DNA of 64,000 nt, taken from Desulfobacter postgatei 2ac9. Its GTDB lineage: Bacteria; Desulfobacterota; Desulfobacteria; Desulfobacterales; Desulfobacteraceae. Positions 1-64,000 of this stretch are shown here, piece after piece. The stretch lies in NCBI RefSeq assembly GCF_000233695.2, contig NZ_CM001488.1, positions 1,804,203-1,868,202 of the forward strand. Direction: 5' to 3'. Within the stretch, counting starts at the first letter, position 1; each line of letters starts with the position of its first letter. Made by a program: the position numbers and the translations under genes. The notes below the pieces were generated by a model. The model saw only the letters and a program-made list of their open reading frames with translations, was not told the DNA's origin and made no database searches.

Positions 1-1329
1 CGTTCTCAGCCAATTGGGCAAACGGGTTGATCTTACCAAATGAAATGCTCCACCGCCGACCACTATATATTAAACGGCCAGCCATATACATTAAATCCTG
101 CATAACTGTTCTTAACCTCCTTCGTGAGACTTTTTTTCTACGGTTGATCGGAAGATTGTTCTCATCCTGCTCCTCAAGGCTAATTTGGCCTATGATTCTA
201 AGAATGTTATACGCCAAAAGAGCAAGATGGAGAATCAGGCTGTTGCTGCTAAAACGGCAACTGGGGAAGCGTTCTAACCCAAGATCACTTTTGATTTCTG
301 AATGAAATTGTTCACTGGTTCCATGATCATGGTATAAATTGATGACCTCTTGGGGGCTCAGCCCGGCGATGGTAACCCAATAGGTCTCGACTTCAATTGT
401 GGGAAAAAGCAGGGGCTCCCCTTTTTCTTCATATCGTTCAGTCACTTTGAAGACAATCGGACGTGGCAATGCCCGCCCTTTTGGGTCAACAGTTGTTTGC
501 CCGACCCACACACTTTTGTGTCCACAGCGAATCAATCTAACGCTTTCAGTATTCTGGGCCAGGATAAGCCAACCATCCAAAGATTCTTTACGTAAATTGC
601 GCTTAACCAAGACATCAACACCTTCGCATGTTTTTATTACTTCAAAATTATCCTGACTGTCATTTCCTGAATCAAGACGGATAAGAAGAGGTTCCTGGGT
701 AATCTGCCTGGTTAATTTTAATATTTCTTGAATGAATTCCGGGGTGTTTTTTTGACAATGCTGGCTGCCTTCTCTAAGCTCTACATTGATTAAGTATCCT
801 TCAGTTCCTAAATATCCGAACATTGGTGCATAGCCATCACAGCCTTTGTATGTCCTGGAAACTCCCTCTTTTTCGTTTTTGAATTGTCAAAAGGGCTAAC
901 GTCCAGATCTAAGGGAATATAATTGCCGACACTCGTCTGAACCGGTGAAATGGCGGGTGCTTTGCCTCGAATCATTTCAACTGAAGCCTCCTTGATAAGT
1001 TCATTGGCAGATTCCCCGATCAGGTCAATGCGTTCACGCAATGTTGATTGAGAAGGACAATTGCTGATTCCCAGAGATTGTGTAAAGAAAAATGGATCCT
1101 GCCTGAAAATTTCAATAGCGATATAGTCTGGCTTACCAACACAAATAAGTCCCAACATGGACGAAAGGATCTCTCCATGAGAAATATTAGGATCAACACA
1201 ATGTACATCCGGTAAATTTTTGAACCGCTGGGCAAAATTAATCGACTTAAGCAATGCACCTACAGGGAGCAATCCGCTTTGACTGACAAGGTTTTCATTT
1301 CCATGTTTTACATTGATAGTGGTCGGCAT
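1..1329 (-). pseudogene. IS1380-family transposase, frameshifted and cut by the left window edge
   Basis: Reading leftwards from an ATG at 1329, the first ~155 residues match the N-terminal part of an IS1380-family (DDE) transposase: PTTINVKHGNENLV, then LGLICVGKPDYIAIE, and LDLDVSPFDNSKTKK. The frame then runs into a stop at about 808. The continuation (TYKGCDGYAPMFGYLGTEGY, later RLDSGNDSQDNFEV and HDHGTSEQFHSEIKSDLG) is in another frame all the way to base 1. The shift maps to a short A-run at about 878-882, where one A seems to be missing. IS1380 transposases are normally one uninterrupted frame, so I read this as a decayed copy. The C-terminal end and one terminal repeat lie outside the window. 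I could not define the other terminal repeat in 1330-1493, which is AT-rich and geneless. Confidence 0.88.
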
Positions 1330-1493
1330 CGGTCTTCACCTCCGAAGTGAATGTTTTTTTAATGCCATTGTATTAATTTTATATTAAAATTTCAATATGT
1401 TATAATTAAAAAAGCAATCTTTATGCCGCTAACTCAGGTATGTCTTTGCGATGGAAAAACCGAAGCATTTCTATACCATTATTTATTTTTCAC

Positions 1494-2552
1494 TTATAGT
1501 GTAACGTATCTTCTTGTCATATTTCCAAATGCTTTGGAAAAAGATAACGGCATTTTCTGAATAACGGATTCGGCTAAAGGTCTTATTCTGACGTGATTTG
1601 GTGTTAGGGGCTCTGGGGCCGCTCTGTTAAAACGGCCCATAAGGAATTCTGTAGCGCTAAAATCAGCCCAATGAAGGCCTTCCGGTTCTGCTCCCCATTG
1701 TTTTTTAAAACGAAATGTCCCTTCTCCTGGTGTGGAACGACCAAAATCAAATTCAGGATAGCCCTTATCTGCGGCAAATTTTAAAAAGGACCAGTAAAGC
1801 ATCATATTGGGATTGCTCGTATTAAACCGGCGTAAAGAGGATGCCCAAGGGATGGAAACAACTTTGGGATGACACAGTATAATTCCGGCAGCAGCCGGTT
1901 GGCCGTCCGGCATATATACGACCGAGACATGTGCTCTGTTTGCATATGCTTTTAAAATGGAGAAGATCCATTCCCTGCTGTGAACAGGAGACCCCAAGTC
2001 TCTCATATTTTCCGAAAAGACGGAGTAAAAATCATTTAGTAGATTTGTCGAACCGATGATTGATGTAAGACCGTTTTTATAACCTTTATTAATCTGGCTT
2101 CGAAGTTTGGCTTTAAATGAATTAAGCAGCTTATCAGAGGACTTTGGTAAAGACAAAATCATCCTGACCTTTTGTTTACAGAGCGTTTTATCCGGCGACA
2201 GATTGGCAAATGATCGGGTTGATCGAATGACCACTTTTGCTGAGGGGGCTATCTTTAATGCCTGTCTCAACAAAATTGTTTCAGTGGCAGGATCATCTGC
2301 CAGTGGTCCCCCTGCATCGCAGTACGGAAGCGAAATAAGCTCCCTTTTAAAAGGTATATTGAAGTATATTAACGGGAGCACCCCTTTTACCTGATTTTTT
2401 GATTGTGCCATGAGATAAAGAGGTTGAAACCGATAGGCTTTTTTAACCGCTTCCTGCCATGCAAAAAGCTGATAAGCAATGCCGTCGGGGTGAGAAAGGA
2501 CATAATTGTCCCAGGCCTCTTTATCTAAATTGGATACTGTTTTTACAATCAA
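1494..2552 (-). CDS. FemAB-like GNAT-fold protein of the exosortase/EPS type
   Basis: 352 residues with two GNAT-like halves, as in FemAB/peptidoglycan-bridge-type acyltransferases. Recognisable stretches are the N-terminal WDNYVLSHPDGIAYQLFAWQ, the middle SLPYCDAGGPLADDP, and the C-terminal FDFGRSTPGEGTFRFKKQWG. The last motif is typical of the FemAB-related family that accompanies PEP-CTERM/exosortase loci (TIGR03019). The true acceptor and donor of that family are not established; a transferase role in EPS or envelope decoration is inference. It stands alone between the IS1380 remnant and the repeat-rich accessory array, but the EPS locus starts 9 kb away on the same strand, so it may have been separated from it by insertions. 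A damaged piece of a second femAB-like gene lies at 4100-4248. Confidence 0.8.
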   Translation of the reverse strand: MIVKTVSNLDKEAWDNYVLSHPDGIAYQLFAWQEAVKKAYRFQPLYLMAQSKNQVKGVLPLIYFNIPFKRELISLPYCDAGGPLADDPATETILLRQALKIAPSAKVVIRSTRSFANLSPDKTLCKQKVRMILSLPKSSDKLLNSFKAKLRSQINKGYKNGLTSIIGSTNLLNDFYSVFSENMRDLGSPVHSREWIFSILKAYANRAHVSVVYMPDGQPAAAGIILCHPKVVSIPWASSLRRFNTSNPNMMLYWSFLKFAADKGYPEFDFGRSTPGEGTFRFKKQWGAEPEGLHWADFSATEFLMGRFNRAAPEPLTPNHVRIRPLAESVIQKMPLSFSKAFGNMTRRYVTL

Positions 2553-2570
2553 TGTATTCAGTTTTTATTA

Positions 2571-2597
2571 TCGCACAAAGACACTAAGGCACAGAGC
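2571..2597. repeat. CACAAAG-rich intergenic repeat, copy 1
   Basis: Contains the core CACAAAGACACTAAGGC followed by an ACAGAG variant of the usual ACAAAG end. It sits directly downstream of the first GxxExxY gene and upstream of the femAB-like gene. Same family as the copies near 2992, 4884, 5728, 6100, 6564 and 9314. Confidence 0.8.
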
Positions 2598-2601
2598 TTT
2601 T

Positions 2602-2985
2602 TTATTGAAGGGTTCCATTTATTATTCGGGTGATGCCGTCTTTCATCAGCGCTTCGCCGAAATTCAGAAGGAAGCCGAGCTTTTTACCGCTTAGTTTCAA
2701 ATACGTTAACATCTGCTTTTTATGTGCTTTGGAAATAGTTTCTACTGACTTGAGTTCTATGATTACTCTACTTTCTACGATAAGATCGGCTTTAAACCCC
2801 TGCTGGAAGTTTATGCCTTTGTATTCTATGGGGATTGGCACTTGCCTGTCTACGGTTAAACCTTTTGATTCGAGTTCGTGTTTCAGCAAAACTTCGTAAA
2901 CTGTTTCGAGCAGACCCGGGCCTGTCTCTTTATGGACTTGTATTGATGCGTCTACGATTAATTTTGCTATTTCGTTTTCTGTCAT
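2602..2985 (-). CDS. GxxExxY family protein, copy 1
   Basis: 127 residues. The family signature is visible as GPGLLETVYEVLL near residue 22, followed by HELESKGL and the nuclease-like core FKADLIVESRVIIELKSVE, which has the D-(x)n-E-x-K spacing of PD-(D/E)XK folds, and the C-terminal LLNFGEALMKDGITRII. The family (TIGR04256) is widespread in repeat-rich environmental genomes; its function is not established, and nuclease activity is inferred from the fold. Start chosen at MTENEIAK. It is bracketed by CACAAAG-type repeats, and a second copy (6174-6557) is about three-quarters identical by eye. It belongs to the duplicated block described in the findings. Confidence 0.88.
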   Translation of the reverse strand: MTENEIAKLIVDASIQVHKETGPGLLETVYEVLLKHELESKGLTVDRQVPIPIEYKGINFQQGFKADLIVESRVIIELKSVETISKAHKKQMLTYLKLSGKKLGFLLNFGEALMKDGITRIINGTLQ

Positions 2986-2991
2986 TTGTTT

Positions 2992-3058
2992 GTCTCACAC
3001 AAAGGCACTAAGGCACAAAGGGTAATTTTTTCTTTGCGGTGTTGTGTCTTTGTGCGAG
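2992..3058. repeat. CACAAAG-rich intergenic repeat pair forming a hairpin, copy 2
   Basis: The left arm (2992-3022) carries the repeat core with a CACACAAAGGCACTAAGG variant. The right arm (about 3032-3058, GTCTTTGTGCGAG) is its inverted complement, so the unit can fold into a long hairpin. It lies between the GxxExxY gene and the MNT remnant, exactly as copy 6 does in the second block. Confidence 0.8.
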
Positions 3059-3084
3059 GCTGAATTTAGATAAGTTTGGTATAA

Positions 3085-3231
3085 ATCAGAACCGGGATGA
3101 TAATTGCCTTTGGCTCGGGAGCCGTAAATGCAAACCTGTTTAATTTCAGGATAGGATTTAAACACACCATGAATTTTTTGAATGGTCTCTGAAGGTAATC
3201 CGAAGCAGGGAAGTTTATTTCCGATGGTCTA
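3085..3231 (-). pseudogene. MNT-type nucleotidyltransferase remnant
   Basis: Homologous to the intact MNT gene at 6682-6960: the reverse strand still reads YPEIKQVCIYGSRAKGNYHP followed by GSD. Two lesions are visible. The start codon region reads ATC GGA where the intact copy has ATG GAA. About 200 bases encoding the C-terminal half, from just after the GSD of the catalytic GS...DxD motif, are gone, with the deletion joining directly to the sequence that follows the intact gene. It cannot make a functional enzyme. Confidence 0.8.
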
Positions 3232-3469
3232 ATTTTTCCATAACCTTTTCGAAATCGATAAAAAGGTTGTAATAGACGTCTGCAACCTTCAAGATGATAC
3301 GGTCAACCATGGCATCATCGTATGTGTATCCCGCCCTGTCCCGTGTTGTGATCATACCCATCCAGTTTTCACCATCTGTAATCAGCTGATTCTGAAAAGA
3401 CTCCCTGGTCGCATCTTTTGATCCCGTGATATGGGTATTCCCCTGGTATTGAAAATAGTCCTTCATCAC
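3215..3469 (-). pseudogene. HEPN/nucleotidyltransferase-substrate-binding protein, truncated copy 1
   Basis: 84 residues corresponding to the C-terminal two-thirds of an HI0074-type HEPN protein (MKDYFQYQGNTHITGS, RESFQNQLITDGENW). The family is normally ~130 residues, so the first helix pair is missing. Upstream codons still read WKV before the ATG, but a stop lies four codons further up. The HEPN catalytic R-x4-H motif is lost here: RDRAGYTY, compared with RNRAVHTY in the second copy. The same truncation is present in both copies, so it predates the duplication. Confidence 0.8.
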
Positions 3470-3510
3470 TTTCCAGTTTTATTTTGGTATCGCGTCAAGG
3501 AGCCAAGTCG

Positions 3511-4062
3511 CTATGTATTATAGTAGCCACCCTGCTTAGGCGAACCCTTAAATATAATTTTTTGTTCTTGCCGAAGTTTTTTTACCCAGCGTTCAAGTGT
3601 TTTTAACGGAATATTCAGCATGGTTGAATATTCTGGAAGTCTTAAGCCGGGATTCTGCTGGATACATCGGTAAAGAGAATTTACTCCCTCACTTACCCCT
3701 TCACTTATTCCCTCACGCAATGAAAATGTAACACGTATTCCTCCACCCGCCTCTTCAATTTCAAAGGACAGTTCCGGGTAGGCTTGAAGCTCTTTGCGAA
3801 TACGGAGCATGCCGCTGCCGTATTTTTCGATATTCCGGGTCAGGTAAAAGGCTTCGACTGTCAGCTTGTTGCGCAGTTGTGAAGGATACGTGTCTGTTAA
3901 AAGGTCTTCTATGGTCAGGCCGCCGTAAAGAGTCCCAGGGTTGAAAATGGTGAGTTTATCATCAAAAATTTTGATCTGGATGTCAGAAGAATTTCTGTAA
4001 TCCAGGTGTACAACAGCATTGCTCCAAAAACAAGTTCTCCCAAAGTAACACTCGAAATACAC
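3511..4062 (-). pseudogene. AlbA_2/HATPase_c_4 regulator, C-terminal remnant (copy 1)
   Basis: Only the C-terminal part of the 451-residue protein at 7246-8601 survives. Near-identity begins at NAVVH (about 4021) and runs to the end GSPKQGGYYNT; the first ~30 residues of this open frame are unrelated fill-in sequence. It keeps part of the HATPase_c_4-like region (KIFDDKLTIFNPGTLYGG, YGSGMLRIRKEL) and the C-terminal helix-turn-helix (YSTMLNIPLKTLERWVKKL) but has no AlbA_2 domain. The linker has one REG plus two SEG units, against four SEG units in the other copy. Confidence 0.82.
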
Positions 4063-4099
4063 ATTTGTCCGTTGTGTAATTTAAAGCGGTCCTTATATT

Positions 4100-4248
4100 A
4101 ATAGCCCCCCTGTTTTTTAAAGCTGTAGGTGCCTTCCCCCCGGGGTGGACCGGCCGAAATCGAACATGGGGTAGTGATGGTCTGCAGCAAATTTTGAAAA
4201 TGCCCAGTACAGCATCATGTTGGGGTTCCAGCGGTTGACCCGGTGCCG
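4100..4248 (-). pseudogene. Fragment of a second FemAB-like gene
   Basis: The reverse strand reads RVNRWNPNMMLYWAFSKFAA, then FDFGRSTPGG, matching NPNMMLYWSFLKFAADKG and FDFGRSTPGEGTFRFKKQ of the complete gene at 1494-2552. An extra G in the run at about 4139-4143 throws it out of frame just before the expected TYSFKK. Nothing else of the gene remains. It lies directly downstream of Uma2. Confidence 0.78.
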
Positions 4249-4264
4249 GTGTGAGAAAAATTAA

Positions 4265-4843
4265 TCATTCGAATTCGACCCGATGATAAATCTCGGAAAG
4301 TAATAGCCGGCAATCAATCGATTCAAGTTTGATTTCTGTGTCAATTTTTGTATACGGATCAAATATACGCCATATACCATCATCTCCACGAATAAATTTT
4401 TCAACCTTACAATGGTATTGAGATACTATGATATATTCCTGAAGAGAAGAGATGAGCCGATAATGTGCAAATTTTTCACCTCTATCATATAATTCACTGG
4501 AATTTGAAAGGATCTCAATGATAATAACCGGGTTCAATAAGGTATCAAATTTGTCATCTTCCAACTCAAGATCACCACAGACAACAACTACATCGGGATA
4601 GGTATATTTATCAACCCCCTGAATCTTGACTCTCATGTCGCTTAAGAAAACATCACAAGACCTGTCTGCCAACTGGTTTCCAAGAAATCGATTAATATTA
4701 CTGGCAATCCGGTTGTGATTCACCTTTGCCCCCGTCATGGCGAAAATTTCACCATCATAATACTCATGCCTGATTTCGGAAGCTCTTTCAAACTTGAGGT
4801 ATTCTTCAGTCGTCATCTTGAGTTTTTTTTGTGATTGGTTCAT
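4265..4843 (-). CDS. Uma2-family (DUF820) putative endonuclease
   Basis: 192 residues with the family hallmarks: TTEEYLKFE near the start, EIRHEYYDGEIFAMTGA, IASNINRFLGNQL, then the nuclease-type core DMRVKIQGVDKYTYPDVVVV and NPVIIIEILSNSSELYDRG. The D...E-x-x spacing is that of the PD-(D/E)XK-like DUF820 fold. Uma2 proteins are abundant in cyanobacteria and repeat-rich genomes; nuclease activity is inferred from structure, and the cellular role is unknown. Its last eleven codons occur again, detached, at 5791-5827. A CACAAAG repeat lies just upstream. Confidence 0.85.
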   Translation of the reverse strand: MNQSQKKLKMTTEEYLKFERASEIRHEYYDGEIFAMTGAKVNHNRIASNINRFLGNQLADRSCDVFLSDMRVKIQGVDKYTYPDVVVVCGDLELEDDKFDTLLNPVIIIEILSNSSELYDRGEKFAHYRLISSLQEYIIVSQYHCKVEKFIRGDDGIWRIFDPYTKIDTEIKLESIDCRLLLSEIYHRVEFE

Positions 4844-4883
4844 GTTGCTGCTCTTTTTTTATTTACCTACGGCACTGATAAAT

Positions 4884-4944
4884 GATCGCACAAAGACACG
4901 GAGACACAAAGGATTTTTTAATCTTCCACTAAGGCACAAAGAGA
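4884..4944. repeat. CACAAAG-rich intergenic repeat, copy 3
   Basis: Two partial units: CACAAAGACACGGAGACAC at about 4889 and CACTAAGGCACAAAG at 4927-4941. It lies upstream of Uma2 and directly abuts the ~130 bp hairpin element that starts at 4951. Confidence 0.75.
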
Positions 4945-4950
4945 GATTTC

Positions 4951-5076
4951 TTTATAACCCCCATGCCCTAGCGGACACAACAAACAATGAAAGATGTGAG
5001 TATTGAGTAGTGAGAAAAACAGCTTGTTTTAAATCTCACTACTCACTACTCAAAACTCGATACTTTCATATAAAAA
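4951..5076 (+). repeat. ~130 bp hairpin element, copy 1
   Basis: Runs from ATAACCCCCATGCCCTAG through GCGGACACAACAAACAATG to CTTTCATATAAAAAG. The centre is an inverted repeat, TGAGTAGTGAG pairing with CTCACTACTCA around AAAAACAGCTTGTTTT. Full copies lie at 40891-41021 (same orientation) and 51790-51923 (opposite), with a decayed one at 60655-60731. It has no coding capacity and looks like a MITE- or REPIN-like intergenic element. Confidence 0.8.
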
Positions 5077-5079
5077 GAA

Positions 5080-5469
5080 TTATATCAAAATTTCTTTTAA
5101 CTCATCGTACTTTTTGAACTTCTGGTCTACTGACATAAGCTTTGCATTTGAAGAAATGGCTGTGGCCATTATAATTCTATCTTGCGGATCACTGTGATGC
5201 CCCGGTAACTGAACAGCTTTTGTGGCAATTTCGGGTGTGATCGGTAATACTTCAATCCCAGACCCGGCAAGGGCTTTATCAAACCAATCAATAATTTTAC
5301 AATTCAGATTGATGCGGCCATGCTGAGCAAGCCAAGCAACCTCAAAACAACTTATCGCTGATACAGAAACCATATCAGCATTGTTGATAATGTCATGTTG
5401 ATTTGGTTTCAACCGTTTGAGGTCATTATTTATCCACCACAACCATATATGGGTGTCTAAAACAATCAT
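5080..5469 (-). CDS. VapC-like PIN-domain toxin
   Basis: 129 residues from the ATG at 5469. PIN-domain acidic residues are visible in MIVLDTHIWLWW (first Asp), in the ISCFEVAWLAQHGRI stretch (Glu), and in HHSDPQDRIIMATA (Asp pair). The family cleaves RNA, usually tRNA or rRNA, and is held by a cognate antitoxin. The start was set at MIVLDTH because its ATG overlaps the TGA of the upstream gene in an ATGA arrangement, the usual coupling in such pairs. A start five codons upstream is possible but would lie inside the antitoxin. Confidence 0.85.
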   Translation of the reverse strand: MIVLDTHIWLWWINNDLKRLKPNQHDIINNADMVSVSAISCFEVAWLAQHGRINLNCKIIDWFDKALAGSGIEVLPITPEIATKAVQLPGHHSDPQDRIIMATAISSNAKLMSVDQKFKKYDELKEILI

Positions 5470-5696
5470 GTAGGTAGATCCCACATATCTTGTGATGTGG
5501 TATTGATTACGTCTCCTAAAATTTTTACCTTACCTTTTAAATCAGGATGTGGTTCTCTTTTATTTTTTCCCCTTATCGCTTTTGTTTCATTTAGATCCAG
5601 AATAATAATCTCAAATTGCTTATTGGGGGGGAGCAAGGGCATGTTTTTTACCTTTCCTGTGTGATCCGTCTCTGTAATTATTTTTTTGGCAAACAT
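5466..5696 (-). CDS. Putative VapB-like antitoxin
   Basis: 76 residues, short and charged, ending in DVINTTSQDMWDLPT. It is upstream of and overlaps the PIN toxin by ATGA. The sequence (MFAKKIITETDHTGKVKNMP, then PPNKQFEIIILDL) resembles the small hydrophilic partners of VapC, but no clear AbrB or ribbon-helix-helix motif can be pointed out. The assignment rests mainly on position and size. Confidence 0.6.
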   Translation of the reverse strand: MFAKKIITETDHTGKVKNMPLLPPNKQFEIIILDLNETKAIRGKNKREPHPDLKGKVKILGDVINTTSQDMWDLPT

Positions 5697-5727
5697 GTTA
5701 TCTCCCTTTTTTTAATGTCTGTTTTAT

Positions 5728-5783
5728 TATCGCACAAAGACACTAAGGCACAAAGGGATTATTTCTTTGTGGCTTTGTGTGAG
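5728..5783. repeat. CACAAAG-rich intergenic repeat pair, copy 4
   Basis: A near-consensus left arm (CACAAAGACACTAAGGC then ACAAAGGG) and an inverted right arm (TTTGTGGCTTTGTGTGAG), able to form a hairpin. Upstream of the antitoxin/toxin pair. Confidence 0.8.
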
Positions 5784-5790
5784 GAAAAGT

Positions 5791-5827
5791 AATTATTCGA
5801 ATTCGACCCGATGATAAATCTCGGAAA
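5791..5827 (-). pseudogene. Detached 3' end of an Uma2 gene
   Basis: About 33 bases are almost identical to the last codons of the Uma2 gene (4257-4300, including TTCGACCCGATGATAAAT). No Uma2 sequence continues beyond them. This is a recombination scar next to a CACAAAG repeat. Confidence 0.7.
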
Positions 5828-5843
5828 ATGATGTTAAATATCC

Positions 5844-6060
5844 TCAAAAACTATCTATAATCTCACCGACAAGTTTAGCGATATCAGGCTGACATGGATG
5901 TTAATAACCGGCTGTTTGCCTGGCCGTATTTCCTCTTTGATCTCTGTTTTTTCCGAAAGTCCAAAGACTTCAAATTTTTCAATTGAATTTCGAAAATAAT
6001 CAAGATACTGTTTGATGGACTTTTTCCGGTTGGTTTGTTTTTTAATACAATTTCTGCCAT
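5844..6060 (-). pseudogene. Small antitoxin-sized gene with two frameshifts
   Basis: The ATG at 6060 opens MAEIVLKN. Combining frames gives a plausible ~70-residue protein: MAEIVLK, then SIKQYLDYFRNSIEKFEVFG, LSEKTEIKEEIRPGKQPVIN, and DIAKLVGEIIDSF before a stop at 5844. Two single-base shifts are needed, one in the AAAAAA-rich start and one near 5890. Its size and position resemble the antitoxins of the small modules around it. No toxin partner remains beside it. The family is not recognised. Confidence 0.4.
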
Positions 6061-6099
6061 GTTATTCTCCCCTGTGCCTTATTTTATATACTCTCCATA

Positions 6100-6171
6100 T
6101 TATCGTACAAAGACAATAGGACACAAAATTTATTAATTAAAGCTCTCACAATGACACTAAGCCACAAAGGG
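6100..6171. repeat. CACAAAG-rich intergenic repeat, copy 5 (two degenerate units)
   Basis: Units at 6100-6127 (ACAAAGACAATAGGACAC) and 6143-6171 (CACAATGACACTAAGCCAC). They directly follow the stop of the second GxxExxY gene, mirroring copy 1 in the first block. Confidence 0.75.
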
Positions 6172-6173
6172 TT

Positions 6174-6557
6174 TTATTGGATGGTTCCGTTGATTAGGCG
6201 GGTAATTCCGTCTTTCATTAGTGCCTCACCGAAGTTGAGGAGAAAACCAAGTTTTTTATCAGTCAGTTTCAGGTATGTGAGTACCTGTTTTTTGTGTGCT
6301 TTTGAAATGGTTTCCACGGATTTCAGTTCTATGATGACTTTATCCTCAACAATGAGATCCGCCTTGAAGCCCTGTTGGAATTTTATTCCTTTATAATTTA
6401 TGGGAATGGGAATTTGCCGGTCCACTTTCAGGCCCCTTGATTCGAGTTCGTGTTTCAGCAGGACTTCATATACGGTTTCAAGAAGCCCCGGGCCAAGTTC
6501 TTTATGGATTTGGATAGATGCGTCTACTATTAATTTTGCTATATCGTTTTCTGTCAT
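6174..6557 (-). CDS. GxxExxY family protein, copy 2
   Basis: 127 residues from MTENDIAK at 6557, the same length as copy 1. An in-frame ATG seven codons upstream exists, but its codons (MSLCEKK) are made of CACAAAG-repeat sequence, so the internal start is preferred. The family signature GPGLLETVYEVLL and the core FKADLIVEDKVIIELKSVE are intact. It is part of the second copy of the duplicated block and is followed by the same MNT/HEPN/AlbA_2 order. Function as for copy 1: unknown, with a nuclease-like fold. Confidence 0.87.
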   Translation of the reverse strand: MTENDIAKLIVDASIQIHKELGPGLLETVYEVLLKHELESRGLKVDRQIPIPINYKGIKFQQGFKADLIVEDKVIIELKSVETISKAHKKQVLTYLKLTDKKLGFLLNFGEALMKDGITRLINGTIQ

Positions 6558-6563
6558 TTTTTT

Positions 6564-6629
6564 CTCGCACAAAGACACTAAGGCACAAAGGGTGGTTTTT
6601 TATTTGCTGCTTTGTGCCTTTGTGCGAGG
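6564..6629. repeat. CACAAAG-rich intergenic repeat pair, copy 6
   Basis: The best consensus copy. Left arm CACAAAGACACTAAGGC plus ACAAAGGG (6568-6592); inverted right arm GCTTTGTGCCTTTGTGCGAG (6609-6628). Positioned between the GxxExxY gene and the MNT gene, as copy 2 is in the first block. Confidence 0.85.
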
Positions 6630-6681
6630 CTGAATTTAGATAAGTTTGGTATAAAAAAGAATACCGACCCGATTAATGTGA

Positions 6682-6960
6682 TCAATAAGGTCCTGGTTTT
6701 GAATTTTTTTGAAATACTGTAAGATCCAGTTTATAGGGCAGCAAAAGATCATCAAGATCTATCTCCAGTTTACTCAATCGGGAATCCTTTATAAGGTCGT
6801 CCATGATTACCAGATCAATATCAGAACCGGGATAATAATTGCCTTTGGCACGGGAGCCGTAGATACAAACCTGTTCAATTTCAGGATAGGATTTAAACAC
6901 ATTATGAATTTTTTGAATGGTCTCTAAAGGTAATCCCCAGCAGGAAAGTTTATTTTCCAT
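6682..6960 (-). CDS. MNT-type nucleotidyltransferase (HEPN-MNT module)
   Basis: 92 residues with the minimal nucleotidyltransferase motif GSRAKGNYYPGSDIDL (G-S-x10-D-x-D, near residues 36-51) and a later LDLTVF carrying the third acidic residue. In HEPN-MNT toxin-antitoxin modules the MNT partner modifies the HEPN toxin by adding AMP units. It overlaps the 3' end of the truncated HEPN gene at 6950 by 11 bases. Its partner lacks the N-terminal third, so the module is probably no longer functional as a pair, although the MNT frame itself is intact. Confidence 0.85.
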   Translation of the reverse strand: MENKLSCWGLPLETIQKIHNVFKSYPEIEQVCIYGSRAKGNYYPGSDIDLVIMDDLIKDSRLSKLEIDLDDLLLPYKLDLTVFQKNSKPGPY

Positions 6961-7204
6961 GGGCTAATTTTTCCATGACCTTTTCAAAGTCGACAAAAAG
7001 GTTGTAGTAGATGTCTGCAACCTTCAATATGATATCGTCAACCATGACATCATCGTATGTGTGTACTGCCCTGTTCCGTGTGTTGATCATAGCCTTCCAG
7101 CTTTCACCATCTGTAATCAGCTGATTCTGAAAAGATTCCCTGGTTGCATCTCTTGATCCCGTGATGTGGGTATTTCCCTGGTATTGAAAATAGTCCTTCA
7201 TCAC
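6950..7204 (-). pseudogene. HEPN/nucleotidyltransferase-substrate-binding protein, truncated copy 2
   Basis: 84 residues, missing the first ~45 of the usual ~130. It retains the HEPN R-x4-H motif (RNRAVHTYDD), which the first copy has lost. The truncation point and the short sequence joining it to the AlbA_2-type gene are the same as at 3469-3511, showing a single ancestral fusion before the block was duplicated. Whether the shortened protein is stable is unknown. Confidence 0.78.
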
Positions 7205-7245
7205 TTTCCAGTTTTATTTTGGTATCGCGTCAAGGAGCCAAGTCG

Positions 7246-8601
7246 CTATGTATTATAGTAGCCGCCCTGCTTAGGCGAACCCTTAAATATAATTTTTTGT
7301 TCTTGCCGAAGTTTTTTTACCCAGCGTTCAAGTGTTTTTAACGGAATATTCAGCATGGTTGAATATTCTGGAAGTCTTAAGCCGGGATTCTGCTGGATAC
7401 ATCGGTAAAGAGAATTTACTCCCTCACTTACTCCCTCACTTACTCCCTCACTTACTCCCTCACTTACTCCCTCACGCAATGAAAATGTAACACGTATTCC
7501 TCCACCCGCCTCTTCAATTTCAAAGGACAGTTCCGGGTAGGCTCGAAGCTCTTTGCGAATACGGAGCATGCCGCTGCCGTATTTTTCGATATTCCGGGTC
7601 AGGTAAAAGGCTTCGGCTGTCAGCTTGTTGCGCAGTTGTGAAGGATAAGTGTCTGTTAAAAGGTCTTCTATGGTCAGGCCGCCGTAAAGAGTCCCAGGGT
7701 TGAAAATGGTGAGTTTATCATCAAAAATTTTGATCTGGATGTCAGAAGAATTTCTGTAATCCCGGTGTACAACAGCATTGAGCAACGCCTCCCGCAGTGC
7801 CGGCAGGGGATATGCAAACCGTTCTTTTCGCTGCAGTGCGCCGTCAAATTCAAAAGACACTTTAAGATGGGATACAATGAATTTCATGGCCTGCTCGACG
7901 GCCTCGAAAAGCGTATCAGTAATCTGCCGATCGTCGATGATGGTGACAGGAGTTTTAAACCGGCCAATATGGATATGATGGCGCAGTGGTTGTCCTGAAA
8001 AGAGAAGTAATGCAGCCCAGGTCGGTGCATCACCTGTAATCAGTTTTAATTTTTGCAGGGCTTGAAGAGGATCCAGATCCAGGCTGAAACGGCCACAGGT
8101 ATTAACCGTCTCAATAAATTTTTCGATCTTAGGGATATCCAGTTCATCCAGGGAGATGCTTTCAGCGGCATGTGCGTCCCATGAGACTTGCAGGGACTGC
8201 ATATACAATTCGTTTATTTCCTTTAAAGTAAGTTGTTGGTTGGAGCTTGCAACTCGCTTGAAATATTTTCCGCGTGTACTTACGGGTTTAACCGGATACT
8301 CACTCATATGGATCAAAACGAGCGTCATTCCGGATATGGAATGAGTGGCAATATCCGGAATGATTGAGGGGCTTGTGGCTGATTTTATCTGTCCCAGCCA
8401 TTGATTGAGTGTTTCTTTGCCGATGTCAACACCGCATACCGTTGCATGATCTTTTACGCCAACAAGCACGGTGCCGCCGTTTGTATTGGCAAAAGCAACC
8501 AGTGTTTCGATGGTTTCCCGGCCAAAGGTCGTTTTGAATTCAATAGTCTCGGACTCACCGGCATCAAGTATGTGGTTAATGTGATGGATATGCTGCATCA
8601 A
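7246..8601 (-). CDS. AlbA_2-domain transcriptional regulator with HATPase_c_4-like region
   Basis: 451 residues. N-terminal AlbA_2 (Schlafen AlbA_2) domain: ESETIEFKTTFGRETIETLV, AFANTNGGTVLVGVKDH. Central region typical of RecG-like/ATP-binding regulators: LPALREALLNAVVHRDYRN, KIFDDKLTIFNPGTLYGG, RNIEKYGSGMLRI. Then a SEGV tandem linker and a C-terminal winged helix (YSTMLNIPLKTLERWVKKL). Such proteins are annotated as ATP-binding or helix-turn-helix regulators; targets are unknown. Upstream lies a complete HEPN/MNT pair, and downstream the truncated HEPN-MNT pair. It is the full-length version of the remnant at 3511-4062. Confidence 0.85.
   Translation of the reverse strand: MMQHIHHINHILDAGESETIEFKTTFGRETIETLVAFANTNGGTVLVGVKDHATVCGVDIGKETLNQWLGQIKSATSPSIIPDIATHSISGMTLVLIHMSEYPVKPVSTRGKYFKRVASSNQQLTLKEINELYMQSLQVSWDAHAAESISLDELDIPKIEKFIETVNTCGRFSLDLDPLQALQKLKLITGDAPTWAALLLFSGQPLRHHIHIGRFKTPVTIIDDRQITDTLFEAVEQAMKFIVSHLKVSFEFDGALQRKERFAYPLPALREALLNAVVHRDYRNSSDIQIKIFDDKLTIFNPGTLYGGLTIEDLLTDTYPSQLRNKLTAEAFYLTRNIEKYGSGMLRIRKELRAYPELSFEIEEAGGGIRVTFSLREGVSEGVSEGVSEGVSEGVNSLYRCIQQNPGLRLPEYSTMLNIPLKTLERWVKKLRQEQKIIFKGSPKQGGYYNT
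7417..7475 (-). repeat. 12 bp tandem repeat encoding SEGV units
   Basis: The unit CTCACTTACTCC is repeated, giving one REGV plus four SEGV in the regulator linker. The remnant copy at about 3681-3718 has two fewer units, a 24-base in-frame difference between otherwise near-identical sequences. Confidence 0.85.
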
Positions 8602-8632
8602 AAAAGTTAGGATCAGGTTGCGTTTTTATGGT

Positions 8633-9019
8633 TCAGGACACCGATATCCGCTGATACAAATCATTTATCGCTGACAAATATAAAGGACATTTTTTATAGA
8701 TTTGTTCTGCCTGTTCTTCATTATATGTGTGTGACAGTAAATTTCTGGATTGAATCATTTCTAAAAAAATATCCTCCTGTTCGATAATCGAAAGGGCATA
8801 GGCTTCCTTGAAGACGAGTCTCGGGGATACGGCTCGGATTCCATGGATATCTTCTAAGAATATTTTCAGTGTTTTCCACATCAATTCATATGTAAATTCA
8901 AACCACTGGATTGTGGCATCCATAACAATGGACGATTGCGCTTCCTGCAGCGCTTCTGCGAAACGATCGGTCGCTTTTCTCAAATTTATCAGACTGTTTT
9001 CCAATTTGCCTGATTTCAT
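8633..9019 (-). CDS. HEPN-domain toxin (nucleotidyltransferase-substrate-binding type), complete
   Basis: 128 residues, full length for the HI0074-type family. N-terminal LENSLINLRKATDRFAEALQ; the family's ELMWKTLK motif (FEFTYELMWKTLKIFLEDI); and the catalytic R-x4-H of HEPN RNases in SRNLLSHTYNEEQA. HEPN toxins of this kind cleave RNA and are neutralised by a neighbouring MNT protein. Its ATG overlaps the TGA of the upstream MNT gene in an ATGA arrangement, so the two were evolved as a coupled pair, but that MNT gene now carries an in-frame amber codon. Confidence 0.85.
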   Translation of the reverse strand: MKSGKLENSLINLRKATDRFAEALQEAQSSIVMDATIQWFEFTYELMWKTLKIFLEDIHGIRAVSPRLVFKEAYALSIIEQEDIFLEMIQSRNLLSHTYNEEQAEQIYKKCPLYLSAINDLYQRISVS

Positions 9020-9309
9020 ACTTGGATTTCCTTTGTGTGTTTTAAAGCGACCTTTTTAAACGCTTCATCCACTGAATTGAAATCGACAAGATCTATTTTT
9101 AATAGTGTAGGGATTTGCTCTAATTTCTCCTGGATGCTCAGCTATTTTTTTCCTGAAATCTGTGAATCAGTAAGTATCCCGATATCGATATCGGATTTTT
9201 CATCGTTGATTCCTCTTGCGCGGGACCCGAATAGAAACAATTGATAGTTGCCCTCTATTTCACTGCTGATTATTTTTCCTGCCTGTTTCAGTATTTCTTC
9301 TATTTTCAT
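9016..9309 (-). pseudogene. MNT nucleotidyltransferase gene with an in-frame UAG
   Basis: From the ATG at 9309 (MKIEEILKQAGKII) the frame runs through the MNT motif GSRARGINDEKSDIDIGIL to SGKK, where a TAG (9142-9144) interrupts. The same frame then continues SIQEKLEQIPTLLKIDLVDF and NSVDEAFKKVALKHTKEIQV, ending in a TGA at 9016 that overlaps the HEPN start. The post-stop part is clearly the conserved C-terminal half of the family, including the third catalytic Asp (IDLVDF). A nonsense mutation is the simplest reading; readthrough is not excluded. The longer start upstream (MPLCLCEIR) is made of repeat sequence and is not used. Confidence 0.8.
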
Positions 9310-9313
9310 TCTG

Positions 9314-9340
9314 ATCTCACAAAGGCACAAAGGCACAAAG
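9314..9340. repeat. CACAAAG-rich intergenic repeat, copy 7
   Basis: Three successive CACAAAGG-type units between the MNT gene and the frameshifted AlbA_2-type gene. It is the last recognisable copy of this family in the window. Confidence 0.75.
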
Positions 9341-9350
9341 TTTATACGTT

Positions 9351-10494
9351 TTACAATGGAAGAATGGCCTGAAACTCTTCGCCGGCTTCCTGGAAAACCG
9401 GTTCAAACCCAAGCAGCCTGGCTTCATGGCAAACCATGGGGATTCCTCTGTCAAGTTTATCGATGTACCTTAAATTTTCCATAAATTTTACAATTACGGG
9501 GTTAACGGCATAGCTTACCCCGCTTTTCAATTTTTCAATGGTAACCGTATTGGGCAGGCGGCCGGGGCTGATAAACTCAATCCGGTCATCAAAGTGTAAA
9601 ATTCTTATTCTGGAACCATGGATTGCATAATTTCGATGGACACAGGCATTTACCAGAAGTTCCCTGAATACTTTATCCGGGTATCGCGTTGATTGAATCA
9701 CCCGCTTTGCTTTTTCTATTTTCGATGCTTCCATGATATTGTGTTTAAGGACAGACAGAGCCGTATCAATCTGGAAAGGCAGATTCCCTTCAATGACCTG
9801 GCGGTCAATTAACTCGTCATTTAATCCTGTTCCGGCAAAATGCGCATAACTGATACTCGAATTTTTTAAGAACTTCTGGGGATACGTACCAAAAAGTAGA
9901 AGTCCTGCAACCGTCACATTTGTTTTCTCTGTGAGTATGTCGGTATTGATTAATAATGACGTCACATCCTTTTCATCATCAATATCAATATCATATCTTT
10001 GAAAATACGACGAAATGGCAGTCATATTTAAATGCTTTAAAGAGGTGTTTTCAATCCCTGTTAAGTCATAATGAAACATCCCTGCATGCTGAAACATGCG
10101 CATTAATTCAGCCTGTGAGGCTATCCGGCTGGTAGACCCGATCCGGATATGATATAAATTTTTATTTGTCTGGTAAGGTTTATCGTTCCCTTTGGGAATA
10201 TCGACAGCAACGATCTTTTTGCCCTCAATCTCAACAATGATACAATCTGCCTGGATAGCAGGAATAATATTATGTCTGGATATATTGGCTACCCATTCTT
10301 CCCAGTTTCTTGAATCGTCCACACCACAGATTTCTGTCTGGTCGCTGACACCGATTAGAATTGTTCCCCCCCTGGGTGTTGGCAAAAGCAGCCATTTCTT
10401 TGGCAATGGAATCCGGATGAACTTTTTGTTCTTTAAATTCTATAAACTGATTCTCTCCCTGATTAATCAGTGCTTTGATTTTATGATCCATCAT
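9351..10494 (-). pseudogene. AlbA_2-domain regulator with a frameshift
   Basis: The ATG at 10494 opens MMDHKIKALINQGENQFIEF, the ExEFK-like AlbA_2 entry, and AFANTQGG. The protein then continues in another frame as TILIGVSDQTEICGVDDSR, followed by the DUF4062/HATPase_c_4-like body: ELLVNACVHRNYAIHGSRI, FDDRIEFISPGRLPNTVTI, YIDKLDRGIPMVCHEARLLG. The shift lies in the C7 run at about 10366-10372. Rejoined length is about 380 residues. It belongs to the same broad family as 7246-8601 but is clearly not a recent copy, and it lacks the C-terminal HTH. The homopolymer position leaves open a sequencing error or a slippage switch. Confidence 0.8.
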
Positions 10495-10549
10495 AATTAT
10501 GCCAAAAAAATTATTCTGTTTTTCAAACTAGAATCATTTTGCCCTCATT

Positions 10550-10930
10550 CTAACAAAAAGACTCTATAATTTCATCAATCAGATGTTTGGGTTCAGGTGA
10601 TGAAGCTTCGATAATCTCACCATTTCCCAGATGTTTGTGTTCTTTAAATCCGAGGGGTGGTTTGTGTGTCGCGTTATCGTACCGGAAAATCAACTTTCCA
10701 TTTTTGTTTTGATATTGGAAAGCATAACTCAATAGACTTATTTTATATTTTGCGGTGATATATGCCCTGATATACAAAATGGTTTCATTGATCAAAAACA
10801 CTTCAGCATTTATGGCAGCCTGCTTTCCAGGACGAATCTCCTGTTTGAAATCAAAGGATTCAGTAAGACCGAAATCGAGAAGTCTTTCTAATGCCTTTTG
10901 AAATTGATCAATATATTCATACAGAGGCAT
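10550..10930 (-). CDS. TumE-like toxin (DUF6516 family)
   Basis: 126 residues. The arrangement SFDFKQEIRPGKQAAINAEV, then ILYIRAYITAKYKISLLSYA, then FQYQNKNGKLIFRYDNATHK and PPLGFKEHKHLGNGEI, is the pattern of the TumE/DUF6516 toxin family: DET...RAY...L....YHYQ...lifRyDNAPHH.....fP.HKH. The start overlaps the end of the preceding gene by 14 bases. Together they form a two-gene TA-type module at the downstream edge of the EPS gene cluster. Family membership is recognised from pattern; the molecular target is not known to me. Confidence 0.72.
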   Translation of the reverse strand: MPLYEYIDQFQKALERLLDFGLTESFDFKQEIRPGKQAAINAEVFLINETILYIRAYITAKYKISLLSYAFQYQNKNGKLIFRYDNATHKPPLGFKEHKHLGNGEIIEASSPEPKHLIDEIIESFC

Positions 10931-11213
10931 ATGTTATGCTTTTTATAGTATTCAAGCGATTTTTTAAATTTGCAAAATGTTTGTATTCTCCGACCCATGT
11001 TATATATTCCATATCTTTGCCTTCCAGATCTTCAGCAGTCCACTTTTCAATAAAATTTTCGGACGAGGTATTATACTTTTTTTCAAATGCTGTAAGTCTT
11101 TTTTGTATAAGGCTGAGGCTATACTTTATTCTGGAGGCTTCAATTTTTAAAGTTTCAGATAAAACCTCATGCGCCTCCTCAGGATAATCTGTTTTGACTA
11201 TTATTTCCGCCAT
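10917..11213 (-). CDS. TumA-like antitoxin partner
   Basis: 98 residues from MAEIIVKTDYPEEAHEVLSE at 11213; longer starts are possible but this one gives the compact size of the partner. Largely helical and charged, ending NLKNRLNTIKSITYASV. It precedes and overlaps the TumE-like gene, the usual order for this module. No DNA-binding motif could be pinpointed. The role is inferred from position. Confidence 0.6.
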   Translation of the reverse strand: MAEIIVKTDYPEEAHEVLSETLKIEASRIKYSLSLIQKRLTAFEKKYNTSSENFIEKWTAEDLEGKDMEYITWVGEYKHFANLKNRLNTIKSITYASV

Positions 11214-11263
11214 TGATTTTTCCTTTTCATATTTAGAATTGCTGTTATTGAGTACCTTGCGGA

Positions 11264-12364
11264 TCAATGGTAATGAGCTAGAAGAATATCCGTAATCCGA
11301 TCTGATGCCCTGCCGTCCCAGAGGTCGGGTTTTTGGCCGGTTCGCCAGTTGCCGGCCATAATTTTTTCAAAAGCATCAAAAATTTTATGCTCTGATGTAC
11401 CGACAAGCTCGTTTGTTCCTTGGGTGATGGTGATGGGACGTTCTGTATTTTCCCGGATGGTCAGACAGGGAATCCCCAGAGCAGTCGTCTCTTCCTGAAG
11501 TCCACCGGAATCCGTCAGGGCTAATTTTGCGTCTTTCCACAGGTTTAGAAACGCCATGTATGACAGTGGCGGTGTCAGCGTTATGGTCTCAGGAGGCTGG
11601 ATGCCAAAGGCTTCCATATTTTTTTGAGTTCTTGGGTGGATGGGGAAAATTAAAGGCAATCTTTTAGATATCTGGTCAAGGGTTTTGAAAATTCGTATCA
11701 GGGTTGGTTTGTCATCCACGTTGGAAGGTCGGTGTAACGTTACGACACCGTACTCGGTGTGGCCGGATTTATAGTCGTTGTGCTTGAGGACGCTTGAATC
11801 CATTTTTTCCAGTTGAGAGAGCTGGTAAAAGAGATTATCGATCATAACATGGCCGACAAAATGAATGCAGGATTCCGGCTTTCCCTCTTTTTTCAGATTG
11901 GTCATACCCTGTTCTTCCGTGACGAAAAAGATATCTGAAATGGCATCGGTAACCATGCGGTTAATCTCTTCGGGCATGTCAAGGTCAAAGCTGCGGAGAC
12001 CTGCCTCCACATGGGCGACTTTGATGTGCATCTTTTTGGCTACGACGGAGCAGGCCAGCGTGGAGTTCACATCGCCCACGACCATGACAAGATCGGGCCT
12101 CTCCTGTTCGCATACGGCCTCGAATTCAACCATTATTTTTGCGGTTTGCCGGGCGTGAGAACCTCCGCCTGCCCCTAAATGGTAATCAGGGTTGCGGATG
12201 CCCAGCTCCTCAAAAAAGATGTCGCTCATGTTGGCGTCATAATGCTGGCCTGTATGGACAATTTTATAGGCAATATGATCTGCCCGGCTGTCAAAGGCCC
12301 GGGCAATCGGGGCTATTTTCATAAAATTAGGCCGGGCCCCGGCAATGAGCATCACTTTTATCAT
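11264..12364 (-). CDS. wecB: UDP-N-acetylglucosamine 2-epimerase, non-hydrolysing
   Basis: 366 residues from MIKVMLIAGARPNFMKIAPI; an upstream in-frame extension would overlap the preceding gene and is rejected. Motifs of the WecB family: TGQHYDANMSDIFFEELGI, VVGDVNSTLACSVVAKK, VAHVEAGLRSFDLDMPEEIN, THRPSN-like TLHRPSNVDDKP, and LTDSGGLQEE with substrate-binding residues. It interconverts UDP-GlcNAc and UDP-ManNAc in the cytoplasm. It starts 11 bases after the TviB-like dehydrogenase stop and is the last sugar gene of the exosortase operon, so it likely supplies a ManNAc-derived residue for the exopolysaccharide. Confidence 0.92.
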   Translation of the reverse strand: MIKVMLIAGARPNFMKIAPIARAFDSRADHIAYKIVHTGQHYDANMSDIFFEELGIRNPDYHLGAGGGSHARQTAKIMVEFEAVCEQERPDLVMVVGDVNSTLACSVVAKKMHIKVAHVEAGLRSFDLDMPEEINRMVTDAISDIFFVTEEQGMTNLKKEGKPESCIHFVGHVMIDNLFYQLSQLEKMDSSVLKHNDYKSGHTEYGVVTLHRPSNVDDKPTLIRIFKTLDQISKRLPLIFPIHPRTQKNMEAFGIQPPETITLTPPLSYMAFLNLWKDAKLALTDSGGLQEETTALGIPCLTIRENTERPITITQGTNELVGTSEHKIFDAFEKIMAGNWRTGQKPDLWDGRASDRITDILLAHYH

Positions 12365-12374
12365 AAATTCCACC

Positions 12375-13664
12375 CTACAGACGCCAGAACGGAATACCGG
12401 CCTGTTTAACCTGGTCGGCGTCCAGCATGCTTTTAACATCAATCAGGGCACCCATTGAATTCAATTTATCGGTAAACGAATTTAAGGGCTTATTTCTGTA
12501 ACAATTATGGGGAACGGCCAGTATTAATGCTCCCAGGTCCGTAAGTTCCTCCCATGGCTTAAGCTCGACATTGTAGTATGCCTTGGCTTCTTCCGGATTG
12601 GCCATGGGGTCGTGAACCAGAATCTGACATTCGTATGATTTCAGCTCATTGATGATGTCCATAACCCGGGTATTTCTTAAATCCGGACAGTCCTCCTTGA
12701 AGGTAAGTCCGAGGATCCCGACCCTGGCGCCTTTAACGGGCTGGGAAGCCGAAATCATCATTTTAATGGTTTTTTCCACTACAAATTTGCCCATGTTGTC
12801 GTTGATCCTTCTGCCTGCAAGGATGACTTCGGGATGATATCCTTCACTCTGGGCCTTGTATGTCAGGTAATAGGGATCTACGCCTATGCAGTGCCCGCCA
12901 ACCAGACCGGGAAAAAATTTGAGAAAGTTCCATTTGGAACCCGCAGCCTCCAGGACATTTTTCGTGTCAATGCCCAACCGGTCGAATATCAGGGCCAACT
13001 CATTCATCAATGCAATGTTCAGATCCCGCTGGGTATTTTCAATGACTTTGGCGGCTTCGGCTTCCTTAATCGTCTTTGTCCGGTGTACACCGGCCTTTAC
13101 AATGGATTCATATAGGGCCGCCACTTTTTCAAGGGTATCTTCATCGTCGCCGGAGACCACCTTAACTATCTTTGTCAGGGTATGTTCCTTATCACCCGGA
13201 TTTATTCTTTCCGGGGAATATCCCACATGAAAATCCTTTTTCCAGGTCATGCCGGACTCTTTTTCCAGAATGGGCACACAGATCTCTTCAGTGACGCCTG
13301 GATATACTGTGGATTCAAACACGACAATGCAGCCCTGTTTCATCACTTTTCCCACTGTACGGGATGCACTTTCAACCGGGTAAAGATCAGGCTGCCTTGC
13401 ATTGTCTATGGGTGTGGGAACAGCCACAACAATGATATCGGCCTCTGACATGCGCCCCGGGTCCGTCGTTGGTGTAAAATATGCGGCATTTTCAAATTCT
13501 TCTTTTGAAACTTCGCCGGTGGGATCTTTGTGGGCCAGGCTATTGTCCACAATGGACTGTTTTAAATCAAACCCGATGGTCTGGTATTTTGTACCAAAAT
13601 GTACGGCTAAGGGCAGGCCGACATATCCTAACCCAACAACTGCTATTTTAATGTCTTTTATCAA
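12375..13664 (-). CDS. tviB: TviB-like UDP-N-acetyl-hexosamine 6-dehydrogenase
   Basis: 429 residues. Rossmann motif VVGLGYVGLPLAVHFG at the N-terminus; VFESTVYPGVTEEICVP; central EAAKVIENTQRDLNIALMNE; the catalytic cysteine motif GGHCIGVDPYYL; and the C-terminal UDP-binding domain with GLTFKEDCPDLRN. This combination is characteristic of the TviB/WbpA-type branch, which oxidises UDP-GlcNAc or its C4 epimer to the uronic acid using NAD+. Its ATG lies inside the end of the deacetylase gene (17-base overlap). With the TviC-like epimerase at 22649 it would yield UDP-GalNAcA, though its substrate could also be UDP-ManNAc made by the adjacent wecB product. Confidence 0.88.
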   Translation of the reverse strand: MIKDIKIAVVGLGYVGLPLAVHFGTKYQTIGFDLKQSIVDNSLAHKDPTGEVSKEEFENAAYFTPTTDPGRMSEADIIVVAVPTPIDNARQPDLYPVESASRTVGKVMKQGCIVVFESTVYPGVTEEICVPILEKESGMTWKKDFHVGYSPERINPGDKEHTLTKIVKVVSGDDEDTLEKVAALYESIVKAGVHRTKTIKEAEAAKVIENTQRDLNIALMNELALIFDRLGIDTKNVLEAAGSKWNFLKFFPGLVGGHCIGVDPYYLTYKAQSEGYHPEVILAGRRINDNMGKFVVEKTIKMMISASQPVKGARVGILGLTFKEDCPDLRNTRVMDIINELKSYECQILVHDPMANPEEAKAYYNVELKPWEELTDLGALILAVPHNCYRNKPLNSFTDKLNSMGALIDVKSMLDADQVKQAGIPFWRL

Positions 13665-14532
13665 TTTGTATTGTCCTCATTGTATCCAGATAATTTTTGC
13701 AGGTAAGAAAATAAGCATCTGAGAACGCGCAAATCATCCGTTTTAATTTACTTTCTGTTCTGTTCAGGTTGATATAGTGCCTGAATTTGAATCCCCGGGA
13801 TGCCTGATGGACTCTTGGCTGATTTGGATCAAATTCCCATGGATGGGCATAAAAAACAAAAGCGTTGTTTTTTTTCAGGACACGGGTTATGCCTTGCTTG
13901 AAAATAGAGGTGGGATACAATCTGAAGTATCCGCCGCCACCCAATGGAAGGGTTGTTCTGCCCAGATGCAGGTTGCTGATCGGCAGTTCGAAAAAACGGG
14001 TAGCCAGTTGGTAGCTTCCGCCGCGCTTTATGGATTTTGACAGATCTATGCTGCCGTATCTGCCATGGGCGGAAAAGGAGTTATAACTGGAATCGTACAA
14101 ATAGCCGGCCTGTTTGATCTTTTCCAGAATCTGGTCGTTAACGGCAAAGCTTGGGGCGCGATATCCATAAACAGCCTGGCCTGTTATATCTTCGAGGCGT
14201 TTTTTACTGGTCAAAAGATCCCGGGTCAACTGATTTTTATTTAGAGCCGTACACAGGTGGTGGTTGTCTCCGTGGGAGGCCACCTCATGGCCTCTGTCTC
14301 TGATCTGTCTGACCAAAGCAGGCAGTCTTTCTGCAATCCAGCCAAGAATAAAAAAGGTGGCTCTGGGTTTAAAAGAAAAGGTGTCCAGCAGGTCCAGGAT
14401 CAGATGGGTATTCTTTTCCACCCGGGGTTCCAAAGAATTCCAGGTTGAAAAGTCAATATACGACTTGAAATTTTCCACCTGAAACCACTCTTCTACATCA
14501 ATTGTCAGAAGTATTGCGGGCTTTTTTGCCAA
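13648..14532 (-). CDS. Exosortase-associated polysaccharide deacetylase (DUF3473)
   Basis: 294 residues. NodB-type deacetylase signature: LLTIDVEEWFQVENF with the catalytic/metal Asp, RATFFILGWIAERLP, HEVASHGDNHHLCT with two metal-binding His, and YGYRAPSFAV. The C-terminal DUF3473 part (FYAHPWEFDPNQPRVHQASR) marks the PEP-CTERM-associated subfamily (TIGR03006). It removes N-acetyl groups from polysaccharide or its precursors; the exact substrate is unknown. It overlaps the exosortase gene upstream by 35 bases and tviB downstream by 17, so it is translated as part of a tightly packed operon. Confidence 0.88.
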   Translation of the reverse strand: MAKKPAILLTIDVEEWFQVENFKSYIDFSTWNSLEPRVEKNTHLILDLLDTFSFKPRATFFILGWIAERLPALVRQIRDRGHEVASHGDNHHLCTALNKNQLTRDLLTSKKRLEDITGQAVYGYRAPSFAVNDQILEKIKQAGYLYDSSYNSFSAHGRYGSIDLSKSIKRGGSYQLATRFFELPISNLHLGRTTLPLGGGGYFRLYPTSIFKQGITRVLKKNNAFVFYAHPWEFDPNQPRVHQASRGFKFRHYINLNRTESKLKRMICAFSDAYFLTCKNYLDTMRTIQIDKRH

Positions 14533-15343
14533 TTTTCGTCAACAAAATAAATAGAAGATAAACCAGAACAAGGCCTGTGCCAAAGACGATTAAGCCGGAC
14601 ATGTCATGAAGAAATCCATGGGCGGCTTCCGGGCCCACCCAGGCAGCCAGCATGCCGGTAATGGTCAACCGGACAACATTCGTGGCCACGGCGATGGGAA
14701 CGGCAGATAAAAATAGCACCCATTTTTTCCATTGGCTGACATGGGATAAAAATGCAAATGCTCCGGTCAGGGCCAGCAGTGATGTCAATGACCGAATTCC
14801 CGAGCAGGCATCCACCACTTCCAGGGAGGTATTGGCCAGGTGAAGGATATTGCCCTCCCTGAACACCGGAATGCCCACCATGCTGATGGTTTCAGATGAA
14901 ATTCGGGCAGCAAAAAGTTGAAGGGGGAAAGCGATTTTATTCCAGATAATGGCTGGAATGGGGATCATCATGATCAGGTAGCTCAGCGGGACAATAAGCG
15001 CTTTGAGCATGGCCGTCCCAAAGCTGAACGCGATGATGCCGGCCAGAGTGATGATCATGGATGTCCGCATTAAAAACAATTCTGCGCCAAGATTTCCCGC
15101 AATATATACCATCATGCCGAAAATAATGATAAAAATACCTGATATTGACGATTTGCATGGGATCTGGCGCAGGTGGTTCTGGCGATACCAGACCATATAC
15201 CCGGCAACAAAGGGAATGAGAAATCCATGGGAAAAATTGGGGTCAATAAACCAGTCCCCTATGAGATCCTTTAACGTCGACCAGTAGAGGAAGGTAAATG
15301 TGGCGGCAATCAACAGAATCTGAATTATGTGCTTTGATTTCAT
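14498..15343 (-). CDS. xrtA: Exosortase (transpeptidase-like membrane protease of the EPS locus)
   Basis: 281 residues from MKSKHIIQILLIAATFTFLY at 15343, just after the EpsI stop; a longer start at 15394 would overlap epsI by 47 bases. About eight membrane segments. The three invariant exosortase residues are present: Cys180 in VVDACSGIRSL, Arg225 in TNVVRLTITGM, and His246 in GFLHDMSGL. The early DPNFSHGFLIPF motif is also typical. Exosortases cut C-terminal PEP-CTERM sorting tails of exported proteins and probably attach them to a glycan. The XrtA subtype is inferred from the accompanying EPS gene set. No PEP-CTERM substrate was found inside the window. Confidence 0.9.
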   Translation of the reverse strand: MKSKHIIQILLIAATFTFLYWSTLKDLIGDWFIDPNFSHGFLIPFVAGYMVWYRQNHLRQIPCKSSISGIFIIIFGMMVYIAGNLGAELFLMRTSMIITLAGIIAFSFGTAMLKALIVPLSYLIMMIPIPAIIWNKIAFPLQLFAARISSETISMVGIPVFREGNILHLANTSLEVVDACSGIRSLTSLLALTGAFAFLSHVSQWKKWVLFLSAVPIAVATNVVRLTITGMLAAWVGPEAAHGFLHDMSGLIVFGTGLVLVYLLFILLTKIGKKARNTSDN

Positions 15344-15347
15344 GAAG

Positions 15348-15983
15348 TTAATTTGGAATAAATTGATTGAGGGTAGGGTAAACCTCATCTGCAAATTGCG
15401 TCAAAAGCACCTCGGTCTCTGTTTCATTTTTTATCACCGGCGCAATCAGGCGCACAAAAGAGCCGTCCGTGCGGTTTTTTGTGATTGAATCCAGCACGAG
15501 CCAGATTTTCTGCATATATTCTGAACTGATAATCCGCCCCCGGGAGTGGAACCAGTAATATACCACCTGCTTTTGCCCATCTTTGTTCAGCAGAAGTCGG
15601 GCTATTTTTATTGTTTTACCGCTCTTGGGTAAGTCAATCGGAATAACAGAGCTTTGGACAATATTCCACCCTGCACCAGGCATGCAGTTTTTGGGTGAAT
15701 GGATCAAATCGCCTTTACTCTGGCTTTGATAGAATCCCACATAAATATTCACCGCCTGGCCCGGGCCTTTGCTGAAGTTCGCCATGATATAGTCTTCAAC
15801 CCCCAGGATATTGTACACCTTTTCATCCATTTGACTGGATACACCCAGCCAGGGGCCAAGCTCAAGGGGAAATTGACTGAAGGGGCGGTTCGGTTTGATA
15901 CGCTCTGAGTGTGAAAACAGCGTTGTCAGGCCGGCGGCCGAAATAAGAAGGATTACGATAATGGCGGTATGTTTGGGTGACAT
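15348..15983 (-). CDS. epsI: EpsI protein (exosortase-associated, DUF3485)
   Basis: 211 residues with an N-terminal membrane anchor or signal (TAIIVILLISAAGLTTLFSH) and the EpsI family body: FPLELGPWLGVSSQMDEKVY, VNIYVGFYQSQSKGDLIHSP, KNCMPGAGW and VYYWFHSRGRIISSE. In many genomes this domain is fused to the C-terminus of the exosortase; here it is a separate gene immediately upstream. The biochemical role is not established. Only a few bases separate it from the beta-barrel gene on one side and the exosortase on the other. Confidence 0.9.
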   Translation of the reverse strand: MSPKHTAIIVILLISAAGLTTLFSHSERIKPNRPFSQFPLELGPWLGVSSQMDEKVYNILGVEDYIMANFSKGPGQAVNIYVGFYQSQSKGDLIHSPKNCMPGAGWNIVQSSVIPIDLPKSGKTIKIARLLLNKDGQKQVVYYWFHSRGRIISSEYMQKIWLVLDSITKNRTDGSFVRLIAPVIKNETETEVLLTQFADEVYPTLNQFIPN

Positions 15984-15986
15984 TTT

Positions 15987-17411
15987 TTAATCAAATATTG
16001 CTTTTTCAAGGCTTATTCTGGACAACACCTTATCCGGTCGGATAGGCCGTTCCGGAATAAAACGAACAAAAACGGAGATGGTATTTTCTTCGTAATTCTC
16101 TCTTGAGGCATCATTTGTTTTGAAATTTGTGTGAGTGGCATCGGCACTTACCTGGAGCCATCTCAACGGATTCCATGTCAGGCCGCCGCCGATCTCGTAG
16201 GTGTCGTCCTGGCGGTTTGTGGTGTCCTTGAACTGCTGAAGCTCGTAAGAACCAAACAGATTGGAGGAGAGACGCCTTGCAAGCATATAGCTTAAGTAAA
16301 ATCCTGCCTGGTAGCTTATATTGTAGCCCAGACTTGCAGCCTCCTCATCAGATTCTTCATATGAACTGCTGCCGGTGAGGTACAGCGACCCTTTTGGACT
16401 GAAATTAAAAATTTTGTAGACATTGAGATCCAAAAACGGGTCTGTTGAATCCTCATTGTTGTTATCCCATTCATTGAAAAGAATGCCGACCCCTATTGAG
16501 ACGCCTGAGTCCTCTGTTATATCCCAGTCAACACCCACGGAAGGATGATAAATGACATGATTTCCATCCTCCCTGTCAGACATGTAATGGCGGTATTTGA
16601 CATAGCCATCAAAATGCCGGGTAATTTTTCGAATGTACCGAATATCCCCTGCAATAGTCTCATAATCATTACCGGTAGTCATCTCAAACTTTTTGCCTTC
16701 ATATTCCAGATTGGTTCCAACGCCGTCCTTCCGGGTAAACCAGTAAGTTAAAAAGGCGCTGGGTTCATAGCTTTCATATTCATCGGCGTCCGAATTTTGA
16801 TAATTATCTGTTTCGTAGGAGAAATCTGCCCCCATACTGTTCTGAGGGCCAAATGCCTTACGGATGGAAGCACTGGTAGTATGCGTCTGGTGTTCCTTGT
16901 AATCACCGGTTCTGAGCTGCTGGTCAAAGCTGTTTGAATAGTCATAGGCAAGGGATGTTTTAACTGTTTTTGTTAACTGGCTGTCAACAGATGCACTTGC
17001 AGAATGCTCCCAGGACTCTCCGGTATTGTTTTCGTCATGCCCGTCATAACTGATATCTGCCGTGGCAGTCGTATGTTTTGTGGCCTGAAAGGCAGCAGAC
17101 AAGCCGGCGTTGTGATCCAGGCCGTCCCGTTCATTCAGATTTTTATAATCCGTATACTCCGGATTGTATTCCAGGTAAATTTTGCTTCTTTTGTTTAAAA
17201 ACCCCACGGAAAATCCAAGCTCATAGGACGTGGTCCACTCTTCAAACGTGTCGCTCCCGGTTTGAAAATAGTTGTCCGTATACTCCTCTGTGACTGTCAG
17301 CGTCGGTACAATCTGGGTAACCATCCTGGCCTGGACAAATGGAACCTGCACCACAAGACAGATCGCAGCAGCCCAAAAACATGCATGGAGAGTTATCATG
17401 GACAATTTCAT
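15987..17411 (-). CDS. Outer-membrane beta-barrel protein of the exosortase/EPS locus
   Basis: 474 residues. The start is set at MKLSMITLHACFWAAAICLV (17411) because GGGAGG lies 9 bases upstream and the result begins with a clean signal peptide (cleavage likely near VQA-RM). The rest is a long series of alternating aromatic strands typical of an outer-membrane barrel, for example LEYNPEYTDYKNLN, NLEYEGKKFEMTTGNDYE and NLFGSYELQQFKDTTN, with a terminal-type strand VFVRF. Such proteins accompany PEP-CTERM-type EPS clusters and are thought to form or assist the secretion channel; that role is inference. Confidence 0.8.
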   Translation of the reverse strand: MKLSMITLHACFWAAAICLVVQVPFVQARMVTQIVPTLTVTEEYTDNYFQTGSDTFEEWTTSYELGFSVGFLNKRSKIYLEYNPEYTDYKNLNERDGLDHNAGLSAAFQATKHTTATADISYDGHDENNTGESWEHSASASVDSQLTKTVKTSLAYDYSNSFDQQLRTGDYKEHQTHTTSASIRKAFGPQNSMGADFSYETDNYQNSDADEYESYEPSAFLTYWFTRKDGVGTNLEYEGKKFEMTTGNDYETIAGDIRYIRKITRHFDGYVKYRHYMSDREDGNHVIYHPSVGVDWDITEDSGVSIGVGILFNEWDNNNEDSTDPFLDLNVYKIFNFSPKGSLYLTGSSSYEESDEEAASLGYNISYQAGFYLSYMLARRLSSNLFGSYELQQFKDTTNRQDDTYEIGGGLTWNPLRWLQVSADATHTNFKTNDASRENYEENTISVFVRFIPERPIRPDKVLSRISLEKAIFD

Positions 17412-17449
17412 GAGATCATACCTCCCGCTTTGTTGAAAATATCGCAAGA

Positions 17450-18046
17450 TCAGGGAACGATAATGATATCGTCGGCCTTGAGCTGAATATCATTTGCCAG
17501 CTCACCGTCCGTAATATCGTCGTAATCAATTTTGATCATCTGTTCCTTTCCGTTTTCCCTGCGTACCAGGATGATCTCATCCTTGGATGCCCATTCAGTA
17601 AATCCTTTGGCCAAAGCAAACGCCTGTACAACGGTCAGCTTTTTAACTAAAGGATATTCACCTACACCCATTACTTCACCAAGTATGTAATATTTCTGGC
17701 TTCCCGGGTCTGCCAGCGTGACGGTGACTGTTGGTGCTTCTACAAACTCAGCCAACCGAGTCTCAATTATTTTTTTCAATTCCATTGTGGAGCGGCCTTC
17801 AGCCTGGATATCATCCAGCAGAGGAATGGTGATTTTACCGTCATTGCGGACAAATACGTTTTCAAATGTCAAATCTGCTTCCTTCCATGTTGTGACTCGC
17901 AGGACATCTCCAACGCCAATTTTATAATCTTTGTTGGTGGATACCTGAGTGCTGTCTGCCGCAACAGCTACTGCCAGACAAACACAGGCGGTACACAACA
18001 CAAAAAAGGAACCCAAAAACCATTTTATTGAATTAATTTTAAACAT
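17450..18046 (-). CDS. Polysaccharide export protein (Wza/SLBB type)
   Basis: 198 residues with a signal peptide (FFVLCTACVCLAVAVAADS). The Poly_export motif YKIGVGDVLRVTTWKEADLT is followed by RNDGKITIPLLDDIQAEGRS, and then an SLBB-type second half (YYILGEVMGVGEYPLVKKLT). This is the short form associated with exosortase loci (TIGR03027-like). A strong RBS, GAGGGGGCGGAGCT, precedes the ATG. The protein would sit at the outer membrane and pair with the chain-length/kinase complex. It is separated from the upstream sugar transferase by 167 bases holding a palindrome. Confidence 0.9.
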   Translation of the reverse strand: MFKINSIKWFLGSFFVLCTACVCLAVAVAADSTQVSTNKDYKIGVGDVLRVTTWKEADLTFENVFVRNDGKITIPLLDDIQAEGRSTMELKKIIETRLAEFVEAPTVTVTLADPGSQKYYILGEVMGVGEYPLVKKLTVVQAFALAKGFTEWASKDEIILVRRENGKEQMIKIDYDDITDGELANDIQLKADDIIIVP

Positions 18047-18086
18047 AGCTCCGCCCCCTCGATTACATCGATTAATCTCTTTTTGA

Positions 18087-18107
18087 AATCTGTATATATC
18101 ACAGATT
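18087..18107. promoter_or_regulatory. Perfect 7 bp palindrome, candidate operator
   Basis: AATCTGT-N7-ACAGATT, lying 41 bases upstream of the export gene start inside the only sizeable gap of the EPS operon (18047-18213). The spacing is that of a dimeric regulator site. No recognisable sigma-70 promoter was identified with it; an RNA hairpin role is an alternative. Confidence 0.35.
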
Positions 18108-18213
18108 CGCTAAATTTTATGACCCATTAAAACTAAAGACACCAGCAATGCACGGCTAAAATGGCCGCCGCAGGCGCTTCGCCCTCTTGTATCTTGCTTT
18201 ATGTAAATCTTGC

Positions 18214-19605
18214 TTACCTTGCACCTTTGCCGAAAAGAACGGTCTTAACGGTTTTTAAAAGGATGACCATATCCAGGGCAAAGGACATATTTTTTATATA
18301 AAAAAGATCATAATTGAGTTTTTCCACGGCATCTTCAACGGTTGCTCCGTAATCATAACAGACTTGAGCCCAGCCCGTGAGCCCTGGCTTTACATTAAAT
18401 CGCTGGGCGTAAAAAGGAATTTGTTTTTCCAGCTGATCCGTAAAAAATTTGCGTTCGGGACGTGGCCCCACAAGACTCATGGTGCCCCTGAGGACCTCCC
18501 ATAACTGGGGCAGTTCATCTATCCTGTATTTCCGTATGACGCGTCCCACCCGTGTGATGCGGTTATCGTTATTACCGGCCCATACCGGACCTGTTAATTT
18601 TTCAGCATCCTGCACCATGGAACGGAATTTATGCATCATATATTCTTTTTTACCACCGCCAACCCGGTCCTGGGCAAAAAAAACAGGCCCTTTTGAATCC
18701 ATCTTGATCAGAATGGCCACTATTATCAACAAAGGAGAAAGAAGTATCAGAAGGAGTGAAGCCAAAATGATATCCTGCATCCGCTTCATAGCCGCTTTAA
18801 ACAGTGATTTATGGAACCCCTTGGAAAAAATCAACCATGAGGGCTCTATCTCTCGAACCAAGACCTTTCCGGTCAGCATTTCATAGAAAGCGCTGCCTGA
18901 AATGATATCAATACCGTCGGTCCTACAGTTAATCAGCTCCTGGGTTGGAAATCGTCCTCTTTTTTCCTTAAATGCCACAATAATTTTGTTTATGCCATAT
19001 ATTTTTGAAATTTCGCCAAGCGTTTTATCCTTTTGCTTCACCACCAAATTTTCAGGCAGTCTATCTGTTTCCTTGTCAGGTTCATCAGGAATAACAGCAC
19101 AAACTGTATAGCCGCAGTCTATGGTTCTCGTGATTTTTTTATAAATATCCTTGGCCAGCTTGCTGGAACCAAGAATAATAATACGATGGTTAAACATCCC
19201 TTTGTTAAGAATATGAAGATAGCCGATCCGCCAGAATATGATGAAAAAAATCAGAAAACATACGCTTAAGATATAAATTTTCTGATCTATAATCACCAGA
19301 GGGAAAAGAAAATAGACGCCGGCCAGGAAGATAGAAGCAACCCCCAGTGATTGTAGCAGGCGGATTATAATTTCCGGGATCTGTGAAGCAATGTCAAAAT
19401 CATAAAGGTCATTGTAATACAAGCAGGTTTGTAAAATAGCAGTGATCAGAAATATTCTTAAAATCAACATCAGATCAAACCAGTATGAATTGGAAACGGT
19501 TAAAATGGCTGTTGATAAAAGAAAACAACTGAAAATCACGCATCCTTCCAGAAAAAAAAACAACATGTTTCTGATAGGGAAATATTGGCGCAAAATACTG
19601 AGCAT
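18214..19605 (-). CDS. EPS-initiating sugar transferase (undecaprenyl-phosphate phosphoglycosyl transferase)
   Basis: 463 residues. Several N-terminal membrane segments, a central NAD-binding-like domain (HRIIILGSSKLAKDIYK), and the C-terminal bacterial sugar-transferase domain: AMKRMQDIILASLLLILLSP, FFAQDRVGGGKKEYMMHKFRSM, DELPQLWEVLRGTMSLVGPRPE, and NVKPGLTGWAQV. This is the TIGR03013/EpsB_2 type found in PEP-CTERM/EPS loci. It transfers a sugar-1-phosphate to undecaprenyl phosphate at the inner membrane, the first step of repeat-unit assembly. The gene follows the tyrosine kinase by 25 bases. Confidence 0.92.
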   Translation of the reverse strand: MLSILRQYFPIRNMLFFFLEGCVIFSCFLLSTAILTVSNSYWFDLMLILRIFLITAILQTCLYYNDLYDFDIASQIPEIIIRLLQSLGVASIFLAGVYFLFPLVIIDQKIYILSVCFLIFFIIFWRIGYLHILNKGMFNHRIIILGSSKLAKDIYKKITRTIDCGYTVCAVIPDEPDKETDRLPENLVVKQKDKTLGEISKIYGINKIIVAFKEKRGRFPTQELINCRTDGIDIISGSAFYEMLTGKVLVREIEPSWLIFSKGFHKSLFKAAMKRMQDIILASLLLILLSPLLIIVAILIKMDSKGPVFFAQDRVGGGKKEYMMHKFRSMVQDAEKLTGPVWAGNNDNRITRVGRVIRKYRIDELPQLWEVLRGTMSLVGPRPERKFFTDQLEKQIPFYAQRFNVKPGLTGWAQVCYDYGATVEDAVEKLNYDLFYIKNMSFALDMVILLKTVKTVLFGKGAR

Positions 19606-19630
19606 TTTTTTAAGGAAGCTCCCGGTTTAA

Positions 19631-20485
19631 TCAACGCTGCTGATGATATCCGTATCCATAACCACTTTTATGATAACCATAACCATATCCAATCGTTTTT
19701 TTTGAGAAATTCGTTACAACCCCCAATACCTTTTCACGGCCGTAAATATCCAGAATGTCTAAAACCTCTTTGATTCGTGTTTTTCCATGGCGGATAACTA
19801 AAATAATGCCATCTACAAACCGGGCAATGGCATTGGTTTCTGATGTGATATAAGGAGGCGAAGTATCAATAATGATGTATCTGTCATTATAACGCAGTTT
19901 GACCTCATGGAGCAGGCGGCGCATCTGGTCAGAAGACAAAAGTTCTGACGGATTAGGCGGAATCTGCCCTGCGGGCAGAATAGTCAATTTGTTTACAGAC
20001 GATTTTTTAAGAACCGAAGACAAAGGTATGTTCTTTGCCAAGTAATCGCTCAAGCCCTGCTCTTTACCGCTATAGCCAAAAGATGTATGAATCGTCGGTG
20101 ACCTGAGATCACAGTCCATGAGAAGAACATATTCATCAATACTTTGGGCTATGCTTACGGCAAGATTGGCTGCCACAAAGGATTTGCCTTCATGTGGAGA
20201 GGCGCTTGTCACCATGATCGTTTTAGGCGGGGTTCCTTTTTCAGGGAACAAAATATTGTTTTTTAACAGCCGGAATTGTTCCGAAACAGGCGAATGAGGG
20301 TCGGAGGCTGTGACAAGAGCTGAATCTGTCCGCCTGGAACCGGATTGAGTTACCTCGTCTGATTGTTTATAAACCTGGCTGTCTGGATTATCACAGACCA
20401 AAGCTGTGTCATCTCTTAATTCAGATTCTTTTTCCGCTGTTACCTTATTTCCTGCTTTTTCCAGCGCCTTAAATATCTTTCCCAA
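19631..20485 (-). CDS. Exopolysaccharide tyrosine autokinase (CpsD/CapB type)
   Basis: 284 residues from a TTG start (MGKIFKALEKAGNK). Walker A ASPHEGKSFVAANLA, Walker A' LLMDCDLRSP and Walker B YIIIDTSPP define a BY-kinase of the XrtA-associated type (TIGR03018). The C-terminus is a tyrosine cluster, GYGYGYHKSGYGYGYHQQ, the autophosphorylation tail. It works with the separately encoded chain-length protein just upstream (20-base gap) to control polymer length and export. No other plausible start lies nearby, and AAGG precedes the TTG. Confidence 0.92.
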   Translation of the reverse strand: MGKIFKALEKAGNKVTAEKESELRDDTALVCDNPDSQVYKQSDEVTQSGSRRTDSALVTASDPHSPVSEQFRLLKNNILFPEKGTPPKTIMVTSASPHEGKSFVAANLAVSIAQSIDEYVLLMDCDLRSPTIHTSFGYSGKEQGLSDYLAKNIPLSSVLKKSSVNKLTILPAGQIPPNPSELLSSDQMRRLLHEVKLRYNDRYIIIDTSPPYITSETNAIARFVDGIILVIRHGKTRIKEVLDILDIYGREKVLGVVTNFSKKTIGYGYGYHKSGYGYGYHQQR

Positions 20486-20505
20486 AACCTTATTATACTC
20501 CGGTA

Positions 20506-22134
20506 TTATAAATTGAGTGTGGTTTTTATAAAATTCATTGTTCGGTCCAGGCCTTTATGATTCAATATTGCAAAAAATGCCAGAAACACGGCACTATAGC
20601 TGCAGCAACAGATGAACATGGCCCATTCAATTTTTTTCTTTGTCCTGCCGTTCGGTTTTTCCAGCGGGGGAATTGATGCCAAAATAGGCAGCCCTAGCAG
20701 GGTGTCAATCTGATCATCCCGCCGGATGACAGAGAAGGTGAGCAACTCCTTTAAAAAAAGTATACCTCCGCCCAATCCAAGGCCCCCGGCGATGGATAAT
20801 AAAAACATCAGTTTAACATTCGGAGAGATCGGCTTTTCCGGCAGGCGGGCATGATCCAGTATCCGGAACTGCTCCCCTTTTTGTTTTTTTTCCATGTTGA
20901 CGGACAATTCGGCTTCCAGCTTTCTGTCCAAAATAGAGTTGTACACGTTCTGAATATTGCTGTAGTCGCGTGTAAGTGATTGGAGTTCCAGTTCTCGTTT
21001 GGGCGTATCTTCAACGCGCTGCGCATAAATTTTCATTTTTTCCTGAATTGCTGAGACCTCAGCTTGAATATTATTCGCCTCCGCGACAAGTTGAGCGCGC
21101 TGCGCCTTCAACGGTGCCACAGGATCCATTCCCATGTCCGGCAGAATATCTTCCTCTGACTCGGCTGAGGGTAGTTCCTCCTCTTCCTTTGCAGCTTCCA
21201 GATTTTGCTTTAATTTCTCTATAATTCTTTTTAATTTTTTGACATCCGGATGCTTTTCAGTATATCGAAGCAAAAGCGCATCGTATTTTTCTTGAGCAGC
21301 CTGGAGAGCAGAATCATCGCCTTCCTGGGAGTCATCAAAATCAAAACTTAGAAAATCATCTCCACCACTGCCGGAACCGCCTGTCGCAGCCATGGATGAA
21401 ATCTGGGAATCAAGTTGACTAATGGAATTATTCACTTCCCTTAAAAGCATTGCTTTATCAGTGACCTGCTTTTGCATGCGATCCAAAGTGCGTAAATTAG
21501 ATTCCAATTCATCAGGTAACCCGCCAAGATACTTTGCCCTGAACGCCGCAAGTTTCTGCTCTTTTTCCTCAAGCCGTTTTTTGGTTTTCTCTAACTCTGA
21601 GTCAAGGAATTCACTGGTTCCTATGGCCTGGGCCTCCCGGACTTTGAGGTTCTCATCCATAAAATATGAGGCCAGCGTATTGGCAATGCGCATTACCCGC
21701 TGTGGCTCACTGCCGGTGAAAGAGATGGAAAAGGCTTCTGAACCTCCCCTGGAATGTTCAATTTTAACCTTTATCCGTTTTCTCAACGCCTCTATTTTCT
21801 CTTCCTGGTACATACCGCTACTATTTTCGTACAGCCCGAACTGTTCAATAATCTGCTCAAGATTGCTTCGGCTGAGAACCTGCTGGGATATGGTGCTGAT
21901 CCGCTCGCCGATACTCGAAGAGACAACAGATTTTATATAGTTGATGGGAACCCGCTGGGGCTGAACAAGGATCATTGTGCCGGCCTCGTAGGTTTTATTG
22001 GCAGTCAGTGTCATCCCAAGTCCCAATGTCAAGGAAATGCACAAAGGAACAATCAAGAACCAGCGTCCCCGGATAAGGACATCAATAATATAATCTGGTT
22101 TAATTTGAGTCTGCGACTGAAATGGGTCTGCCAT
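20506..22134 (-). CDS. Wzz-type chain-length determinant of the exosortase/EPS locus
   Basis: 542 residues from the ATG at 22134 (MADPFQSQTQIKPD); an ATG two codons earlier has AGGA touching it, whereas this one is 6 bases from it. N-terminal Wzz domain with the first membrane segment (GRWFLIVPLCISLTLGLGM), a long periplasmic coiled coil (residues ~180-440, including the acidic insert DDFLSFDFDDSQEGDD), the PISPNVKLMFLLSIAGGLGL proline-rich second segment, and a third hydrophobic segment near the C-terminus. Family TIGR03007. As the first gene after the sigma-54 promoter at 22286-22300 it probably heads the EPS operon. Confidence 0.92.
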   Translation of the reverse strand: MADPFQSQTQIKPDYIIDVLIRGRWFLIVPLCISLTLGLGMTLTANKTYEAGTMILVQPQRVPINYIKSVVSSSIGERISTISQQVLSRSNLEQIIEQFGLYENSSGMYQEEKIEALRKRIKVKIEHSRGGSEAFSISFTGSEPQRVMRIANTLASYFMDENLKVREAQAIGTSEFLDSELEKTKKRLEEKEQKLAAFRAKYLGGLPDELESNLRTLDRMQKQVTDKAMLLREVNNSISQLDSQISSMAATGGSGSGGDDFLSFDFDDSQEGDDSALQAAQEKYDALLLRYTEKHPDVKKLKRIIEKLKQNLEAAKEEEELPSAESEEDILPDMGMDPVAPLKAQRAQLVAEANNIQAEVSAIQEKMKIYAQRVEDTPKRELELQSLTRDYSNIQNVYNSILDRKLEAELSVNMEKKQKGEQFRILDHARLPEKPISPNVKLMFLLSIAGGLGLGGGILFLKELLTFSVIRRDDQIDTLLGLPILASIPPLEKPNGRTKKKIEWAMFICCCSYSAVFLAFFAILNHKGLDRTMNFIKTTLNL

Positions 22135-22140
22135 ATTCAT

Positions 22141-22648
22141 TCCTGAGTAAAACTGAAAGTATTTGTATCATAAAAGGGAAAATCAATATTTATCAGGTCC
22201 TGTTTTTTTGTCAATATTTTATTGTGCATAAAAGCCTTTCATAACAGTGAAACCTTTAAACAACGAACAAACACCAATTGCAAAAGCAATTATGGTGCCA
22301 CATTTAATTTTTTACTAAAATAATAATTATGGAAATTTTAAACGCCTTGAAATCAAACACTCTTTTTTCATCTAAAATAAAGCTTGTTAAATTTTAAAAT
22401 TTTCCACGGAGGGGGATTCACAAATTAAAATGATTAAAAAAGTCATAAAATATGAAAAAAAAGTAATAATTATGGATGATTTTTTCGTACCCAACTGTTT
22501 GAGTCCAGTTGATTACCCTTTTAGGGGGATACAATACGGGCGTCTCAGGAGGGCGGATTCTTTATTTTTACCCGGTACAAAGGATCCCCAATAAGCACCT
22601 GTTTCCAGGACAGATATGGCAGACTGACCAGATAAGATTCGGCCAAGG
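22141..22648. other. 508-base intergenic region upstream of the EPS operon
   Basis: AT-rich. It holds the sigma-54 promoter described separately, an AT palindrome (AAATTTTAAAATTTT, about 22390), and a GGAGGGGG stretch at 22408-22415. A short plus-strand frame of 54 codons (22430-22594) follows the GGAGGGGG at 14 bases, but I see no family resemblance and do not call it a gene. The 3' end of the epimerase gene on the minus strand enters at 22649; no clear terminator was recognised. Confidence 0.6.
22286..22300 (-). promoter_or_regulatory. Sigma-54 (RpoN) promoter of the EPS operon
   Basis: On the minus strand the sequence reads TGGCACC-ATAA-TTGC, matching the RpoN consensus TGGCAC-N5-TTGC at every invariant base. 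The -24 GG is at 22299-22298 and the -12 GC at 22287-22286, giving a start near 22274 and a ~135-base leader before the chain-length gene. Exosortase/EPS loci commonly depend on the PrsK/PrsR two-component system with a sigma-54-dependent regulator; that regulator is not in the window. Confidence 0.75.
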
Positions 22649-23689
22649 TCAGTTTTCCCCGGGCCAGAACATCAAATGGTTCATGTACCAGCGGGCTGCC
22701 ATATCAAGACCGGCATGAACCGAGTACTGCGGGCTGTATCCCAGAAGATCCCGGGCCTTGGATATATCTGCCAGGGAATGGCGAACATCTCCCGGCCTGA
22801 AATCCCTGTATTCCGGCATTACACCGGCGCGGTCCGGCAGTGCGTCGGCCACACGGTCACGGATTAAAGAAAACAGCTGATTTAACGTGGTGCGCTGACC
22901 AAATGCAACATTGTATACCTGGTCGGCGGCGTCATCCCCGGCTGTTGCCGCCAGCAGATTGGCCTGAACACAATTATCGATGAAACAAAAATCCCGGCTG
23001 GTTTCACCGTCCCCATTTATATACACCGTGCTTTTACGGATCAATGCACCAAACCATAAAGGAATTACTGCGGCATAGGCCCCGTTAGGGTCCTGGCGGC
23101 GGCCGAATACATTAAAATACCGAAGCCCGATGCTTTTAAACCCGTAGGTGGAAGCAAACACCCGGGCGTAGAGTTCATTGACCAGTTTTGTCACGGCATA
23201 GGGGGAAAGAGGATTGCCGATATTTTCCTCTTTTTTGGGAAGTGTTGGATGGTCTCCATAGGTGGAACTTGACGCAGCATATACAAACCGCTTTACACCT
23301 GCGTCCCGGGCGGCGGTCAGCATATTTAAAAAGCCTGTAATATTATTTTCATTGGTGGTCAAGGGATCGGCAACAGACCGGGGAACAGAGCCCAAAGCAG
23401 CCTGGTGAAGTACATAATCCTGCCCTTTGCAAACCGTCGCGCAGGTGCCGGCATGGGTGATGTCCCCTTCAATAAAAAAAAATTTCTGCCATGCCTCAGG
23501 ACCCACTGCTTCTTTGACCTGGTCCAGATTATGCTGAAATCCTGTGGAAAAATTATCCAGGCCGGTCACGGTCTGCCCTAAATTAAGCAGGGTTTCCAGA
23601 AGATTGGAGCCAATGAAGCCCGCGCATCCGGTGACCAGCCAGGAACGAGGATTCTCTTTTAAATTCTGTTGTATTAATGTGAAATGCAT
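22649..23689 (-). CDS. tviC: TviC/WbpP-like UDP-sugar 4-epimerase (SDR family)
   Basis: 346 residues from [17 protein letters not shown] at 23689; upstream in-frame sequence belongs to the protease gene region. NAD-binding [14 protein letters not shown], catalytic SSSTYGDHP and [13 protein letters not shown] (YxxxK), then [20 protein letters not shown] and [15 protein letters not shown]. These last motifs are typical of the TviC/WbpP branch, which epimerises N-acetylated UDP-hexosamines or their uronic acids at C4. With the TviB-like dehydrogenase of the same locus it points to a GalNAcA-type residue in the polysaccharide. It is the last gene of the upstream half of the locus. Confidence 0.88.
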
Positions 23690-23736
23690 ATGGATGTTCC
23701 TATATGTTTTACAGGTGTTGCTCGCAACCCCCAAAT

Positions 23737-24456
23737 TTACCACAACTCCCAATGCCCGAAGTAATATACATAAAGGGCCAGCCCGATATTGGTTACCCCG
23801 TGGGCAACAATGCAGGAGATCAGATCTTTTCTCAATATCCACAAAAGGGCCATGAGTAAGCCGTAGGCGATCGCTGCAGGCCATTCGCCAACTATATGGC
23901 CCGCAGCAAAAATAGTCGTTGAAATCACAATGGCGTAAACACTCCACTGCCCGGGTGCCACATCAAAAAGAGTGGCATTATCCAGCGCTGCAGAAAAGGC
24001 GTTGGGCGTTTTTTGTCTGCGCAGAAGATCCCATTGCAGGGCAACCCGGAAGACGAATCCGCGCATGAACAACTCTTCAAAAACCGGTACCACAAAACCC
24101 GCTGTCACAAGCCTTAGGTAAAATGAGAGATCAGACCAGGGCGCCCCATCCTTGGGGTTCGTAAACGGGGCATATAAACCGCACCACACCACCAGCCCAA
24201 TGATTCCGAAAAGGATTCCCCACAAACAGGATGCCCATTTATTTTTAGGGCCGGTTAAAGGCGCGTACCATTTCCAGGCCCAGATCAAAAGCCCGGGCAC
24301 AATCACCAGTTTCATTATATATATGATTTCTTCGGGCAGCTTGTTATGCAGAACGGAAGAAAGCGCCACATACGCGAAATACGGTGCTGCATAGGGAATC
24401 AGCAGATCCATGTTTTTCCATTTTTCCCGGGAACAGGCCGTGTTGGATGTATTCAC
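23737..24456 (-). CDS. CPBP/CAAX-type intramembrane protease, exosortase-locus type
   Basis: 239 residues with about seven hydrophobic segments. Signature residues of the Abi/CPBP family: [13 protein letters not shown] (EExxxR), [14 protein letters not shown] (motif 2 His) and [14 protein letters not shown] (motif 3 His). It matches the CAAX-protease-related family that travels with PEP-CTERM systems (TIGR03008). Substrate unknown; a role in processing envelope proteins is inference. It overlaps the ATPase gene by 4 bases (24453-24456). Confidence 0.85.
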
Positions 24457-26096
24457 TGGAATTCAATCACCTCTATTTCAACCCTGCGGTTCATCATCCG
24501 GCCCCATGCCGTATCATCGTTTTCAATGGGATCCTGTCCGCCTCTGCCCTGGATTTTCATCTGATAGCTTTTGACCCCAACCCCCAGAAGAAAACTTCTC
24601 ACAATGTTGGCCCTGAATTCGGATAATTTTACATTATACGTGCCATTCTCCATAGTATCTGTATATCCGGTAATGAGAATTTTTGAATTCGGATGAATAA
24701 CCAGGGCTTTTGAAAGCGCTTCAAGCTTTTTAAGGTCTGTTTCAATAAGGTCACTGCCGTTATACTTAAAGCGGACGGTAATTTTCTCCCTTGGAAGTAG
24801 GGCCGGGGAACTATTTGATTCAGGTGATAGCTCTGTTTCAGGGGGGGCAATGGCAAACATGAGTTCTTCGGGATTTTCAGTCTGGCCCTGGACTTTTTTT
24901 TCAAAGACGGCCCTTGGATTGGGAGAATCCGGGTTATCCGGGTGTTCAATATTCCGGACAACGGCCTGATTTTCCGGCTGGATAGTTTGATCTGTTTTTT
25001 GCTCTTGTATCAGTTCCTGGTTTTTATTGAATTGCTCTTTTACCTGGGAAAGCGTGGAAAAAAAATGGTCCGGGAACATAAAGTACCAGGCAAAAATAAA
25101 AAAGCAGATTAATATTACCAGATTTCCCCCTGGGAATCGCTGTTTTTGTGGTTGTGGAACTTGGGGGGGCGGCGGCGGCACAGGCGGATGGTGTTCAAAA
25201 GCCCTGGCAGACAGCTTTTTCCGGGGATTGTTTTTATTTCCAGGGTAGGTGTCGGGCTCAAATGGCCCATTGATGTCACGGTTGCTGACATGGGCCGGAA
25301 TTTTCAGTTCTTTTGCGCACTCCTTTACAATGCCTGCATCAATGATCCGTTGATCCCTGACGAATCCGGACAACAGGGAATGATCGCATAAGATATTGAT
25401 GCGTCTTGGAAATCCGCCTGAATATAGAAAAATCTCCTGAACCGCATCCCGGTCAAACAGCCGTTCCTGTGTGCCTGCTACCTTGAGCCGGTGGCGGATA
25501 TATTCATCCACCTCCTCCGGGGTCAAGGGGTTCAGGTTGTAGTTGAGGGTCATTCGCTGGAGTACCGCCCTGTTCTGGGGCCTGTTCAAAATTTCATTGA
25601 ATTCGTTTTGTCCGATGAAAAAAATATTTATCAGTTTTGCATCCGGCTTTTCAATATTTGACAGCAGGCGAATCTCTTCAAGCATTTCCTGGGTGAGCAG
25701 TTGGGCTTCGTCAATGATGAGCAGCACCTTTTTATTTTTTTCACTGGCGCTGAGAAGAAAGTTTTTAAAATGGGCAAGAAATGCACCCTTGGATGTAAAT
25801 TCCCGGTCTATGCCGAAGGATGCGGCAATATAATTAAAAAAATCAAGTTTAATCAGGCTCGGATCCGGGACAGCGGTGTAGATGATATCCTGTTCCAGGC
25901 TCTGAATTAATGCGTTGATCAGGGATGTCTTGCCTGTTCCCACATCCCCGGTTAAAAGCAGGAACCCCTTGTTGTCCAGGATGCCGTATTTAAGGGTGGC
26001 AAGGGCTTCCTTGTGCTTTTCCCCAAACCACATAAATGCGGGATCGCAGCTGATCTGGAAGGGGGCGAACTTGAGATTGTAAAATTCATTGTACAT
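24453..26096 (-). CDS. ExeA-like exosortase-system ATPase fused to an OmpA domain
   Basis: 547 residues. Residues 1-~270 are the PEP-CTERM-associated AAA ATPase (TIGR03015): MYNEFYNLKFAPFQISCDP, Walker A LLTGDVGTGKTSLINAL, Walker B VLLIIDEAQLLT, sensor region GGFPRRINILCDHSLL. A proline-rich linker (PPVPPPPPQVPQPQ) and one membrane segment (NLVILICFFIFAWYFMF) follow, then a ~100-residue C-terminal OmpA/MotB peptidoglycan-binding domain (KILITGYTDTMENGTYNVKL, LSEFRANIVRSFLLGVGV, NRRVEIEV). The layout predicts a cytoplasmic ATPase tethered across the inner membrane to the cell wall, similar to ExeA/GspA. Its ATG directly follows the TAA of the upstream gene. Confidence 0.9.
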   Translation of the reverse strand: MYNEFYNLKFAPFQISCDPAFMWFGEKHKEALATLKYGILDNKGFLLLTGDVGTGKTSLINALIQSLEQDIIYTAVPDPSLIKLDFFNYIAASFGIDREFTSKGAFLAHFKNFLLSASEKNKKVLLIIDEAQLLTQEMLEEIRLLSNIEKPDAKLINIFFIGQNEFNEILNRPQNRAVLQRMTLNYNLNPLTPEEVDEYIRHRLKVAGTQERLFDRDAVQEIFLYSGGFPRRINILCDHSLLSGFVRDQRIIDAGIVKECAKELKIPAHVSNRDINGPFEPDTYPGNKNNPRKKLSARAFEHHPPVPPPPPQVPQPQKQRFPGGNLVILICFFIFAWYFMFPDHFFSTLSQVKEQFNKNQELIQEQKTDQTIQPENQAVVRNIEHPDNPDSPNPRAVFEKKVQGQTENPEELMFAIAPPETELSPESNSSPALLPREKITVRFKYNGSDLIETDLKKLEALSKALVIHPNSKILITGYTDTMENGTYNVKLSEFRANIVRSFLLGVGVKSYQMKIQGRGGQDPIENDDTAWGRMMNRRVEIEVIEFQ

Positions 26097-27266
26097 TTAT
26101 AAATTATGGAGATACTCCATATCCCTGGGCTGGGTATGTTTTGTTCCGATCATCACCACCTGGGTTTTGTTGGGATGATTCATAAAATAAAGCCTGCCTG
26201 TATATGCAAACAACACTTCAAAACAGCTGGCTTTGTGTTTTTTGCCAGAAAACACCTTCCGTTTCACAATTACCGATCCCGGGTCCCGGTCTAGCTGGTA
26301 AATTGTTTCTTCCGCTTTTATCTGCAACTCTTCGGTCAGGTTCATAAATCCGTCTAAGGCTTTTCTGCTCACGTCAACATTCTTGTACAGGGTTCCGAAA
26401 CGTTTGGATATAAAATCAAACTCGCTTCGTCCTGACTTTGCAGCGCTTTTTCTTTGTTCATATTTTTCAAGGCTTGATTTGAGTTCATTGATCTCAACGT
26501 CCCGTCGCTTCTTTAATTCAATATATGTGTTGAGCCGGTCTTCAAGGCTGACGATCTCGTTAAACATTTCATCTTCATTGATCTTTGCCTTTTTTTGTTC
26601 CGACTGGTATTTTTTATCTAATTGTTTTATATGCTTAAACAGTTCCACCCGTTCTCTGTTCAGTTCTTCCACCAGCTTTTCATGGCGTATTTCATCTTCT
26701 TTTAAATCCTGTTTCAAGTTGTGGATCAAGGCGTTTTTAGCGTCTCTTTCCTCTTTAGCTCTTTTGCTGCCCTGTCTATAAAACACAAAAAAGATTAAAA
26801 GAGACATACCGGAATAAAGGGCAAAGATAAAGTTTGCAAGAAATGATCCGTGATCCAGATGCAGAACGGTATTCACCTTGAGTCCGGAATTAAGTATTGC
26901 AAAGTTTTTATCTGCAACCGCCTGGGCATCGTAGTAGCCCAGTGAATCATCCTCAAATTCGTCGGTTCCCACGTAGATGGGATAAATAATTTTCCCCCGG
27001 CTGTCTGTCACCTGTACTTCCAGGTCAAATCGTGCCATCCGGATCAGGGTGTCCCGGTTTAAAATGGTCTGGATATTTTTTGCTATCCGGTCTTCAATGG
27101 GTACCGATCCGTTTAAAAGGTCACTGGAATTTCCGATAAACCCGTTTTCTATTTTTGAAAGATATTTTTTTTCCAGATAGTCCCGGCAGCCCGCAAGGGT
27201 AATTGTATACAAAATCGGGGTGATGACCAGGCAGAATACAACAACTTTAAAAGGAAAATATTTCAT
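26097..27266 (-). CDS. Inner-membrane coiled-coil protein, unknown family
   Basis: 389 residues, not recognised. Visible layout: an N-terminal membrane segment (VVVFCLVITPILYTITLAGC), a ~110-residue periplasmic segment with IQTILNRDTLIRMARFDLEV, a second membrane segment near 145-162 (FIFALYSGMSLLIFFVFYRQ), then a cytoplasmic coiled coil (~165-275) and a compact C-terminal domain (RKVFSGKKHKASCFEVLFAY, TKHTQPRDMEYL). The first segment ends in LAGC, but the following periplasmic part and second span argue against a simple lipoprotein. Stop and start of this gene and the ATPase are adjacent, so the two are probably partners. The 221 bases upstream (27267-27487) hold no convincing gene. Confidence 0.7.
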   Translation of the reverse strand: MKYFPFKVVVFCLVITPILYTITLAGCRDYLEKKYLSKIENGFIGNSSDLLNGSVPIEDRIAKNIQTILNRDTLIRMARFDLEVQVTDSRGKIIYPIYVGTDEFEDDSLGYYDAQAVADKNFAILNSGLKVNTVLHLDHGSFLANFIFALYSGMSLLIFFVFYRQGSKRAKEERDAKNALIHNLKQDLKEDEIRHEKLVEELNRERVELFKHIKQLDKKYQSEQKKAKINEDEMFNEIVSLEDRLNTYIELKKRRDVEINELKSSLEKYEQRKSAAKSGRSEFDFISKRFGTLYKNVDVSRKALDGFMNLTEELQIKAEETIYQLDRDPGSVIVKRKVFSGKKHKASCFEVLFAYTGRLYFMNHPNKTQVVMIGTKHTQPRDMEYLHNL

Positions 27267-27487
27267 AGCGCCAAGATGTACTGCCCTGCTGCATCAGACA
27301 GCATCAACAGCCGGCCGAAGGAATGGTGATATCCTAGTAGCTTTCTTTTTTGAATACATTGTTTTCTCTTTTAGTGCCCATATTTTTCTCCTTCCACTTG
27401 TTGATAAGGTTAGGTAAGGATTCAAATCTGGAAATAATAGATGAAACAGTACCTTCAAAAGCACAAAACCGCAAGATCTTTTGGCTG

Positions 27488-30400
27488 TTATTCGACGGAT
27501 ATCTGTTGGGAAAAATGAAAAACCGCATTTTGTTCCCGGCAATGGGTCAGTAGTTGTTTAAAGCAGCAGTGTCTTGCCAGCAGGGCGTCTGAATCGGGAA
27601 TGACCGAGAAAAAGGCCCGGCTGCCCACGATGACCAATTTTTTTCTGGCCCGGGTCATGGCTACATTGAGTCGGTTTGGGCTGTTTAAAAACTCGCTGGT
27701 CAGATGGTCCGGGTCCGAGGCGGTGAGGCCGAACAGGATAATGTCCCGCTCGGCACCCTGGATCCGTTCCACTGTGTCCACAAGGGGGAGGGGGGCAGGG
27801 GAATGATGTCCAAGGATTTTTCCCAGCCGTTGGAGGATGGCGTTGTTCTGGGCCCGGTGGGGGGTGATGATAGCCATCCGGTCCGGGGGGAGGCCGTGGC
27901 CCAGGATCAGGCGCCCGGTCAGGGCGGCCATCAGATCCGCCTCTACATCCGATTGCTGGGCGCATCCCTGGTGATCCGTTAATACCAGCGTAACAGGTTG
28001 TTCCGGATTCAGGATGTCGCTGAGGATCGGGTCGTCCCCTGTTGGATTGTATTTTTCGTCCAGAGAATCCAGGTAGAGCCGTGCATTTTCCACCGAAGGG
28101 TCTGGGCAAAGCCGGTTGTGGTACCAGCTTTTGGATGGAAATGCGCAGAGCTCCTTGTTCATCCGGTAGGTGATGTCCAGGGTGACCTGGCACTCTTCAG
28201 GATACAGATCCCGCATATTAGAGAGAATAGAGCGGTTCAAGCGCAGTGCGTTTCCATTGTCATCAGGTTCATGGGAATCATAATTGCCCATGATAATGGG
28301 AGGAAGCTGGTGGACATCGCCCAGGAAGAGGAAATTTCCCCTGCCGTAGATGAGACTCAGCAGGGCCTGGGGAACTGGAACCTGGGAGGCTTCGTCGAAA
28401 ATGATCCAGTCCAGGGCAATGGGAAAGCCTTTATCCTTGCTGTTGAACAGGGAATAAAATCCGTATCCGGTGGCACCTAAAATCAGCCAGGACCGGTTTG
28501 GCAGATCCCGGGCGTCCTTTGTAAATTCCACCTCCATGGCGGTGGAATCGTCAAGGTCGGGTGTGCCGGATGCCGGCGTGTTTTCCTCCCCCCATTTCAC
28601 GCAGTGGCCCGGAAAATGCCCCGGCAGATATTGGTTGACCAGTTGGACCACTTTTTTTAATACCGTGTCAATGGCCTGGTGGGTCAGGGCGCTGATGCCG
28701 ATGCGCAGGGGCTTGCCGGCTTCATGGGCTTCAAGGATCAGGGCAATGATGATCCATCCCAGCAAATGGGTTTTTCCCGTGCCGGGCGGGCCCTGGATCA
28801 TGGCGGTACGGTATTGGAAGGGGAGCATTAAAGCCTGCTGCTGGGAGCGGTTGAGGCTGTGGTTTTCCCGGGCCAGCCATTTTTCCACCCAGGTCGCAGA
28901 TGCCGGTATCTGCCTTTCCAGGGCTGTCCCGGCCAGAAGCTGCTGGAGATGCAAATATCTGCTTTTTGAAAACAGGGTTTCAGATGCGTGGCGCAGTTTT
29001 TCCCGGTTCCAGTCATCCATATCTTCTTCAAGGGAGTAGTACAACGCTTTATTGAGATTTATCTTGCCGGACCGGGAAAGCAGCCCGATGTCACCGGCTT
29101 GGGTATCATATTCGACCATGACCACGGGAAAGCCGTTTTGCAGATCGGTCATGCCATGGGGCACCAGTTTAAGGAAATCCCCCTGGCGGAATTTGGCCGG
29201 CCGGGTCTGGTCTGTGGGTCTGAAGATATTGATGAAGCGCCCGGAGCTGTCCAGCCGGGTCTGGTGAAATTTCAGGTACCCCAGGGACCTGAACCGCAGC
29301 ATCCGTTCTTCCAGGGGCTGTTCCTGGAGCATCATGATATCTGCCTCTTTCAGGCGTTGTTCCTCCTGGATAAATGTTGTATACGGCCAGGCCTTTTTAT
29401 CTCCATGACTGCGGGACGGCCATTCCCTGATCCACCGGCTTTGCAGCCGGGACACGGCGGTCTGGTAAAGGTCTGCCATGAGCGCCAGGCAATTTTTTAC
29501 TTCGGCTGCCGCCTGGTTTATATCGCTGATGAATCCGCTGTTGTGGTGAAACAGGGTAGGTGGCGGTGCAGGCAGGGTCCTGCATTTGAAGATGCGGCCC
29601 AGGGTATATAGAGATGCTGTGCCCGGCGCGGGCATATAAAAATGAGCGGTCAGGACCTTTTGAATATCCGTCCAGGAGGAGGGTTGGGTTTGGTCGAGAA
29701 ATTCACAGGATGCTCTTTGTGCCTCTCCGAGCCATTGATTCAGAGCTGCGGGTGTCTGGGGGCCGAAATGGAAAATATGGGGGCCCTGGCCGACATGGAT
29801 GCTCTCTTCCCACAACCGCGCCAATTGCCTTAAAAAGGTTTGTCGGACTGCCTGGCGCTCCTGGTTGGTTTCCATGCGCCATACATGTGATTCAACAATT
29901 GTACTGCCGTTTGTATCCAGAACCTGCCATCCCAGGACCCGGGGCAGGTTGTCCAGGGGATCTTTTTCCAGGTGGATGAAAATTGCCCGGGAGAGGTTGG
30001 CCGGGAAGCGGTGGGTCTTTTTTTTGTGGCAGCAGATGCGGCCGGTTAAAAAGGCATCACACCATCCCAATAATTTTTTCTGCTGTCCCGGGGAGAGGCG
30101 AAGGGTCTCTTTTTTAAGGGCACCGGACAGCTGTTCAAGACTGGTGATCTCCATCTGCTGCAGGGCAGCCAGTTCGCCTCTGGTTAATTTGGGCAGGAAC
30201 CGTATCTCCTCATGGGCCAGGGCATGGTGGTAGCAGCCGGGGAATCCGGAACAGGCTGTGCAAAGGCTTTGAAGCCTGTAATCTGCATGGGGCGGCAGGC
30301 CGGAAAGCACATGGCCAAGGTGGTGCAGGAGCGTGGGCAGGGCCGCAAGGTATGGGATTAAATCAAATTCATGGATCTGATACGGTTCTGTTATCCGCAC

Positions 30401-33316
30401 GTCACCCAATGGTGGCGGGGTAATGATGAATCCTTTGCGGGAGACCCGGGCAGGCAGGTTGCAGCGGTCAATAATTTGTTCCAGTGCCAGGGCATAAAAG
30501 GCCACCTGCCATTTATGGTGGTATCCTGGTTTTTGGCTGCGTTTGATATCCCCGGCTTCAATGATTGCCTGTCCGTCTTTGCCCGGGGAAAGTTTCAGAA
30601 GATCCGGGATGCCGATACCTCTGATATGGGGGAATTGATGGATGGGCGTTTCTGTCTTGAGATAGCACTGAGACAGCCATATCGGCCGGGCGTTTTCCGG
30701 ATCACTGCCGGCCAGTTGCTGGATTGTTTGTTTTAGGAGCTTAACCGAAGGGAGCCACCGGGGCTGGCCGGTGGCTGGAGGTTCCGGCACAGCCAGGTGG
30801 TTCCCCTGTTGTTTAAGGGCAACCAGCACGGCCTGTTCATGTCGGACGCCCTGTTCCCGGACAAGGGCCATGACATCGTCCTCTTCTTGTACGGGATGGG
30901 CCAAGCCAAGGTATGAGAGACAGAATCTGCGATCACACTGGCCGTGGAAAATATAATCACTGACCATGGTGGCGGCCAGAGCGCGGGCGTCGGCCCGGTC
31001 TGGGTCCAGGCCGGGAGCCTGCCATACGGGGGATAAAAAGGGTGATGCTTTCGGCGTTTTTGCCGTCTGTTTTTCTTGGAACAAAAGCGCTGCTCCGGCT
31101 TCCATCTCAAAGTCTGGAGATTGCTCGACGGCCATGGGTAAAGGTTGGCACAGGTCTGCCATATCCCCGGAAACAATATCCGAACCCAGTTCAAGATACC
31201 GGGCAAAGGTATCGGCAACCCGTTGATCAAAGAGAAAATCCGCTACCTCTTCCACCATCTGTGGTCTGGGCAGGGTCCGCCAGAAAATACTCAGGGGAAT
31301 CAGACTGCGCAGCACTTTGAAATGAGCGGAGACCCAGGTGTGGAAGGCCTTTTTTTCAACGGGCAGGTTCAGTTTTTGAAAGTCAATCCAGCGGTCGCAT
31401 TCCACTCCGGTTTCGCTGGAGGCCACCTCCAGGTCCTCATCCTGGAAATGGTCCCGGATGGCCCATTCCAACACCAGATTGCCGGCGGACCCCAGAAAGG
31501 TGCAAAAGTGAAATCTTGCCCGGGTCCCCGGAACCACCTCAATCCCGTTGGCCAGCGTCACCCGGTTCTCGAAATATGAGCATTCCCGGCGGAATAATTT
31601 CTGGGTCCGGGCCATAAGGCCGCTGTCCCGGGGCAGGGTGCCGGTGCCCAGGATGCGCCCCATAGCCTGGGCCGTTTCCCAGGAGACATGTGCCCCCAGC
31701 CCTACCCATACCAGGGCCTTATCATCCTTTTTCATGGCCGGCCGGGCCGTGACCTTGCCGGGATCACCTTCATCAATCTTCAGGATTTTAAGGCGCCGGC
31801 CCGAAAGATAAACCCGATCCCCCACCTCCATCTGGTCAACAATGGATTGGGGGATGTCGGCAATGGATTCCATCTCCACTTCAAGGATGTATTCCTTTTC
31901 GCTTTCCGGAAAGTTTCCCCAGATTTTATACGCCATGAAATGGTTCCGGTACTGCCATCCGCCCCGGATCAGGCCGGGTCGCCCAGTCCGTTGATCGGTT
32001 CGTCTCAGCCAGCCCTTTTTTTCAAGGGCCTCGAAAATATCCGGCAGCAGGTGCTTGCGGTCCGGAAACAGGGCCTTCAGGGCGTTGAGGGAAATTTCTT
32101 TTTTTTCATATAGGCAGGAGATGACCTGCTGGCTCAACACACTGGGCAGGGCTTTGGGGGACGGGGCCTCGATTTTTCCCCGGCGGCCCAGCTCCAGCAG
32201 GGCAAGAAAGCGGATTACCTGGTTGCCCGCGGATTCCCCGGTGGTGATACCCCAGAAATTGATGGATTGCCCCCGGCGGTTTGCCCGGCCGATGCGCTGG
32301 AGAAAGGCCGACACCGAGCCCGGGGGCTCGTAAAGGAGTACCGCATCCACATCCCCCACATCAATGCCCAGCTCCAGGGTGGAGGTGGCAATGCACAGGG
32401 CATGGGGATTTTTCCGGAATCGGTCTTCCGCTTTTTTTCTTTCCTTTGCCTTGAGGTTGGAATAGTGCAGCTCGGTGACCTCCCTGAATACCCCGCTGCG
32501 CCGGACAATGCCGGAAAGCCGGTCGCAGGCCGACCGGCTGTTGCAGAACATAAGAATTTTTCGATACGCCCATTCCCGGTACAGATCATTGAGCAGGGCG
32601 GGCAGCTCGGTATCCTCTTTTCTCAGGTGGAGAAGCCGGGCCTGAATCTGCCGGTCCGCACCGGCCGAGATGGCCGTGGCGCCGGGCCTGAAATTGAAAA
32701 AATCCATGACCTCTGGGATGTCGGCAATGGTGGCGGACATGGCAATTTTCTGTATGGGCGTGCCGGTTCTTCGTTCCAGGCGGGTGAACAGATAGGCCAG
32801 GTGTCGGCCCCGGTACTGGTGGACCAGGGGATGGACTTCGTCGATGATCACGGTGCCTACCCGGGCCAGAAAGGCTTTGAGGCCGGCATTGCCGCTGCCC
32901 AGCATCACATCCAGGGATTCCGGGGTGGTGAACATGATGTCCGGTCGCTGGGTTCCCCCCTTTTTGATGTCCCCGGTGCGGATGGCCAGGATCAGGCTCA
33001 ACCGCTCGGTGATGATGGGCTCAAACCGGCGCATGAGGTCCTTGGCCAGGGCCCGGGTGGGAATAATGTATAAAACCCCGTGGGCACGACCAGAGGTGAT
33101 GACCCGTTCCAGGGCCGGGGCCAGGACGGCCTCGCTTTTGCCCGAGCCGGTGGCTGCCTGGACGATGAGGTCCCGGCCTTCAAGGATGGGGGCGATGGCC
33201 TCCGTCTGGACCGGCCGCAGGCCGACAAAGGTCCCGTAAAAAGGTCGGAAGGTGTTGGGGAGCCTTAAAAGGGGATCGGGCAGGAGGTCGGATGGCGGAT
33301 CAGTGACCTGCAGCAT
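27488..33316 (-). CDS. Giant SF2 helicase / Fe-S nuclease / SF1 helicase fusion
   Basis: 1942 residues. Domains in order: (i) Lhr-like DEAD/DEAH SF2 helicase, ~25-560, with VQAATGSGKS (54-61), VIIDEVH (157-162), KIAMSATIAD and the arginine-finger motif QRIGRANRRG (340-349); (ii) a Cas4/RecB-like PD-(D/E)XK nuclease, ~785-1030, with GQCDRRFCLSYLG, GIPDLL (Asp905), EAGDIK (Asp923, Lys925) and cysteines 794, 1019, 1022 and 1028 placed for a 4Fe-4S cluster; (iii) a YprB/TM0106-like RNase H segment, ~1110-1210, whose usual DxE entry reads FIHLEKDP; (iv) a Dna2/UPF1-like SF1 helicase, ~1485-1930, with QGPPGTGKTHL (1508-1518), IIFDEASQVP and GDVHQLPP, ending VAMTRARKKLVIVG. It follows the second ATPase by 5 bases. 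GC-rich throughout. Most likely the effector of a DNA-processing or defence operon. Confidence 0.9.
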   Translation of the reverse strand: MLQVTDPPSDLLPDPLLRLPNTFRPFYGTFVGLRPVQTEAIAPILEGRDLIVQAATGSGKSEAVLAPALERVITSGRAHGVLYIIPTRALAKDLMRRFEPIITERLSLILAIRTGDIKKGGTQRPDIMFTTPESLDVMLGSGNAGLKAFLARVGTVIIDEVHPLVHQYRGRHLAYLFTRLERRTGTPIQKIAMSATIADIPEVMDFFNFRPGATAISAGADRQIQARLLHLRKEDTELPALLNDLYREWAYRKILMFCNSRSACDRLSGIVRRSGVFREVTELHYSNLKAKERKKAEDRFRKNPHALCIATSTLELGIDVGDVDAVLLYEPPGSVSAFLQRIGRANRRGQSINFWGITTGESAGNQVIRFLALLELGRRGKIEAPSPKALPSVLSQQVISCLYEKKEISLNALKALFPDRKHLLPDIFEALEKKGWLRRTDQRTGRPGLIRGGWQYRNHFMAYKIWGNFPESEKEYILEVEMESIADIPQSIVDQMEVGDRVYLSGRRLKILKIDEGDPGKVTARPAMKKDDKALVWVGLGAHVSWETAQAMGRILGTGTLPRDSGLMARTQKLFRRECSYFENRVTLANGIEVVPGTRARFHFCTFLGSAGNLVLEWAIRDHFQDEDLEVASSETGVECDRWIDFQKLNLPVEKKAFHTWVSAHFKVLRSLIPLSIFWRTLPRPQMVEEVADFLFDQRVADTFARYLELGSDIVSGDMADLCQPLPMAVEQSPDFEMEAGAALLFQEKQTAKTPKASPFLSPVWQAPGLDPDRADARALAATMVSDYIFHGQCDRRFCLSYLGLAHPVQEEDDVMALVREQGVRHEQAVLVALKQQGNHLAVPEPPATGQPRWLPSVKLLKQTIQQLAGSDPENARPIWLSQCYLKTETPIHQFPHIRGIGIPDLLKLSPGKDGQAIIEAGDIKRSQKPGYHHKWQVAFYALALEQIIDRCNLPARVSRKGFIITPPPLGDVRITEPYQIHEFDLIPYLAALPTLLHHLGHVLSGLPPHADYRLQSLCTACSGFPGCYHHALAHEEIRFLPKLTRGELAALQQMEITSLEQLSGALKKETLRLSPGQQKKLLGWCDAFLTGRICCHKKKTHRFPANLSRAIFIHLEKDPLDNLPRVLGWQVLDTNGSTIVESHVWRMETNQERQAVRQTFLRQLARLWEESIHVGQGPHIFHFGPQTPAALNQWLGEAQRASCEFLDQTQPSSWTDIQKVLTAHFYMPAPGTASLYTLGRIFKCRTLPAPPPTLFHHNSGFISDINQAAAEVKNCLALMADLYQTAVSRLQSRWIREWPSRSHGDKKAWPYTTFIQEEQRLKEADIMMLQEQPLEERMLRFRSLGYLKFHQTRLDSSGRFINIFRPTDQTRPAKFRQGDFLKLVPHGMTDLQNGFPVVMVEYDTQAGDIGLLSRSGKINLNKALYYSLEEDMDDWNREKLRHASETLFSKSRYLHLQQLLAGTALERQIPASATWVEKWLARENHSLNRSQQQALMLPFQYRTAMIQGPPGTGKTHLLGWIIIALILEAHEAGKPLRIGISALTHQAIDTVLKKVVQLVNQYLPGHFPGHCVKWGEENTPASGTPDLDDSTAMEVEFTKDARDLPNRSWLILGATGYGFYSLFNSKDKGFPIALDWIIFDEASQVPVPQALLSLIYGRGNFLFLGDVHQLPPIIMGNYDSHEPDDNGNALRLNRSILSNMRDLYPEECQVTLDITYRMNKELCAFPSKSWYHNRLCPDPSVENARLYLDSLDEKYNPTGDDPILSDILNPEQPVTLVLTDHQGCAQQSDVEADLMAALTGRLILGHGLPPDRMAIITPHRAQNNAILQRLGKILGHHSPAPLPLVDTVERIQGAERDIILFGLTASDPDHLTSEFLNSPNRLNVAMTRARKKLVIVGSRAFFSVIPDSDALLARHCCFKQLLTHCREQNAVFHFSQQISVE

Positions 33317-33321
33317 GGGAA

Positions 33322-34599
33322 TCAGCAGGGCGTTTTTTGCTGTTCCAGATCCAGCTGGTTGACCAACAGCCTCAATTTCATCCTGGATTCGGCCCCTTTG
33401 TTTTGGGAGAGAATCTGCATCATTTCCCTGGATAGTTCAGTGGATCGTCCAGCAGCTTCCGGCTTCCACCCGTAGGCCCGTGCGTGGAGGATTTTAAGCT
33501 TGTCCGATAGCGTCTCCCATTCACCTGAAGACAAGTCCTGGAGAGAATGGATATTGATCCCTTTCCAGGCCTTGTGGTAATTGCGGGCAAAGCAGGGGAT
33601 GTCGTCGGTCGGCTGGTCGGTTTTCCGGCGTCCGCCGGGTCTGCGGGTCCGGTCCCAGGGTTCGGTTTCAACCAGGGTGAAAAAATCATGGGTAAAGGCA
33701 AATACCGGGAAAAATCCCTGTGCGGGGTTTTCCGGGCAGAAGATCTCATGGAGCAGATCATAGCTTTTGCTGCGGCTGGTGATGCGGGTCTGGCCGATGG
33801 ATTCCCCTTCGTCAAAGAGCAGGACCCATCCCCCGTATCCCATATCCTTGAACAACCGCGCCAGTCCTTTTATCATGCCCAGATATTCCTTGGGTTCATG
33901 GCAGGCCAGGGAGCCGCCTTTGTAAAAGTCCACTTCCCGGTAATGGAAGACCGCGCCAAGCTTCTGGGCCGGGATCTCTTTGCCCATGAGGGCATTTTTC
34001 AGTGCCCAGGAAAAGGATCGGGGCTGAAACCGGGCATGTTTTTTCAGTTTTTGTTTGCTGGCCGGAATATCCATGTTCTTGTTGGCCATGGCCGCCAGGA
34101 TGGCCCGGAATCGGTGGGGCATGTCGCCGGGAATAAAATCGTTGATGGATTTATCTTTGTTTTCCGGCCGGGCCAGCCATTGGGCGGCTGTTTCCTTCCA
34201 CAGCGTTGCCAGGCTGGTTTCCCCATTGGGAAAGACCATGGCCCCCATCAGGGCCCGGTAAACGGCTTTGAAGTCGTGGAAGGGTATCTGCCGCGGGTCC
34301 AGGTTAATATAGCTGACCACAAAATTATTTTCCAGGGCCCGCTGTTTTAAATAGGTGAGGCTGTGTGATTTGCCCTGGCCGTATGCGCCGCAGATGCAGA
34401 GGTGGTGAGAGGTTCCCTTGTTCAGGGCTGCAGCCCCCCGGTCAAAGAGCTGGTTGAGCTTTTCTTCCCCGGAGGTGAGCCATTGAACCCCCATGGGATC
34501 GAACAGGCCCTCCCTGAGGCGCTCCACGGCCCTGCGGAGATGGAAATTTTCAGTGCCGTTCATCTTCTCGTTAAATGCCTTTTCATCCATGGTGTTCAT
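33322..34599 (-). CDS. BrxC/BrxD-like P-loop ATPase 2 (DUF2791-type)
   Basis: 425 residues. Walker A CICGAYGQGKSHSLTYL (G71-S78), followed by the family-typical FVVSYINLDPRQIPFHDFK and VYRALMG, and Walker B GGWVLLFDEGESIGQ (Asp263, Glu264). This is the DUF2791/BrxC-BrxD type of AAA-like ATPase, known from BREX type 2 and other helicase-linked loci. It is paralogous to the next gene upstream in fold and motif order but not close in sequence. It begins 7 bases after that gene's stop and ends 5 bases before the giant helicase. It probably loads or gates the helicase-nuclease; that is inference. Confidence 0.85.
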   Translation of the reverse strand: MNTMDEKAFNEKMNGTENFHLRRAVERLREGLFDPMGVQWLTSGEEKLNQLFDRGAAALNKGTSHHLCICGAYGQGKSHSLTYLKQRALENNFVVSYINLDPRQIPFHDFKAVYRALMGAMVFPNGETSLATLWKETAAQWLARPENKDKSINDFIPGDMPHRFRAILAAMANKNMDIPASKQKLKKHARFQPRSFSWALKNALMGKEIPAQKLGAVFHYREVDFYKGGSLACHEPKEYLGMIKGLARLFKDMGYGGWVLLFDEGESIGQTRITSRSKSYDLLHEIFCPENPAQGFFPVFAFTHDFFTLVETEPWDRTRRPGGRRKTDQPTDDIPCFARNYHKAWKGINIHSLQDLSSGEWETLSDKLKILHARAYGWKPEAAGRSTELSREMMQILSQNKGAESRMKLRLLVNQLDLEQQKTPC

Positions 34600-34606
34600 C
34601 CCGATT

Positions 34607-35920
34607 TTAAGAATCCCAGGTGGGTTCCATCTGTTTCATCTTTTCCGCTTCCATCTCTTTCCGGGTCTCGACCATTTGCCGGGCCATGTCCATCTCCTCC
34701 GGTGACTGGCCCTGTTCGGCCAGGTCCAGAACACCGATGAGCTGTTTAATAAAAAGCCGCACCTCGCTGATGACCCCCATTTTTTTTTGATTGATGCAGA
34801 TATCTTCGATGACCTTGTCCGTGACCAATTCTTGGGGTGACCAGCGGTAGGCGATGCCGTGCAGAGAGAGCAGGCACCGGCCCAGGTCCACCAGTTCTTC
34901 GGTTTGAAGCGGTGTCTGGTGAATATCCACAAGGACGCCCCGGTAGTTGAGGCGTTTGGCGTCACCCATGGATGCCCCGATGGACCGCACCCGGCTCCAC
35001 AGGGCATCGTAGGATTTAAATCCTTTTTCCGATACCAGGACGTCCGGGATGATGGAAAAAAAGATGTGAAGGTATTGGGCGGTCTCGCTGTTGTCGATGA
35101 AAAGGCGGACATTTTCGTAGGCGGCATTGCGCACCGATGCACTCATGGCCACCACGGTCTCCATTTCGTCCATGAGCAGGATTAAGCCCTGGTGCCCGAA
35201 CCGCCGTAAAAACAGGATCAGGGAATTCATCAGCTGCCGGGCATTGGTCTTGGTCAGGTATTCATAAACCTGGAAAGGCTTGAGTTCGCGTTTGGTCACT
35301 TTGCCGCCGTCAAACCAGTGCATGAGAATTTCCCGGTCTGCCTTTCGGGTCTCCTCATTCTCCCCTTCTTCCATGGGGGCAAACCGGTTGCTCACCAGGG
35401 CGGCCAGTGCATTGGCAAAGTTGATATCCATGTCCGGGATATCCCTGAGTTCTTCGGCCAGGGCCGTACATTTTTCTGTGGCGGCGTCTGCCTTGGCGCC
35501 TTGGAATTCCGGTGACAGTGCGTCCAGCCAGGCGGTCAGCAGATTCCGGATGCCCACGCCGTCAAAATTGCCCTGGAGCTGCCGGACAATGGACTGGTAA
35601 ACGGTTTCAAATTTGTGGATGGGCACATCCCGGGTCAGGACCACAAAAGAGACGGCAAATCCTTTTTCCATGGCCAGATGCCGGACCACGGACATGAAAT
35701 GGGTTTTACCGTCTCCGTAATCCCCGCTGATGAACCGCACCTTGGCCCCGCCCTGAGCAATGTAATTTTCCAGGTCGTCTTCGATATAAGAGAGCCATTT
35801 CTGCCGACCCACGGTAAATACCGGCACATATTCCACAGGCACACTGCCCTTGCGCAGCTCTTCGATAATGGATCTGGCCTGGAAGGGTTCGAGTTCTTTG
35901 AGGGCGTCCAATGATATCAT
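34607..35920 (-). CDS. BrxC/BrxD-like P-loop ATPase 1 (DUF2791-type)
   Basis: 437 residues. Walker A VRFISGDYGDGKTHFMSVVR (G66-T73), then AVSFVVLTRDVPIHKFETVY, and Walker B GLILLMDEMETV (Asp251, Glu252). The stretch between, with FQVYEYLTKTNARQLMNSL, and the C-terminal helical part are typical of DUF2791 ATP-binding proteins. An AAAGGATC RBS precedes the ATG. It lies 14 bases downstream of the 278-residue gene. Two divergent members side by side suggest a hetero-oligomeric ATPase. Confidence 0.85.
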   Translation of the reverse strand: MISLDALKELEPFQARSIIEELRKGSVPVEYVPVFTVGRQKWLSYIEDDLENYIAQGGAKVRFISGDYGDGKTHFMSVVRHLAMEKGFAVSFVVLTRDVPIHKFETVYQSIVRQLQGNFDGVGIRNLLTAWLDALSPEFQGAKADAATEKCTALAEELRDIPDMDINFANALAALVSNRFAPMEEGENEETRKADREILMHWFDGGKVTKRELKPFQVYEYLTKTNARQLMNSLILFLRRFGHQGLILLMDEMETVVAMSASVRNAAYENVRLFIDNSETAQYLHIFFSIIPDVLVSEKGFKSYDALWSRVRSIGASMGDAKRLNYRGVLVDIHQTPLQTEELVDLGRCLLSLHGIAYRWSPQELVTDKVIEDICINQKKMGVISEVRLFIKQLIGVLDLAEQGQSPEEMDMARQMVETRKEMEAEKMKQMEPTWDS

Positions 35921-35934
35921 GGCCGGAAGATCCT

Positions 35935-36771
35935 TTAAGGTTTATGAAAAGAGATGGCGGTGATCTGGCGCAGTTCCCCCTGGGTGTCCAGGAGCCACAG
36001 GGCCTTGTTCCGACCCGGGGTGAGTTGAAGTTCGTACCCTTGGGACGTGCCGCCGATGCCCGCCTGGTAGTACCGCCACAGGTCCACGGAAAATTGGTCC
36101 AGGCTGTAGCCTTTGAATTTTCCCTTGTCCATATCCTGGAAAAAGGTTTTGGACTGCATATCGATCACATAGGCCAGGTAAAATTGTTGCATGGGAACGG
36201 GACGGCCGGCGGACAGATCTTCTTTTTCAAGGAGTTTCAGGTAGACCCTGCACAGGGAATCAATGAATTCCCGCGGATCATAGGGCGTATCATACAATTG
36301 CTTCTTGAGCCGGACCACCATGGCCATGATCCGCCTGGGATCAATGGATTTGAGTACCTTTTTGTTGATTTTCGTGGCGCGGCTGGCAAAATCAATCTCC
36401 CCGGTGATGCCCTTTAAGACCGTGAATCTGGGAAAATTCATCTCCATTTCAAGACCGGCTTCTTCGCATTGCCGGGTCAGGTCTTCGATAAGATCCATGC
36501 GGTACTGCTCAACCTTTTCATCGGCATAGGCTCCCAGGGTTTCAAATACCGGGGCGCAGCTTTTCAACGTGTCGTCCTCGCATATATCGCCGGCCAGTTT
36601 GCTTTTAAGCAGTTCATCCAGTTGGAGAAAGTCATCTCTTTCCGCACACCGGATGCACTGTTTGATCAACTCGGCTTTTTTCTGTTTCTGGTTCAGGTCC
36701 CGCTGAAAGGGCTGGAGGATCTTTTTTAAATCCTTTTGAGCATCCTCAAGAAATTCATTGGTTTCCGGCAT
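35935..36771 (-). CDS. Unknown protein, first gene of the helicase/ATPase operon
   Basis: 278 residues, family not recognised. N-terminal half is helical and charged (LKKILQPFQRDLNQKQKKAE, then CIRCAERDDFLQLDELLKSK); the middle contains SRATKINKKVLKSIDPRRIM; the C-terminal half has YLAYVIDMQSKTFFQDMDKG and a small terminal domain ending TPGRNKALWLLDTQGELRQI. No signal, membrane segment or catalytic motif was found. An excellent RBS (GAGGAGT, 5 bases) marks the start, and the three downstream genes follow within 14, 7 and 5 bases, so it belongs to the same transcription unit. It may be a recognition or adaptor subunit, but nothing in the sequence proves that. Confidence 0.75.
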   Translation of the reverse strand: MPETNEFLEDAQKDLKKILQPFQRDLNQKQKKAELIKQCIRCAERDDFLQLDELLKSKLAGDICEDDTLKSCAPVFETLGAYADEKVEQYRMDLIEDLTRQCEEAGLEMEMNFPRFTVLKGITGEIDFASRATKINKKVLKSIDPRRIMAMVVRLKKQLYDTPYDPREFIDSLCRVYLKLLEKEDLSAGRPVPMQQFYLAYVIDMQSKTFFQDMDKGKFKGYSLDQFSVDLWRYYQAGIGGTSQGYELQLTPGRNKALWLLDTQGELRQITAISFHKP

Positions 36772-36883
36772 TTGACTCCTCGTTTGTTTTTAAATTTTAA
36801 TTGGCCTATTTTCTACACTGGTGCCGAAAAAACTTCAATGGTTAAAAGCCTGTTCAAAAATTAATGACATCATTTCTGATTAA

Positions 36884-36958
36884 ACCATGAAGAACATGAA
36901 GGACATGAAGATTGCTTTTTTTGTATATATTCTTCATGCTCTTCATGTTCTTCATGGT
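36884..36958. repeat. Long inverted repeat of ATGAAG-type units
   Basis: Left arm ACCATGAAGAACATGAAG + GACATGAAG and right arm CTTCATGCTCTTCATG + TTCTTCATGGT, ~27 bases each around a 21-base AT-rich loop. It lies between the divergent helicase operon and the tesA-like gene. A degenerate relative is at 60531-60599. Confidence 0.85.
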
Positions 36959-36999
36959 AAAATAAAAAATTTAGTGCTTAATTTAATTTGGAAGTAAGT

Positions 37000-37644
37000 A
37001 TGAAAAAACGATATGTAACAGTCCTGCTGGTTTTAATGGTCTGGGGTGGTTTTATGCCGGGTATTTTTCGGTCAGCATGGGGAAGTCCAAAAATAAAAAT
37101 CCTGTTCCTGGGGGATTCCATTACCGCCGGATACGGGGTTGCTCAGGAGGAGTCCTATCCGGCCTTGTTGGGGCAGAAACTTGAATCGTTGGGGATTCAT
37201 CATGTTGAGATCATCAACGGCAGCATCAGCGGTTCGACTACGGCCAGTGCCCTTTCCCGGCTTAAATGGTTCCGGAACGCATCTCCTGATGTTCTGATAC
37301 TGGCCCTGGGGGCCAATGACGGCTTAAGGGGCCTGTCCGTGGAAAATATGGAAGAGAACCTGGGCAGGGCTATTTCATTTGCAAAAAACAGCAACATGGA
37401 TGTCATCCTGGCCGGCATGCAGATTCCCCCCAATTACGGGCCGGAATATGCCGATGATTTCAAACAGGTTTTTATCACACTGGCCGATCTCCACGGAGTT
37501 GTTCTGATTCCTTTTCTCCTGGACGGGGTAGGGGGCAGGGCGAATATGAACCAGCCCGACGGGATTCATCCCAACCGGGAAGGCCATCAACAGATCGCAA
37601 AAACCGTATTCCCTTTTATTTTAAAACAGATTGAGGAGCCGTGA
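37000..37644 (+). CDS. TesA-like SGNH hydrolase (periplasmic arylesterase/lysophospholipase)
   Basis: 214 residues from MKKRYVTVLLVLMVWGGFMP at 37000 (GGAAG just upstream; an ATG four codons earlier is possible). Signal peptide, then SGNH blocks: FLGDSITAGYG (nucleophile Ser), SISGSTTASALSRL (Gly), LALGANDGLRG (Asn) and PDGIHPNREGH (Asp-x-x-His). Length fits the E. coli TesA group, which hydrolyses acyl esters/thioesters and lysophospholipids. Its stop overlaps the start of the ABC ATPase, the same gene partnership as tesA-ybbA-ybbP. Confidence 0.9.
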   Translation: MKKRYVTVLLVLMVWGGFMPGIFRSAWGSPKIKILFLGDSITAGYGVAQEESYPALLGQKLESLGIHHVEIINGSISGSTTASALSRLKWFRNASPDVLILALGANDGLRGLSVENMEENLGRAISFAKNSNMDVILAGMQIPPNYGPEYADDFKQVFITLADLHGVVLIPFLLDGVGGRANMNQPDGIHPNREGHQQIAKTVFPFILKQIEEP

Positions 37645-38306
37645 TGGGGCTGGAAATTAATCATCTTTGCAAGTCTTTTTATTCTCCGGGAACCGGTATG
37701 ATCCAGGTTCTCAATGATGTGAACCTCCAGGTCAGGCCCGGCCGGACCTATGCTGTCGTGGGCCAGTCCGGCTCCGGCAAGACCACCCTTTTGTCCCTGA
37801 TTGCCGGTCTGGACAGCCCGGACAGCGGTGATATCATCCTGGACGGCGAAAACCTCTCCTTCATGAATGAAGACCGGCTGGCCCGGTTCCGGGCAGAGAA
37901 AATCGGGATTATTTTCCAGCAGTTTCACCTTATGCCCCATTTGACGGCACAGGAGAACATCAGTCTGCCTTTGGAAATCCTCAAGGCCCCGGACATTGAA
38001 AAACAAACCCGTGCCATGCTGGAAATGGTTGATCTCACCCACCGGCGTCACCACCTGCCCGGCACCTTGTCCGGCGGAGAATGCCAGCGGGTCGCCATTG
38101 CCCGTGCCTTGATCATCAAACCCTCCCTGATCCTGGCCGACGAACCCACAGGTAATCTGGATACGGCCACCGGCGAAACAGTGGCTGATCTGCTGTTTAA
38201 TCTGGTGGAAACCGAAAACAAAAGCCTGATCCTGGTGACCCATAATCCTTCCCTGGCCGGCCGCTGCCGCAGTACATTCACCCTTGAACGCGGGGTGCTG
38301 TCCTGA
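37644..38306 (+). CDS. ABC transporter ATP-binding protein (YbbA/LolD-like)
   Basis: 220 residues from the ATG at 37644, with GAGGAG 5 bases upstream (a GTG at 37641 is too close). Walker A VVGQSGSGKTTLLSLIAGL, Q-loop IIFQQFHLMPHLTA, signature LSGGECQRVAIARAL, Walker B LILADEPTGNLD, H-loop LVTHNPSL. It belongs to the MacB/LolD/YbbA cluster that powers FtsX-type permeases. Its stop overlaps the permease start as TGATG. Confidence 0.92.
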   Translation: MGLEINHLCKSFYSPGTGMIQVLNDVNLQVRPGRTYAVVGQSGSGKTTLLSLIAGLDSPDSGDIILDGENLSFMNEDRLARFRAEKIGIIFQQFHLMPHLTAQENISLPLEILKAPDIEKQTRAMLEMVDLTHRRHHLPGTLSGGECQRVAIARALIIKPSLILADEPTGNLDTATGETVADLLFNLVETENKSLILVTHNPSLAGRCRSTFTLERGVLS

Positions 38307-40867
38307 TGTTTTGGATACGCACGGCGTTCAGGGAATTGATCACTCACAAGGGGTTTTCCCTGTTTTTCATCCTGAACCTGGCCCTGGGACTGGCCGGGTT
38401 TATCGCCATCCAGTCCTTCCGGGAGTCCCTGGATCGCCACATGGATGACAATCTCAAAGAAATTCTCACCGCCGACCTGGTGCTGATTTCCTATGATTCC
38501 CTGACACCGCAGGAAATGCATCAGGCAGAGCGGATACTTGCCGGATACCTGGATAAGGCGCGGATGGTCACGTTTTTTTCCATGGCCCGGGCAGATGACC
38601 GCTCCAGGTTGGTCAGGGTTATGGCCATGGACGAAGCCTACCCCCTGTACGGGGGCTTCACGTTTGAAGGAGAGACCAGTTCAAAAGATATCCAGGGCAA
38701 CCCCGGGCTGTTTATGACCCGGGACACGGCTCGGGCCCTTGGGATCAAGACCGATGCCCACCGTGGAAAAGCGGTGAAGTTGGGAGAAAAAAACTTTTTG
38801 ATCCGGGACTTTTTCAAGGATGATCCGGACAAGAACCTGACCGGGTTTGAATTGGCCCCCAAGGTTTATATGGGCCTGGACCAGCTGGCCGGGACCGGGT
38901 TGATCCGGTTTGGCAGCCGGGTCCGGTATATGTATTACTATCGATTCGAACCGGGAGTAAATCTGGAAGGAAAAATCCGTGACATCAAACAGCATTTTTA
39001 TGATCCGGTCCGGAATCAGCCCCGGCTTAATGTCCATGATGCCCGGGACGTCAACCAGCGGCTGGGCAGTCTCAGCCGGTATTTTACCCGGTACATGGGC
39101 CTGGTCAGTATCATTGCACTGTTCCTGGCCGGCATGGTGGCGGCCTATCTTTTCAGGGGATTTTTAACTTTGAAATCAAAGGAAATGGCCATTTTGATGG
39201 CCGTGGGGGCGGTCCGTAAACATATTTATTTTTATGTGAGCTGCCAACTCATGTTCCTGGGCATAGTTTCAGCCATCCTGGCGGTGATCATTTCCATGCT
39301 GCTTCTGCCGGTTTTCCCCGTGATTTTCAAGGACCTGATTCCGGCTCATCTGAACCTGAGGGTCTCCTTTGAAACCCTGGCTGCTGCCCTGGCTGTGGGT
39401 ATAGCCGGCAGTCTGGTGTTTTGTCTGCCCCTGTTTGTCACGATTTTCAGTATCCGTCCCCTGACCCTGCTTCAGGAGAATTCCGTGACAGCCCGGTTCT
39501 CAAAACGCAAAATCCTGTGGCAGGCATTGTCATTTGTGCCGGTCATCGCAGCGCTTTTCCTGATGTCAGTGATGGTGTCCGGGAGCATGGCCGACGGAAC
39601 CCTGTTTGCCGGCGGGTTTATTCTGGCTTTGGGCATGTTTTCCCTGGTCGGCGGCCTGGTGTTTTGGGGATGCCGTTTTCCGGCTGCGTCACGGCAGATC
39701 CCGGTGAAGATTGCTTTCCGGAACCTGTTCCGCAACAAGTGGTCGTCCCTGTCCTGTTTTGTCACCATTGCCATGGGCGTGTTCCTGATTGCCATTGTCC
39801 CCCAGGTCCGCAAAGGCCTGGAAACCGAGATTATCCGGCCAAAAGGATTGAAAATCCCGGTATTGTTCCTGGCCGATATCCAGGAAGAGCAAAAAGCGCC
39901 CCTGATCCGGTTCATGGAAACGCAGGAGGGCGAGCTGGCCCGGATTTCCCCCATGGTCCGGGGACGAATCAAGACCGTGAACCAACAGCCCTTTTACGGG
40001 CCCAATGATAGATCCGATAAAAGGGCCAGGGGCCGGCGGCTGGAGTTTATTTTTTCTTTTCGCAAAACCCTTGATGCGTCCGAAAAGGTGGTCCAGGGAC
40101 GGCCCATCTCTCAAACCCCATGGGAATTCGGCAGCAACACACCATTTGAAATTTCCATGGAACGCTCCTTTGCCGACCGCCATGAAATAAAGATCGGTGA
40201 CGCGCTGGAAGTGGATATCCAGGGGATTTCCCTGACCGGGAAAGTGGTCAACCTGCGCCAGGTAAAATGGGCCAGCTTCCAGCCCAATTTTTTCATGCTG
40301 TTCCAGGACGGGGTGCTCAACGACGCGCCCAAAACCTATGTGGCCAGCATTTCCAACCTGGTCCAGTCCCGCCGCCATGAATTAAAAAATAGAATTGTAG
40401 ACCGGTTTTCCAATATTTCCGTCATTGATGTGACCCAGACAGCCCAGACCATCCTGGGTGTGACCGACCGCCTCTCCCTGTCCGTGAAATTCATGGCCTG
40501 GCTGGCTATTGCCGCAGGACTTTTATCTATATTTTCTATTTCCCGGCATCAGGCCTTTAAAAACCGGAACCAGATCAACCTGCTCAAGGTCCTGGGTACG
40601 GATTTTAACACCCTGGGGCTCATTACCCTGCTGGAGTCCGGATTTATCGGGTTTTCGGCAGGAATTACGGCCTTGTGCCTGAGTGTCGCGGTCTCCTTTG
40701 GGATCTCCTGGTATTTTTTTGACAGCCTGTGGCAGCTGGACGGGGGAACCCTTTTCCTGATCCTGTGTCTCTCAACGGTGACCTGCATGGCTACCGGCCT
40801 TGGGGCGGCATGGCAGGTCATGAAGGGCCGGCCGGTTGAGCTGCTGGGTCAAGGGTACTCAAAATAG
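38306..40867 (+). CDS. FtsX-type ABC permease (YbbP-like)
   Basis: 853 residues. An N-terminal membrane segment (GFSLFFILNLALGLAGFIAI), a ~230-residue periplasmic domain (KIFNLT-type region with FDGFTFE-like GGFTFEGETSSKD), then FtsX block 1 (YMGLVSIIALFLAGMVAAYL and VGAVRKHIYFYVSCQLMFLG), a second membrane set, a second large periplasmic domain, and FtsX block 2 at the C-terminus (KVLGTDFNTLGLITLLESGF). Ten or so membrane spans, the YbbP layout. With the preceding ATPase it would form a mechanotransmission-type exporter acting on envelope lipids or proteins; the substrate is unknown. Confidence 0.9.
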   Translation: MFWIRTAFRELITHKGFSLFFILNLALGLAGFIAIQSFRESLDRHMDDNLKEILTADLVLISYDSLTPQEMHQAERILAGYLDKARMVTFFSMARADDRSRLVRVMAMDEAYPLYGGFTFEGETSSKDIQGNPGLFMTRDTARALGIKTDAHRGKAVKLGEKNFLIRDFFKDDPDKNLTGFELAPKVYMGLDQLAGTGLIRFGSRVRYMYYYRFEPGVNLEGKIRDIKQHFYDPVRNQPRLNVHDARDVNQRLGSLSRYFTRYMGLVSIIALFLAGMVAAYLFRGFLTLKSKEMAILMAVGAVRKHIYFYVSCQLMFLGIVSAILAVIISMLLLPVFPVIFKDLIPAHLNLRVSFETLAAALAVGIAGSLVFCLPLFVTIFSIRPLTLLQENSVTARFSKRKILWQALSFVPVIAALFLMSVMVSGSMADGTLFAGGFILALGMFSLVGGLVFWGCRFPAASRQIPVKIAFRNLFRNKWSSLSCFVTIAMGVFLIAIVPQVRKGLETEIIRPKGLKIPVLFLADIQEEQKAPLIRFMETQEGELARISPMVRGRIKTVNQQPFYGPNDRSDKRARGRRLEFIFSFRKTLDASEKVVQGRPISQTPWEFGSNTPFEISMERSFADRHEIKIGDALEVDIQGISLTGKVVNLRQVKWASFQPNFFMLFQDGVLNDAPKTYVASISNLVQSRRHELKNRIVDRFSNISVIDVTQTAQTILGVTDRLSLSVKFMAWLAIAAGLLSIFSISRHQAFKNRNQINLLKVLGTDFNTLGLITLLESGFIGFSAGITALCLSVAVSFGISWYFFDSLWQLDGGTLFLILCLSTVTCMATGLGAAWQVMKGRPVELLGQGYSK

Positions 40868-40890
40868 TGTCTATGTGTAACTTGTTGGAA

Positions 40891-41021
40891 CTTTCATATA
40901 ACCCCTATGTCCTAGCGGACACAACAAAAGATATGAGTTTTGAGTAATGAGTAGTGAGAAAAACAACTTGCTTTCATTCTCACTACTCAAAACTCACTAC
41001 TCACTACTTGCATATAAAAAG
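40891..41021 (+). repeat. ~130 bp hairpin element, copy 2
   Basis: Starts CTTTCATATAACCCCTATG, continues TCCTAGCGGACACAACAA, has the central TGAGTAGTGAG/CTCACTACTCA inverted repeat, and ends CATATAAAAAGG. Both ends share CATATAA. It lies between the permease gene and the 180-residue protein gene. Confidence 0.85.
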
Positions 41022-41032
41022 GATAATCAGAA

Positions 41033-41575
41033 ATGACGACGGCATGTGTAAGAAAAATATTGCCCAATGTTAAGGATTTTAAAACGTTCTGGAAAAAACA
41101 AGGTCCTTTTCGGTACGCACTGACAAGCAAGGAGTATCCACCTGTGCTGCTGGAACCCGAAGAGTGGATATTTGGCCAGGATAAACAGGCGATTATTAAA
41201 GAGCTGATGCAGTTCTCCCGTATGAAGATGTTCTTTGCACCGGCGCCGTTCAACCCGGACAATAAAAACATCCTGCGTCCTGATGATATCTGTGCCTGGA
41301 AGATTGTCCATTTTCCGGAACCCTGGAATGCCATGATATGCGACGGGTTCCTGCCCGAAGGCCAGCTTACCCGGGCTGTGGTGGATGAGTGCGTCAGGCT
41401 GGGCCTTGCCGAGGATGAATCAGGGATTGAACAGGCTTTTTTCAGTCTGCTGGAAAGGCAGCTGGATTGCATGGGCTATGTATGGCTGCCGCCCCGGGGG
41501 AACGCACAAACCGCCTTTATTCATGAATACCTGGAGGCGTGGCTCAAGGATGAGGAAGAGGCCGGGCTATTGTAG
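41033..41575 (+). CDS. Hypothetical protein, 180 residues
   Basis: Not recognised. Soluble, no signal or membrane segment. Conserved-looking patches include PPVLLEPEEWIFGQDKQAII, FSRMKMFFAPAPFNPDNKN and WKIVHFPEPWNAMICDGFLP. Begins MTTACVRKILPNV with AAGGA about 8 bases upstream, the AAGG being the end of the hairpin element. Codon pattern is similar to its neighbours, and the frame is long and clean, so I regard it as real. Confidence 0.65.
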   Translation: MTTACVRKILPNVKDFKTFWKKQGPFRYALTSKEYPPVLLEPEEWIFGQDKQAIIKELMQFSRMKMFFAPAPFNPDNKNILRPDDICAWKIVHFPEPWNAMICDGFLPEGQLTRAVVDECVRLGLAEDESGIEQAFFSLLERQLDCMGYVWLPPRGNAQTAFIHEYLEAWLKDEEEAGLL

Positions 41576-41588
41576 TGTTTTGTAAGTA

Positions 41589-41945
41589 TCAATCTTGTTT
41601 TGCATGCCATTCGTTATCCGCTACCGACGCAGGGCCCACTTGTGCCCTGATCCAGTCCAGAAATGCGTTATTGCCGTCAAGTACATCCAATCCAACGATA
41701 CAGGGACAATCATAGCTATGCATGCCCTTCACCGCCTCCACCAGGTCAGGCAAACAATCCGCACGGGTTTTTGCAATCATCACCACCTCGCGCTCTTCCT
41801 GAAGGGTTCCCTTCCATTCATAAACCGAACGCATACCGTCAATGATGTTTACACAGGCGGCCAACCGCCGTTGAACCAATGTTCTTGCTATTTGTGACGC
41901 TTCGTCCATATTTTCGGCTGTCATGTATACAAATCTGATTTCCAT
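41589..41945 (-). CDS. cutA: CutA1-family divalent-cation tolerance protein
   Basis: 118 residues from MEIRFVYMTAENMDEASQIA, with GGAGG five bases upstream; the longer ATG four codons earlier lies on that RBS. Family motifs: ARTLVQRRLAACVNIIDGMR, SVYEWKGTLQEEREVVMIAK, HSYDCPCIVGLDVLDGN and a C-terminal FLDWI. CutA1 forms a very stable trimer; its link to copper tolerance is traditional but its exact role is unclear. Confidence 0.93.
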   Translation of the reverse strand: MEIRFVYMTAENMDEASQIARTLVQRRLAACVNIIDGMRSVYEWKGTLQEEREVVMIAKTRADCLPDLVEAVKGMHSYDCPCIVGLDVLDGNNAFLDWIRAQVGPASVADNEWHAKQD

Positions 41946-42034
41946 CCGTTCCTCCATTTAGTAATTGGCGGTATCCAACTAATTGAAGACCTGATCCTGC
42001 TGCCCATGTTTCTTCAACATTTTATCTGCGGTCC

Positions 42035-42346
42035 TTACGGGGTTATTGCCTGGACAAGCATCGGGTCCGAAATCCGTCCGGCCTGGGTTCGTAAACGATC
42101 GGTAACAGCGGATGTCTTTGGAATTTGCCGTGCATAGGCGATGTAGCTGTGTCGATACTGGTCGAGGATCAGCTTGATCCCACTGCGCTTGGAAAACTCC
42201 ATTTCCAAGATCTGCGTAAGGGATGCCCAGATCCCGTCCGGAGGCCTCAACAATCGTGTACCTGGCCGTGGAAGCGGCATATAGTAAATCTGTTCGAATA
42301 GCGGATCCTTGTGCGAGTATACTCCATAGACCGATGAATTGCTCAA
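42035..42346 (-). CDS. Possible small or degenerate gene, unrecognised
   Basis: 103 codons without similarity I can name (SSVYGVYSHKDPLFEQIYYM, then DGIWASLTQILEMEFSKRSG). A second, overlapping minus-strand frame (41979-42374) is equally long, so neither is secure, and no RBS is evident. It may be the remnant of an older gene in the gap between cutA and the HEAT-repeat gene. Confidence 0.25.
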   Translation of the reverse strand: MSNSSVYGVYSHKDPLFEQIYYMPLPRPGTRLLRPPDGIWASLTQILEMEFSKRSGIKLILDQYRHSYIAYARQIPKTSAVTDRLRTQAGRISDPMLVQAITP

Positions 42347-42386
42347 TAAATAACAAGTATAAATTCTGTATCAATAAAAAAATAAA

Positions 42387-43064
42387 TTAACAATCATTTT
42401 GTGCATTTTGTGCCGGTGTTATCAAGTCTTTTACTTTAGTGCCGGATTCGATTTTTTTTGCCTTTTCCCGGGGCTGGGACACAGGAGGCATTTTTTGTTT
42501 ACCCTTTAAAAAAGTAAGGGCATTCAGGATGTCCGAATCGCATTTATCGGTTTGTGCAATTTTTTCCAGTCGATGCAAGGCTTTATTCGTGCCGATACGT
42601 TCCATGGCCGTAACCGCTTCTCTGCGCAGTTCAGAATCATCATAGAAAACAAATTCCGCCAGGTCATCAACGAGAAATTCCATGCCAAGTCTGCCGGCGG
42701 CCCGGAAAATGTCCTTGAGCAGTGCCTTGTCTGTCTCTTTGCTCAAAATATGTTTGATTAAATGGGTTATGGGGCCGGGATGATCCGGATTGGTGTGGTT
42801 GATCAGGATCATGGAGAATTTAAAATTAATATGTGCCCTGTCCATGGTGAGTTGATACAGACGTGGGCGAAGAGGGTGCGTGGGCTCCATGGTGTTCATA
42901 AGAAAGAATAAAATATCATAAGCAACATTGTCCGGGGCCGGGGCAAGTCGTTCAATCATGGCCTGCTGCTGGTCTTCATCAAGGCTTAAAATCTGTGACA
43001 GGGTATCTGAATTTATCTGCCCTGTTTTGAGTATCCTTTCAAATTCCGACATAAATGACGCCAT
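42387..43064 (-). CDS. HEAT-repeat protein
   Basis: 225 residues, all-helical. Repeats such as DILFFLMNTMEPTHPLRPRL, KALLKDIFRAAGRLGMEFLV, DSELRREAVTAMERIG and DKCDSDILNALTFLKG carry HEAT-type spacing. The basic C-terminal tail (REKAKKIESGTKVKDL) is likely disordered. An AGGAGA RBS lies 7 bases before the ATG. Located downstream of galE by 11 bases, so probably cotranscribed; such repeats usually mediate protein contacts, partner unknown. Confidence 0.72.
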   Translation of the reverse strand: MASFMSEFERILKTGQINSDTLSQILSLDEDQQQAMIERLAPAPDNVAYDILFFLMNTMEPTHPLRPRLYQLTMDRAHINFKFSMILINHTNPDHPGPITHLIKHILSKETDKALLKDIFRAAGRLGMEFLVDDLAEFVFYDDSELRREAVTAMERIGTNKALHRLEKIAQTDKCDSDILNALTFLKGKQKMPPVSQPREKAKKIESGTKVKDLITPAQNAQNDC

Positions 43065-43075
43065 AGCTATTCTCC

Positions 43076-44092
43076 TTATGAGTCATATCCTTTGGGATTT
43101 TTTTGTTGCCAGTGCCATGCATCTTTGCACATATCCTCAATGTCCAGGACGGCTTTCCAGCCAAGTTCGCGCTCGGCTTTAGACGGGTCGGCCCAGCATG
43201 CGGCAATGTCGCCCGGCCTGCGGGGGGCTATTTGGTACGGGATGTTTTGTCCGCAGGCCTTTTCAAACCCTTTAATCATCTCAATCACGGAATACCCCCG
43301 GCCGGTGCCAAGATTGTAAATACCCACACCCGGCGTTTCCATGAGTCTGGGAAGACAGCAGATATGTCCTTTGGCAAGGTCGGTGACGTGGATGAAATCC
43401 CGCACACCCGTGCCGTCCGGGGTATCGTAATCATCTCCGAAAACATTGACCCGGGGCAATTGCCCTATGGCCACCCGGGCCACATAAGGCATCAGATTGT
43501 TGGGAATCTCCCTGGGATCTTCGCCAATATCTCCGGACGAATGTGCCCCCACCGGGTTGAAATACCGCAGCAGGGTAATGTGCCATTTGGGGTCGGCCGT
43601 GTAAAGATCGGACAGAATTTCTTCAATCATCAGTTTGGTTCTGCCGTAGGGGTTGGTTACGGACAAAGGAAAGTCTTCGGTAATGGGCAGGCGTGCCGGG
43701 TTGCCGTAAACCGTGGCGGATGAGGAAAAGACAATGGCGGTTACACCCGATTTTTCCATGGCAGCAATCAGGTTCAGGGTGCCGGTGATATTGTTGTGGT
43801 AATAGCGCAGGGGTTGCGAAACCGATTCCCCCACAGCCTTAAGCCCTGCAAAGTGGATCACGGCCTCAATATCTTGATGGGCCTTGAACACGGCATGAAT
43901 CCCTGTTTCATCCAGCAAATCTGTTTGAAAAAATGCAAGATCTTTTCCCGTAATATTTTTGACCCGGTCAAGAGCCTTGGCGGAGGAGTTGACAAGATTA
44001 TCGAGTACCACCACGTCATGGCCCTGGTTCAACAGTTCAACGCAGGTATGGCTGCCGATATATCCGGCACCGCCAGTGACAAGAATTTTCAT
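43076..44092 (-). CDS. galE: UDP-glucose 4-epimerase
   Basis: 338 residues, standard length. NAD-binding VTGGAGYIGSHTCVELL, VIHFAGLKAVGES, catalytic FSSSATVYG and YGRTKLMIEEIL (YxxxK), RYFNPVGAH, DYDTPDGTGVRDFIHVTDLA, NLGTGRGYSVIEM. It interconverts UDP-glucose and UDP-galactose, feeding LPS and EPS sugars. Confidence 0.95.
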   Translation of the reverse strand: MKILVTGGAGYIGSHTCVELLNQGHDVVVLDNLVNSSAKALDRVKNITGKDLAFFQTDLLDETGIHAVFKAHQDIEAVIHFAGLKAVGESVSQPLRYYHNNITGTLNLIAAMEKSGVTAIVFSSSATVYGNPARLPITEDFPLSVTNPYGRTKLMIEEILSDLYTADPKWHITLLRYFNPVGAHSSGDIGEDPREIPNNLMPYVARVAIGQLPRVNVFGDDYDTPDGTGVRDFIHVTDLAKGHICCLPRLMETPGVGIYNLGTGRGYSVIEMIKGFEKACGQNIPYQIAPRRPGDIAACWADPSKAERELGWKAVLDIEDMCKDAWHWQQKNPKGYDS

Positions 44093-44202
44093 TGGAATTC
44101 CTTATAAGATCTGAACGTTATCTTTAATAAATCTGAGGTCCAAAGCGAATGTGACAAAAGCATAGTATGTTACAAATGAATCAAAAAGGCAAGTTCCAGG
44201 CA

Positions 44203-44230
44203 TTGACACGCAATAATGTGTGGTTAACTT
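44203..44230 (+). promoter_or_regulatory. Candidate sigma-70 promoter of the HesB-like gene
   Basis: TTGACA (44203-44208), a 16-base spacer, then TAACTT (44225-44230), 56 bases before the ATG. The -35 is perfect, the -10 weak. A short CAGGCAACAGCCTG inverted repeat follows it. Confidence 0.4.
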
Positions 44231-44285
44231 TTTCAATACAGGCAACAGCCTGGTAATCCATACACTGAAAAAAGGAGTATTTTTA

Positions 44286-44600
44286 ATGATTGCACTTTCA
44301 GATGCTGCAAAAACGCAGATTGATAACTATTTTGAGGGGAAAGAACCCACCCCCATCCGGATTTTTCTCAACTCAGGCGGCTGAGCGGGTCCGTCTCTTG
44401 CAATGGCTCTGGATGAGCCTAAGGACAGCGACGACCTCTTTGACGTTAAAGGGCTTAAATTCGTAGTAGACAAAGAGTTTATGGAAAGAGCACAGACGAT
44501 TGAAATTGATTTCAATGGTATGGGCTTCAGCCTTAATTCCGGCCTTGATCTGGGCCAGGGAGGCAAATGCGGGGGATGCTCAGGCGGAACCTGCGGGTAA
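44286..44600 (+). CDS. HesB/IscA-like selenoprotein with in-frame UGA (Sec33)
   Basis: An AGGAG RBS lies 8 bases before the ATG at 44286. The frame reads MIALSDAAKTQIDNYFEGK, then IRIFLNSGG, a TGA at 44382-44384 (codon 33), then AGPSLAMALDEPKDSDDLFD and onward without interruption to TAA at 44598, total 104 residues. In the HesB/IscA-like family this position is a cysteine in G-G-C-A-G-P; delta-proteobacterial members are known selenoproteins with Sec there. The second half carries GLKFVVDKEFMERAQTI and a cysteine-rich tail (GGKCGGCSGGTCG). The family may bind Fe-S or other metal; its precise function is not settled. A hairpin just after the UGA is required for Sec insertion; I could not verify one by eye. 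Confidence 0.88.
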
Positions 44601-44625
44601 ACCAGACCAAGCCATGGCTGTTATT

Positions 44626-44668
44626 AAAAAGGCGTCTTTGCACGGAAAAAAGCAAAAGACGCCTTTTT
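44626..44668 (+). terminator. Rho-independent terminator after the HesB-like gene
   Basis: AAAAAGGCGTCTTTGC and GCAAAAGACGCCTTTTT form a GC-rich stem with a ten-base loop and a trailing U-run (TTTTTAGTCTTTTTATTTTT). The symmetry means it can also serve the convergent marR gene, whose stop is 17 bases away. Confidence 0.9.
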
Positions 44669-44684
44669 AGTCTTTTTATTTTTC

Positions 44685-45188
44685 CTAATCGTTTGTGTTG
44701 TGCCGGATGGGACCTGTAAGCAGGATGGGGGGCGCCTCCAACTTGTCTGCAGCCATAAGGCTCACCACCCGCTTAAAGGCGGTTATGATCATCATCTGCT
44801 CCCAGTCTTCAATATCGGAAAATTGCTGTGTGAATGTCTCCTGGAGCAGAGGCGGCAGGTTTTTGATGATATCCTGACCTTTTTCCGTGAGAAAAAGACT
44901 GACAGCCCGCCTGTCATCCTCTCTTTTTTTTCTGGCAATGTATCCACGGCTCTCAAGGCGCTTGGTGATATCTGTTACGGTTGCCTGGCTTAAGCTTGTG
45001 GCCCGGGATAACGGGGTAATGGAAATCTGGCCATGGGCGGAAATTTCCTTGAGTACAATAAGCTGGGGGCCTGTTAGACCAAATTCTTTGTTCAGTTTTC
45101 TGGAATGAATGTCAACCGCCTGGATGATTTTACGAATTGATATCAAAAGGGTTTGACATCTTTGGTTGCTGAGTTCTGTTACGGCCAT
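44685..45188 (-). CDS. MarR-family transcriptional regulator
   Basis: 167 residues. Winged-helix signature: LKEISAHGQISITPLSRATS, LSQATVTDITKRLESRGYIA, RKKREDDRRAVSLFLTEKGQ. These regulators bind palindromes as dimers, often near their own promoter; a perfect 7 bp inverted repeat lies ~80 bases upstream at 45267-45283. It is convergent with the HesB-like gene. The inducer is unknown. Confidence 0.92.
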   Translation of the reverse strand: MAVTELSNQRCQTLLISIRKIIQAVDIHSRKLNKEFGLTGPQLIVLKEISAHGQISITPLSRATSLSQATVTDITKRLESRGYIARKKREDDRRAVSLFLTEKGQDIIKNLPPLLQETFTQQFSDIEDWEQMMIITAFKRVVSLMAADKLEAPPILLTGPIRHNTND

Positions 45189-45266
45189 GATTATTTATTT
45201 ATCTTGTGTCTGTGTTATTTATTATTAAAATTTGGATTGATGATATTCAGTTTTTAAGGCTTAAAT

Positions 45267-45283
45267 ATGGTATTGTATACCAT
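45267..45283. promoter_or_regulatory. Candidate MarR operator
   Basis: ATGGTAT-TGT-ATACCAT, a perfect inverted repeat in the 221-base region between the divergent marR and lipoprotein genes. Position and symmetry fit an autoregulatory MarR site. Confidence 0.45.
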
Positions 45284-45409
45284 TGTTCACGCAGGAGGCA
45301 AGCACAATGGTTTTTGTCTTGGTTGACCCGTAAACCTCGACCATGGTAGCCTGTGCGGTCATAAGAAAAAATTTAACGTATTCCAATGTTAATTTTTCGG
45401 GGAAATGTC

Positions 45410-46306
45410 ATGGAACAACAGGTTAAAGAAGTGATTTTGAACAGATGTGCTGCTGTCTGCGCCGTCATGGTCATGGTCCTTGTCTGTATTGCAGGGTGCG
45501 GCGGAGCAAAAGAAAAGAAGGATACGGATCTGGTCCCCGGTAACTGGATTTACTACCGGAACCGCACCTATATTCTCACCGCCATGGATATGAAAGGCAC
45601 ATGGACATCGTCGGTCAGAATTGCAGATGTGACCTCTAAAATTGTTGATTCCAGGGGAACGGCCGGCGGAACCTGGCATTTGGACGAAGGACAGCTCATT
45701 TTTACCGTCGAGGCGTCAGATATCGAAGATGTCTGGAAAAAGAATGACACCCGTTTTTACAAGGTGCTTGAACTCAGCAAGCATCTCATGGTCCTTGAGG
45801 GCGAAAACGGCCGCAAGGAGGAATGGAAGAAAACAGTGCCCCAGAAGGGAAAAGAGGGTTCAGGTGCTCTTAATCCCATTGTTTCCATGGCGCCGTATGC
45901 TGTTAATCTGGACAAACATTCATCCAATGTTCAGGACCGCTACCTGTGTCTGAGCATGCATTTGGAACTTATGGAACTGATGCCGGAGCAGCCGGTGCCC
46001 CAATTTCATCCCAGGGCCAGGGATGCCGCCATCATCTATCTGTCTTCTTTGACCTATGATGATGTCTCTGATTTTGATCGCATCAAGATTCAGAAAGAAA
46101 AGGTCAAGGATGTACTCAACCCATATATGGAAGGGTTGATTAAAGAAGTCGTCATTGATCATGTGGTTGTCGCCGTTTCCGCAGCCAAGGTGGAGGAATT
46201 TATGATTGAACACAGGGCTGCACCAAGCAAGGAAGGGCCGGTTGAAGGAGAAGGGGCAGGGACCGGTGAAGAAGGCGCAGAAAAAGAGAACCCAAAGGCA
46301 TCCTGA
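45410..46306 (+). CDS. Lipoprotein with a FliL-like C-terminal domain
   Basis: 298 residues from MEQQVKEVILNRCAAVCAVM, preceded by GGGGA. A lipobox, VLVCIAGC, ends the signal sequence, predicting lipidation. Residues ~30-150 form a beta-rich domain of unknown family (GNWIYYRNRTYILTAMDMKG, GGTWHLDEGQLIFTVEA). The later part resembles FliL: APYAVNLDKHSSNVQDRYLC, DAAIIYLSSLTYDDVSDFD, IQKEKVKDVLNPYMEGLIKE. The tail is acidic/low-complexity. No flagellar genes are near. It is divergent from marR and possibly shares its regulation. Confidence 0.7.
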   Translation: MEQQVKEVILNRCAAVCAVMVMVLVCIAGCGGAKEKKDTDLVPGNWIYYRNRTYILTAMDMKGTWTSSVRIADVTSKIVDSRGTAGGTWHLDEGQLIFTVEASDIEDVWKKNDTRFYKVLELSKHLMVLEGENGRKEEWKKTVPQKGKEGSGALNPIVSMAPYAVNLDKHSSNVQDRYLCLSMHLELMELMPEQPVPQFHPRARDAAIIYLSSLTYDDVSDFDRIKIQKEKVKDVLNPYMEGLIKEVVIDHVVVAVSAAKVEEFMIEHRAAPSKEGPVEGEGAGTGEEGAEKENPKAS

Positions 46307-46317
46307 CAGGCAGGCAA

Positions 46318-46956
46318 TCACTCTTCCTTTGGTTTTATGACCAGTACGGCGCCGGACTTAAGACTGATTTTGGCCTCATCCTGTGTGAAAACATTGCTGA
46401 TACCCATGGTCGAACCCATGCAAAGGTTTTGATCCGTCAAGGGGTACTCCAGTCCCTCCAGGGTCAGCCCTTTAACATGGTCTGATACCGGGATGACGGA
46501 CAACAGGTCGCCGGGACGGCCCATGAGTGTCAGGTCGGAAACAACAACATGAATATCATTATATGCATCTAAGATCGTGGTCGGGATCCCCTGGTCTGCA
46601 AGTCTGCGCAGAAGGAAAATATTTGCCAGGGTATGGTCAAGCCGGGTGCTGGTGGCACCCATAATGAGAAGCTCGGTGCATCCATGGTCAATAGCATATG
46701 TCATGCACAATTCCATATCTGTCTGGTCTTTGCGTACCGGATGCTTTAAAATTTTAACCTGTTTTTCTTTATAAAATAAAAGGGTCTCTGTAGGAATGGA
46801 ATCAAGGTCGCCGATGATAATCCCGGGAATAATGCCCATGTGGTGAAGATGAACTGCCCCGCCGTCTGCGGCAATAACCATATCCGCTTGTTGTATCCGG
46901 GGTAAAAGCCCGTCCGGCTCAGACAGGGTTCCGTTTGCTACAATGACTGTTTTCAT
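46318..46956 (-). CDS. thiN: Thiamine pyrophosphokinase
   Basis: 212 residues from MKTVIVANGTLSEPDGLLPR at 46956; the longer in-frame start would run through the lptF promoter region. Motifs: VIAADGGAVHLHHMGIIPGI with IIGDLDSI, HPVRKDQTDMELCMTYAI (K-D-x-T-D-x-E), GATSTRLDHTLANIF. Converts thiamine plus ATP to thiamine pyrophosphate. Divergent from lptF. Confidence 0.9.
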   Translation of the reverse strand: MKTVIVANGTLSEPDGLLPRIQQADMVIAADGGAVHLHHMGIIPGIIIGDLDSIPTETLLFYKEKQVKILKHPVRKDQTDMELCMTYAIDHGCTELLIMGATSTRLDHTLANIFLLRRLADQGIPTTILDAYNDIHVVVSDLTLMGRPGDLLSVIPVSDHVKGLTLEGLEYPLTDQNLCMGSTMGISNVFTQDEAKISLKSGAVLVIKPKEE

Positions 46957-47040
46957 AATTCTATTTTCATACCAGAAAAATAATATAATGCAAACAATAG
47001 TAATTGACACAATGTCCAGAAGTTCATATTTTCCAAGCCA

Positions 47041-48231
47041 ATGAAGGTTTTCAAACGTATACATACCTATCTTTTTTTTGAGCTGATCCCGCCGTTTGCC
47101 ATAAGCACCTTTTTTCTGACCTCGGTGTTTTTGATGACCCGGATTCCGGATATCACGAATATGGTGGTTAACTACAACTCCAGTATCACGGATATCCTGC
47201 TTTTGATATCCTATACCCTGCCGCGGTTCATGGAGTTTACCATTCCCATGTCGGTCATGATTTCGGTGCTTTTGACTATCATGCGCATGTCAGGGGACAA
47301 TGAAATCATCGCCCTGAAAGGGGCGGGAATGTCTTTGTACAAACTTTTGCCGCCCGTACTTCTCTTCAGTGTGATTACCCTTTTAATCACCATGTGGGTG
47401 ACGGTTTACGGGATTCCCAATGGCAAACTGGCCCTGAAGGTGAAAACCATAGAACTTGCCAGGTCCAGTATTGACGCAGCACTGCAGGAGCGCCAGTTCA
47501 ACAGTCAGCTGAATGGAATCATGATTTACGTGGCCCATGTGGATATGGGCACCCGGGATTTGACGGACGTATTCATTGAGGACCGCAGGACTGCCGACAT
47601 GGTTTCTATCTCAACCGCTCCCAGGGGACGCCTGGTGCGCCAGGGAGACCAGGATGTATACACCATCCGTCTGTATGACGGCATGATCAACCAGGTTAAT
47701 GTTCAGAATCATTCCGTAACCAATATCAATTTCGGGCACTATGACATCAATGTCGACCTGACTGCCATGCAACAACATAAGTCCACGGAAGTGACAAAGG
47801 ATTTTGATGAAATGGGCCTTCATGAACTGCTCCAGCGTATCAAAATCGGTTTTAAAAAACCTGAAATGGATAGGGAAGCACGTCTGGTTTTGCATGAAAA
47901 ATTTTCCATTTCCTTTGCTTGTCTTGCTTTGGGGGTGTTGGCATTTCCCTTGGGTGTTCAGTCCATATCCTTAAGAAAATCAAGCGGATTTGGAATGGGA
48001 ATCGGTTTTTTCCTGCTTTACTATCTCCTGCTGGCCTTTGGCTGGTCCGGCGGGGAGGCCGGCCGTTATCCGCCGGTCATTGCCATGTGGCTGCCCAATG
48101 TGGTTATGGGGGGGGCGGGCATTTTTCTTTTGATCCGTAATGCCAAGGAGCAGCCCGTACATCTGCCCCGTTGGATGCAAAATCTTGCGGCAACTGTCGT
48201 GGTCTGTTTCAGGAAAAGGAGAAAATCGTGA
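47041..48231 (+). CDS. lptF: LPS export ABC permease LptF
   Basis: 396 residues of the YjgP/YjgQ family. N-terminal amphipathic/membrane entry KVFKRIHTYLFFELIPPFAI, membrane segments in the first 120 residues, a periplasmic beta-jellyroll region (~125-265), and three C-terminal spans (FACLALGVLAFPLGVQ, GIGFFLLYYLLLAFGWSGGE). With LptG and LptB it extracts LPS from the inner membrane. Which of the two adjacent permeases is F or G is inferred from order. Confidence 0.92.
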   Translation: MKVFKRIHTYLFFELIPPFAISTFFLTSVFLMTRIPDITNMVVNYNSSITDILLLISYTLPRFMEFTIPMSVMISVLLTIMRMSGDNEIIALKGAGMSLYKLLPPVLLFSVITLLITMWVTVYGIPNGKLALKVKTIELARSSIDAALQERQFNSQLNGIMIYVAHVDMGTRDLTDVFIEDRRTADMVSISTAPRGRLVRQGDQDVYTIRLYDGMINQVNVQNHSVTNINFGHYDINVDLTAMQQHKSTEVTKDFDEMGLHELLQRIKIGFKKPEMDREARLVLHEKFSISFACLALGVLAFPLGVQSISLRKSSGFGMGIGFFLLYYLLLAFGWSGGEAGRYPPVIAMWLPNVVMGGAGIFLLIRNAKEQPVHLPRWMQNLAATVVVCFRKRRKS

Positions 48232-49307
48232 TTAAATGCCTGCACAAATACTGGCTTAAAGAGTTTATCAGGATTTTCATTATTATCCAGGCATTGGTTA
48301 TTATACTGTTTGTTTTTATTGATTACCTGTCCCATATGGATAGAATGCTTGAATACGATGTGTCTTTTGCCAGGGGCCTTTGGTATGTGCTGCTTAAGCT
48401 GCCGTATATGTTTGTTCAGTTCACTCCGGCAGGGCTGCTTCTTGCCGTTATTTCCGTGTTTGGTATTATGAATCGGAATGAAGAGCTTACGGCGTTAAGG
48501 TCTTCGGGGATCTCTGTTTATTTTCTGGTCAAGCCGGCTATTGGGGTCGGATGTCTTTCGGCCCTGTTGATGCTGTTTTTGGGTGAAACCCTGATTCCCG
48601 TGTCCATGGCCCGCTCCAACCACATTCGTTACCATGAGATGGTTGAAAACAAAGGGGTGGTTCATAGTCGAAAAGACTTCTGGATCCGTTCGGGTAAAAT
48701 GCTGGTGCATATTAATTTTTTTGACCCGGCGCAAAAAACGGTGGCCGGCATCACATGCACCACCATGGGCGCAGGCTTCAAGATCGCCTCGCGTATTGAT
48801 GCGGCAAAAGGGTATTATGACAACGGCCAATGGATTCTGGAAGATGTCACTGAACAGGTGTATGACCCCAAAATCGAAGACTATCAGGTGACCGCAAAGC
48901 CCAGCAAGGTCATAACCCTTGATCTGAACCCTGACGACCTTGGCCGCGTGGCCCAGAAGACCAACGAAATGAGTTATACCGAGCTTAGAGGGTATGTGGA
49001 AAAAGTAACGGCTGAAGGGTATGACGCCACCACTTATAAAGTGGATATGCACGGGAAGCTCGCCTTTCCCTTTATCTGTGTTATCATGGCGTTGACAGGG
49101 GCTGCCACGGGCATGAGGCGTTTTGTGAAAACCAATCTGCCCGTGGGCATTGCCGTGGGCATGGGATTTTGTTTTCTGTACTGGTTTGTATTCGGGTTTA
49201 CGGCCTCTTTGGGCTACGCAAAGATCCTGCCGCCGGTGGTGGCCGCCTGGGTGGGCAACCTGGTTTTTTTATGCCTGGGGTCTATCTATCTGATTCAGAC
49301 GGAATAA
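48228..49307 (+). CDS. lptG: LPS export ABC permease LptG
   Basis: 359 residues from a GTG start at 48228 that overlaps the lptF stop as GTGA, with GGAG 7 bases upstream; an in-frame ATG upstream lies within lptF. YjgP/YjgQ family layout: LHKYWLKEFIRIFIIIQALV, FVQFTPAGLLLAVISVFGIM, NEELTALRSSGISVYFLVKP, the periplasmic jellyroll, and C-terminal spans ending FLCLGSIYLIQ. Partner of LptF. Confidence 0.92.
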   Translation: MIKCLHKYWLKEFIRIFIIIQALVIILFVFIDYLSHMDRMLEYDVSFARGLWYVLLKLPYMFVQFTPAGLLLAVISVFGIMNRNEELTALRSSGISVYFLVKPAIGVGCLSALLMLFLGETLIPVSMARSNHIRYHEMVENKGVVHSRKDFWIRSGKMLVHINFFDPAQKTVAGITCTTMGAGFKIASRIDAAKGYYDNGQWILEDVTEQVYDPKIEDYQVTAKPSKVITLDLNPDDLGRVAQKTNEMSYTELRGYVEKVTAEGYDATTYKVDMHGKLAFPFICVIMALTGAATGMRRFVKTNLPVGIAVGMGFCFLYWFVFGFTASLGYAKILPPVVAAWVGNLVFLCLGSIYLIQTE

Positions 49308-49317
49308 TGCCGGTTTC

Positions 49318-50616
49318 ATGATTTTTTTTTACCATATCATCACCCTGGGTCTATTCTTTTTGTGCCTGCCTTTTTTGCCGATTGTATGGATGTTTTCGGC
49401 CAAACGGCGGGCCAATCTATTACAACGCCTGGGCTTGTTTACCCGGATTCCTAAGAAAGAAGCCAATACGCACAGAATCTGGGTTCATGCCCTGTCGGTG
49501 GGAGAAGTGAACTCAAGTCTGCCCCTGGTAACCGCGTTTAAAAAAAAATATCCGACCCACCATATTATTTTTACGGCATCCACCAAAACCGGATTTGAGC
49601 GGGCCCTTGCGCTGATGCACCCGGGCCGGGCCGACTCCCCGGTTACGGCGGTGGGTTATTTCCCCTTTGATATTTGGTTTGCAGTGATGCGGGTGGCCTC
49701 ACGCATTTCACCGGACCTTGTTTGTCTGGTGGAAACGGATTTGTGGCCCGGTTTTTTGTCTGTCATGCATCAATGCAAAATTCCAGTGGTCCTTGTGAAT
49801 GCACGATTGTCCCCACGCTCTTTAAAGGGGTATCAGTGTATTGGGCCGTTGTCCAAACTGTTTTTTTCAACGCTTTCCTGTGTTTTGGCCCAAACCCGGC
49901 AGGACGCTTTGGGCTTTGAACAGCTTGGTGTGTCCGGGAAGCGTATTCAGGTCACCGGCAATATCAAGTTTGATCAGCCCTGTCCTATTTTATCCCGGGA
50001 AGAAGTTTCAACCCTGGTCCGGAATCTGGGATTTCACACGGGTGACCGGATAATGGTGGCCGGTTCCACCCACCCCGGTGAAGAACCCATGGTGGTCCGG
50101 GCGTTTATCCAGGCAAGACGGACAGCCCCTGAACTTAAACTTGTTATTGCCCCCCGGGATCCGGGCAGGTGTACCGCTTTGTTCAGGGAATTGCCCATAG
50201 CCGGGTTCAGGGTTGCATGCTACCTGGATCCGCTTGAAAGCAAGCAAGGTGCAGATATTATATTTCTCAACACCATCGGTATTCTGGCCAACGCCTATGC
50301 GCTTTGTACCGTTGCCTTTGTGGGTGGATCCCTGGTGGCCCAGGGCGGGCATAACCTTCTGGAACCGGCCATGTTCGGCAAACCGGTTCTTTTTGGGCCC
50401 CATATGACGGACTTTCGTGAAATGACCCAATTGTTTATCCAGGGCAAAGGCGGCATCCTGGTTGAAGACGAAAAAGCCCTGGCCGGTGAACTGGAACAAT
50501 TGCTGCGCAATCCTGACCATTGCCGCCACACCGGACACAATGCCCGGCAAATTTTTAACGGCAACGCAGGGGCGATAGATGCCTGTTTAAGCCGGATGGA
50601 GGCGTTTCTTGATTAA
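49318..50616 (+). CDS. waaA: Kdo transferase (3-deoxy-D-manno-octulosonic-acid transferase)
   Basis: 432 residues of GT30. N-terminal membrane anchor (IITLGLFFLCLPFLPIVWMF); WVHALSVGEVNSSLPLV with the catalytic Glu; FTASTKTGFERA; LVETDLWPGFLSVM; NIKFDQP; and the C-terminal FVGGSLVAQGGHNLLEPAMF plus GKPVLFGPHM. It adds Kdo from CMP-Kdo to lipid IVA. Ten bases downstream of lptG; its end overlaps lpxK. Confidence 0.94.
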   Translation: MIFFYHIITLGLFFLCLPFLPIVWMFSAKRRANLLQRLGLFTRIPKKEANTHRIWVHALSVGEVNSSLPLVTAFKKKYPTHHIIFTASTKTGFERALALMHPGRADSPVTAVGYFPFDIWFAVMRVASRISPDLVCLVETDLWPGFLSVMHQCKIPVVLVNARLSPRSLKGYQCIGPLSKLFFSTLSCVLAQTRQDALGFEQLGVSGKRIQVTGNIKFDQPCPILSREEVSTLVRNLGFHTGDRIMVAGSTHPGEEPMVVRAFIQARRTAPELKLVIAPRDPGRCTALFRELPIAGFRVACYLDPLESKQGADIIFLNTIGILANAYALCTVAFVGGSLVAQGGHNLLEPAMFGKPVLFGPHMTDFREMTQLFIQGKGGILVEDEKALAGELEQLLRNPDHCRHTGHNARQIFNGNAGAIDACLSRMEAFLD

Positions 50617-51787
50617 AGCCTGGCTTGACCGGATAGAAAAACGGGTATTGCAGACCATGGAAAACCCTGGTCCCTTTTCGCCTTGTTGCTTTGATCAGGT
50701 GCTGGCCGGCTGTGCAAGTCTGTACAAAGCCTGCGTGAGACTGCGTTATACCATGTATGGGACCGGTTTTCTGAAATCCAGGGGCCTTGATTGCCCTGTG
50801 ATCTCCATCGGCAACCTGGCTGTGGGGGGATCGGGTAAGACACCCATGGCAATCTGGCTGGCCAGGATGCTGGTGGAAAACGGGTTGCGTCCCGTGGTGA
50901 TCAGCCGGGGTTACAGGGGGGCACTTGAAAAAGAGGCTGCTGTGGTATCGGACGGCCGGCAGGTGTTTTTGGATGCAAAAACCTGCGGTGATGAACCTTA
51001 TATGATGGCCATGGAAAAAGCCTTTCCCGTGGTGGTGGGAAAAGACCGGTATAAGGCGGGCCTTATGGCTTTGGAAACCTTTGCACCGGATGTGATCATT
51101 CTTGATGACGGATTCCAGCACCTGAAATTGCGCCGGGACCTTAATCTGGTGCTTCTGGACTACAGGCAGCCTTTGGGGAACGGCCGCATGCTCCCGGCAG
51201 GCCGGTTGCGTGAAACGCTTGGTATGGCAAAGAATAGAATTGATGCCATTGTGTTCACCCGGTCTCCCCCGGATGTATTTCAATTGGACGCGTTTCACGG
51301 ATCAGAGAGTCAATCCGCGGCAAACGACATCAGTGAAAAATTGCCGTCTGTGCCGGTTTTTTTCTGCACGAATGAACCCTTTGTGGCGCAATTATTTCCG
51401 GCGGGGAGCGATAATGACACAAAAAACTTTCAATCATGGATGCTGAAAGGAAAGAGAGCTGTTCTGTTTTCAGGCCTGGCCCGGAACGCGGTCTTTGCAC
51501 ACTCCGTGAGGGATCTGGGGGTAAACATTTCCGACCACCTTGAATTTTGCGACCATTGCAGGTATAACGGGCCTGATTTTAAACGGATTCTGGACCGGGC
51601 TAGGGCGTTGAATGTGGATTTGATCCTGACAACCCGGAAAGATTGGGTAAAGGTAAACCCGGCATACTTCAGGGATGTGACGGTTGCTGTCATTGACATT
51701 CGGTTGCGTTTTTCCAATTCCCAAGACCTGGAAAAATTTATTTTGGACAATAGGTTTGGCAGGCCGCAACGTCAGGGTTGTCCATGA
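50609..51787 (+). CDS. lpxK: Tetraacyldisaccharide 4'-kinase
   Basis: 392 residues from a TTG start at 50609, with GGAGG six bases upstream and an 8-base overlap with waaA; an internal ATG at 50657 is an alternative. P-loop ISIGNLAVGGSGKTPMAIWL, RPVVISRGYRG, GDEPYMMAMEKAFPVVVGKD, DVIILDDGFQHLKLRRDLNL, LLPAGRLRE-like MLPAGRLRETL and a C-terminal LTTRKDWVK. It phosphorylates the lipid A disaccharide at the inner membrane. Somewhat longer than E. coli LpxK because of an insert after residue ~230. Confidence 0.93.
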   Translation: MIKAWLDRIEKRVLQTMENPGPFSPCCFDQVLAGCASLYKACVRLRYTMYGTGFLKSRGLDCPVISIGNLAVGGSGKTPMAIWLARMLVENGLRPVVISRGYRGALEKEAAVVSDGRQVFLDAKTCGDEPYMMAMEKAFPVVVGKDRYKAGLMALETFAPDVIILDDGFQHLKLRRDLNLVLLDYRQPLGNGRMLPAGRLRETLGMAKNRIDAIVFTRSPPDVFQLDAFHGSESQSAANDISEKLPSVPVFFCTNEPFVAQLFPAGSDNDTKNFQSWMLKGKRAVLFSGLARNAVFAHSVRDLGVNISDHLEFCDHCRYNGPDFKRILDRARALNVDLILTTRKDWVKVNPAYFRDVTVAVIDIRLRFSNSQDLEKFILDNRFGRPQRQGCP

Positions 51788-51789
51788 TA

Positions 51790-51923
51790 GTTTTTATATG
51801 AAAGTTTTGAGTATTGAGTATTGAGTATTGAGATTTAAAACAAGCTGTTTTTCTCAATACTCACTACTCATAACTCATATCTTTCATTGTTTGTTGTGTC
51901 CGCTAGGACATGGGGGTTATATG
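51790..51923 (-). repeat. ~130 bp hairpin element, copy 3 (inverted)
   Basis: Reverse orientation of copies 1 and 2, from TTTTTATATGAAAG to CTAGGACATGGGGGTTATATG. The GAGTATT unit is repeated three times in the left arm. Its end supplies the GGGGG stretch directly before the ATG of the next gene. Confidence 0.85.
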
Positions 51924-52823
51924 AATGATGATCAGATTTATCGGTTGTTGCGTCTTCTGGTGCTGGCCCTGGGCAGACTGCCCATTTGGCTGGCTGATTC
52001 TTGTGCCCACTTTTTAGGCCTGCTCTGGTTCAAAATTGACGCAAGACATCGAAAAATCACCCTGGAAAATCTTACCCGGGCCTTTGGCGATCAGATGACA
52101 CCGGGCCAGATCAAAATACTTGGCAAACAGGTGTTTAAAAATATTGTGACCATTGTGTTCGAATTTGCATGGACCCTGAAGTTTGACCGGGATACATTTT
52201 TAAGCCATTTCACCATCAAAGGGGTGGAATATATCAAAGCGGCTCATGCCAGGGGCAAAGGGGTGATCGGATTGTTGTGTCACCTGGGGAATTTTGAAAT
52301 GCTTATCGCCGGCATAGAGCCGGTGGGGGTCAAGGGATATGCCATCTATAGAAAATTAGATTTTAAGCCCCTGGACCGGCTGATCCGGGAAAATCGCAGT
52401 CGGTTTAACCTGGAAGTGATCCCCAAGGGAAAGAGCTCTAAAACAGCTGAAGCCATATTGAACCAAGGTCAAATCGTAGGGTCCCTTCTGGATCAGAGTG
52501 TGGACTGGTACATGGGCCCATTTGTGGATTTTTTTGGGGCACCGGCCTGTACCCACAGGGGCTTTGCCAAGCTGGCACTGAAAACCAAGGCGCCTGTGTT
52601 ACCCATATATACGGTGCGTAAAAACCGGCATTTCACTGTGGAGTTCCTGCCTGAAATTCCCTTGGTGGAAACCGGGGACCCCATCAAAGATATTGAGATT
52701 AATACCCAGAACTATACATCGGCGATTGAGTCCCTGGTCAGAAAATATCCGGATCAGTATTTCTGGGTCCACAATCGCTGGAAAACCAAAAACTATTGCC
52801 CCTGGCCTAAAACAGATGACTAA
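51921..52823 (+). CDS. lpxL: Lipid A lauroyl-type acyltransferase (LpxL/HtrB family)
   Basis: 300 residues from the ATG at 51921 (MNDDQIYRLLRLLVLALGRL); upstream in-frame codons belong to the hairpin element. Family motifs: LTRAFGDQMTPGQIKILGKQ, the catalytic H-x4-E in LLCHLGNFEMLIAG, IPKGKSSKTAEAILNQGQIV, GSLLDQSVDW, FFGAPACTHRGFAKLALKT, and YFWVHNRWKTK near the end. Transfers a secondary acyl chain to Kdo2-lipid IVA. GGGGG lies 4 bases upstream of the ATG, within the repeat. Confidence 0.92.
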   Translation: MNDDQIYRLLRLLVLALGRLPIWLADSCAHFLGLLWFKIDARHRKITLENLTRAFGDQMTPGQIKILGKQVFKNIVTIVFEFAWTLKFDRDTFLSHFTIKGVEYIKAAHARGKGVIGLLCHLGNFEMLIAGIEPVGVKGYAIYRKLDFKPLDRLIRENRSRFNLEVIPKGKSSKTAEAILNQGQIVGSLLDQSVDWYMGPFVDFFGAPACTHRGFAKLALKTKAPVLPIYTVRKNRHFTVEFLPEIPLVETGDPIKDIEINTQNYTSAIESLVRKYPDQYFWVHNRWKTKNYCPWPKTDD

Positions 52824-53883
52824 AATCCGATTGAAAGACAGCAGCCGGGCACACATCCTGATCCGGGCCGCCAATTGGGTGGGAGATGCCGTTATGACTA
52901 CCCCGGTGGTCCGGGCTGTGCGCTCAAATTTTCCCAGGGCCAGGATCACGGTGCTGGCCAAACCCTGGGTGGTACCGGTGTATCAGAACAACCCCCATGT
53001 TGACCATGTTATGGTGTATGAAAATCAGGGACGCCACAAAATGGGTTTAGGAACCCTCAGGCTGGCCAAAGATATGCGGTTTCAAAGGTTTGATCTGGCC
53101 ATTCTGATGCAAAATGCGTTTGAGGCCGCACTGTTGGCATTCCTGGCCCGGATTCCCGAACGTTTGGGCTACAACACCGATGCCCGGGCCATGCTGCTCA
53201 ACCGGTGCATCAAGATGGATCCTTCCCTGAAGAAAGGTCATCTCATTGATTATTACCTGGCCATTTTAAGCTCGGCAGGCCTTGACATTGCGGGCAGGGA
53301 GCTGGAGCTTTACCCGGATCCCCGGGACAGGGAATGGGCCCAGCGATTTCTTGATGAACAGGCATTGTCGGGTCCGGGTCGTCCCGTGCTGGGCATCAAT
53401 CCCGGGGCCACCGGGGGGACGGCTAAACGCTGGTTTCCGGAACGGTACGCGCAACTTGCCTCAGGACTGGCAGCGCGCCACCGGACCCGGGTCATTATTT
53501 TCGGCGGGCCCGCAGATCGGGAGCTTGGGGATGAAATCTGCGCCATGGCCCAAGGGGCCTGCATCAACATGGCGGGCAGGACCAGCCTCTCCAAAGCCTT
53601 TGCCCTGATCAGTGCGTTAAACCTTTTTGTGACTAATGATTCCGGCCTGATGCATGTTGCCGCGGCCCTCAATGTAAATCAGGTGGCCGTGATCGGTTCC
53701 ACCGACCATATTGCCACAGCCCCTGCAAATAAAAACAGTGTCATGGTCAGGCAGGCGGTTCCCTGCAGTCCCTGCCTGAAAAAGCAGTGTCCCACGGATC
53801 ATAAATGCATGGATAAAATTACCGTGGATATGGTGATGGCGGCCTGCAACTCTTTTCTGGAAAAGGAGGGATTTAATGGCTGA
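52816..53883 (+). CDS. waaF: Heptosyltransferase II-like GT9
   Basis: 355 residues from MTKIRLKDSSRAHILIRAAN, overlapping the lpxL stop by 8 bases. GT9 motifs: NWVGDAVMTTPVVRAVRSNF, LAILMQNAFEAALLAFLARI, GINPGATGGTAKRWFPERYA, NLFVTNDSGLMHVAAALNVN and AVIGSTDHIATAPAN. Transfers heptose from ADP-heptose to the inner core. A cysteine pattern near the C-terminus (VPCSPCLKKQCPTDHKCM) is common in this family. Confidence 0.9.
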   Translation: MTKIRLKDSSRAHILIRAANWVGDAVMTTPVVRAVRSNFPRARITVLAKPWVVPVYQNNPHVDHVMVYENQGRHKMGLGTLRLAKDMRFQRFDLAILMQNAFEAALLAFLARIPERLGYNTDARAMLLNRCIKMDPSLKKGHLIDYYLAILSSAGLDIAGRELELYPDPRDREWAQRFLDEQALSGPGRPVLGINPGATGGTAKRWFPERYAQLASGLAARHRTRVIIFGGPADRELGDEICAMAQGACINMAGRTSLSKAFALISALNLFVTNDSGLMHVAAALNVNQVAVIGSTDHIATAPANKNSVMVRQAVPCSPCLKKQCPTDHKCMDKITVDMVMAACNSFLEKEGFNG

Positions 53884-54922
53884 TGCCCAAAAGGATCTGT
53901 TTGCCGGGGTCAACCGGATTTTAATTGTCAAGCCCAGTGCCCTGGGGGATATTGTCCACGCCATGCCCTTTCTTTACGCATTGAAACAGCGGTTTCCATG
54001 GGCCAGGATCGATTGGGTGGTGGCCCATGGACTTCATACCTTTCTGGAGGGGCACCCCATGATCAACCGTCTGTGGGTGATTAACAAAGACCAATGGAAA
54101 AAACCGGCCCGGCTCAGGCTGACACTAAAGGAGATAAACGATTTGAGACGAAGGCTGGCGGAACAGCACTATGATGTGTGCATTGATTTGTCAGGCCTGT
54201 TTCGCTCCGGTGTGATTTCTGCGTTTTCCAAGGCCCCTGTCCGTTTGGGATTTAAAGAGTCGGATGAAGGCAGCCCCCTTTTTTATACCCATAAAATTCA
54301 TGGATCAATGAACATTCACGCCATTGACCGGTATCTTGAAATTGCCCGTTTCATGGGCTGTTGCGTTGACAAGGTTAAATATCCGTTTGCGCCGTATAAC
54401 CCCGTGCCTGATATTATGAAACAACTGCCGGATCAATATGCCATTATCTGTCCCTCTGCCGGAAAACCGGCCAACCGGTGGCACGCCTCAAAATTCGGGG
54501 CGCTTGCATCCATGCTGGACCTGCCTGCCGTGGTCATCGCCTCTGCATCGGAGGCGGATATTGCATTGGCGGTGGAACAATCATCAAAGGGAAACGCCGT
54601 GTCCATTGCCGGGAAAACAGGGCTGAAGGATCTTTTGCCGGTCATTGCAAAGTCGCGGTATTTTATCTGTAACGACACCGGACCCATGCATATTGCCGCG
54701 GCCCTGGATGTTCCGGTCTTTGCCATATTCGGACCGGCCAACCCGGTTCGGACCGGCCCCTATGGTTTTATCCACACAGTAATTCAAAAGGACCTGGAGT
54801 GTTCCCCTTGTTACGCCCATACCCCATGCAGACACTACAGGTGCATGGAAGAGCTGACCGTTCCTGAAGTGTTTGAAAAGATACAGTATGCATTAAAAAA
54901 TAAGAAGGAAACCACCGTATGA
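53876..54922 (+). CDS. Glycosyltransferase family 9 (heptosyltransferase I-like)
   Basis: 348 residues, overlapping waaF by 8 bases. RILIVKPSALGDIVHAMPFL is the WaaC-type entry; VCIDLSGLFRSGVISAFSKA, CPSAGKPANRWHASKFGAL, FICNDTGPMHIAAALDVPVF and AIFGPANPVRTGPYG complete the GT9 pattern. Probably adds the first heptose to Kdo; a second-heptose or other core role cannot be excluded. Confidence 0.86.
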   Translation: MADAQKDLFAGVNRILIVKPSALGDIVHAMPFLYALKQRFPWARIDWVVAHGLHTFLEGHPMINRLWVINKDQWKKPARLRLTLKEINDLRRRLAEQHYDVCIDLSGLFRSGVISAFSKAPVRLGFKESDEGSPLFYTHKIHGSMNIHAIDRYLEIARFMGCCVDKVKYPFAPYNPVPDIMKQLPDQYAIICPSAGKPANRWHASKFGALASMLDLPAVVIASASEADIALAVEQSSKGNAVSIAGKTGLKDLLPVIAKSRYFICNDTGPMHIAAALDVPVFAIFGPANPVRTGPYGFIHTVIQKDLECSPCYAHTPCRHYRCMEELTVPEVFEKIQYALKNKKETTV

Positions 54923-55725
54923 CTATAGTTTCATCCCCGAAGTTGTCTGTTTATATTATAGCGTATAATGAAGCCGATAAAATTGAAGCTGCATTAAAAA
55001 GTGTGGCCTGGGCGGACGAAGTGGTTGTTGCCGATTCCTTCAGCACCGATAATACGGCAAAAATTGCGCAGGATCACGGGGCCAGGGTGATTCAGCTCCC
55101 CTTTGAAGGGTTTGGCAAACTCAGGGAAGATGCCATCAATGCGTGCAGCCACGACTGGGTGTTTAGCTTGGATGCTGATGAGCGGTGTACCGAAATTGCA
55201 AAAAAAGAAATTATTAAGATCATAAATGATCCCAACAGCCTGGATGCATATTATGTCCCCCGTCGAAATTATTTTATGGGAAAATGGATCCGGCATGCAG
55301 GGTATTATCCGGATTTCCGCCAGCCCCAGTTGTTCAGAAAAGGTGTACTCAAGTTTATGCACGACGCGGTTCATGAACGGTACGAGGTGGTCAGTGACAG
55401 GAAATGCGGTTACTTTAAGTCCTTTATCTTTCAGATCCCTTTTAAGGATCTTGAAGAAATGTTTAGAAAAATGAACCGATATTCCACCCTTGGTGCCCAA
55501 AAGCTTAATGCGGCAGGTCAAAAGTCAGGGATGTTCAAGGCTCTTGCCCATGGCTTGTGGGCTTTGTTCAGCATGTATATTTTAAAACTGGGCTGCCTGG
55601 ACGGTTGGCCGGGATTTATTATTTCTCTTAGCAGTTTTGAAAGTACGTTCTATAAGTACGCTAAACTTCACTTAAAACAAAAAGGACTGGACGTTTTTAT
55701 TCACAATCCGTTGCCAAAGGTTTGA
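54919..55725 (+). CDS. Glycosyltransferase family 2 (WaaE/KdtX-like)
   Basis: 268 residues, ATG overlapping the previous stop (ATGA). LSVYIIAYNEADKIEAALKS, VAWADEVVVADSFSTDNTAK, DWVFSLDADERCT (DxD), FMGKWIRHAGYYPDFRQPQL, FMHDAVHERYEVV. This is the WaaE/KdtX type, which adds glucose to the inner-core heptose in other bacteria. Last gene of the core operon. Confidence 0.88.
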   Translation: MTIVSSPKLSVYIIAYNEADKIEAALKSVAWADEVVVADSFSTDNTAKIAQDHGARVIQLPFEGFGKLREDAINACSHDWVFSLDADERCTEIAKKEIIKIINDPNSLDAYYVPRRNYFMGKWIRHAGYYPDFRQPQLFRKGVLKFMHDAVHERYEVVSDRKCGYFKSFIFQIPFKDLEEMFRKMNRYSTLGAQKLNAAGQKSGMFKALAHGLWALFSMYILKLGCLDGWPGFIISLSSFESTFYKYAKLHLKQKGLDVFIHNPLPKV

Positions 55726-55745
55726 TTCCTAATTTTTTTAAGGGC

Positions 55746-56666
55746 TCACTGGACGGCGGGGCATCCCTTCATATGCCAGATAAGAAGTTCATAGTAGAGC
55801 ATGGCCTTGTTTTTTTTCCCGGTTGCAAAAAATAGAGTCAGCGTCCATACCGTTAGATTTATGAGCAAATCTGCCGTCAGCCTTACCATGATCAACGGCA
55901 TATATACGCAGGAAAGCAAAGGAAAGTGTTTTTTATAATAAATTCGCCGGGACTGGGAAAAAAGCAGCCTTGATTTAATACTGTGGCCGACACTTTGTCC
56001 GCCTAAATGATAGATTTTTGCCCTGGGAACGATATATGAAAACCATCCATTTTGATGCATGGTAAGGGCTAAATCGGTCTCTTCAAAGAAAAAGAAAAAG
56101 GATTCGTCAAAAAAGCCTGCTTTTCTCACGGCTTCCATTTTCATGAGAATGCATGCGCCAATGCATGAGTCCACCTTTACCTCGGTGTGTGTGATGGAAT
56201 GTTTGTTTTTCCGAAAGGGAGAGATGGTATTAATAAGGCTCTCATTAAACAGGAGGGTAAAAATACCTGGAAAGTAAGCAAAGGAGTTTTGTTTTGTTCC
56301 ATCTTCATTTAACAGCTGACCGGCGCATATGCCGGCATCATCTTTTTCTTCCATAAAATCGCAAATTGCCTTCACAGCCCCCTGGGTCAGGATTGTGTCT
56401 GAATTGAGCAGGAGCGCATACGGGCTTTTCGTCTCTCTGAGTACGATGTTGTTTGCTTTGGCAAATCCAAGATTTTCACTGTTTTCAATCACACGGACAT
56501 CGGGAAAAGCCTTAAGAACTGCCTTGGGACTGCCGTCGTGGGAGTTGTTGTCAACCACCACAACTTCAAAAGAAAGCTCTTTTATGGTTTCAAATACGCT
56601 TTTAATGCAGTTGAGAAGCAGTTCTTTTGTATTGTAGCTTAAAATAATAATCGTAACATCTGTCAT
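55746..56666 (-). CDS. Glycosyltransferase family 2 (rhamnosyltransferase-like)
   Basis: 306 residues. VTIIILSYNTKELLLNCIKS, VVVVDNNSHDGSPKAVLKAF, NLGFAKANNIVLRE, LLLNSDTIL, KVDSCIGACILMKMEAVRKA, FFFEETDLALTMHQNGW and YHLGGQSVG are the WbbL-like GT2 motifs. C-terminal membrane-associated helix. Acts in O-antigen or EPS repeat-unit assembly; the sugar is unknown. Convergent with the core operon. Confidence 0.88.
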   Translation of the reverse strand: MTDVTIIILSYNTKELLLNCIKSVFETIKELSFEVVVVDNNSHDGSPKAVLKAFPDVRVIENSENLGFAKANNIVLRETKSPYALLLNSDTILTQGAVKAICDFMEEKDDAGICAGQLLNEDGTKQNSFAYFPGIFTLLFNESLINTISPFRKNKHSITHTEVKVDSCIGACILMKMEAVRKAGFFDESFFFFFEETDLALTMHQNGWFSYIVPRAKIYHLGGQSVGHSIKSRLLFSQSRRIYYKKHFPLLSCVYMPLIMVRLTADLLINLTVWTLTLFFATGKKNKAMLYYELLIWHMKGCPAVQ

Positions 56667-57104
56667 GAATTGTGTTCTTCCCCGGATACTTTTATTGTTT
56701 TTTGCTAATTTGCAAGTTACGGTTGAACCATGCTTCTTCAGTTTCCGTCAGGGCAAAAACCCTGACAGCAATATATCATATGACCATTGGAAAATATATC
56801 TATTAACTCAGGAAACAATGCCAAAATTGTGAAAATAAATCGTTCTAAATCAAATTGTTCATCTATAGTCATTGTGTTTGAAGCCCAGATTTTCCACACT
56901 CTGCTTGTCGTTTTATAGGTTGATTTTTTTTGAATCCTGGATTCATCCAACGTTGCTCAATGGGGGTCTGACAATTGCATTCGATGTAAAGAGATGTTAT
57001 TGGATGCAAAGAGATGTTATTAATTGACGGCTGCAATTTAATAAGCATAGTGAATTTCATATTTTTTTTAATAATATTAGTTGTTAGGATACATATAGCG
57101 CTTT
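56667..57104. other. 438-base intergenic region with a hairpin and a 20 bp tandem repeat
   Basis: No convincing gene. Contains a GTCAGGG-CAAAAA-CCCTGAC hairpin at 56748-56767 and two head-to-tail copies of a GATGYAAAGAGATGTTATTR unit at 56983-57022. AT-rich near 57060-57100 just before the next ATG. A 70-codon minus frame (56738-56950) has no recognisable family and may be residue of an old gene. Confidence 0.6.
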
Positions 57105-58025
57105 ATGATTAAGCTCCCCAACTTATTTTTTTATAGGAAAAAATTGGTTCCGCAAACGCCACCCCCTGATTGCCAATGGTCCATCGGCATCTATGAGGGT
57201 GTTTCCCCTTTTACCTTACAACCGCCTATCAATATAACCAACCCAATTCTATCCCCCTGTGACGTATCCGATGGACAGTCAATACTTGTCGCAGACCCTT
57301 TTGGTGTCCGGTATGAAGATAAGCACTACCTTTTTTTTGAATCTGAGGTGAAAACTAAAACCGGTTATAGAGGAAAGATAGCCTTGGCAAGCAGTGAGGA
57401 CGGGACAACATGGCATTATGAGAAGGTTGTCCTTAACGAGCCTTTTCATCTTTCTTATCCTTATGTATTTATTTGGGAAAATCAATTTTACCTTATTCCT
57501 GAATCCAGACAATTCCGGCAGATTCGACTGTATCGTGCTGTATCATTCCCTTTTCACTGGGAACTGGATACCATCTTACTGAAAGGCAAGCGTTTTGCAG
57601 ACAATAGTCTTTTTTTCTATAATGATATTTGGTGGTTGTTTACAGATTCGGGGAATTCGACTCTTAGGCTATATTTTTCCCAGCATTTGAAAGGTCCTTA
57701 CAAACAGCATCAGAAAAGTCCGATACGCAAAAAAGATCCCCATTATGCACGCCCTGCAGGACGGGTGATTTTGTATCAAAATAACCCGATTCGTTTTGCC
57801 CAAGATACCTTGCCCATATATGGGAGTAAAGTATGGGGCTTTAAGATCACTACATTGACGACTAAAGCTTATAGTGAAGAACCCATTACAACCCCTGTCC
57901 TTGAGGCTTCCGGAGCTGGATGGAACAGCCATGGCATGCATACTGTTGACGCAACCCAATTGCCGGATGGCTCCTGGCGGGCTTATGTTGATGGATATGG
58001 ATCGAGCAAGGGAAGTAGTGTCTAA
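57105..58025 (+). CDS. Glucosamine-inositolphosphorylceramide-transferase-like beta-propeller protein
   Basis: 306 residues. WSIGIYEGVSPFTLQPP, VADPFGVRYEDKHYLFFE, GKIALASSEDGTTWHYEKVV, LNEPFHLSYPYVFIWENQFY, FADNSLFFYNDIWWLFTDSG, HYARPAGRVI and GMHTVDATQLPDGSWRAYVDG. These are features of the five-bladed propeller domain of GINT1-related proteins, seen in bacteria within polysaccharide clusters. In bacteria its role is unknown; a glycosyl-transfer step in O-antigen synthesis is inference. Plus strand among minus-strand neighbours. Confidence 0.75.
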   Translation: MIKLPNLFFYRKKLVPQTPPPDCQWSIGIYEGVSPFTLQPPINITNPILSPCDVSDGQSILVADPFGVRYEDKHYLFFESEVKTKTGYRGKIALASSEDGTTWHYEKVVLNEPFHLSYPYVFIWENQFYLIPESRQFRQIRLYRAVSFPFHWELDTILLKGKRFADNSLFFYNDIWWLFTDSGNSTLRLYFSQHLKGPYKQHQKSPIRKKDPHYARPAGRVILYQNNPIRFAQDTLPIYGSKVWGFKITTLTTKAYSEEPITTPVLEASGAGWNSHGMHTVDATQLPDGSWRAYVDGYGSSKGSSV

Positions 58026-58038
58026 GGTTAGGCGAAAA

Positions 58039-59247
58039 CTAACTTTGCGGTGCAAACAGGGTTGCACTCATTAATGCAAAAAACCAGCCTTCAGCACTGT
58101 CTTTGAGCGGAGACGCGACCATACAGGCTGTTATGATGGTTAAGACAAAACCCCGGGCAAGCAGTATCCTTTTTTTCTTTTGTAACAATCGCGCATAGCA
58201 CCATTGGGTGAGGAAAAAAGAGAGAAGAACCAAAATACCGACCAGGCCAAACTGAGCACCAGTCATCAAAAAATCGTTATGGGGATTGTCTGATCGATGA
58301 AATTGGGTTCCTTTTATCAATTTAGAGTAGGATGTTTGGAAGCTGCCTGTGCCTGTACCGATGAAAGGGCTTTTTCTTATAAGTTTAAGAGAATTTGTGT
58401 AGAATTCAAGGCGGAGACCGGAAGATGAGGTCCAACTTGCCGGTTTTCCGTAATTCCATCCCCTTATTTCATTGACTGCGATACGGGCTCTTGTTAACAA
58501 AGGATTGGATGGATAGACCCATAAAGAAAGCCCCATGCAAAGACAGATGATAGAGGCGATTACAATACTTTTGCGGTTGCTCCATGAAAAAAAATAGTAC
58601 ATAAAAAGGACAAGGCTAATTAGATGGCCGGTTCGCCCGTTTACCATGAATAATACATTGATTAAGGCCAGGAAACTGAATCCTGTCCATAGAAGTCGTG
58701 CTTTAAGTGTTTTAGCCGACCTGGCCAGCACTGCCGTAGCAAATACAGTAAATGCCATGAATGTATTGTGTTTGATGTGATCATGGAAAACATAACAGTC
58801 AAACGGGTTGCCCTTTACAGGTATAAAGCCCGGCACCATGCTGACCCGTATCAGATACGAGAGAAGAAGAATTATTCCCATGGCACCAATAAATGATATC
58901 AAAACAGCCCGGGTATTTTTTTCTTTCTTTAAATAGATCATGGCCATGGCTATGAATAGGAACTTACCGCCGTTCTGCAGGCTCTCAAGTATTTTTTCCT
59001 GCCCGGCACCGGTATAGGAAAGCCCTGCTATATGAATCAGGAAAAATGTACAGCCGGCCATCGCCACAGGGTTGGATTTTATGATAACTGTCAATTCTTT
59101 TAACGGGTTCTTGAAGTTGTCCAGAATCCAGAACAAAAGGAAAATTCCTAAGACCATATAGGTCATGGCCGTGGATACAGGGATGGTAGCTGCCAATAAA
59201 ATCAGTGCGGAACTGCAGACTTTGCTTAAATTTATGTGTGATATCAT
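58039..59247 (-). CDS. O-antigen ligase/polymerase (Wzy/WaaL family)
   Basis: 402 residues with about eleven hydrophobic segments (SALILLAATIPVSTAMTYMV, LFWILDNFKNPL, FLALINVLFMVNGRTGHLIS). The Wzy_C signature FIGTGTGSFQTSYSKLIK, then RSDNPHNDFLMTGAQFGLVG, is present. MVNGRTGH and NPHNDFL carry the Arg/His typical of WaaL ligases and Wzy polymerases; the two cannot be separated from sequence. Periplasmic face of the inner membrane. Confidence 0.88.
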   Translation of the reverse strand: MISHINLSKVCSSALILLAATIPVSTAMTYMVLGIFLLFWILDNFKNPLKELTVIIKSNPVAMAGCTFFLIHIAGLSYTGAGQEKILESLQNGGKFLFIAMAMIYLKKEKNTRAVLISFIGAMGIILLLSYLIRVSMVPGFIPVKGNPFDCYVFHDHIKHNTFMAFTVFATAVLARSAKTLKARLLWTGFSFLALINVLFMVNGRTGHLISLVLFMYYFFSWSNRKSIVIASIICLCMGLSLWVYPSNPLLTRARIAVNEIRGWNYGKPASWTSSSGLRLEFYTNSLKLIRKSPFIGTGTGSFQTSYSKLIKGTQFHRSDNPHNDFLMTGAQFGLVGILVLLSFFLTQWCYARLLQKKKRILLARGFVLTIITACMVASPLKDSAEGWFFALMSATLFAPQS

Positions 59248-59392
59248 TTTGCCAGCATTTGTTTAGTTGTGTCCGGGGAGTAAAAAAAGTTTTATTGGTC
59301 GGCTCATAAAAAAGTATTATCGTTTTTATGCATATCTCTCAGTTCATTGGGTATTTCGGCATAATAGTTCACAGGAAAACAAACCCCATAAA

Positions 59393-60487
59393 TTAGAAGG
59401 AAAGCTGAGCAATATATGATTCATACTGCTTGAAAATGGTTTTAGAGTCAAAACGACTCAAATCGGCTTGATTGATCTCAGGCGGATTTTTAGAAAATTT
59501 TACAATATTGTAGGATAATTTTTCGACATCCCCAACTGGGGATAAAGCCTCAGGAGTACTGATAAGGATCTCTGAAGGCCCTGAAGGACAATTCGTACTA
59601 ATAGCCGGGGTACCACAAATCAAGGATTCAATTAATACATTTGAAAGGCCTTCAAAATCAGAAGATAAGACAAACAATTTTGCACGCCTCATCCAGGCAT
59701 ATGGATTCTTTTTAAACCCGGCAAGATAAACTTTTTCTGTTAAGTTCAAGGTTTCAATCATTTTTTTAAGATGCTCTTTCTCATATATGGAGCCATCTCC
59801 TATAATCACTAAAGGCAAAGAAATATTGGCAGCCCAATAAGCCTTCAGTAGTATGTCATGCCTTTTTTCTTTTGAAAATCTTCCTACAGTTAAAATGAAT
59901 TCTTCCTCCTTAAAATCGATAGGGTTCAAACTTAATTCTTTAATGTTTTCAAAATCGAAAGGGTTGTACATCGTTTGTATAAACTTAGGAAAAACTTTGA
60001 AATTGTTTAAAAGATCATTTGCAATTCCTTCGGACACGGTTAATATATTTTTTTGGTTATATAACTTCCTGAGTTTTTTTAATCTTCGACCTGATTTTTT
60101 CCCATTTAAATACCCCTCGGAGTAATTCGTATGGATCGTATGAAAAACTGGGGACTTAGATTTAAAATTTCCCAGAAGAAAAGAAGAGAACATCTCATGA
60201 GCAAAAATAGCGGCAATATGATTTTGTCTTTCGATTTTTCGAATAATTTTTCTTAATTTTTGACAATAGTAAAGGTCGGTGAGCCATCTATAAATGCCTA
60301 ATCCTTTTTTAAAATTTAAACAAATAAGATCTATGGATTTAGGGATTGTAAGTTTGCATTCATTTTTGATTGCAATAATATGAACCCTATATCCTGAAGA
60401 ATCAAACAGCCTCGCTAACTCAACAACAACCTGTTGCGCACCTCCGGAGCCTAAGCTGTCCGTAACAAATATAACCGTTTTATTCAT
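59393..60487 (-). CDS. Glycosyltransferase family 4
   Basis: 364 residues. FVTDSLGSGGAQQVVVELAR, FAHEMFSSFLLG, FILTVGRFSKEKRHDILLKA, LVIIGDGSIYEKEHLKKMIE and VLSSDFEGLSNVLIESLICG (the E-x7-E motif), then TPAISTNCPSGPSEIL. A typical GT-B retaining transferase. Lower GC than the lipid A genes, as common in O-antigen regions. Confidence 0.9.
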   Translation of the reverse strand: MNKTVIFVTDSLGSGGAQQVVVELARLFDSSGYRVHIIAIKNECKLTIPKSIDLICLNFKKGLGIYRWLTDLYYCQKLRKIIRKIERQNHIAAIFAHEMFSSFLLGNFKSKSPVFHTIHTNYSEGYLNGKKSGRRLKKLRKLYNQKNILTVSEGIANDLLNNFKVFPKFIQTMYNPFDFENIKELSLNPIDFKEEEFILTVGRFSKEKRHDILLKAYWAANISLPLVIIGDGSIYEKEHLKKMIETLNLTEKVYLAGFKKNPYAWMRRAKLFVLSSDFEGLSNVLIESLICGTPAISTNCPSGPSEILISTPEALSPVGDVEKLSYNIVKFSKNPPEINQADLSRFDSKTIFKQYESYIAQLSF

Positions 60488-60530
60488 ACTGTTTCCCCAG
60501 TGTCATAAAGATAAGATGTTTCTAAATTAA

Positions 60531-60599
60531 AACCATACAAACGTATAAAGGGCATGAAGATTGATTTCCGGTACGTATTTCCCATGTTCTTGTATGGTT
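60531..60599. repeat. Degenerate inverted repeat related to the one at 36884
   Basis: AACCATACAA at 60531 and TTGTATGGTT at 60590 form the ends; GGCATGAAGATTG in the middle matches the inner part of the 36884-36958 element. Only the termini still pair. Confidence 0.5.
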
Positions 60600-60654
60600 A
60601 GATATACTCAATCTTTAAGTTTTTGACATTGCGTTCTTGGCAACTTACATAATT

Positions 60655-60731
60655 TGTTTTATATGAAAGTCTCAATAAGTTGTTAAGTTACTTTCATTTT
60701 TTGTTGTGTCCCTCAGGAGATGGTCGTTATT
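60655..60731 (-). repeat. ~130 bp hairpin element, decayed copy 4
   Basis: Keeps both ends (TTATATGAAAGTCTCAATA and CATTTTTTGTTGTGTCC + CTCAGGAGATGGTCG) but lacks the central TGAGTAGTGAG palindrome. Same orientation as copy 3. Within the 355-base gap upstream of the DUF6625-like gene; nothing else was recognised in that gap beyond the repeat at 60531. Confidence 0.65.
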
Positions 60732-60842
60732 AGTGGTATAAATGCACTAACTAAACTTAAAAAGCAAATCATCCCTTAGTATGCCAGGTTATTTTTGTAT
60801 ACAAACGATAGTGGTTTGCCTTTTTTCAACAGGAATTTTTTA

Positions 60843-61691
60843 ATGCTTGATCTTCAGTTAAAAAGTGCCTTTCTAGTCCCCTTTTTTGGCGAACTTCCCG
60901 CCTATTTCCCGTTCTGGGCCAAATCATGTGAGTTCAACCATCCTAATTTTCACTGGTTTGTCTATAATGACAGGATTACGGAATCAAAAGCCCTTAATCC
61001 GGCAGTTACCCTCGTTCCGTACCAGTTCGAGCAGATGGTTGCCGATTTTAAGCAGCGGTTGGATATCAACATACCGGGACGCTTTCTTCGAAGGGTCTGT
61101 GATTATCGGCTTATGTTTTATTTTCTGCGTCATGATAAAGAAAATCTGGATCGTTATGATTTTATCGGCTTTACGGATATGGACCTTGTGTATGGACGGC
61201 TTTTGGGGTGCATGCCTGAAGATATGAACTCCTATTCCATGATCAGTGCTGATAACGACCGGCCATGCGGGCCCTTTACGTTGATCAACCGTTCACAACT
61301 GCATGCACTTAAAGAGTATAAATATATAAAAAAACACATGGAGCCCGAAGAGCACAGGACGTTCAATGAATCAAAGGAACTGCTGCAGGTGGTTTCCGGC
61401 ACCCTGCCGCCATACTGCAGGGTGGATCTGCTGCAGCCCACAATGACCAGGGGCGTAAGTAATACAAAGGTTTACGCCATCTGGGAGAAAGGGAAGGTGA
61501 CCATTTATGATATATATTTCAACCGGTTGGAGGCCGGTTTTTTTCATTTTTCCCGATACAAGGACAAAAAACGCTTTGTCATTGACGCGGATGCCTTGCA
61601 CCATGACCGCTGGGGCGTTTTTAAATTCGGTATTACCGGATTTACATCTCGCTGGAACAGAACGAAAATGAATCTTTCGTTATTGATATAG
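60843..61691 (+). CDS. DUF6625-like glycosyltransferase-type protein
   Basis: 282 residues from MLDLQLKSAFLVPFFGELPA at 60843, with AGGA about 9 bases upstream. YFPFWAKSCEFNHPNFHWFV, YDFIGFTDMDLVYGRLLGCM (a D-M-D motif in the place of a GT DxD), MISADNDRPCGPFTLINRS, and ADALHHDRWGVFKF near the end. The pattern matches polysaccharide-cluster proteins annotated DUF6625, predicted GT-A transferases. Acceptor and donor unknown. Confidence 0.7.
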   Translation: MLDLQLKSAFLVPFFGELPAYFPFWAKSCEFNHPNFHWFVYNDRITESKALNPAVTLVPYQFEQMVADFKQRLDINIPGRFLRRVCDYRLMFYFLRHDKENLDRYDFIGFTDMDLVYGRLLGCMPEDMNSYSMISADNDRPCGPFTLINRSQLHALKEYKYIKKHMEPEEHRTFNESKELLQVVSGTLPPYCRVDLLQPTMTRGVSNTKVYAIWEKGKVTIYDIYFNRLEAGFFHFSRYKDKKRFVIDADALHHDRWGVFKFGITGFTSRWNRTKMNLSLLI

Positions 61692-61702
61692 GCATTGCCC
61701 GC

Positions 61703-62821
61703 CTAACAGTTAAAATGGTTCTGGTAGATGCGGATAATTTTTTGTCCCATGGTTTCAATGGTATGATGACGTTTCATTTTTTGTTCCGCATTTTGTGCCC
61801 GTTCAATGGTTGCCCCTGGATTGTCAATTGTTTTAATGATCATCTCACACAGTTCGCAGGATTGTCCCACTTCAAAAAGCAGACCGGTTTCATCATGGGT
61901 GATGATGTCTGCAATCCCGCCGGTCCTGGAGCCGATCACCGGGCATAAGGCATACATTGCTTCGATGAGGACCTGGGGAATACCTTCAAAGACGGATGGC
62001 AGAATCTTGCAGTCCAGGGCGCGGTAAAAAGGCCATACATTTTCCTGGAATCCAATAAAATGTACTCTGTTTTCAATATTGAGATCCCGGGCAAGTTCCG
62101 ACATCCGGCTGAGAAAAGATGAATCTCCGGTCCCCGCAATGACCAAGTGGTGGGGAATATGTCCGGCTGCTTTTTGAAATCCTTTTAAAAGGGTGTCCAC
62201 GCCTTTTTCCTGGGATATCCGGCCGGCAAATCCGATAAAACGCGTATTCGGGTCAAGGTTGAGTTTTGCTGCCATGGCACGTCTCTGCTCATCCTTTGGG
62301 TTAAGCGTCGCAGGTTCAACAATACCGGAAGGAATTGAAAAAGCCTGTTGATCGGAAAGGTTGAAAACCTCCTGAAGGTGACGCCTGGTATAATCGGCCG
62401 TGGTGAATGTATAATGGCTTAATTTCTTGTAAAGCAACCGATTATACCAGGAATTGTTAACAGGCGTACTGATATGGCGTGATAATATTCTGCAAGGGAT
62501 ATGGGCCTTTTTAGCCGCCGGCAATGCTATTTTTGAATCCGTATTTCCATGGGTGTTGACAATGTGCGGCTTTTCTTGATTAAAAATATGAATAAGACGG
62601 CTGTAATCGGATATTGCAGACAAGCGTTTGAAAGATATGGGGTATCGTTTAAGCCCACACCCTTTTGCTTTCTGGAGCAAGGGGGTATTTTCAGGTGCAA
62701 TAATGACGACCTGGTGCCCTTTGTCCGCCATCCATAAAGATTCGTTCAGGACTCTTTTTTCAAGTCCCCCCCAGTCGGTGTGGCAGGTGGTATGAATTAT
62801 TCTATATGGGGGTGGTTTCAT
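61703..62821 (-). CDS. Glycosyltransferase family 4, paralogue A
   Basis: 372 residues. YRIIHTTCHTDWGGLEKRVL, VNTHGNTDSKIALPAAKKAH, FIGFAGRISQEKGVDTLLKG, HLVIAGTGDSSFLSRMSELA, VFEGIPQVLIEAM (E-x7-E motif intact) and CPVIGSRTGGIADII. A complete GT-B transferase. Tandem paralogue of the next gene, 18 bases apart. Confidence 0.9.
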   Translation of the reverse strand: MKPPPYRIIHTTCHTDWGGLEKRVLNESLWMADKGHQVVIIAPENTPLLQKAKGCGLKRYPISFKRLSAISDYSRLIHIFNQEKPHIVNTHGNTDSKIALPAAKKAHIPCRILSRHISTPVNNSWYNRLLYKKLSHYTFTTADYTRRHLQEVFNLSDQQAFSIPSGIVEPATLNPKDEQRRAMAAKLNLDPNTRFIGFAGRISQEKGVDTLLKGFQKAAGHIPHHLVIAGTGDSSFLSRMSELARDLNIENRVHFIGFQENVWPFYRALDCKILPSVFEGIPQVLIEAMYALCPVIGSRTGGIADIITHDETGLLFEVGQSCELCEMIIKTIDNPGATIERAQNAEQKMKRHHTIETMGQKIIRIYQNHFNC

Positions 62822-62839
62822 GGGGATTTTTTATTTTAT

Positions 62840-63985
62840 TCAAAGGGTTGTTTGAAATTTTCGATTAATTTTTATCAGGCGTAATCGGTAAATGCGCAAG
62901 ATATGCCTCCCCATGGCATCCATGGTGTAGTGTTGTTCAACCAGGGTTCGGGCCGCCTGGGTTAGATTCTGGACAGCCTGGGGGGCATCCAGGGTCCAAC
63001 TGATGATTTTGAGCAAAGATTCCGAGTATCTGGGATCAAAGACCCTGCCGGTTTGATTGTCAATCAGAACATCCCTGATACCGGGAGTATCCGGACCAAT
63101 CACCGGGCAAAAACCGGCCATGGCCCCTGTCACCTCCAAGGGCACCCCCTGGTAAAAATTCCGGGTGTCGGGCAAATAGATACAGCAGTCCAGGGCCGGG
63201 TATAAACGGGCATTATTCTCTTCGGCTTGTGGCAGCATATGCACATGGGGATATATCTTTTCATCCATGGGGGCTTGTTTTTCGGAACTACCGGCGATCA
63301 CCAGATGATGATAAGGGAAGCGGCGACCCAGCTGATCAGCGGTTTTGCACAGCATTGATAGGCTTTGGCGCTCTATTTTACCAAAAATACCAATGAACCG
63401 GGCATCTGTTTCCAACCCAAGGATGTGTGCCAACTTCTGTCGGGCTGCAGTTTTTGTTGTCTGGTTCGCGGCTCCATCAGGCAAGGCAATGCCGTCGGGA
63501 ATGGAGAAAATATGCATGTCTGACAGGGAGAAGGTCTGCTTCAAATTGGCTGTTGTGTCCTTTGAGTTCGTAAAAACGTAGTGGCACCGGGTTTTATAAA
63601 TTTTTTTGTTGGGCCAGGTGCCTTTAACCCGTTCTCCATTGTGGCGGGACATGATCCGGCAGGGAACACCCATGGTCTGGGCTGCTTTTAAGGCAAGTTT
63701 GGCATCGCCTTTGCCGTGGGCATTGACCACAAAAGGCTGTTCTCCGTCAAATATCTGTTTAAGCCGGCCATACTCACCGATTCTGGCCAATGATTTGAAG
63801 GAGATGGGATAGACTGTCAATCCGTTTTGTTTGGCTTTATCAAACAAAGGACTATCCCCCGAAGCAACAATGGCTACCTGGTGGCCGTTTTCTTTCATCC
63901 ACAATGACTCGCAAAGAATCCTTTTTTCTCTGTTGCCCCACAGGATCCGGCTTGAGGTATGGATGATCTTATAGAATGTCTTCAT
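62840..63985 (-). CDS. Glycosyltransferase family 4, paralogue B with a lost E-x7-E motif
   Basis: 381 residues, clearly paralogous to 61703-62821 from end to end: YKIIHTSSRILWGNREKRIL, VNAHGKGDAKLALKAAQTMG, FIGIFGKIERQSLSMLCKTA, HLVIAGSSEKQ. At the position of the donor-binding E-x7-E it has YQGVPLEVTGAM, so both glutamates are replaced, and the N-terminal WGG is WGN. It may be inactive or use a different chemistry. Complete within the window; start at 63985. Confidence 0.86.
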   Translation of the reverse strand: MKTFYKIIHTSSRILWGNREKRILCESLWMKENGHQVAIVASGDSPLFDKAKQNGLTVYPISFKSLARIGEYGRLKQIFDGEQPFVVNAHGKGDAKLALKAAQTMGVPCRIMSRHNGERVKGTWPNKKIYKTRCHYVFTNSKDTTANLKQTFSLSDMHIFSIPDGIALPDGAANQTTKTAARQKLAHILGLETDARFIGIFGKIERQSLSMLCKTADQLGRRFPYHHLVIAGSSEKQAPMDEKIYPHVHMLPQAEENNARLYPALDCCIYLPDTRNFYQGVPLEVTGAMAGFCPVIGPDTPGIRDVLIDNQTGRVFDPRYSESLLKIISWTLDAPQAVQNLTQAARTLVEQHYTMDAMGRHILRIYRLRLIKINRKFQTTL

Positions 63986-64000
63986 GGATAATCAGCCGTA

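Follow-up and report, generated by a model that had tools for sequence, protein, structure and literature searches.

The window analysed here, a stretch of 64,000 nucleotides from the genome of Desulfobacter postgatei 2ac9 (3.97 Mb, one contig), carries four genes, A, B1, B2 and C, which lie on the minus strand as one operon with intergenic gaps of 14, 7 and 5 bases (Table 1). The ORF calls bear out the sizes, common direction and spacing given in a preliminary description of this DNA, and the strong ribosome-binding site that it placed at the head of the operon is present as a GAGGAG motif. Its placing of the operon among envelope genes is also fair, as the neighbours recognised by Pfam include a GDSL lipase, an FtsX/MacB permease and an OmpA-domain protein. 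The operon genes have a G+C content of 0.51-0.57 versus a window mean of 0.467, and high GC3 is found in nearby ABC-transporter genes as well, not in the operon alone.

Table 1. Genes, start signal and domains of the A-B1-B2-C operon (positions in the window)
Feature	Position	Strand	Description	Basis
Gene A	35935-36771	-	278 aa; family-less protein	ORF call, library scans
Gene B1	34607-35920	-	437 aa; BrxD-type AAA+ ATPase	ORF call, family match
Gene B2	33322-34599	-	425 aa; BrxD-type AAA+ ATPase, the more divergent of the two	ORF call, family match
Gene C	27488-33316	-	1942 aa; SF2 helicase, Fe-S nuclease, degenerate RNase-H-like part, beta barrel, SF1 helicase	
Shine-Dalgarno GAGGAG, gene A	36776-36781	-	strong RBS	four bases before ATG at 36771
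Lhr/BrxHI-like SF2 helicase region	31202-33277	-	C residues ~14-705	PADLOC BrxHI 1.5e-88; nearest solved relative 5v9x, 3e-32
Cas4/MGME1/RecB-like PD-(D/E)XK nuclease	30212-31009	-	C residues ~770-1035; position predicted	conserved residues, MGME1 and AdnA fold matches
RNase-H/DEDD-exonuclease-like part	29627-30064	-	C residues ~1085-1230; position predicted	ERI3, oligoribonuclease, E ~8e-3
Dna2/Upf1-like SF1 helicase	27527-28879	-	C residues ~1480-1930	AAA_12 4e-29; nearest solved DNA2 5eax

Gene A has no family match in Pfam, PADLOC or PHROG and none that is credible in NCBIfam (best E 0.65), and a profile built from it found no meaningful match among PDB sequences. Its AlphaFold2 model (mean pLDDT 89.5) predicts a long N-terminal helical hairpin, followed by beta strands and then a helix bundle with C-terminal strands; the top match of this model to solved structures reached only E 1.1. 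The top rows of that fold search include winged-helix-sized domains of Cdt1 and ORC1, which we note as a weak lead only. B1 and B2 were described as two divergent BrxD-like ATPases, and PF10923 is indeed found in both (5e-61 in B1, 1e-24 in B2), with PADLOC ranking BrxD first and SngB second for each. The Walker A motif reads GDYGDGKTH at residues 66-74 of B1 and GAYGQGKSH at 71-79 of B2, with Walker B at D251 E252 and D263 E264, respectively. The Walker A lysine and the Walker B aspartate are invariant in the alignments of B1 (14 rows) and B2 (15 rows), and the acidic partner E252 is kept in 13 of the 14 B1 rows. With the BrxD equivalog model NF033438, B1 scores 158.8 and B2 76.7, both below the cut-off of 350.

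Gene C was said to join an Lhr-like helicase, a nuclease and a second helicase in one chain, an arrangement that agrees with profile matches, conserved residues and a moderate fold match. Pfam recognises a DEAD helicase at the N terminus and AAA_11/AAA_12 at the C terminus. The first ~700 residues match the SngC model of PADLOC at 7e-70, and residues 30-705 match BrxHI with 296 bits, compared with 929 and 848 for a true BrxHI with the two models. The nearest solved relative of this first helicase, 5v9x, is a structure that we take to be Lhr, and DNA2 (5eax) matches residues 1486-1924 at 2e-27. The middle of C has no Pfam match of note (Cas4 at E 0.12), so that the nuclease is not shown by Pfam alone, and a profile of this part gave nothing meaningful against PDB sequences. 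A model of residues 700-1480 (mean pLDDT 69, pTM 0.50) has Dna2 as its sole fold match with E of 0.001 or less (4.9e-4, but at a low probability of 0.30). The next matches, SSO0001 (presumably a Cas4), MGME1 and AdnA, have probabilities of 0.97-1.00 at E values of 1e-3 to 3e-2, and ERI3, oligoribonuclease (both DEDD/RNase-H-type) and Ighmbp2/Upf1 fall in the same E band. Further RNase-H-fold rows occur among the matches of this model. The fold output comes without aligned ranges, so we inferred the positions of these matches along C from predicted strands.

Conserved residues point to the same nuclease. The putative Fe-S cysteines C794, C1019, C1022 and C1028 are kept in all 22 distinct full-length C proteins (each record counted once; split and truncated genes left out), and the catalytic set D905-D923-K925-Q937 is intact in 18 of them. 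The row of L042 was left out of A7 (masked letters), and the rows of L102 and L125 were left out of A8. No DxE motif is kept in the RNase-H-like part of the alignment. C thus combines a four-cysteine PD-(D/E)XK nuclease with a downstream SF1 helicase, the arrangement and order found in Dna2, and DNA2 is the best sequence relative of that helicase. The logic of RecBCD is that of two motors plus one nuclease, and C resembles RecBCD-AddAB in this respect. Unlike in either family, however, the first motor of C is an SF2 helicase of the Lhr type on the same chain and AAA+ partner genes stand beside it, whereas the partners of RecBCD are absent from the operon.

The preliminary description named BREX type 2 as a relative. 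The matches to BrxD and BrxHI fit that likeness. A survey from 2026 that covers BREX and similar systems describes a BrxD-type ATPase of the ORC/Cdc6-like AAA+ class beside an SF2 helicase whose C-terminal domain is of the Lhr type, as here, and states that BrxD may load BrxHI while calling its role toward BrxHI uncharacterised (PMC12839542). BREX type 2 differs in having one ATPase where there are two here, and the locus adds gene A and the fusion of the helicase to a nuclease and a second helicase. PglZ, a PglX-type BREX methyltransferase, BrxC and PglW were not seen at this locus, and the 51 other ORFs of the window matched seven PADLOC families at 1e-10, none of them PglZ, a BREX methyltransferase or a core BREX part, as had been claimed for the first two. 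The other close relative, Shango, was missed. Shango is reported to be a three-gene TerB-ATPase-helicase system with a measured, mostly modest anti-phage effect, in which a BrxD-like ATPase and a BrxHI-like helicase share a small operon, as they do here (PMC10250203). Shango has a TerB-type SngA that is absent here (gene A has no match, while the genome's own SngA scores 2e-96 in PADLOC), and it differs from the twin ATPases and the fused nuclease-SF1 helicase of the operon. A true Shango lies in the same genome at C1 2,030,680-2,036,487, ~190 kb away, so the two coexist; its SngB and SngC score 620 and 902 bits, compared with 116 for B1 and 235 for C. In line with the earlier view that the set was undescribed, we found no named system with the A-B1-B2-C parts in Pfam, NCBIfam, PADLOC or PHROG. 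Our literature search found no paper describing the set, although most subscription journals fell outside that search and absence is therefore unproven, and the set is absent from the accessible part of the 2026 survey (PMC12839542).

The four genes recur together. A scan for A in one genome per species (84,980 species) gave 46 loci. Where enough sequence remains, A is followed by B1 in 44 of 44 loci and B1 by B2 in 39 of 41 (the exceptions are L108 and L114), and in 30 of 33 C, whole or in part, is no more than 1.6 kb away, downstream in 28 and upstream in 2; L118 and L120, with C upstream, were not counted because their contigs end too soon after B2. Seventeen of the 30 adjacent C genes are a single full-length frame and another is one frame running off the contig (L125); two are split in two frames (L090, L119), seven are cut by a contig end (in L112 the frames are broken besides), and in L099, L116 and L126 the gene is short or interrupted within the contig, to which masking or assembly may contribute. 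In the genomes of L091, L092 and L109, the three loci without an adjacent C, it is found away from A-B1-B2, as two full copies in the first, one frame of ~2,300 residues matched in pieces in the second and two pieces at contig ends in the third. A search for B1 in 395 genomes of the phylum found nine at E <1e-100, the window's own included; the other eight have A, B1, B2 and C together except at contig ends (L043 lacks A, and C is cut in L036). The operon is not a product of chance: its gene order occurs in other genomes, and a comparison of the window's species with D. latus shows purifying selection on each of the four genes (dN/dS 0.10-0.27). Carriers of A span Desulfobacterota and bins of Latescibacterota, Gemmatimonadota and SAR324, the named ones being Desulfobacter latus (92%) and D. 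vibrioformis (89%). In the B1 tree the rows from the latter three groups fall inside a mostly Desulfobacterota tree; we do not claim interphylum transfer from these changes of label, given generic "Myxococcota" labels and possible stray contigs in bins.

A compact relative of the operon consists of A-B1-B2 and a ~700-residue helicase, without the nuclease and the SF1 helicase of the long form. A plasmid of Desulfomonile tiedjei carries A-B1-B2 and such a helicase (701 aa), with AbiE genes ~3.3 kb off, and in the cyanobacterium Aulosira laxa the compact set lies on a conjugative plasmid, 172 bp behind a BREX type 2 operon (PglZ 1057 bits, BrxD 552, BrxHI 929; Eco57I-type methylase). The A protein of the latter matches the window's A at the C terminus (28% over 138 residues, 3e-10). 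An A-like match was found in 17 of the 395 phylum genomes and is weak (34-58 bits) in G004, G056, G188, G192 and G392. By context, eight of the 17 are long and four compact with a helicase (G222, G182, G004, G056), three have A-B1-B2 with no helicase seen (G156, G192 and G392, the last cut by its contig) and two have an A-like match alone. No C relative was found in the G156 genome at E 1e-20. The lone matches, in G033 and G188, have no B1 or B2 beside them and may be unrelated. The set had been called self-contained; the four-gene unit is upheld, but the existence of the compact form and of three genomes in which C stands apart means that the term needs qualifying.

In the helicase tree (midpoint root, some long branches), the 14 rows of the two forms separate with 100/100 support from the five rows of SngC and BrxHI, and the long-form helicases make one clade. 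The ATPase tree likewise has one clade each for long-form B1 (100/99) and long-form B2 (100/100), and SngB clusters with BrxD (94/91). Compact-form B1 and B2 do not form single clades, and both ATPases of L049 and both of L052 fall on the B1 side. The relatives known from other bacteria and from plasmids point to a third and as yet undescribed branch of BREX/Shango-type anti-virus machinery.

Within the genus, A is present in 9 of 19 genomes, and completeness does not exceed 90% in three of the ten without it. The operon of G398 and G409, together with one small ORF, lies between homologues of the window genes at 26097-27266 and 41033-41575, which are only 0.94-1.3 kb apart in G399, G410 and G402. 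These emptied sites have no match to A or B and retain remnants of C: 36 bp of its 3' end at 83% in G399 and G410 (L075, L076) and 376 bp from inside the gene at 79% in G402 (L077). The pattern fits deletion of the operon, at least twice, and recent insertion as the cause of presence and absence is not supported, as C fragments persist where the site is empty. In G407 the operon occupies another genome position. Between the window's species and D. latus, dS is 0.30-0.35 for the operon genes and 0.25-0.40 for three flanking genes, so descent within this Desulfobacter subclade looks vertical. According to the preliminary description, a housekeeping DNA-repair role would be more likely given conservation in all relatives at this locus, with vertical phylogeny and no linkage to defence genes. 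Half of that is seen, namely a vertical look at one region in the subclade and weak defence linkage of the long form, but the operon was lost in three members and is patchy beyond them. With A missing from 10 of 19 genus genomes and remnants left behind, a housekeeping gene set shared by all relatives is not supported.

The surroundings of the two forms are given here as raw observations, which are not an enrichment test. In the long-form flanks (98 of 122 selected proteins scanned) PADLOC matches are few and scattered, and the commonest Pfam domains are PIN and methyltransferase (five proteins each), with PemK and HicB in two each; linkage of the long form to defence islands is weak. The compact relatives have as neighbours BREX type 2, AbiE, an SNF2-Mrr restriction gene 1.4 kb from A-B1-B2 (L152 / G192) and a cytosine-5 DNA methylase ~3.5 kb from the helicase of L151.

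We consider it fairly probable that the operon serves to defend the cell against foreign DNA and forms its own branch on the BrxD-BrxHI core common to BREX type 2 and Shango. In its favour are the family matches, the residues and fold of the nuclease, the recurring gene order, the patchy distribution with losses, the spread over several phyla, the defence neighbours of compact relatives and the separate helicase branch. Against it count the few defence genes in the flanks of the long form, the vertical look of its inheritance inside Desulfobacter, the altered nuclease residues of four C proteins, the three C genes that are short or interrupted within a contig, the lack of long-form A in the viral contigs and phages searched, and the high GC3 of nearby ABC-transporter genes, which makes the raised G+C of the operon less telling. 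It could instead be a host module for DNA repair or replication rescue, optional but beneficial, in which twin loaders would bring a Dna2/Lhr-like helicase-nuclease with two motors to DNA that is damaged or stalled. Both Dna2 and Lhr belong to families of the repair type, and both the vertical look of inheritance within Desulfobacter and the weak defence linkage of the long form would suit such a role, as would related twin-ATPase pairs that occur without A or a BrxHI-like helicase in five genomes of two families, as a conserved host function might. The patchy distribution and the C remnants at three emptied sites nevertheless argue against it, as do the compact form on plasmids and behind BREX and the fact that the closest library relatives of B1, B2 and the first helicase of C are defence components, and we regard it as rather unlikely.

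Another reading is that the genes process the DNA of mobile elements or plasmids, in competition between elements or in plasmid maintenance, and do not act in anti-phage defence. Compact copies do occur on two plasmids, one of them 2 kb from a ParA gene, and toxin-antitoxin domains appear in several flanks. However, only two of 72,556 plasmid records contain an A match (three A queries, E 1e-3), no long-form A was found in viral contigs or in phages searched with the window's A, and the six neighbours in the window that were scanned with Pfam include no integrase, which makes this reading improbable. The significant matches to SngB, SngC, BrxD and BrxHI could also mean that the operon simply is a Shango member or a reduced BREX type 2, but this is very hard to reconcile with scores far below those of true members, with the parts of both systems that were not seen and with the true Shango elsewhere in the genome. 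We rejected membership of Shango on the missing SngA and the low SngB and SngC scores, and that of BREX type 2 on the absence of PglZ and methyltransferase and the NF033438 scores below cut-off, in both cases together with the helicase split.

Under the defence reading, B1 and B2 would assemble into a mixed AAA+ loader of the ORC/Cdc6 type, with A as an adaptor bound to this loader or to DNA, and the three together would bring C onto the DNA of an invader. There C would unwind the DNA by means of two motors that share a chain and run with opposite polarity, SF2 (3'-5' by family) and SF1B (5'-3' by family), and its Fe-S nuclease would cut a strand, much as a one-chain RecBCD or Dna2 might; the Fe-S cluster and the polarities are assigned from family knowledge. 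The feeding of DNA to the effector by the ATPases, as proposed in the preliminary description, would be part of this model. We know of no explanation of what SngB does for SngC in Shango. Because there are two ATPases here and the compact form has no nuclease, the simplest model is a core of loader (B1-B2-A) and helicase, to which a Dna2-like half would have been added in the long form as a cutting module. A more elaborate version, which we put forward only tentatively, is that these genes are a third BrxD-BrxHI family, the compact form included, whose long form captured a complete Dna2-like engine. The result would be a single-chain, two-motor helicase-nuclease of opposite polarities that two ORC-like loaders, joined with a dedicated adaptor in a hetero-oligomer, would place on foreign DNA, that is, a RecBCD-like machine under the control of an AAA+ loader. 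Should the model be true, C would be unusual as a nuclease with two motors on one chain, and the twin ATPases would make up an ORC-like loader that works in immunity. Since A-B1-B2-helicase occurs with and without the fused nuclease, the core of loader and helicase can be told apart from the part that cuts, and could be put to a direct test. Nuclease residues are altered in four of the 22 C proteins, at D905 in L037 and L035, at K925 and Q937 in L042 and at K925 in L125, which suggests that some lineages may do without this cutting or use a substitute for it.

In one locus of another genome (L152), the genes for A, the first operon protein, and the BrxD-type ATPases B1 and B2 are followed by a single 295-residue ORF and then by a gene encoding a fusion of an SNF2 helicase to an Mrr-type restriction domain, which stands in place of the Lhr-type helicase. 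This fusion gene could be either a neighbour or a swapped effector. In a further locus, L150, three tandem BrxD-like ORFs follow an A-like gene, and the locus ends at the contig end.

BrxD-like ATPases also occur as tandem pairs in L044, L045, L047, and L048 (genome family f48) and in L046 (family f78); no match to A or to the helicase-nuclease C was found beside the pairs in these five loci. In an ATPase tree that included the pairs of L045, L047, and L048, these three cluster with the compact form of the operon at L148.

Coordinates of features in the window and at other loci
Feature	Location	Positions
Inverted repeat, ATGAAGAACATGAAG-type units, on the operon's upstream side, in the stretch separating the operon from the lipase gene	window	36881-36960
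A-like gene and ATPase ORFs	L150	1-4398
A-B1-B2 and SNF2-Mrr fusion	L152	993-7000
BREX type 2 operon with compact A-B1-B2-helicase operon immediately downstream	L128, conjugative plasmid of Aulosira laxa	97-15170
Complete Shango system	L034, own genome (C1:2023000-2042999)	7681-13488

The Shango system lies ~190 kb away from the operon, with matches to SngA (2e-96), SngB (9e-187), and SngC (1e-271), and a type II DNA methyltransferase gene is found near it.
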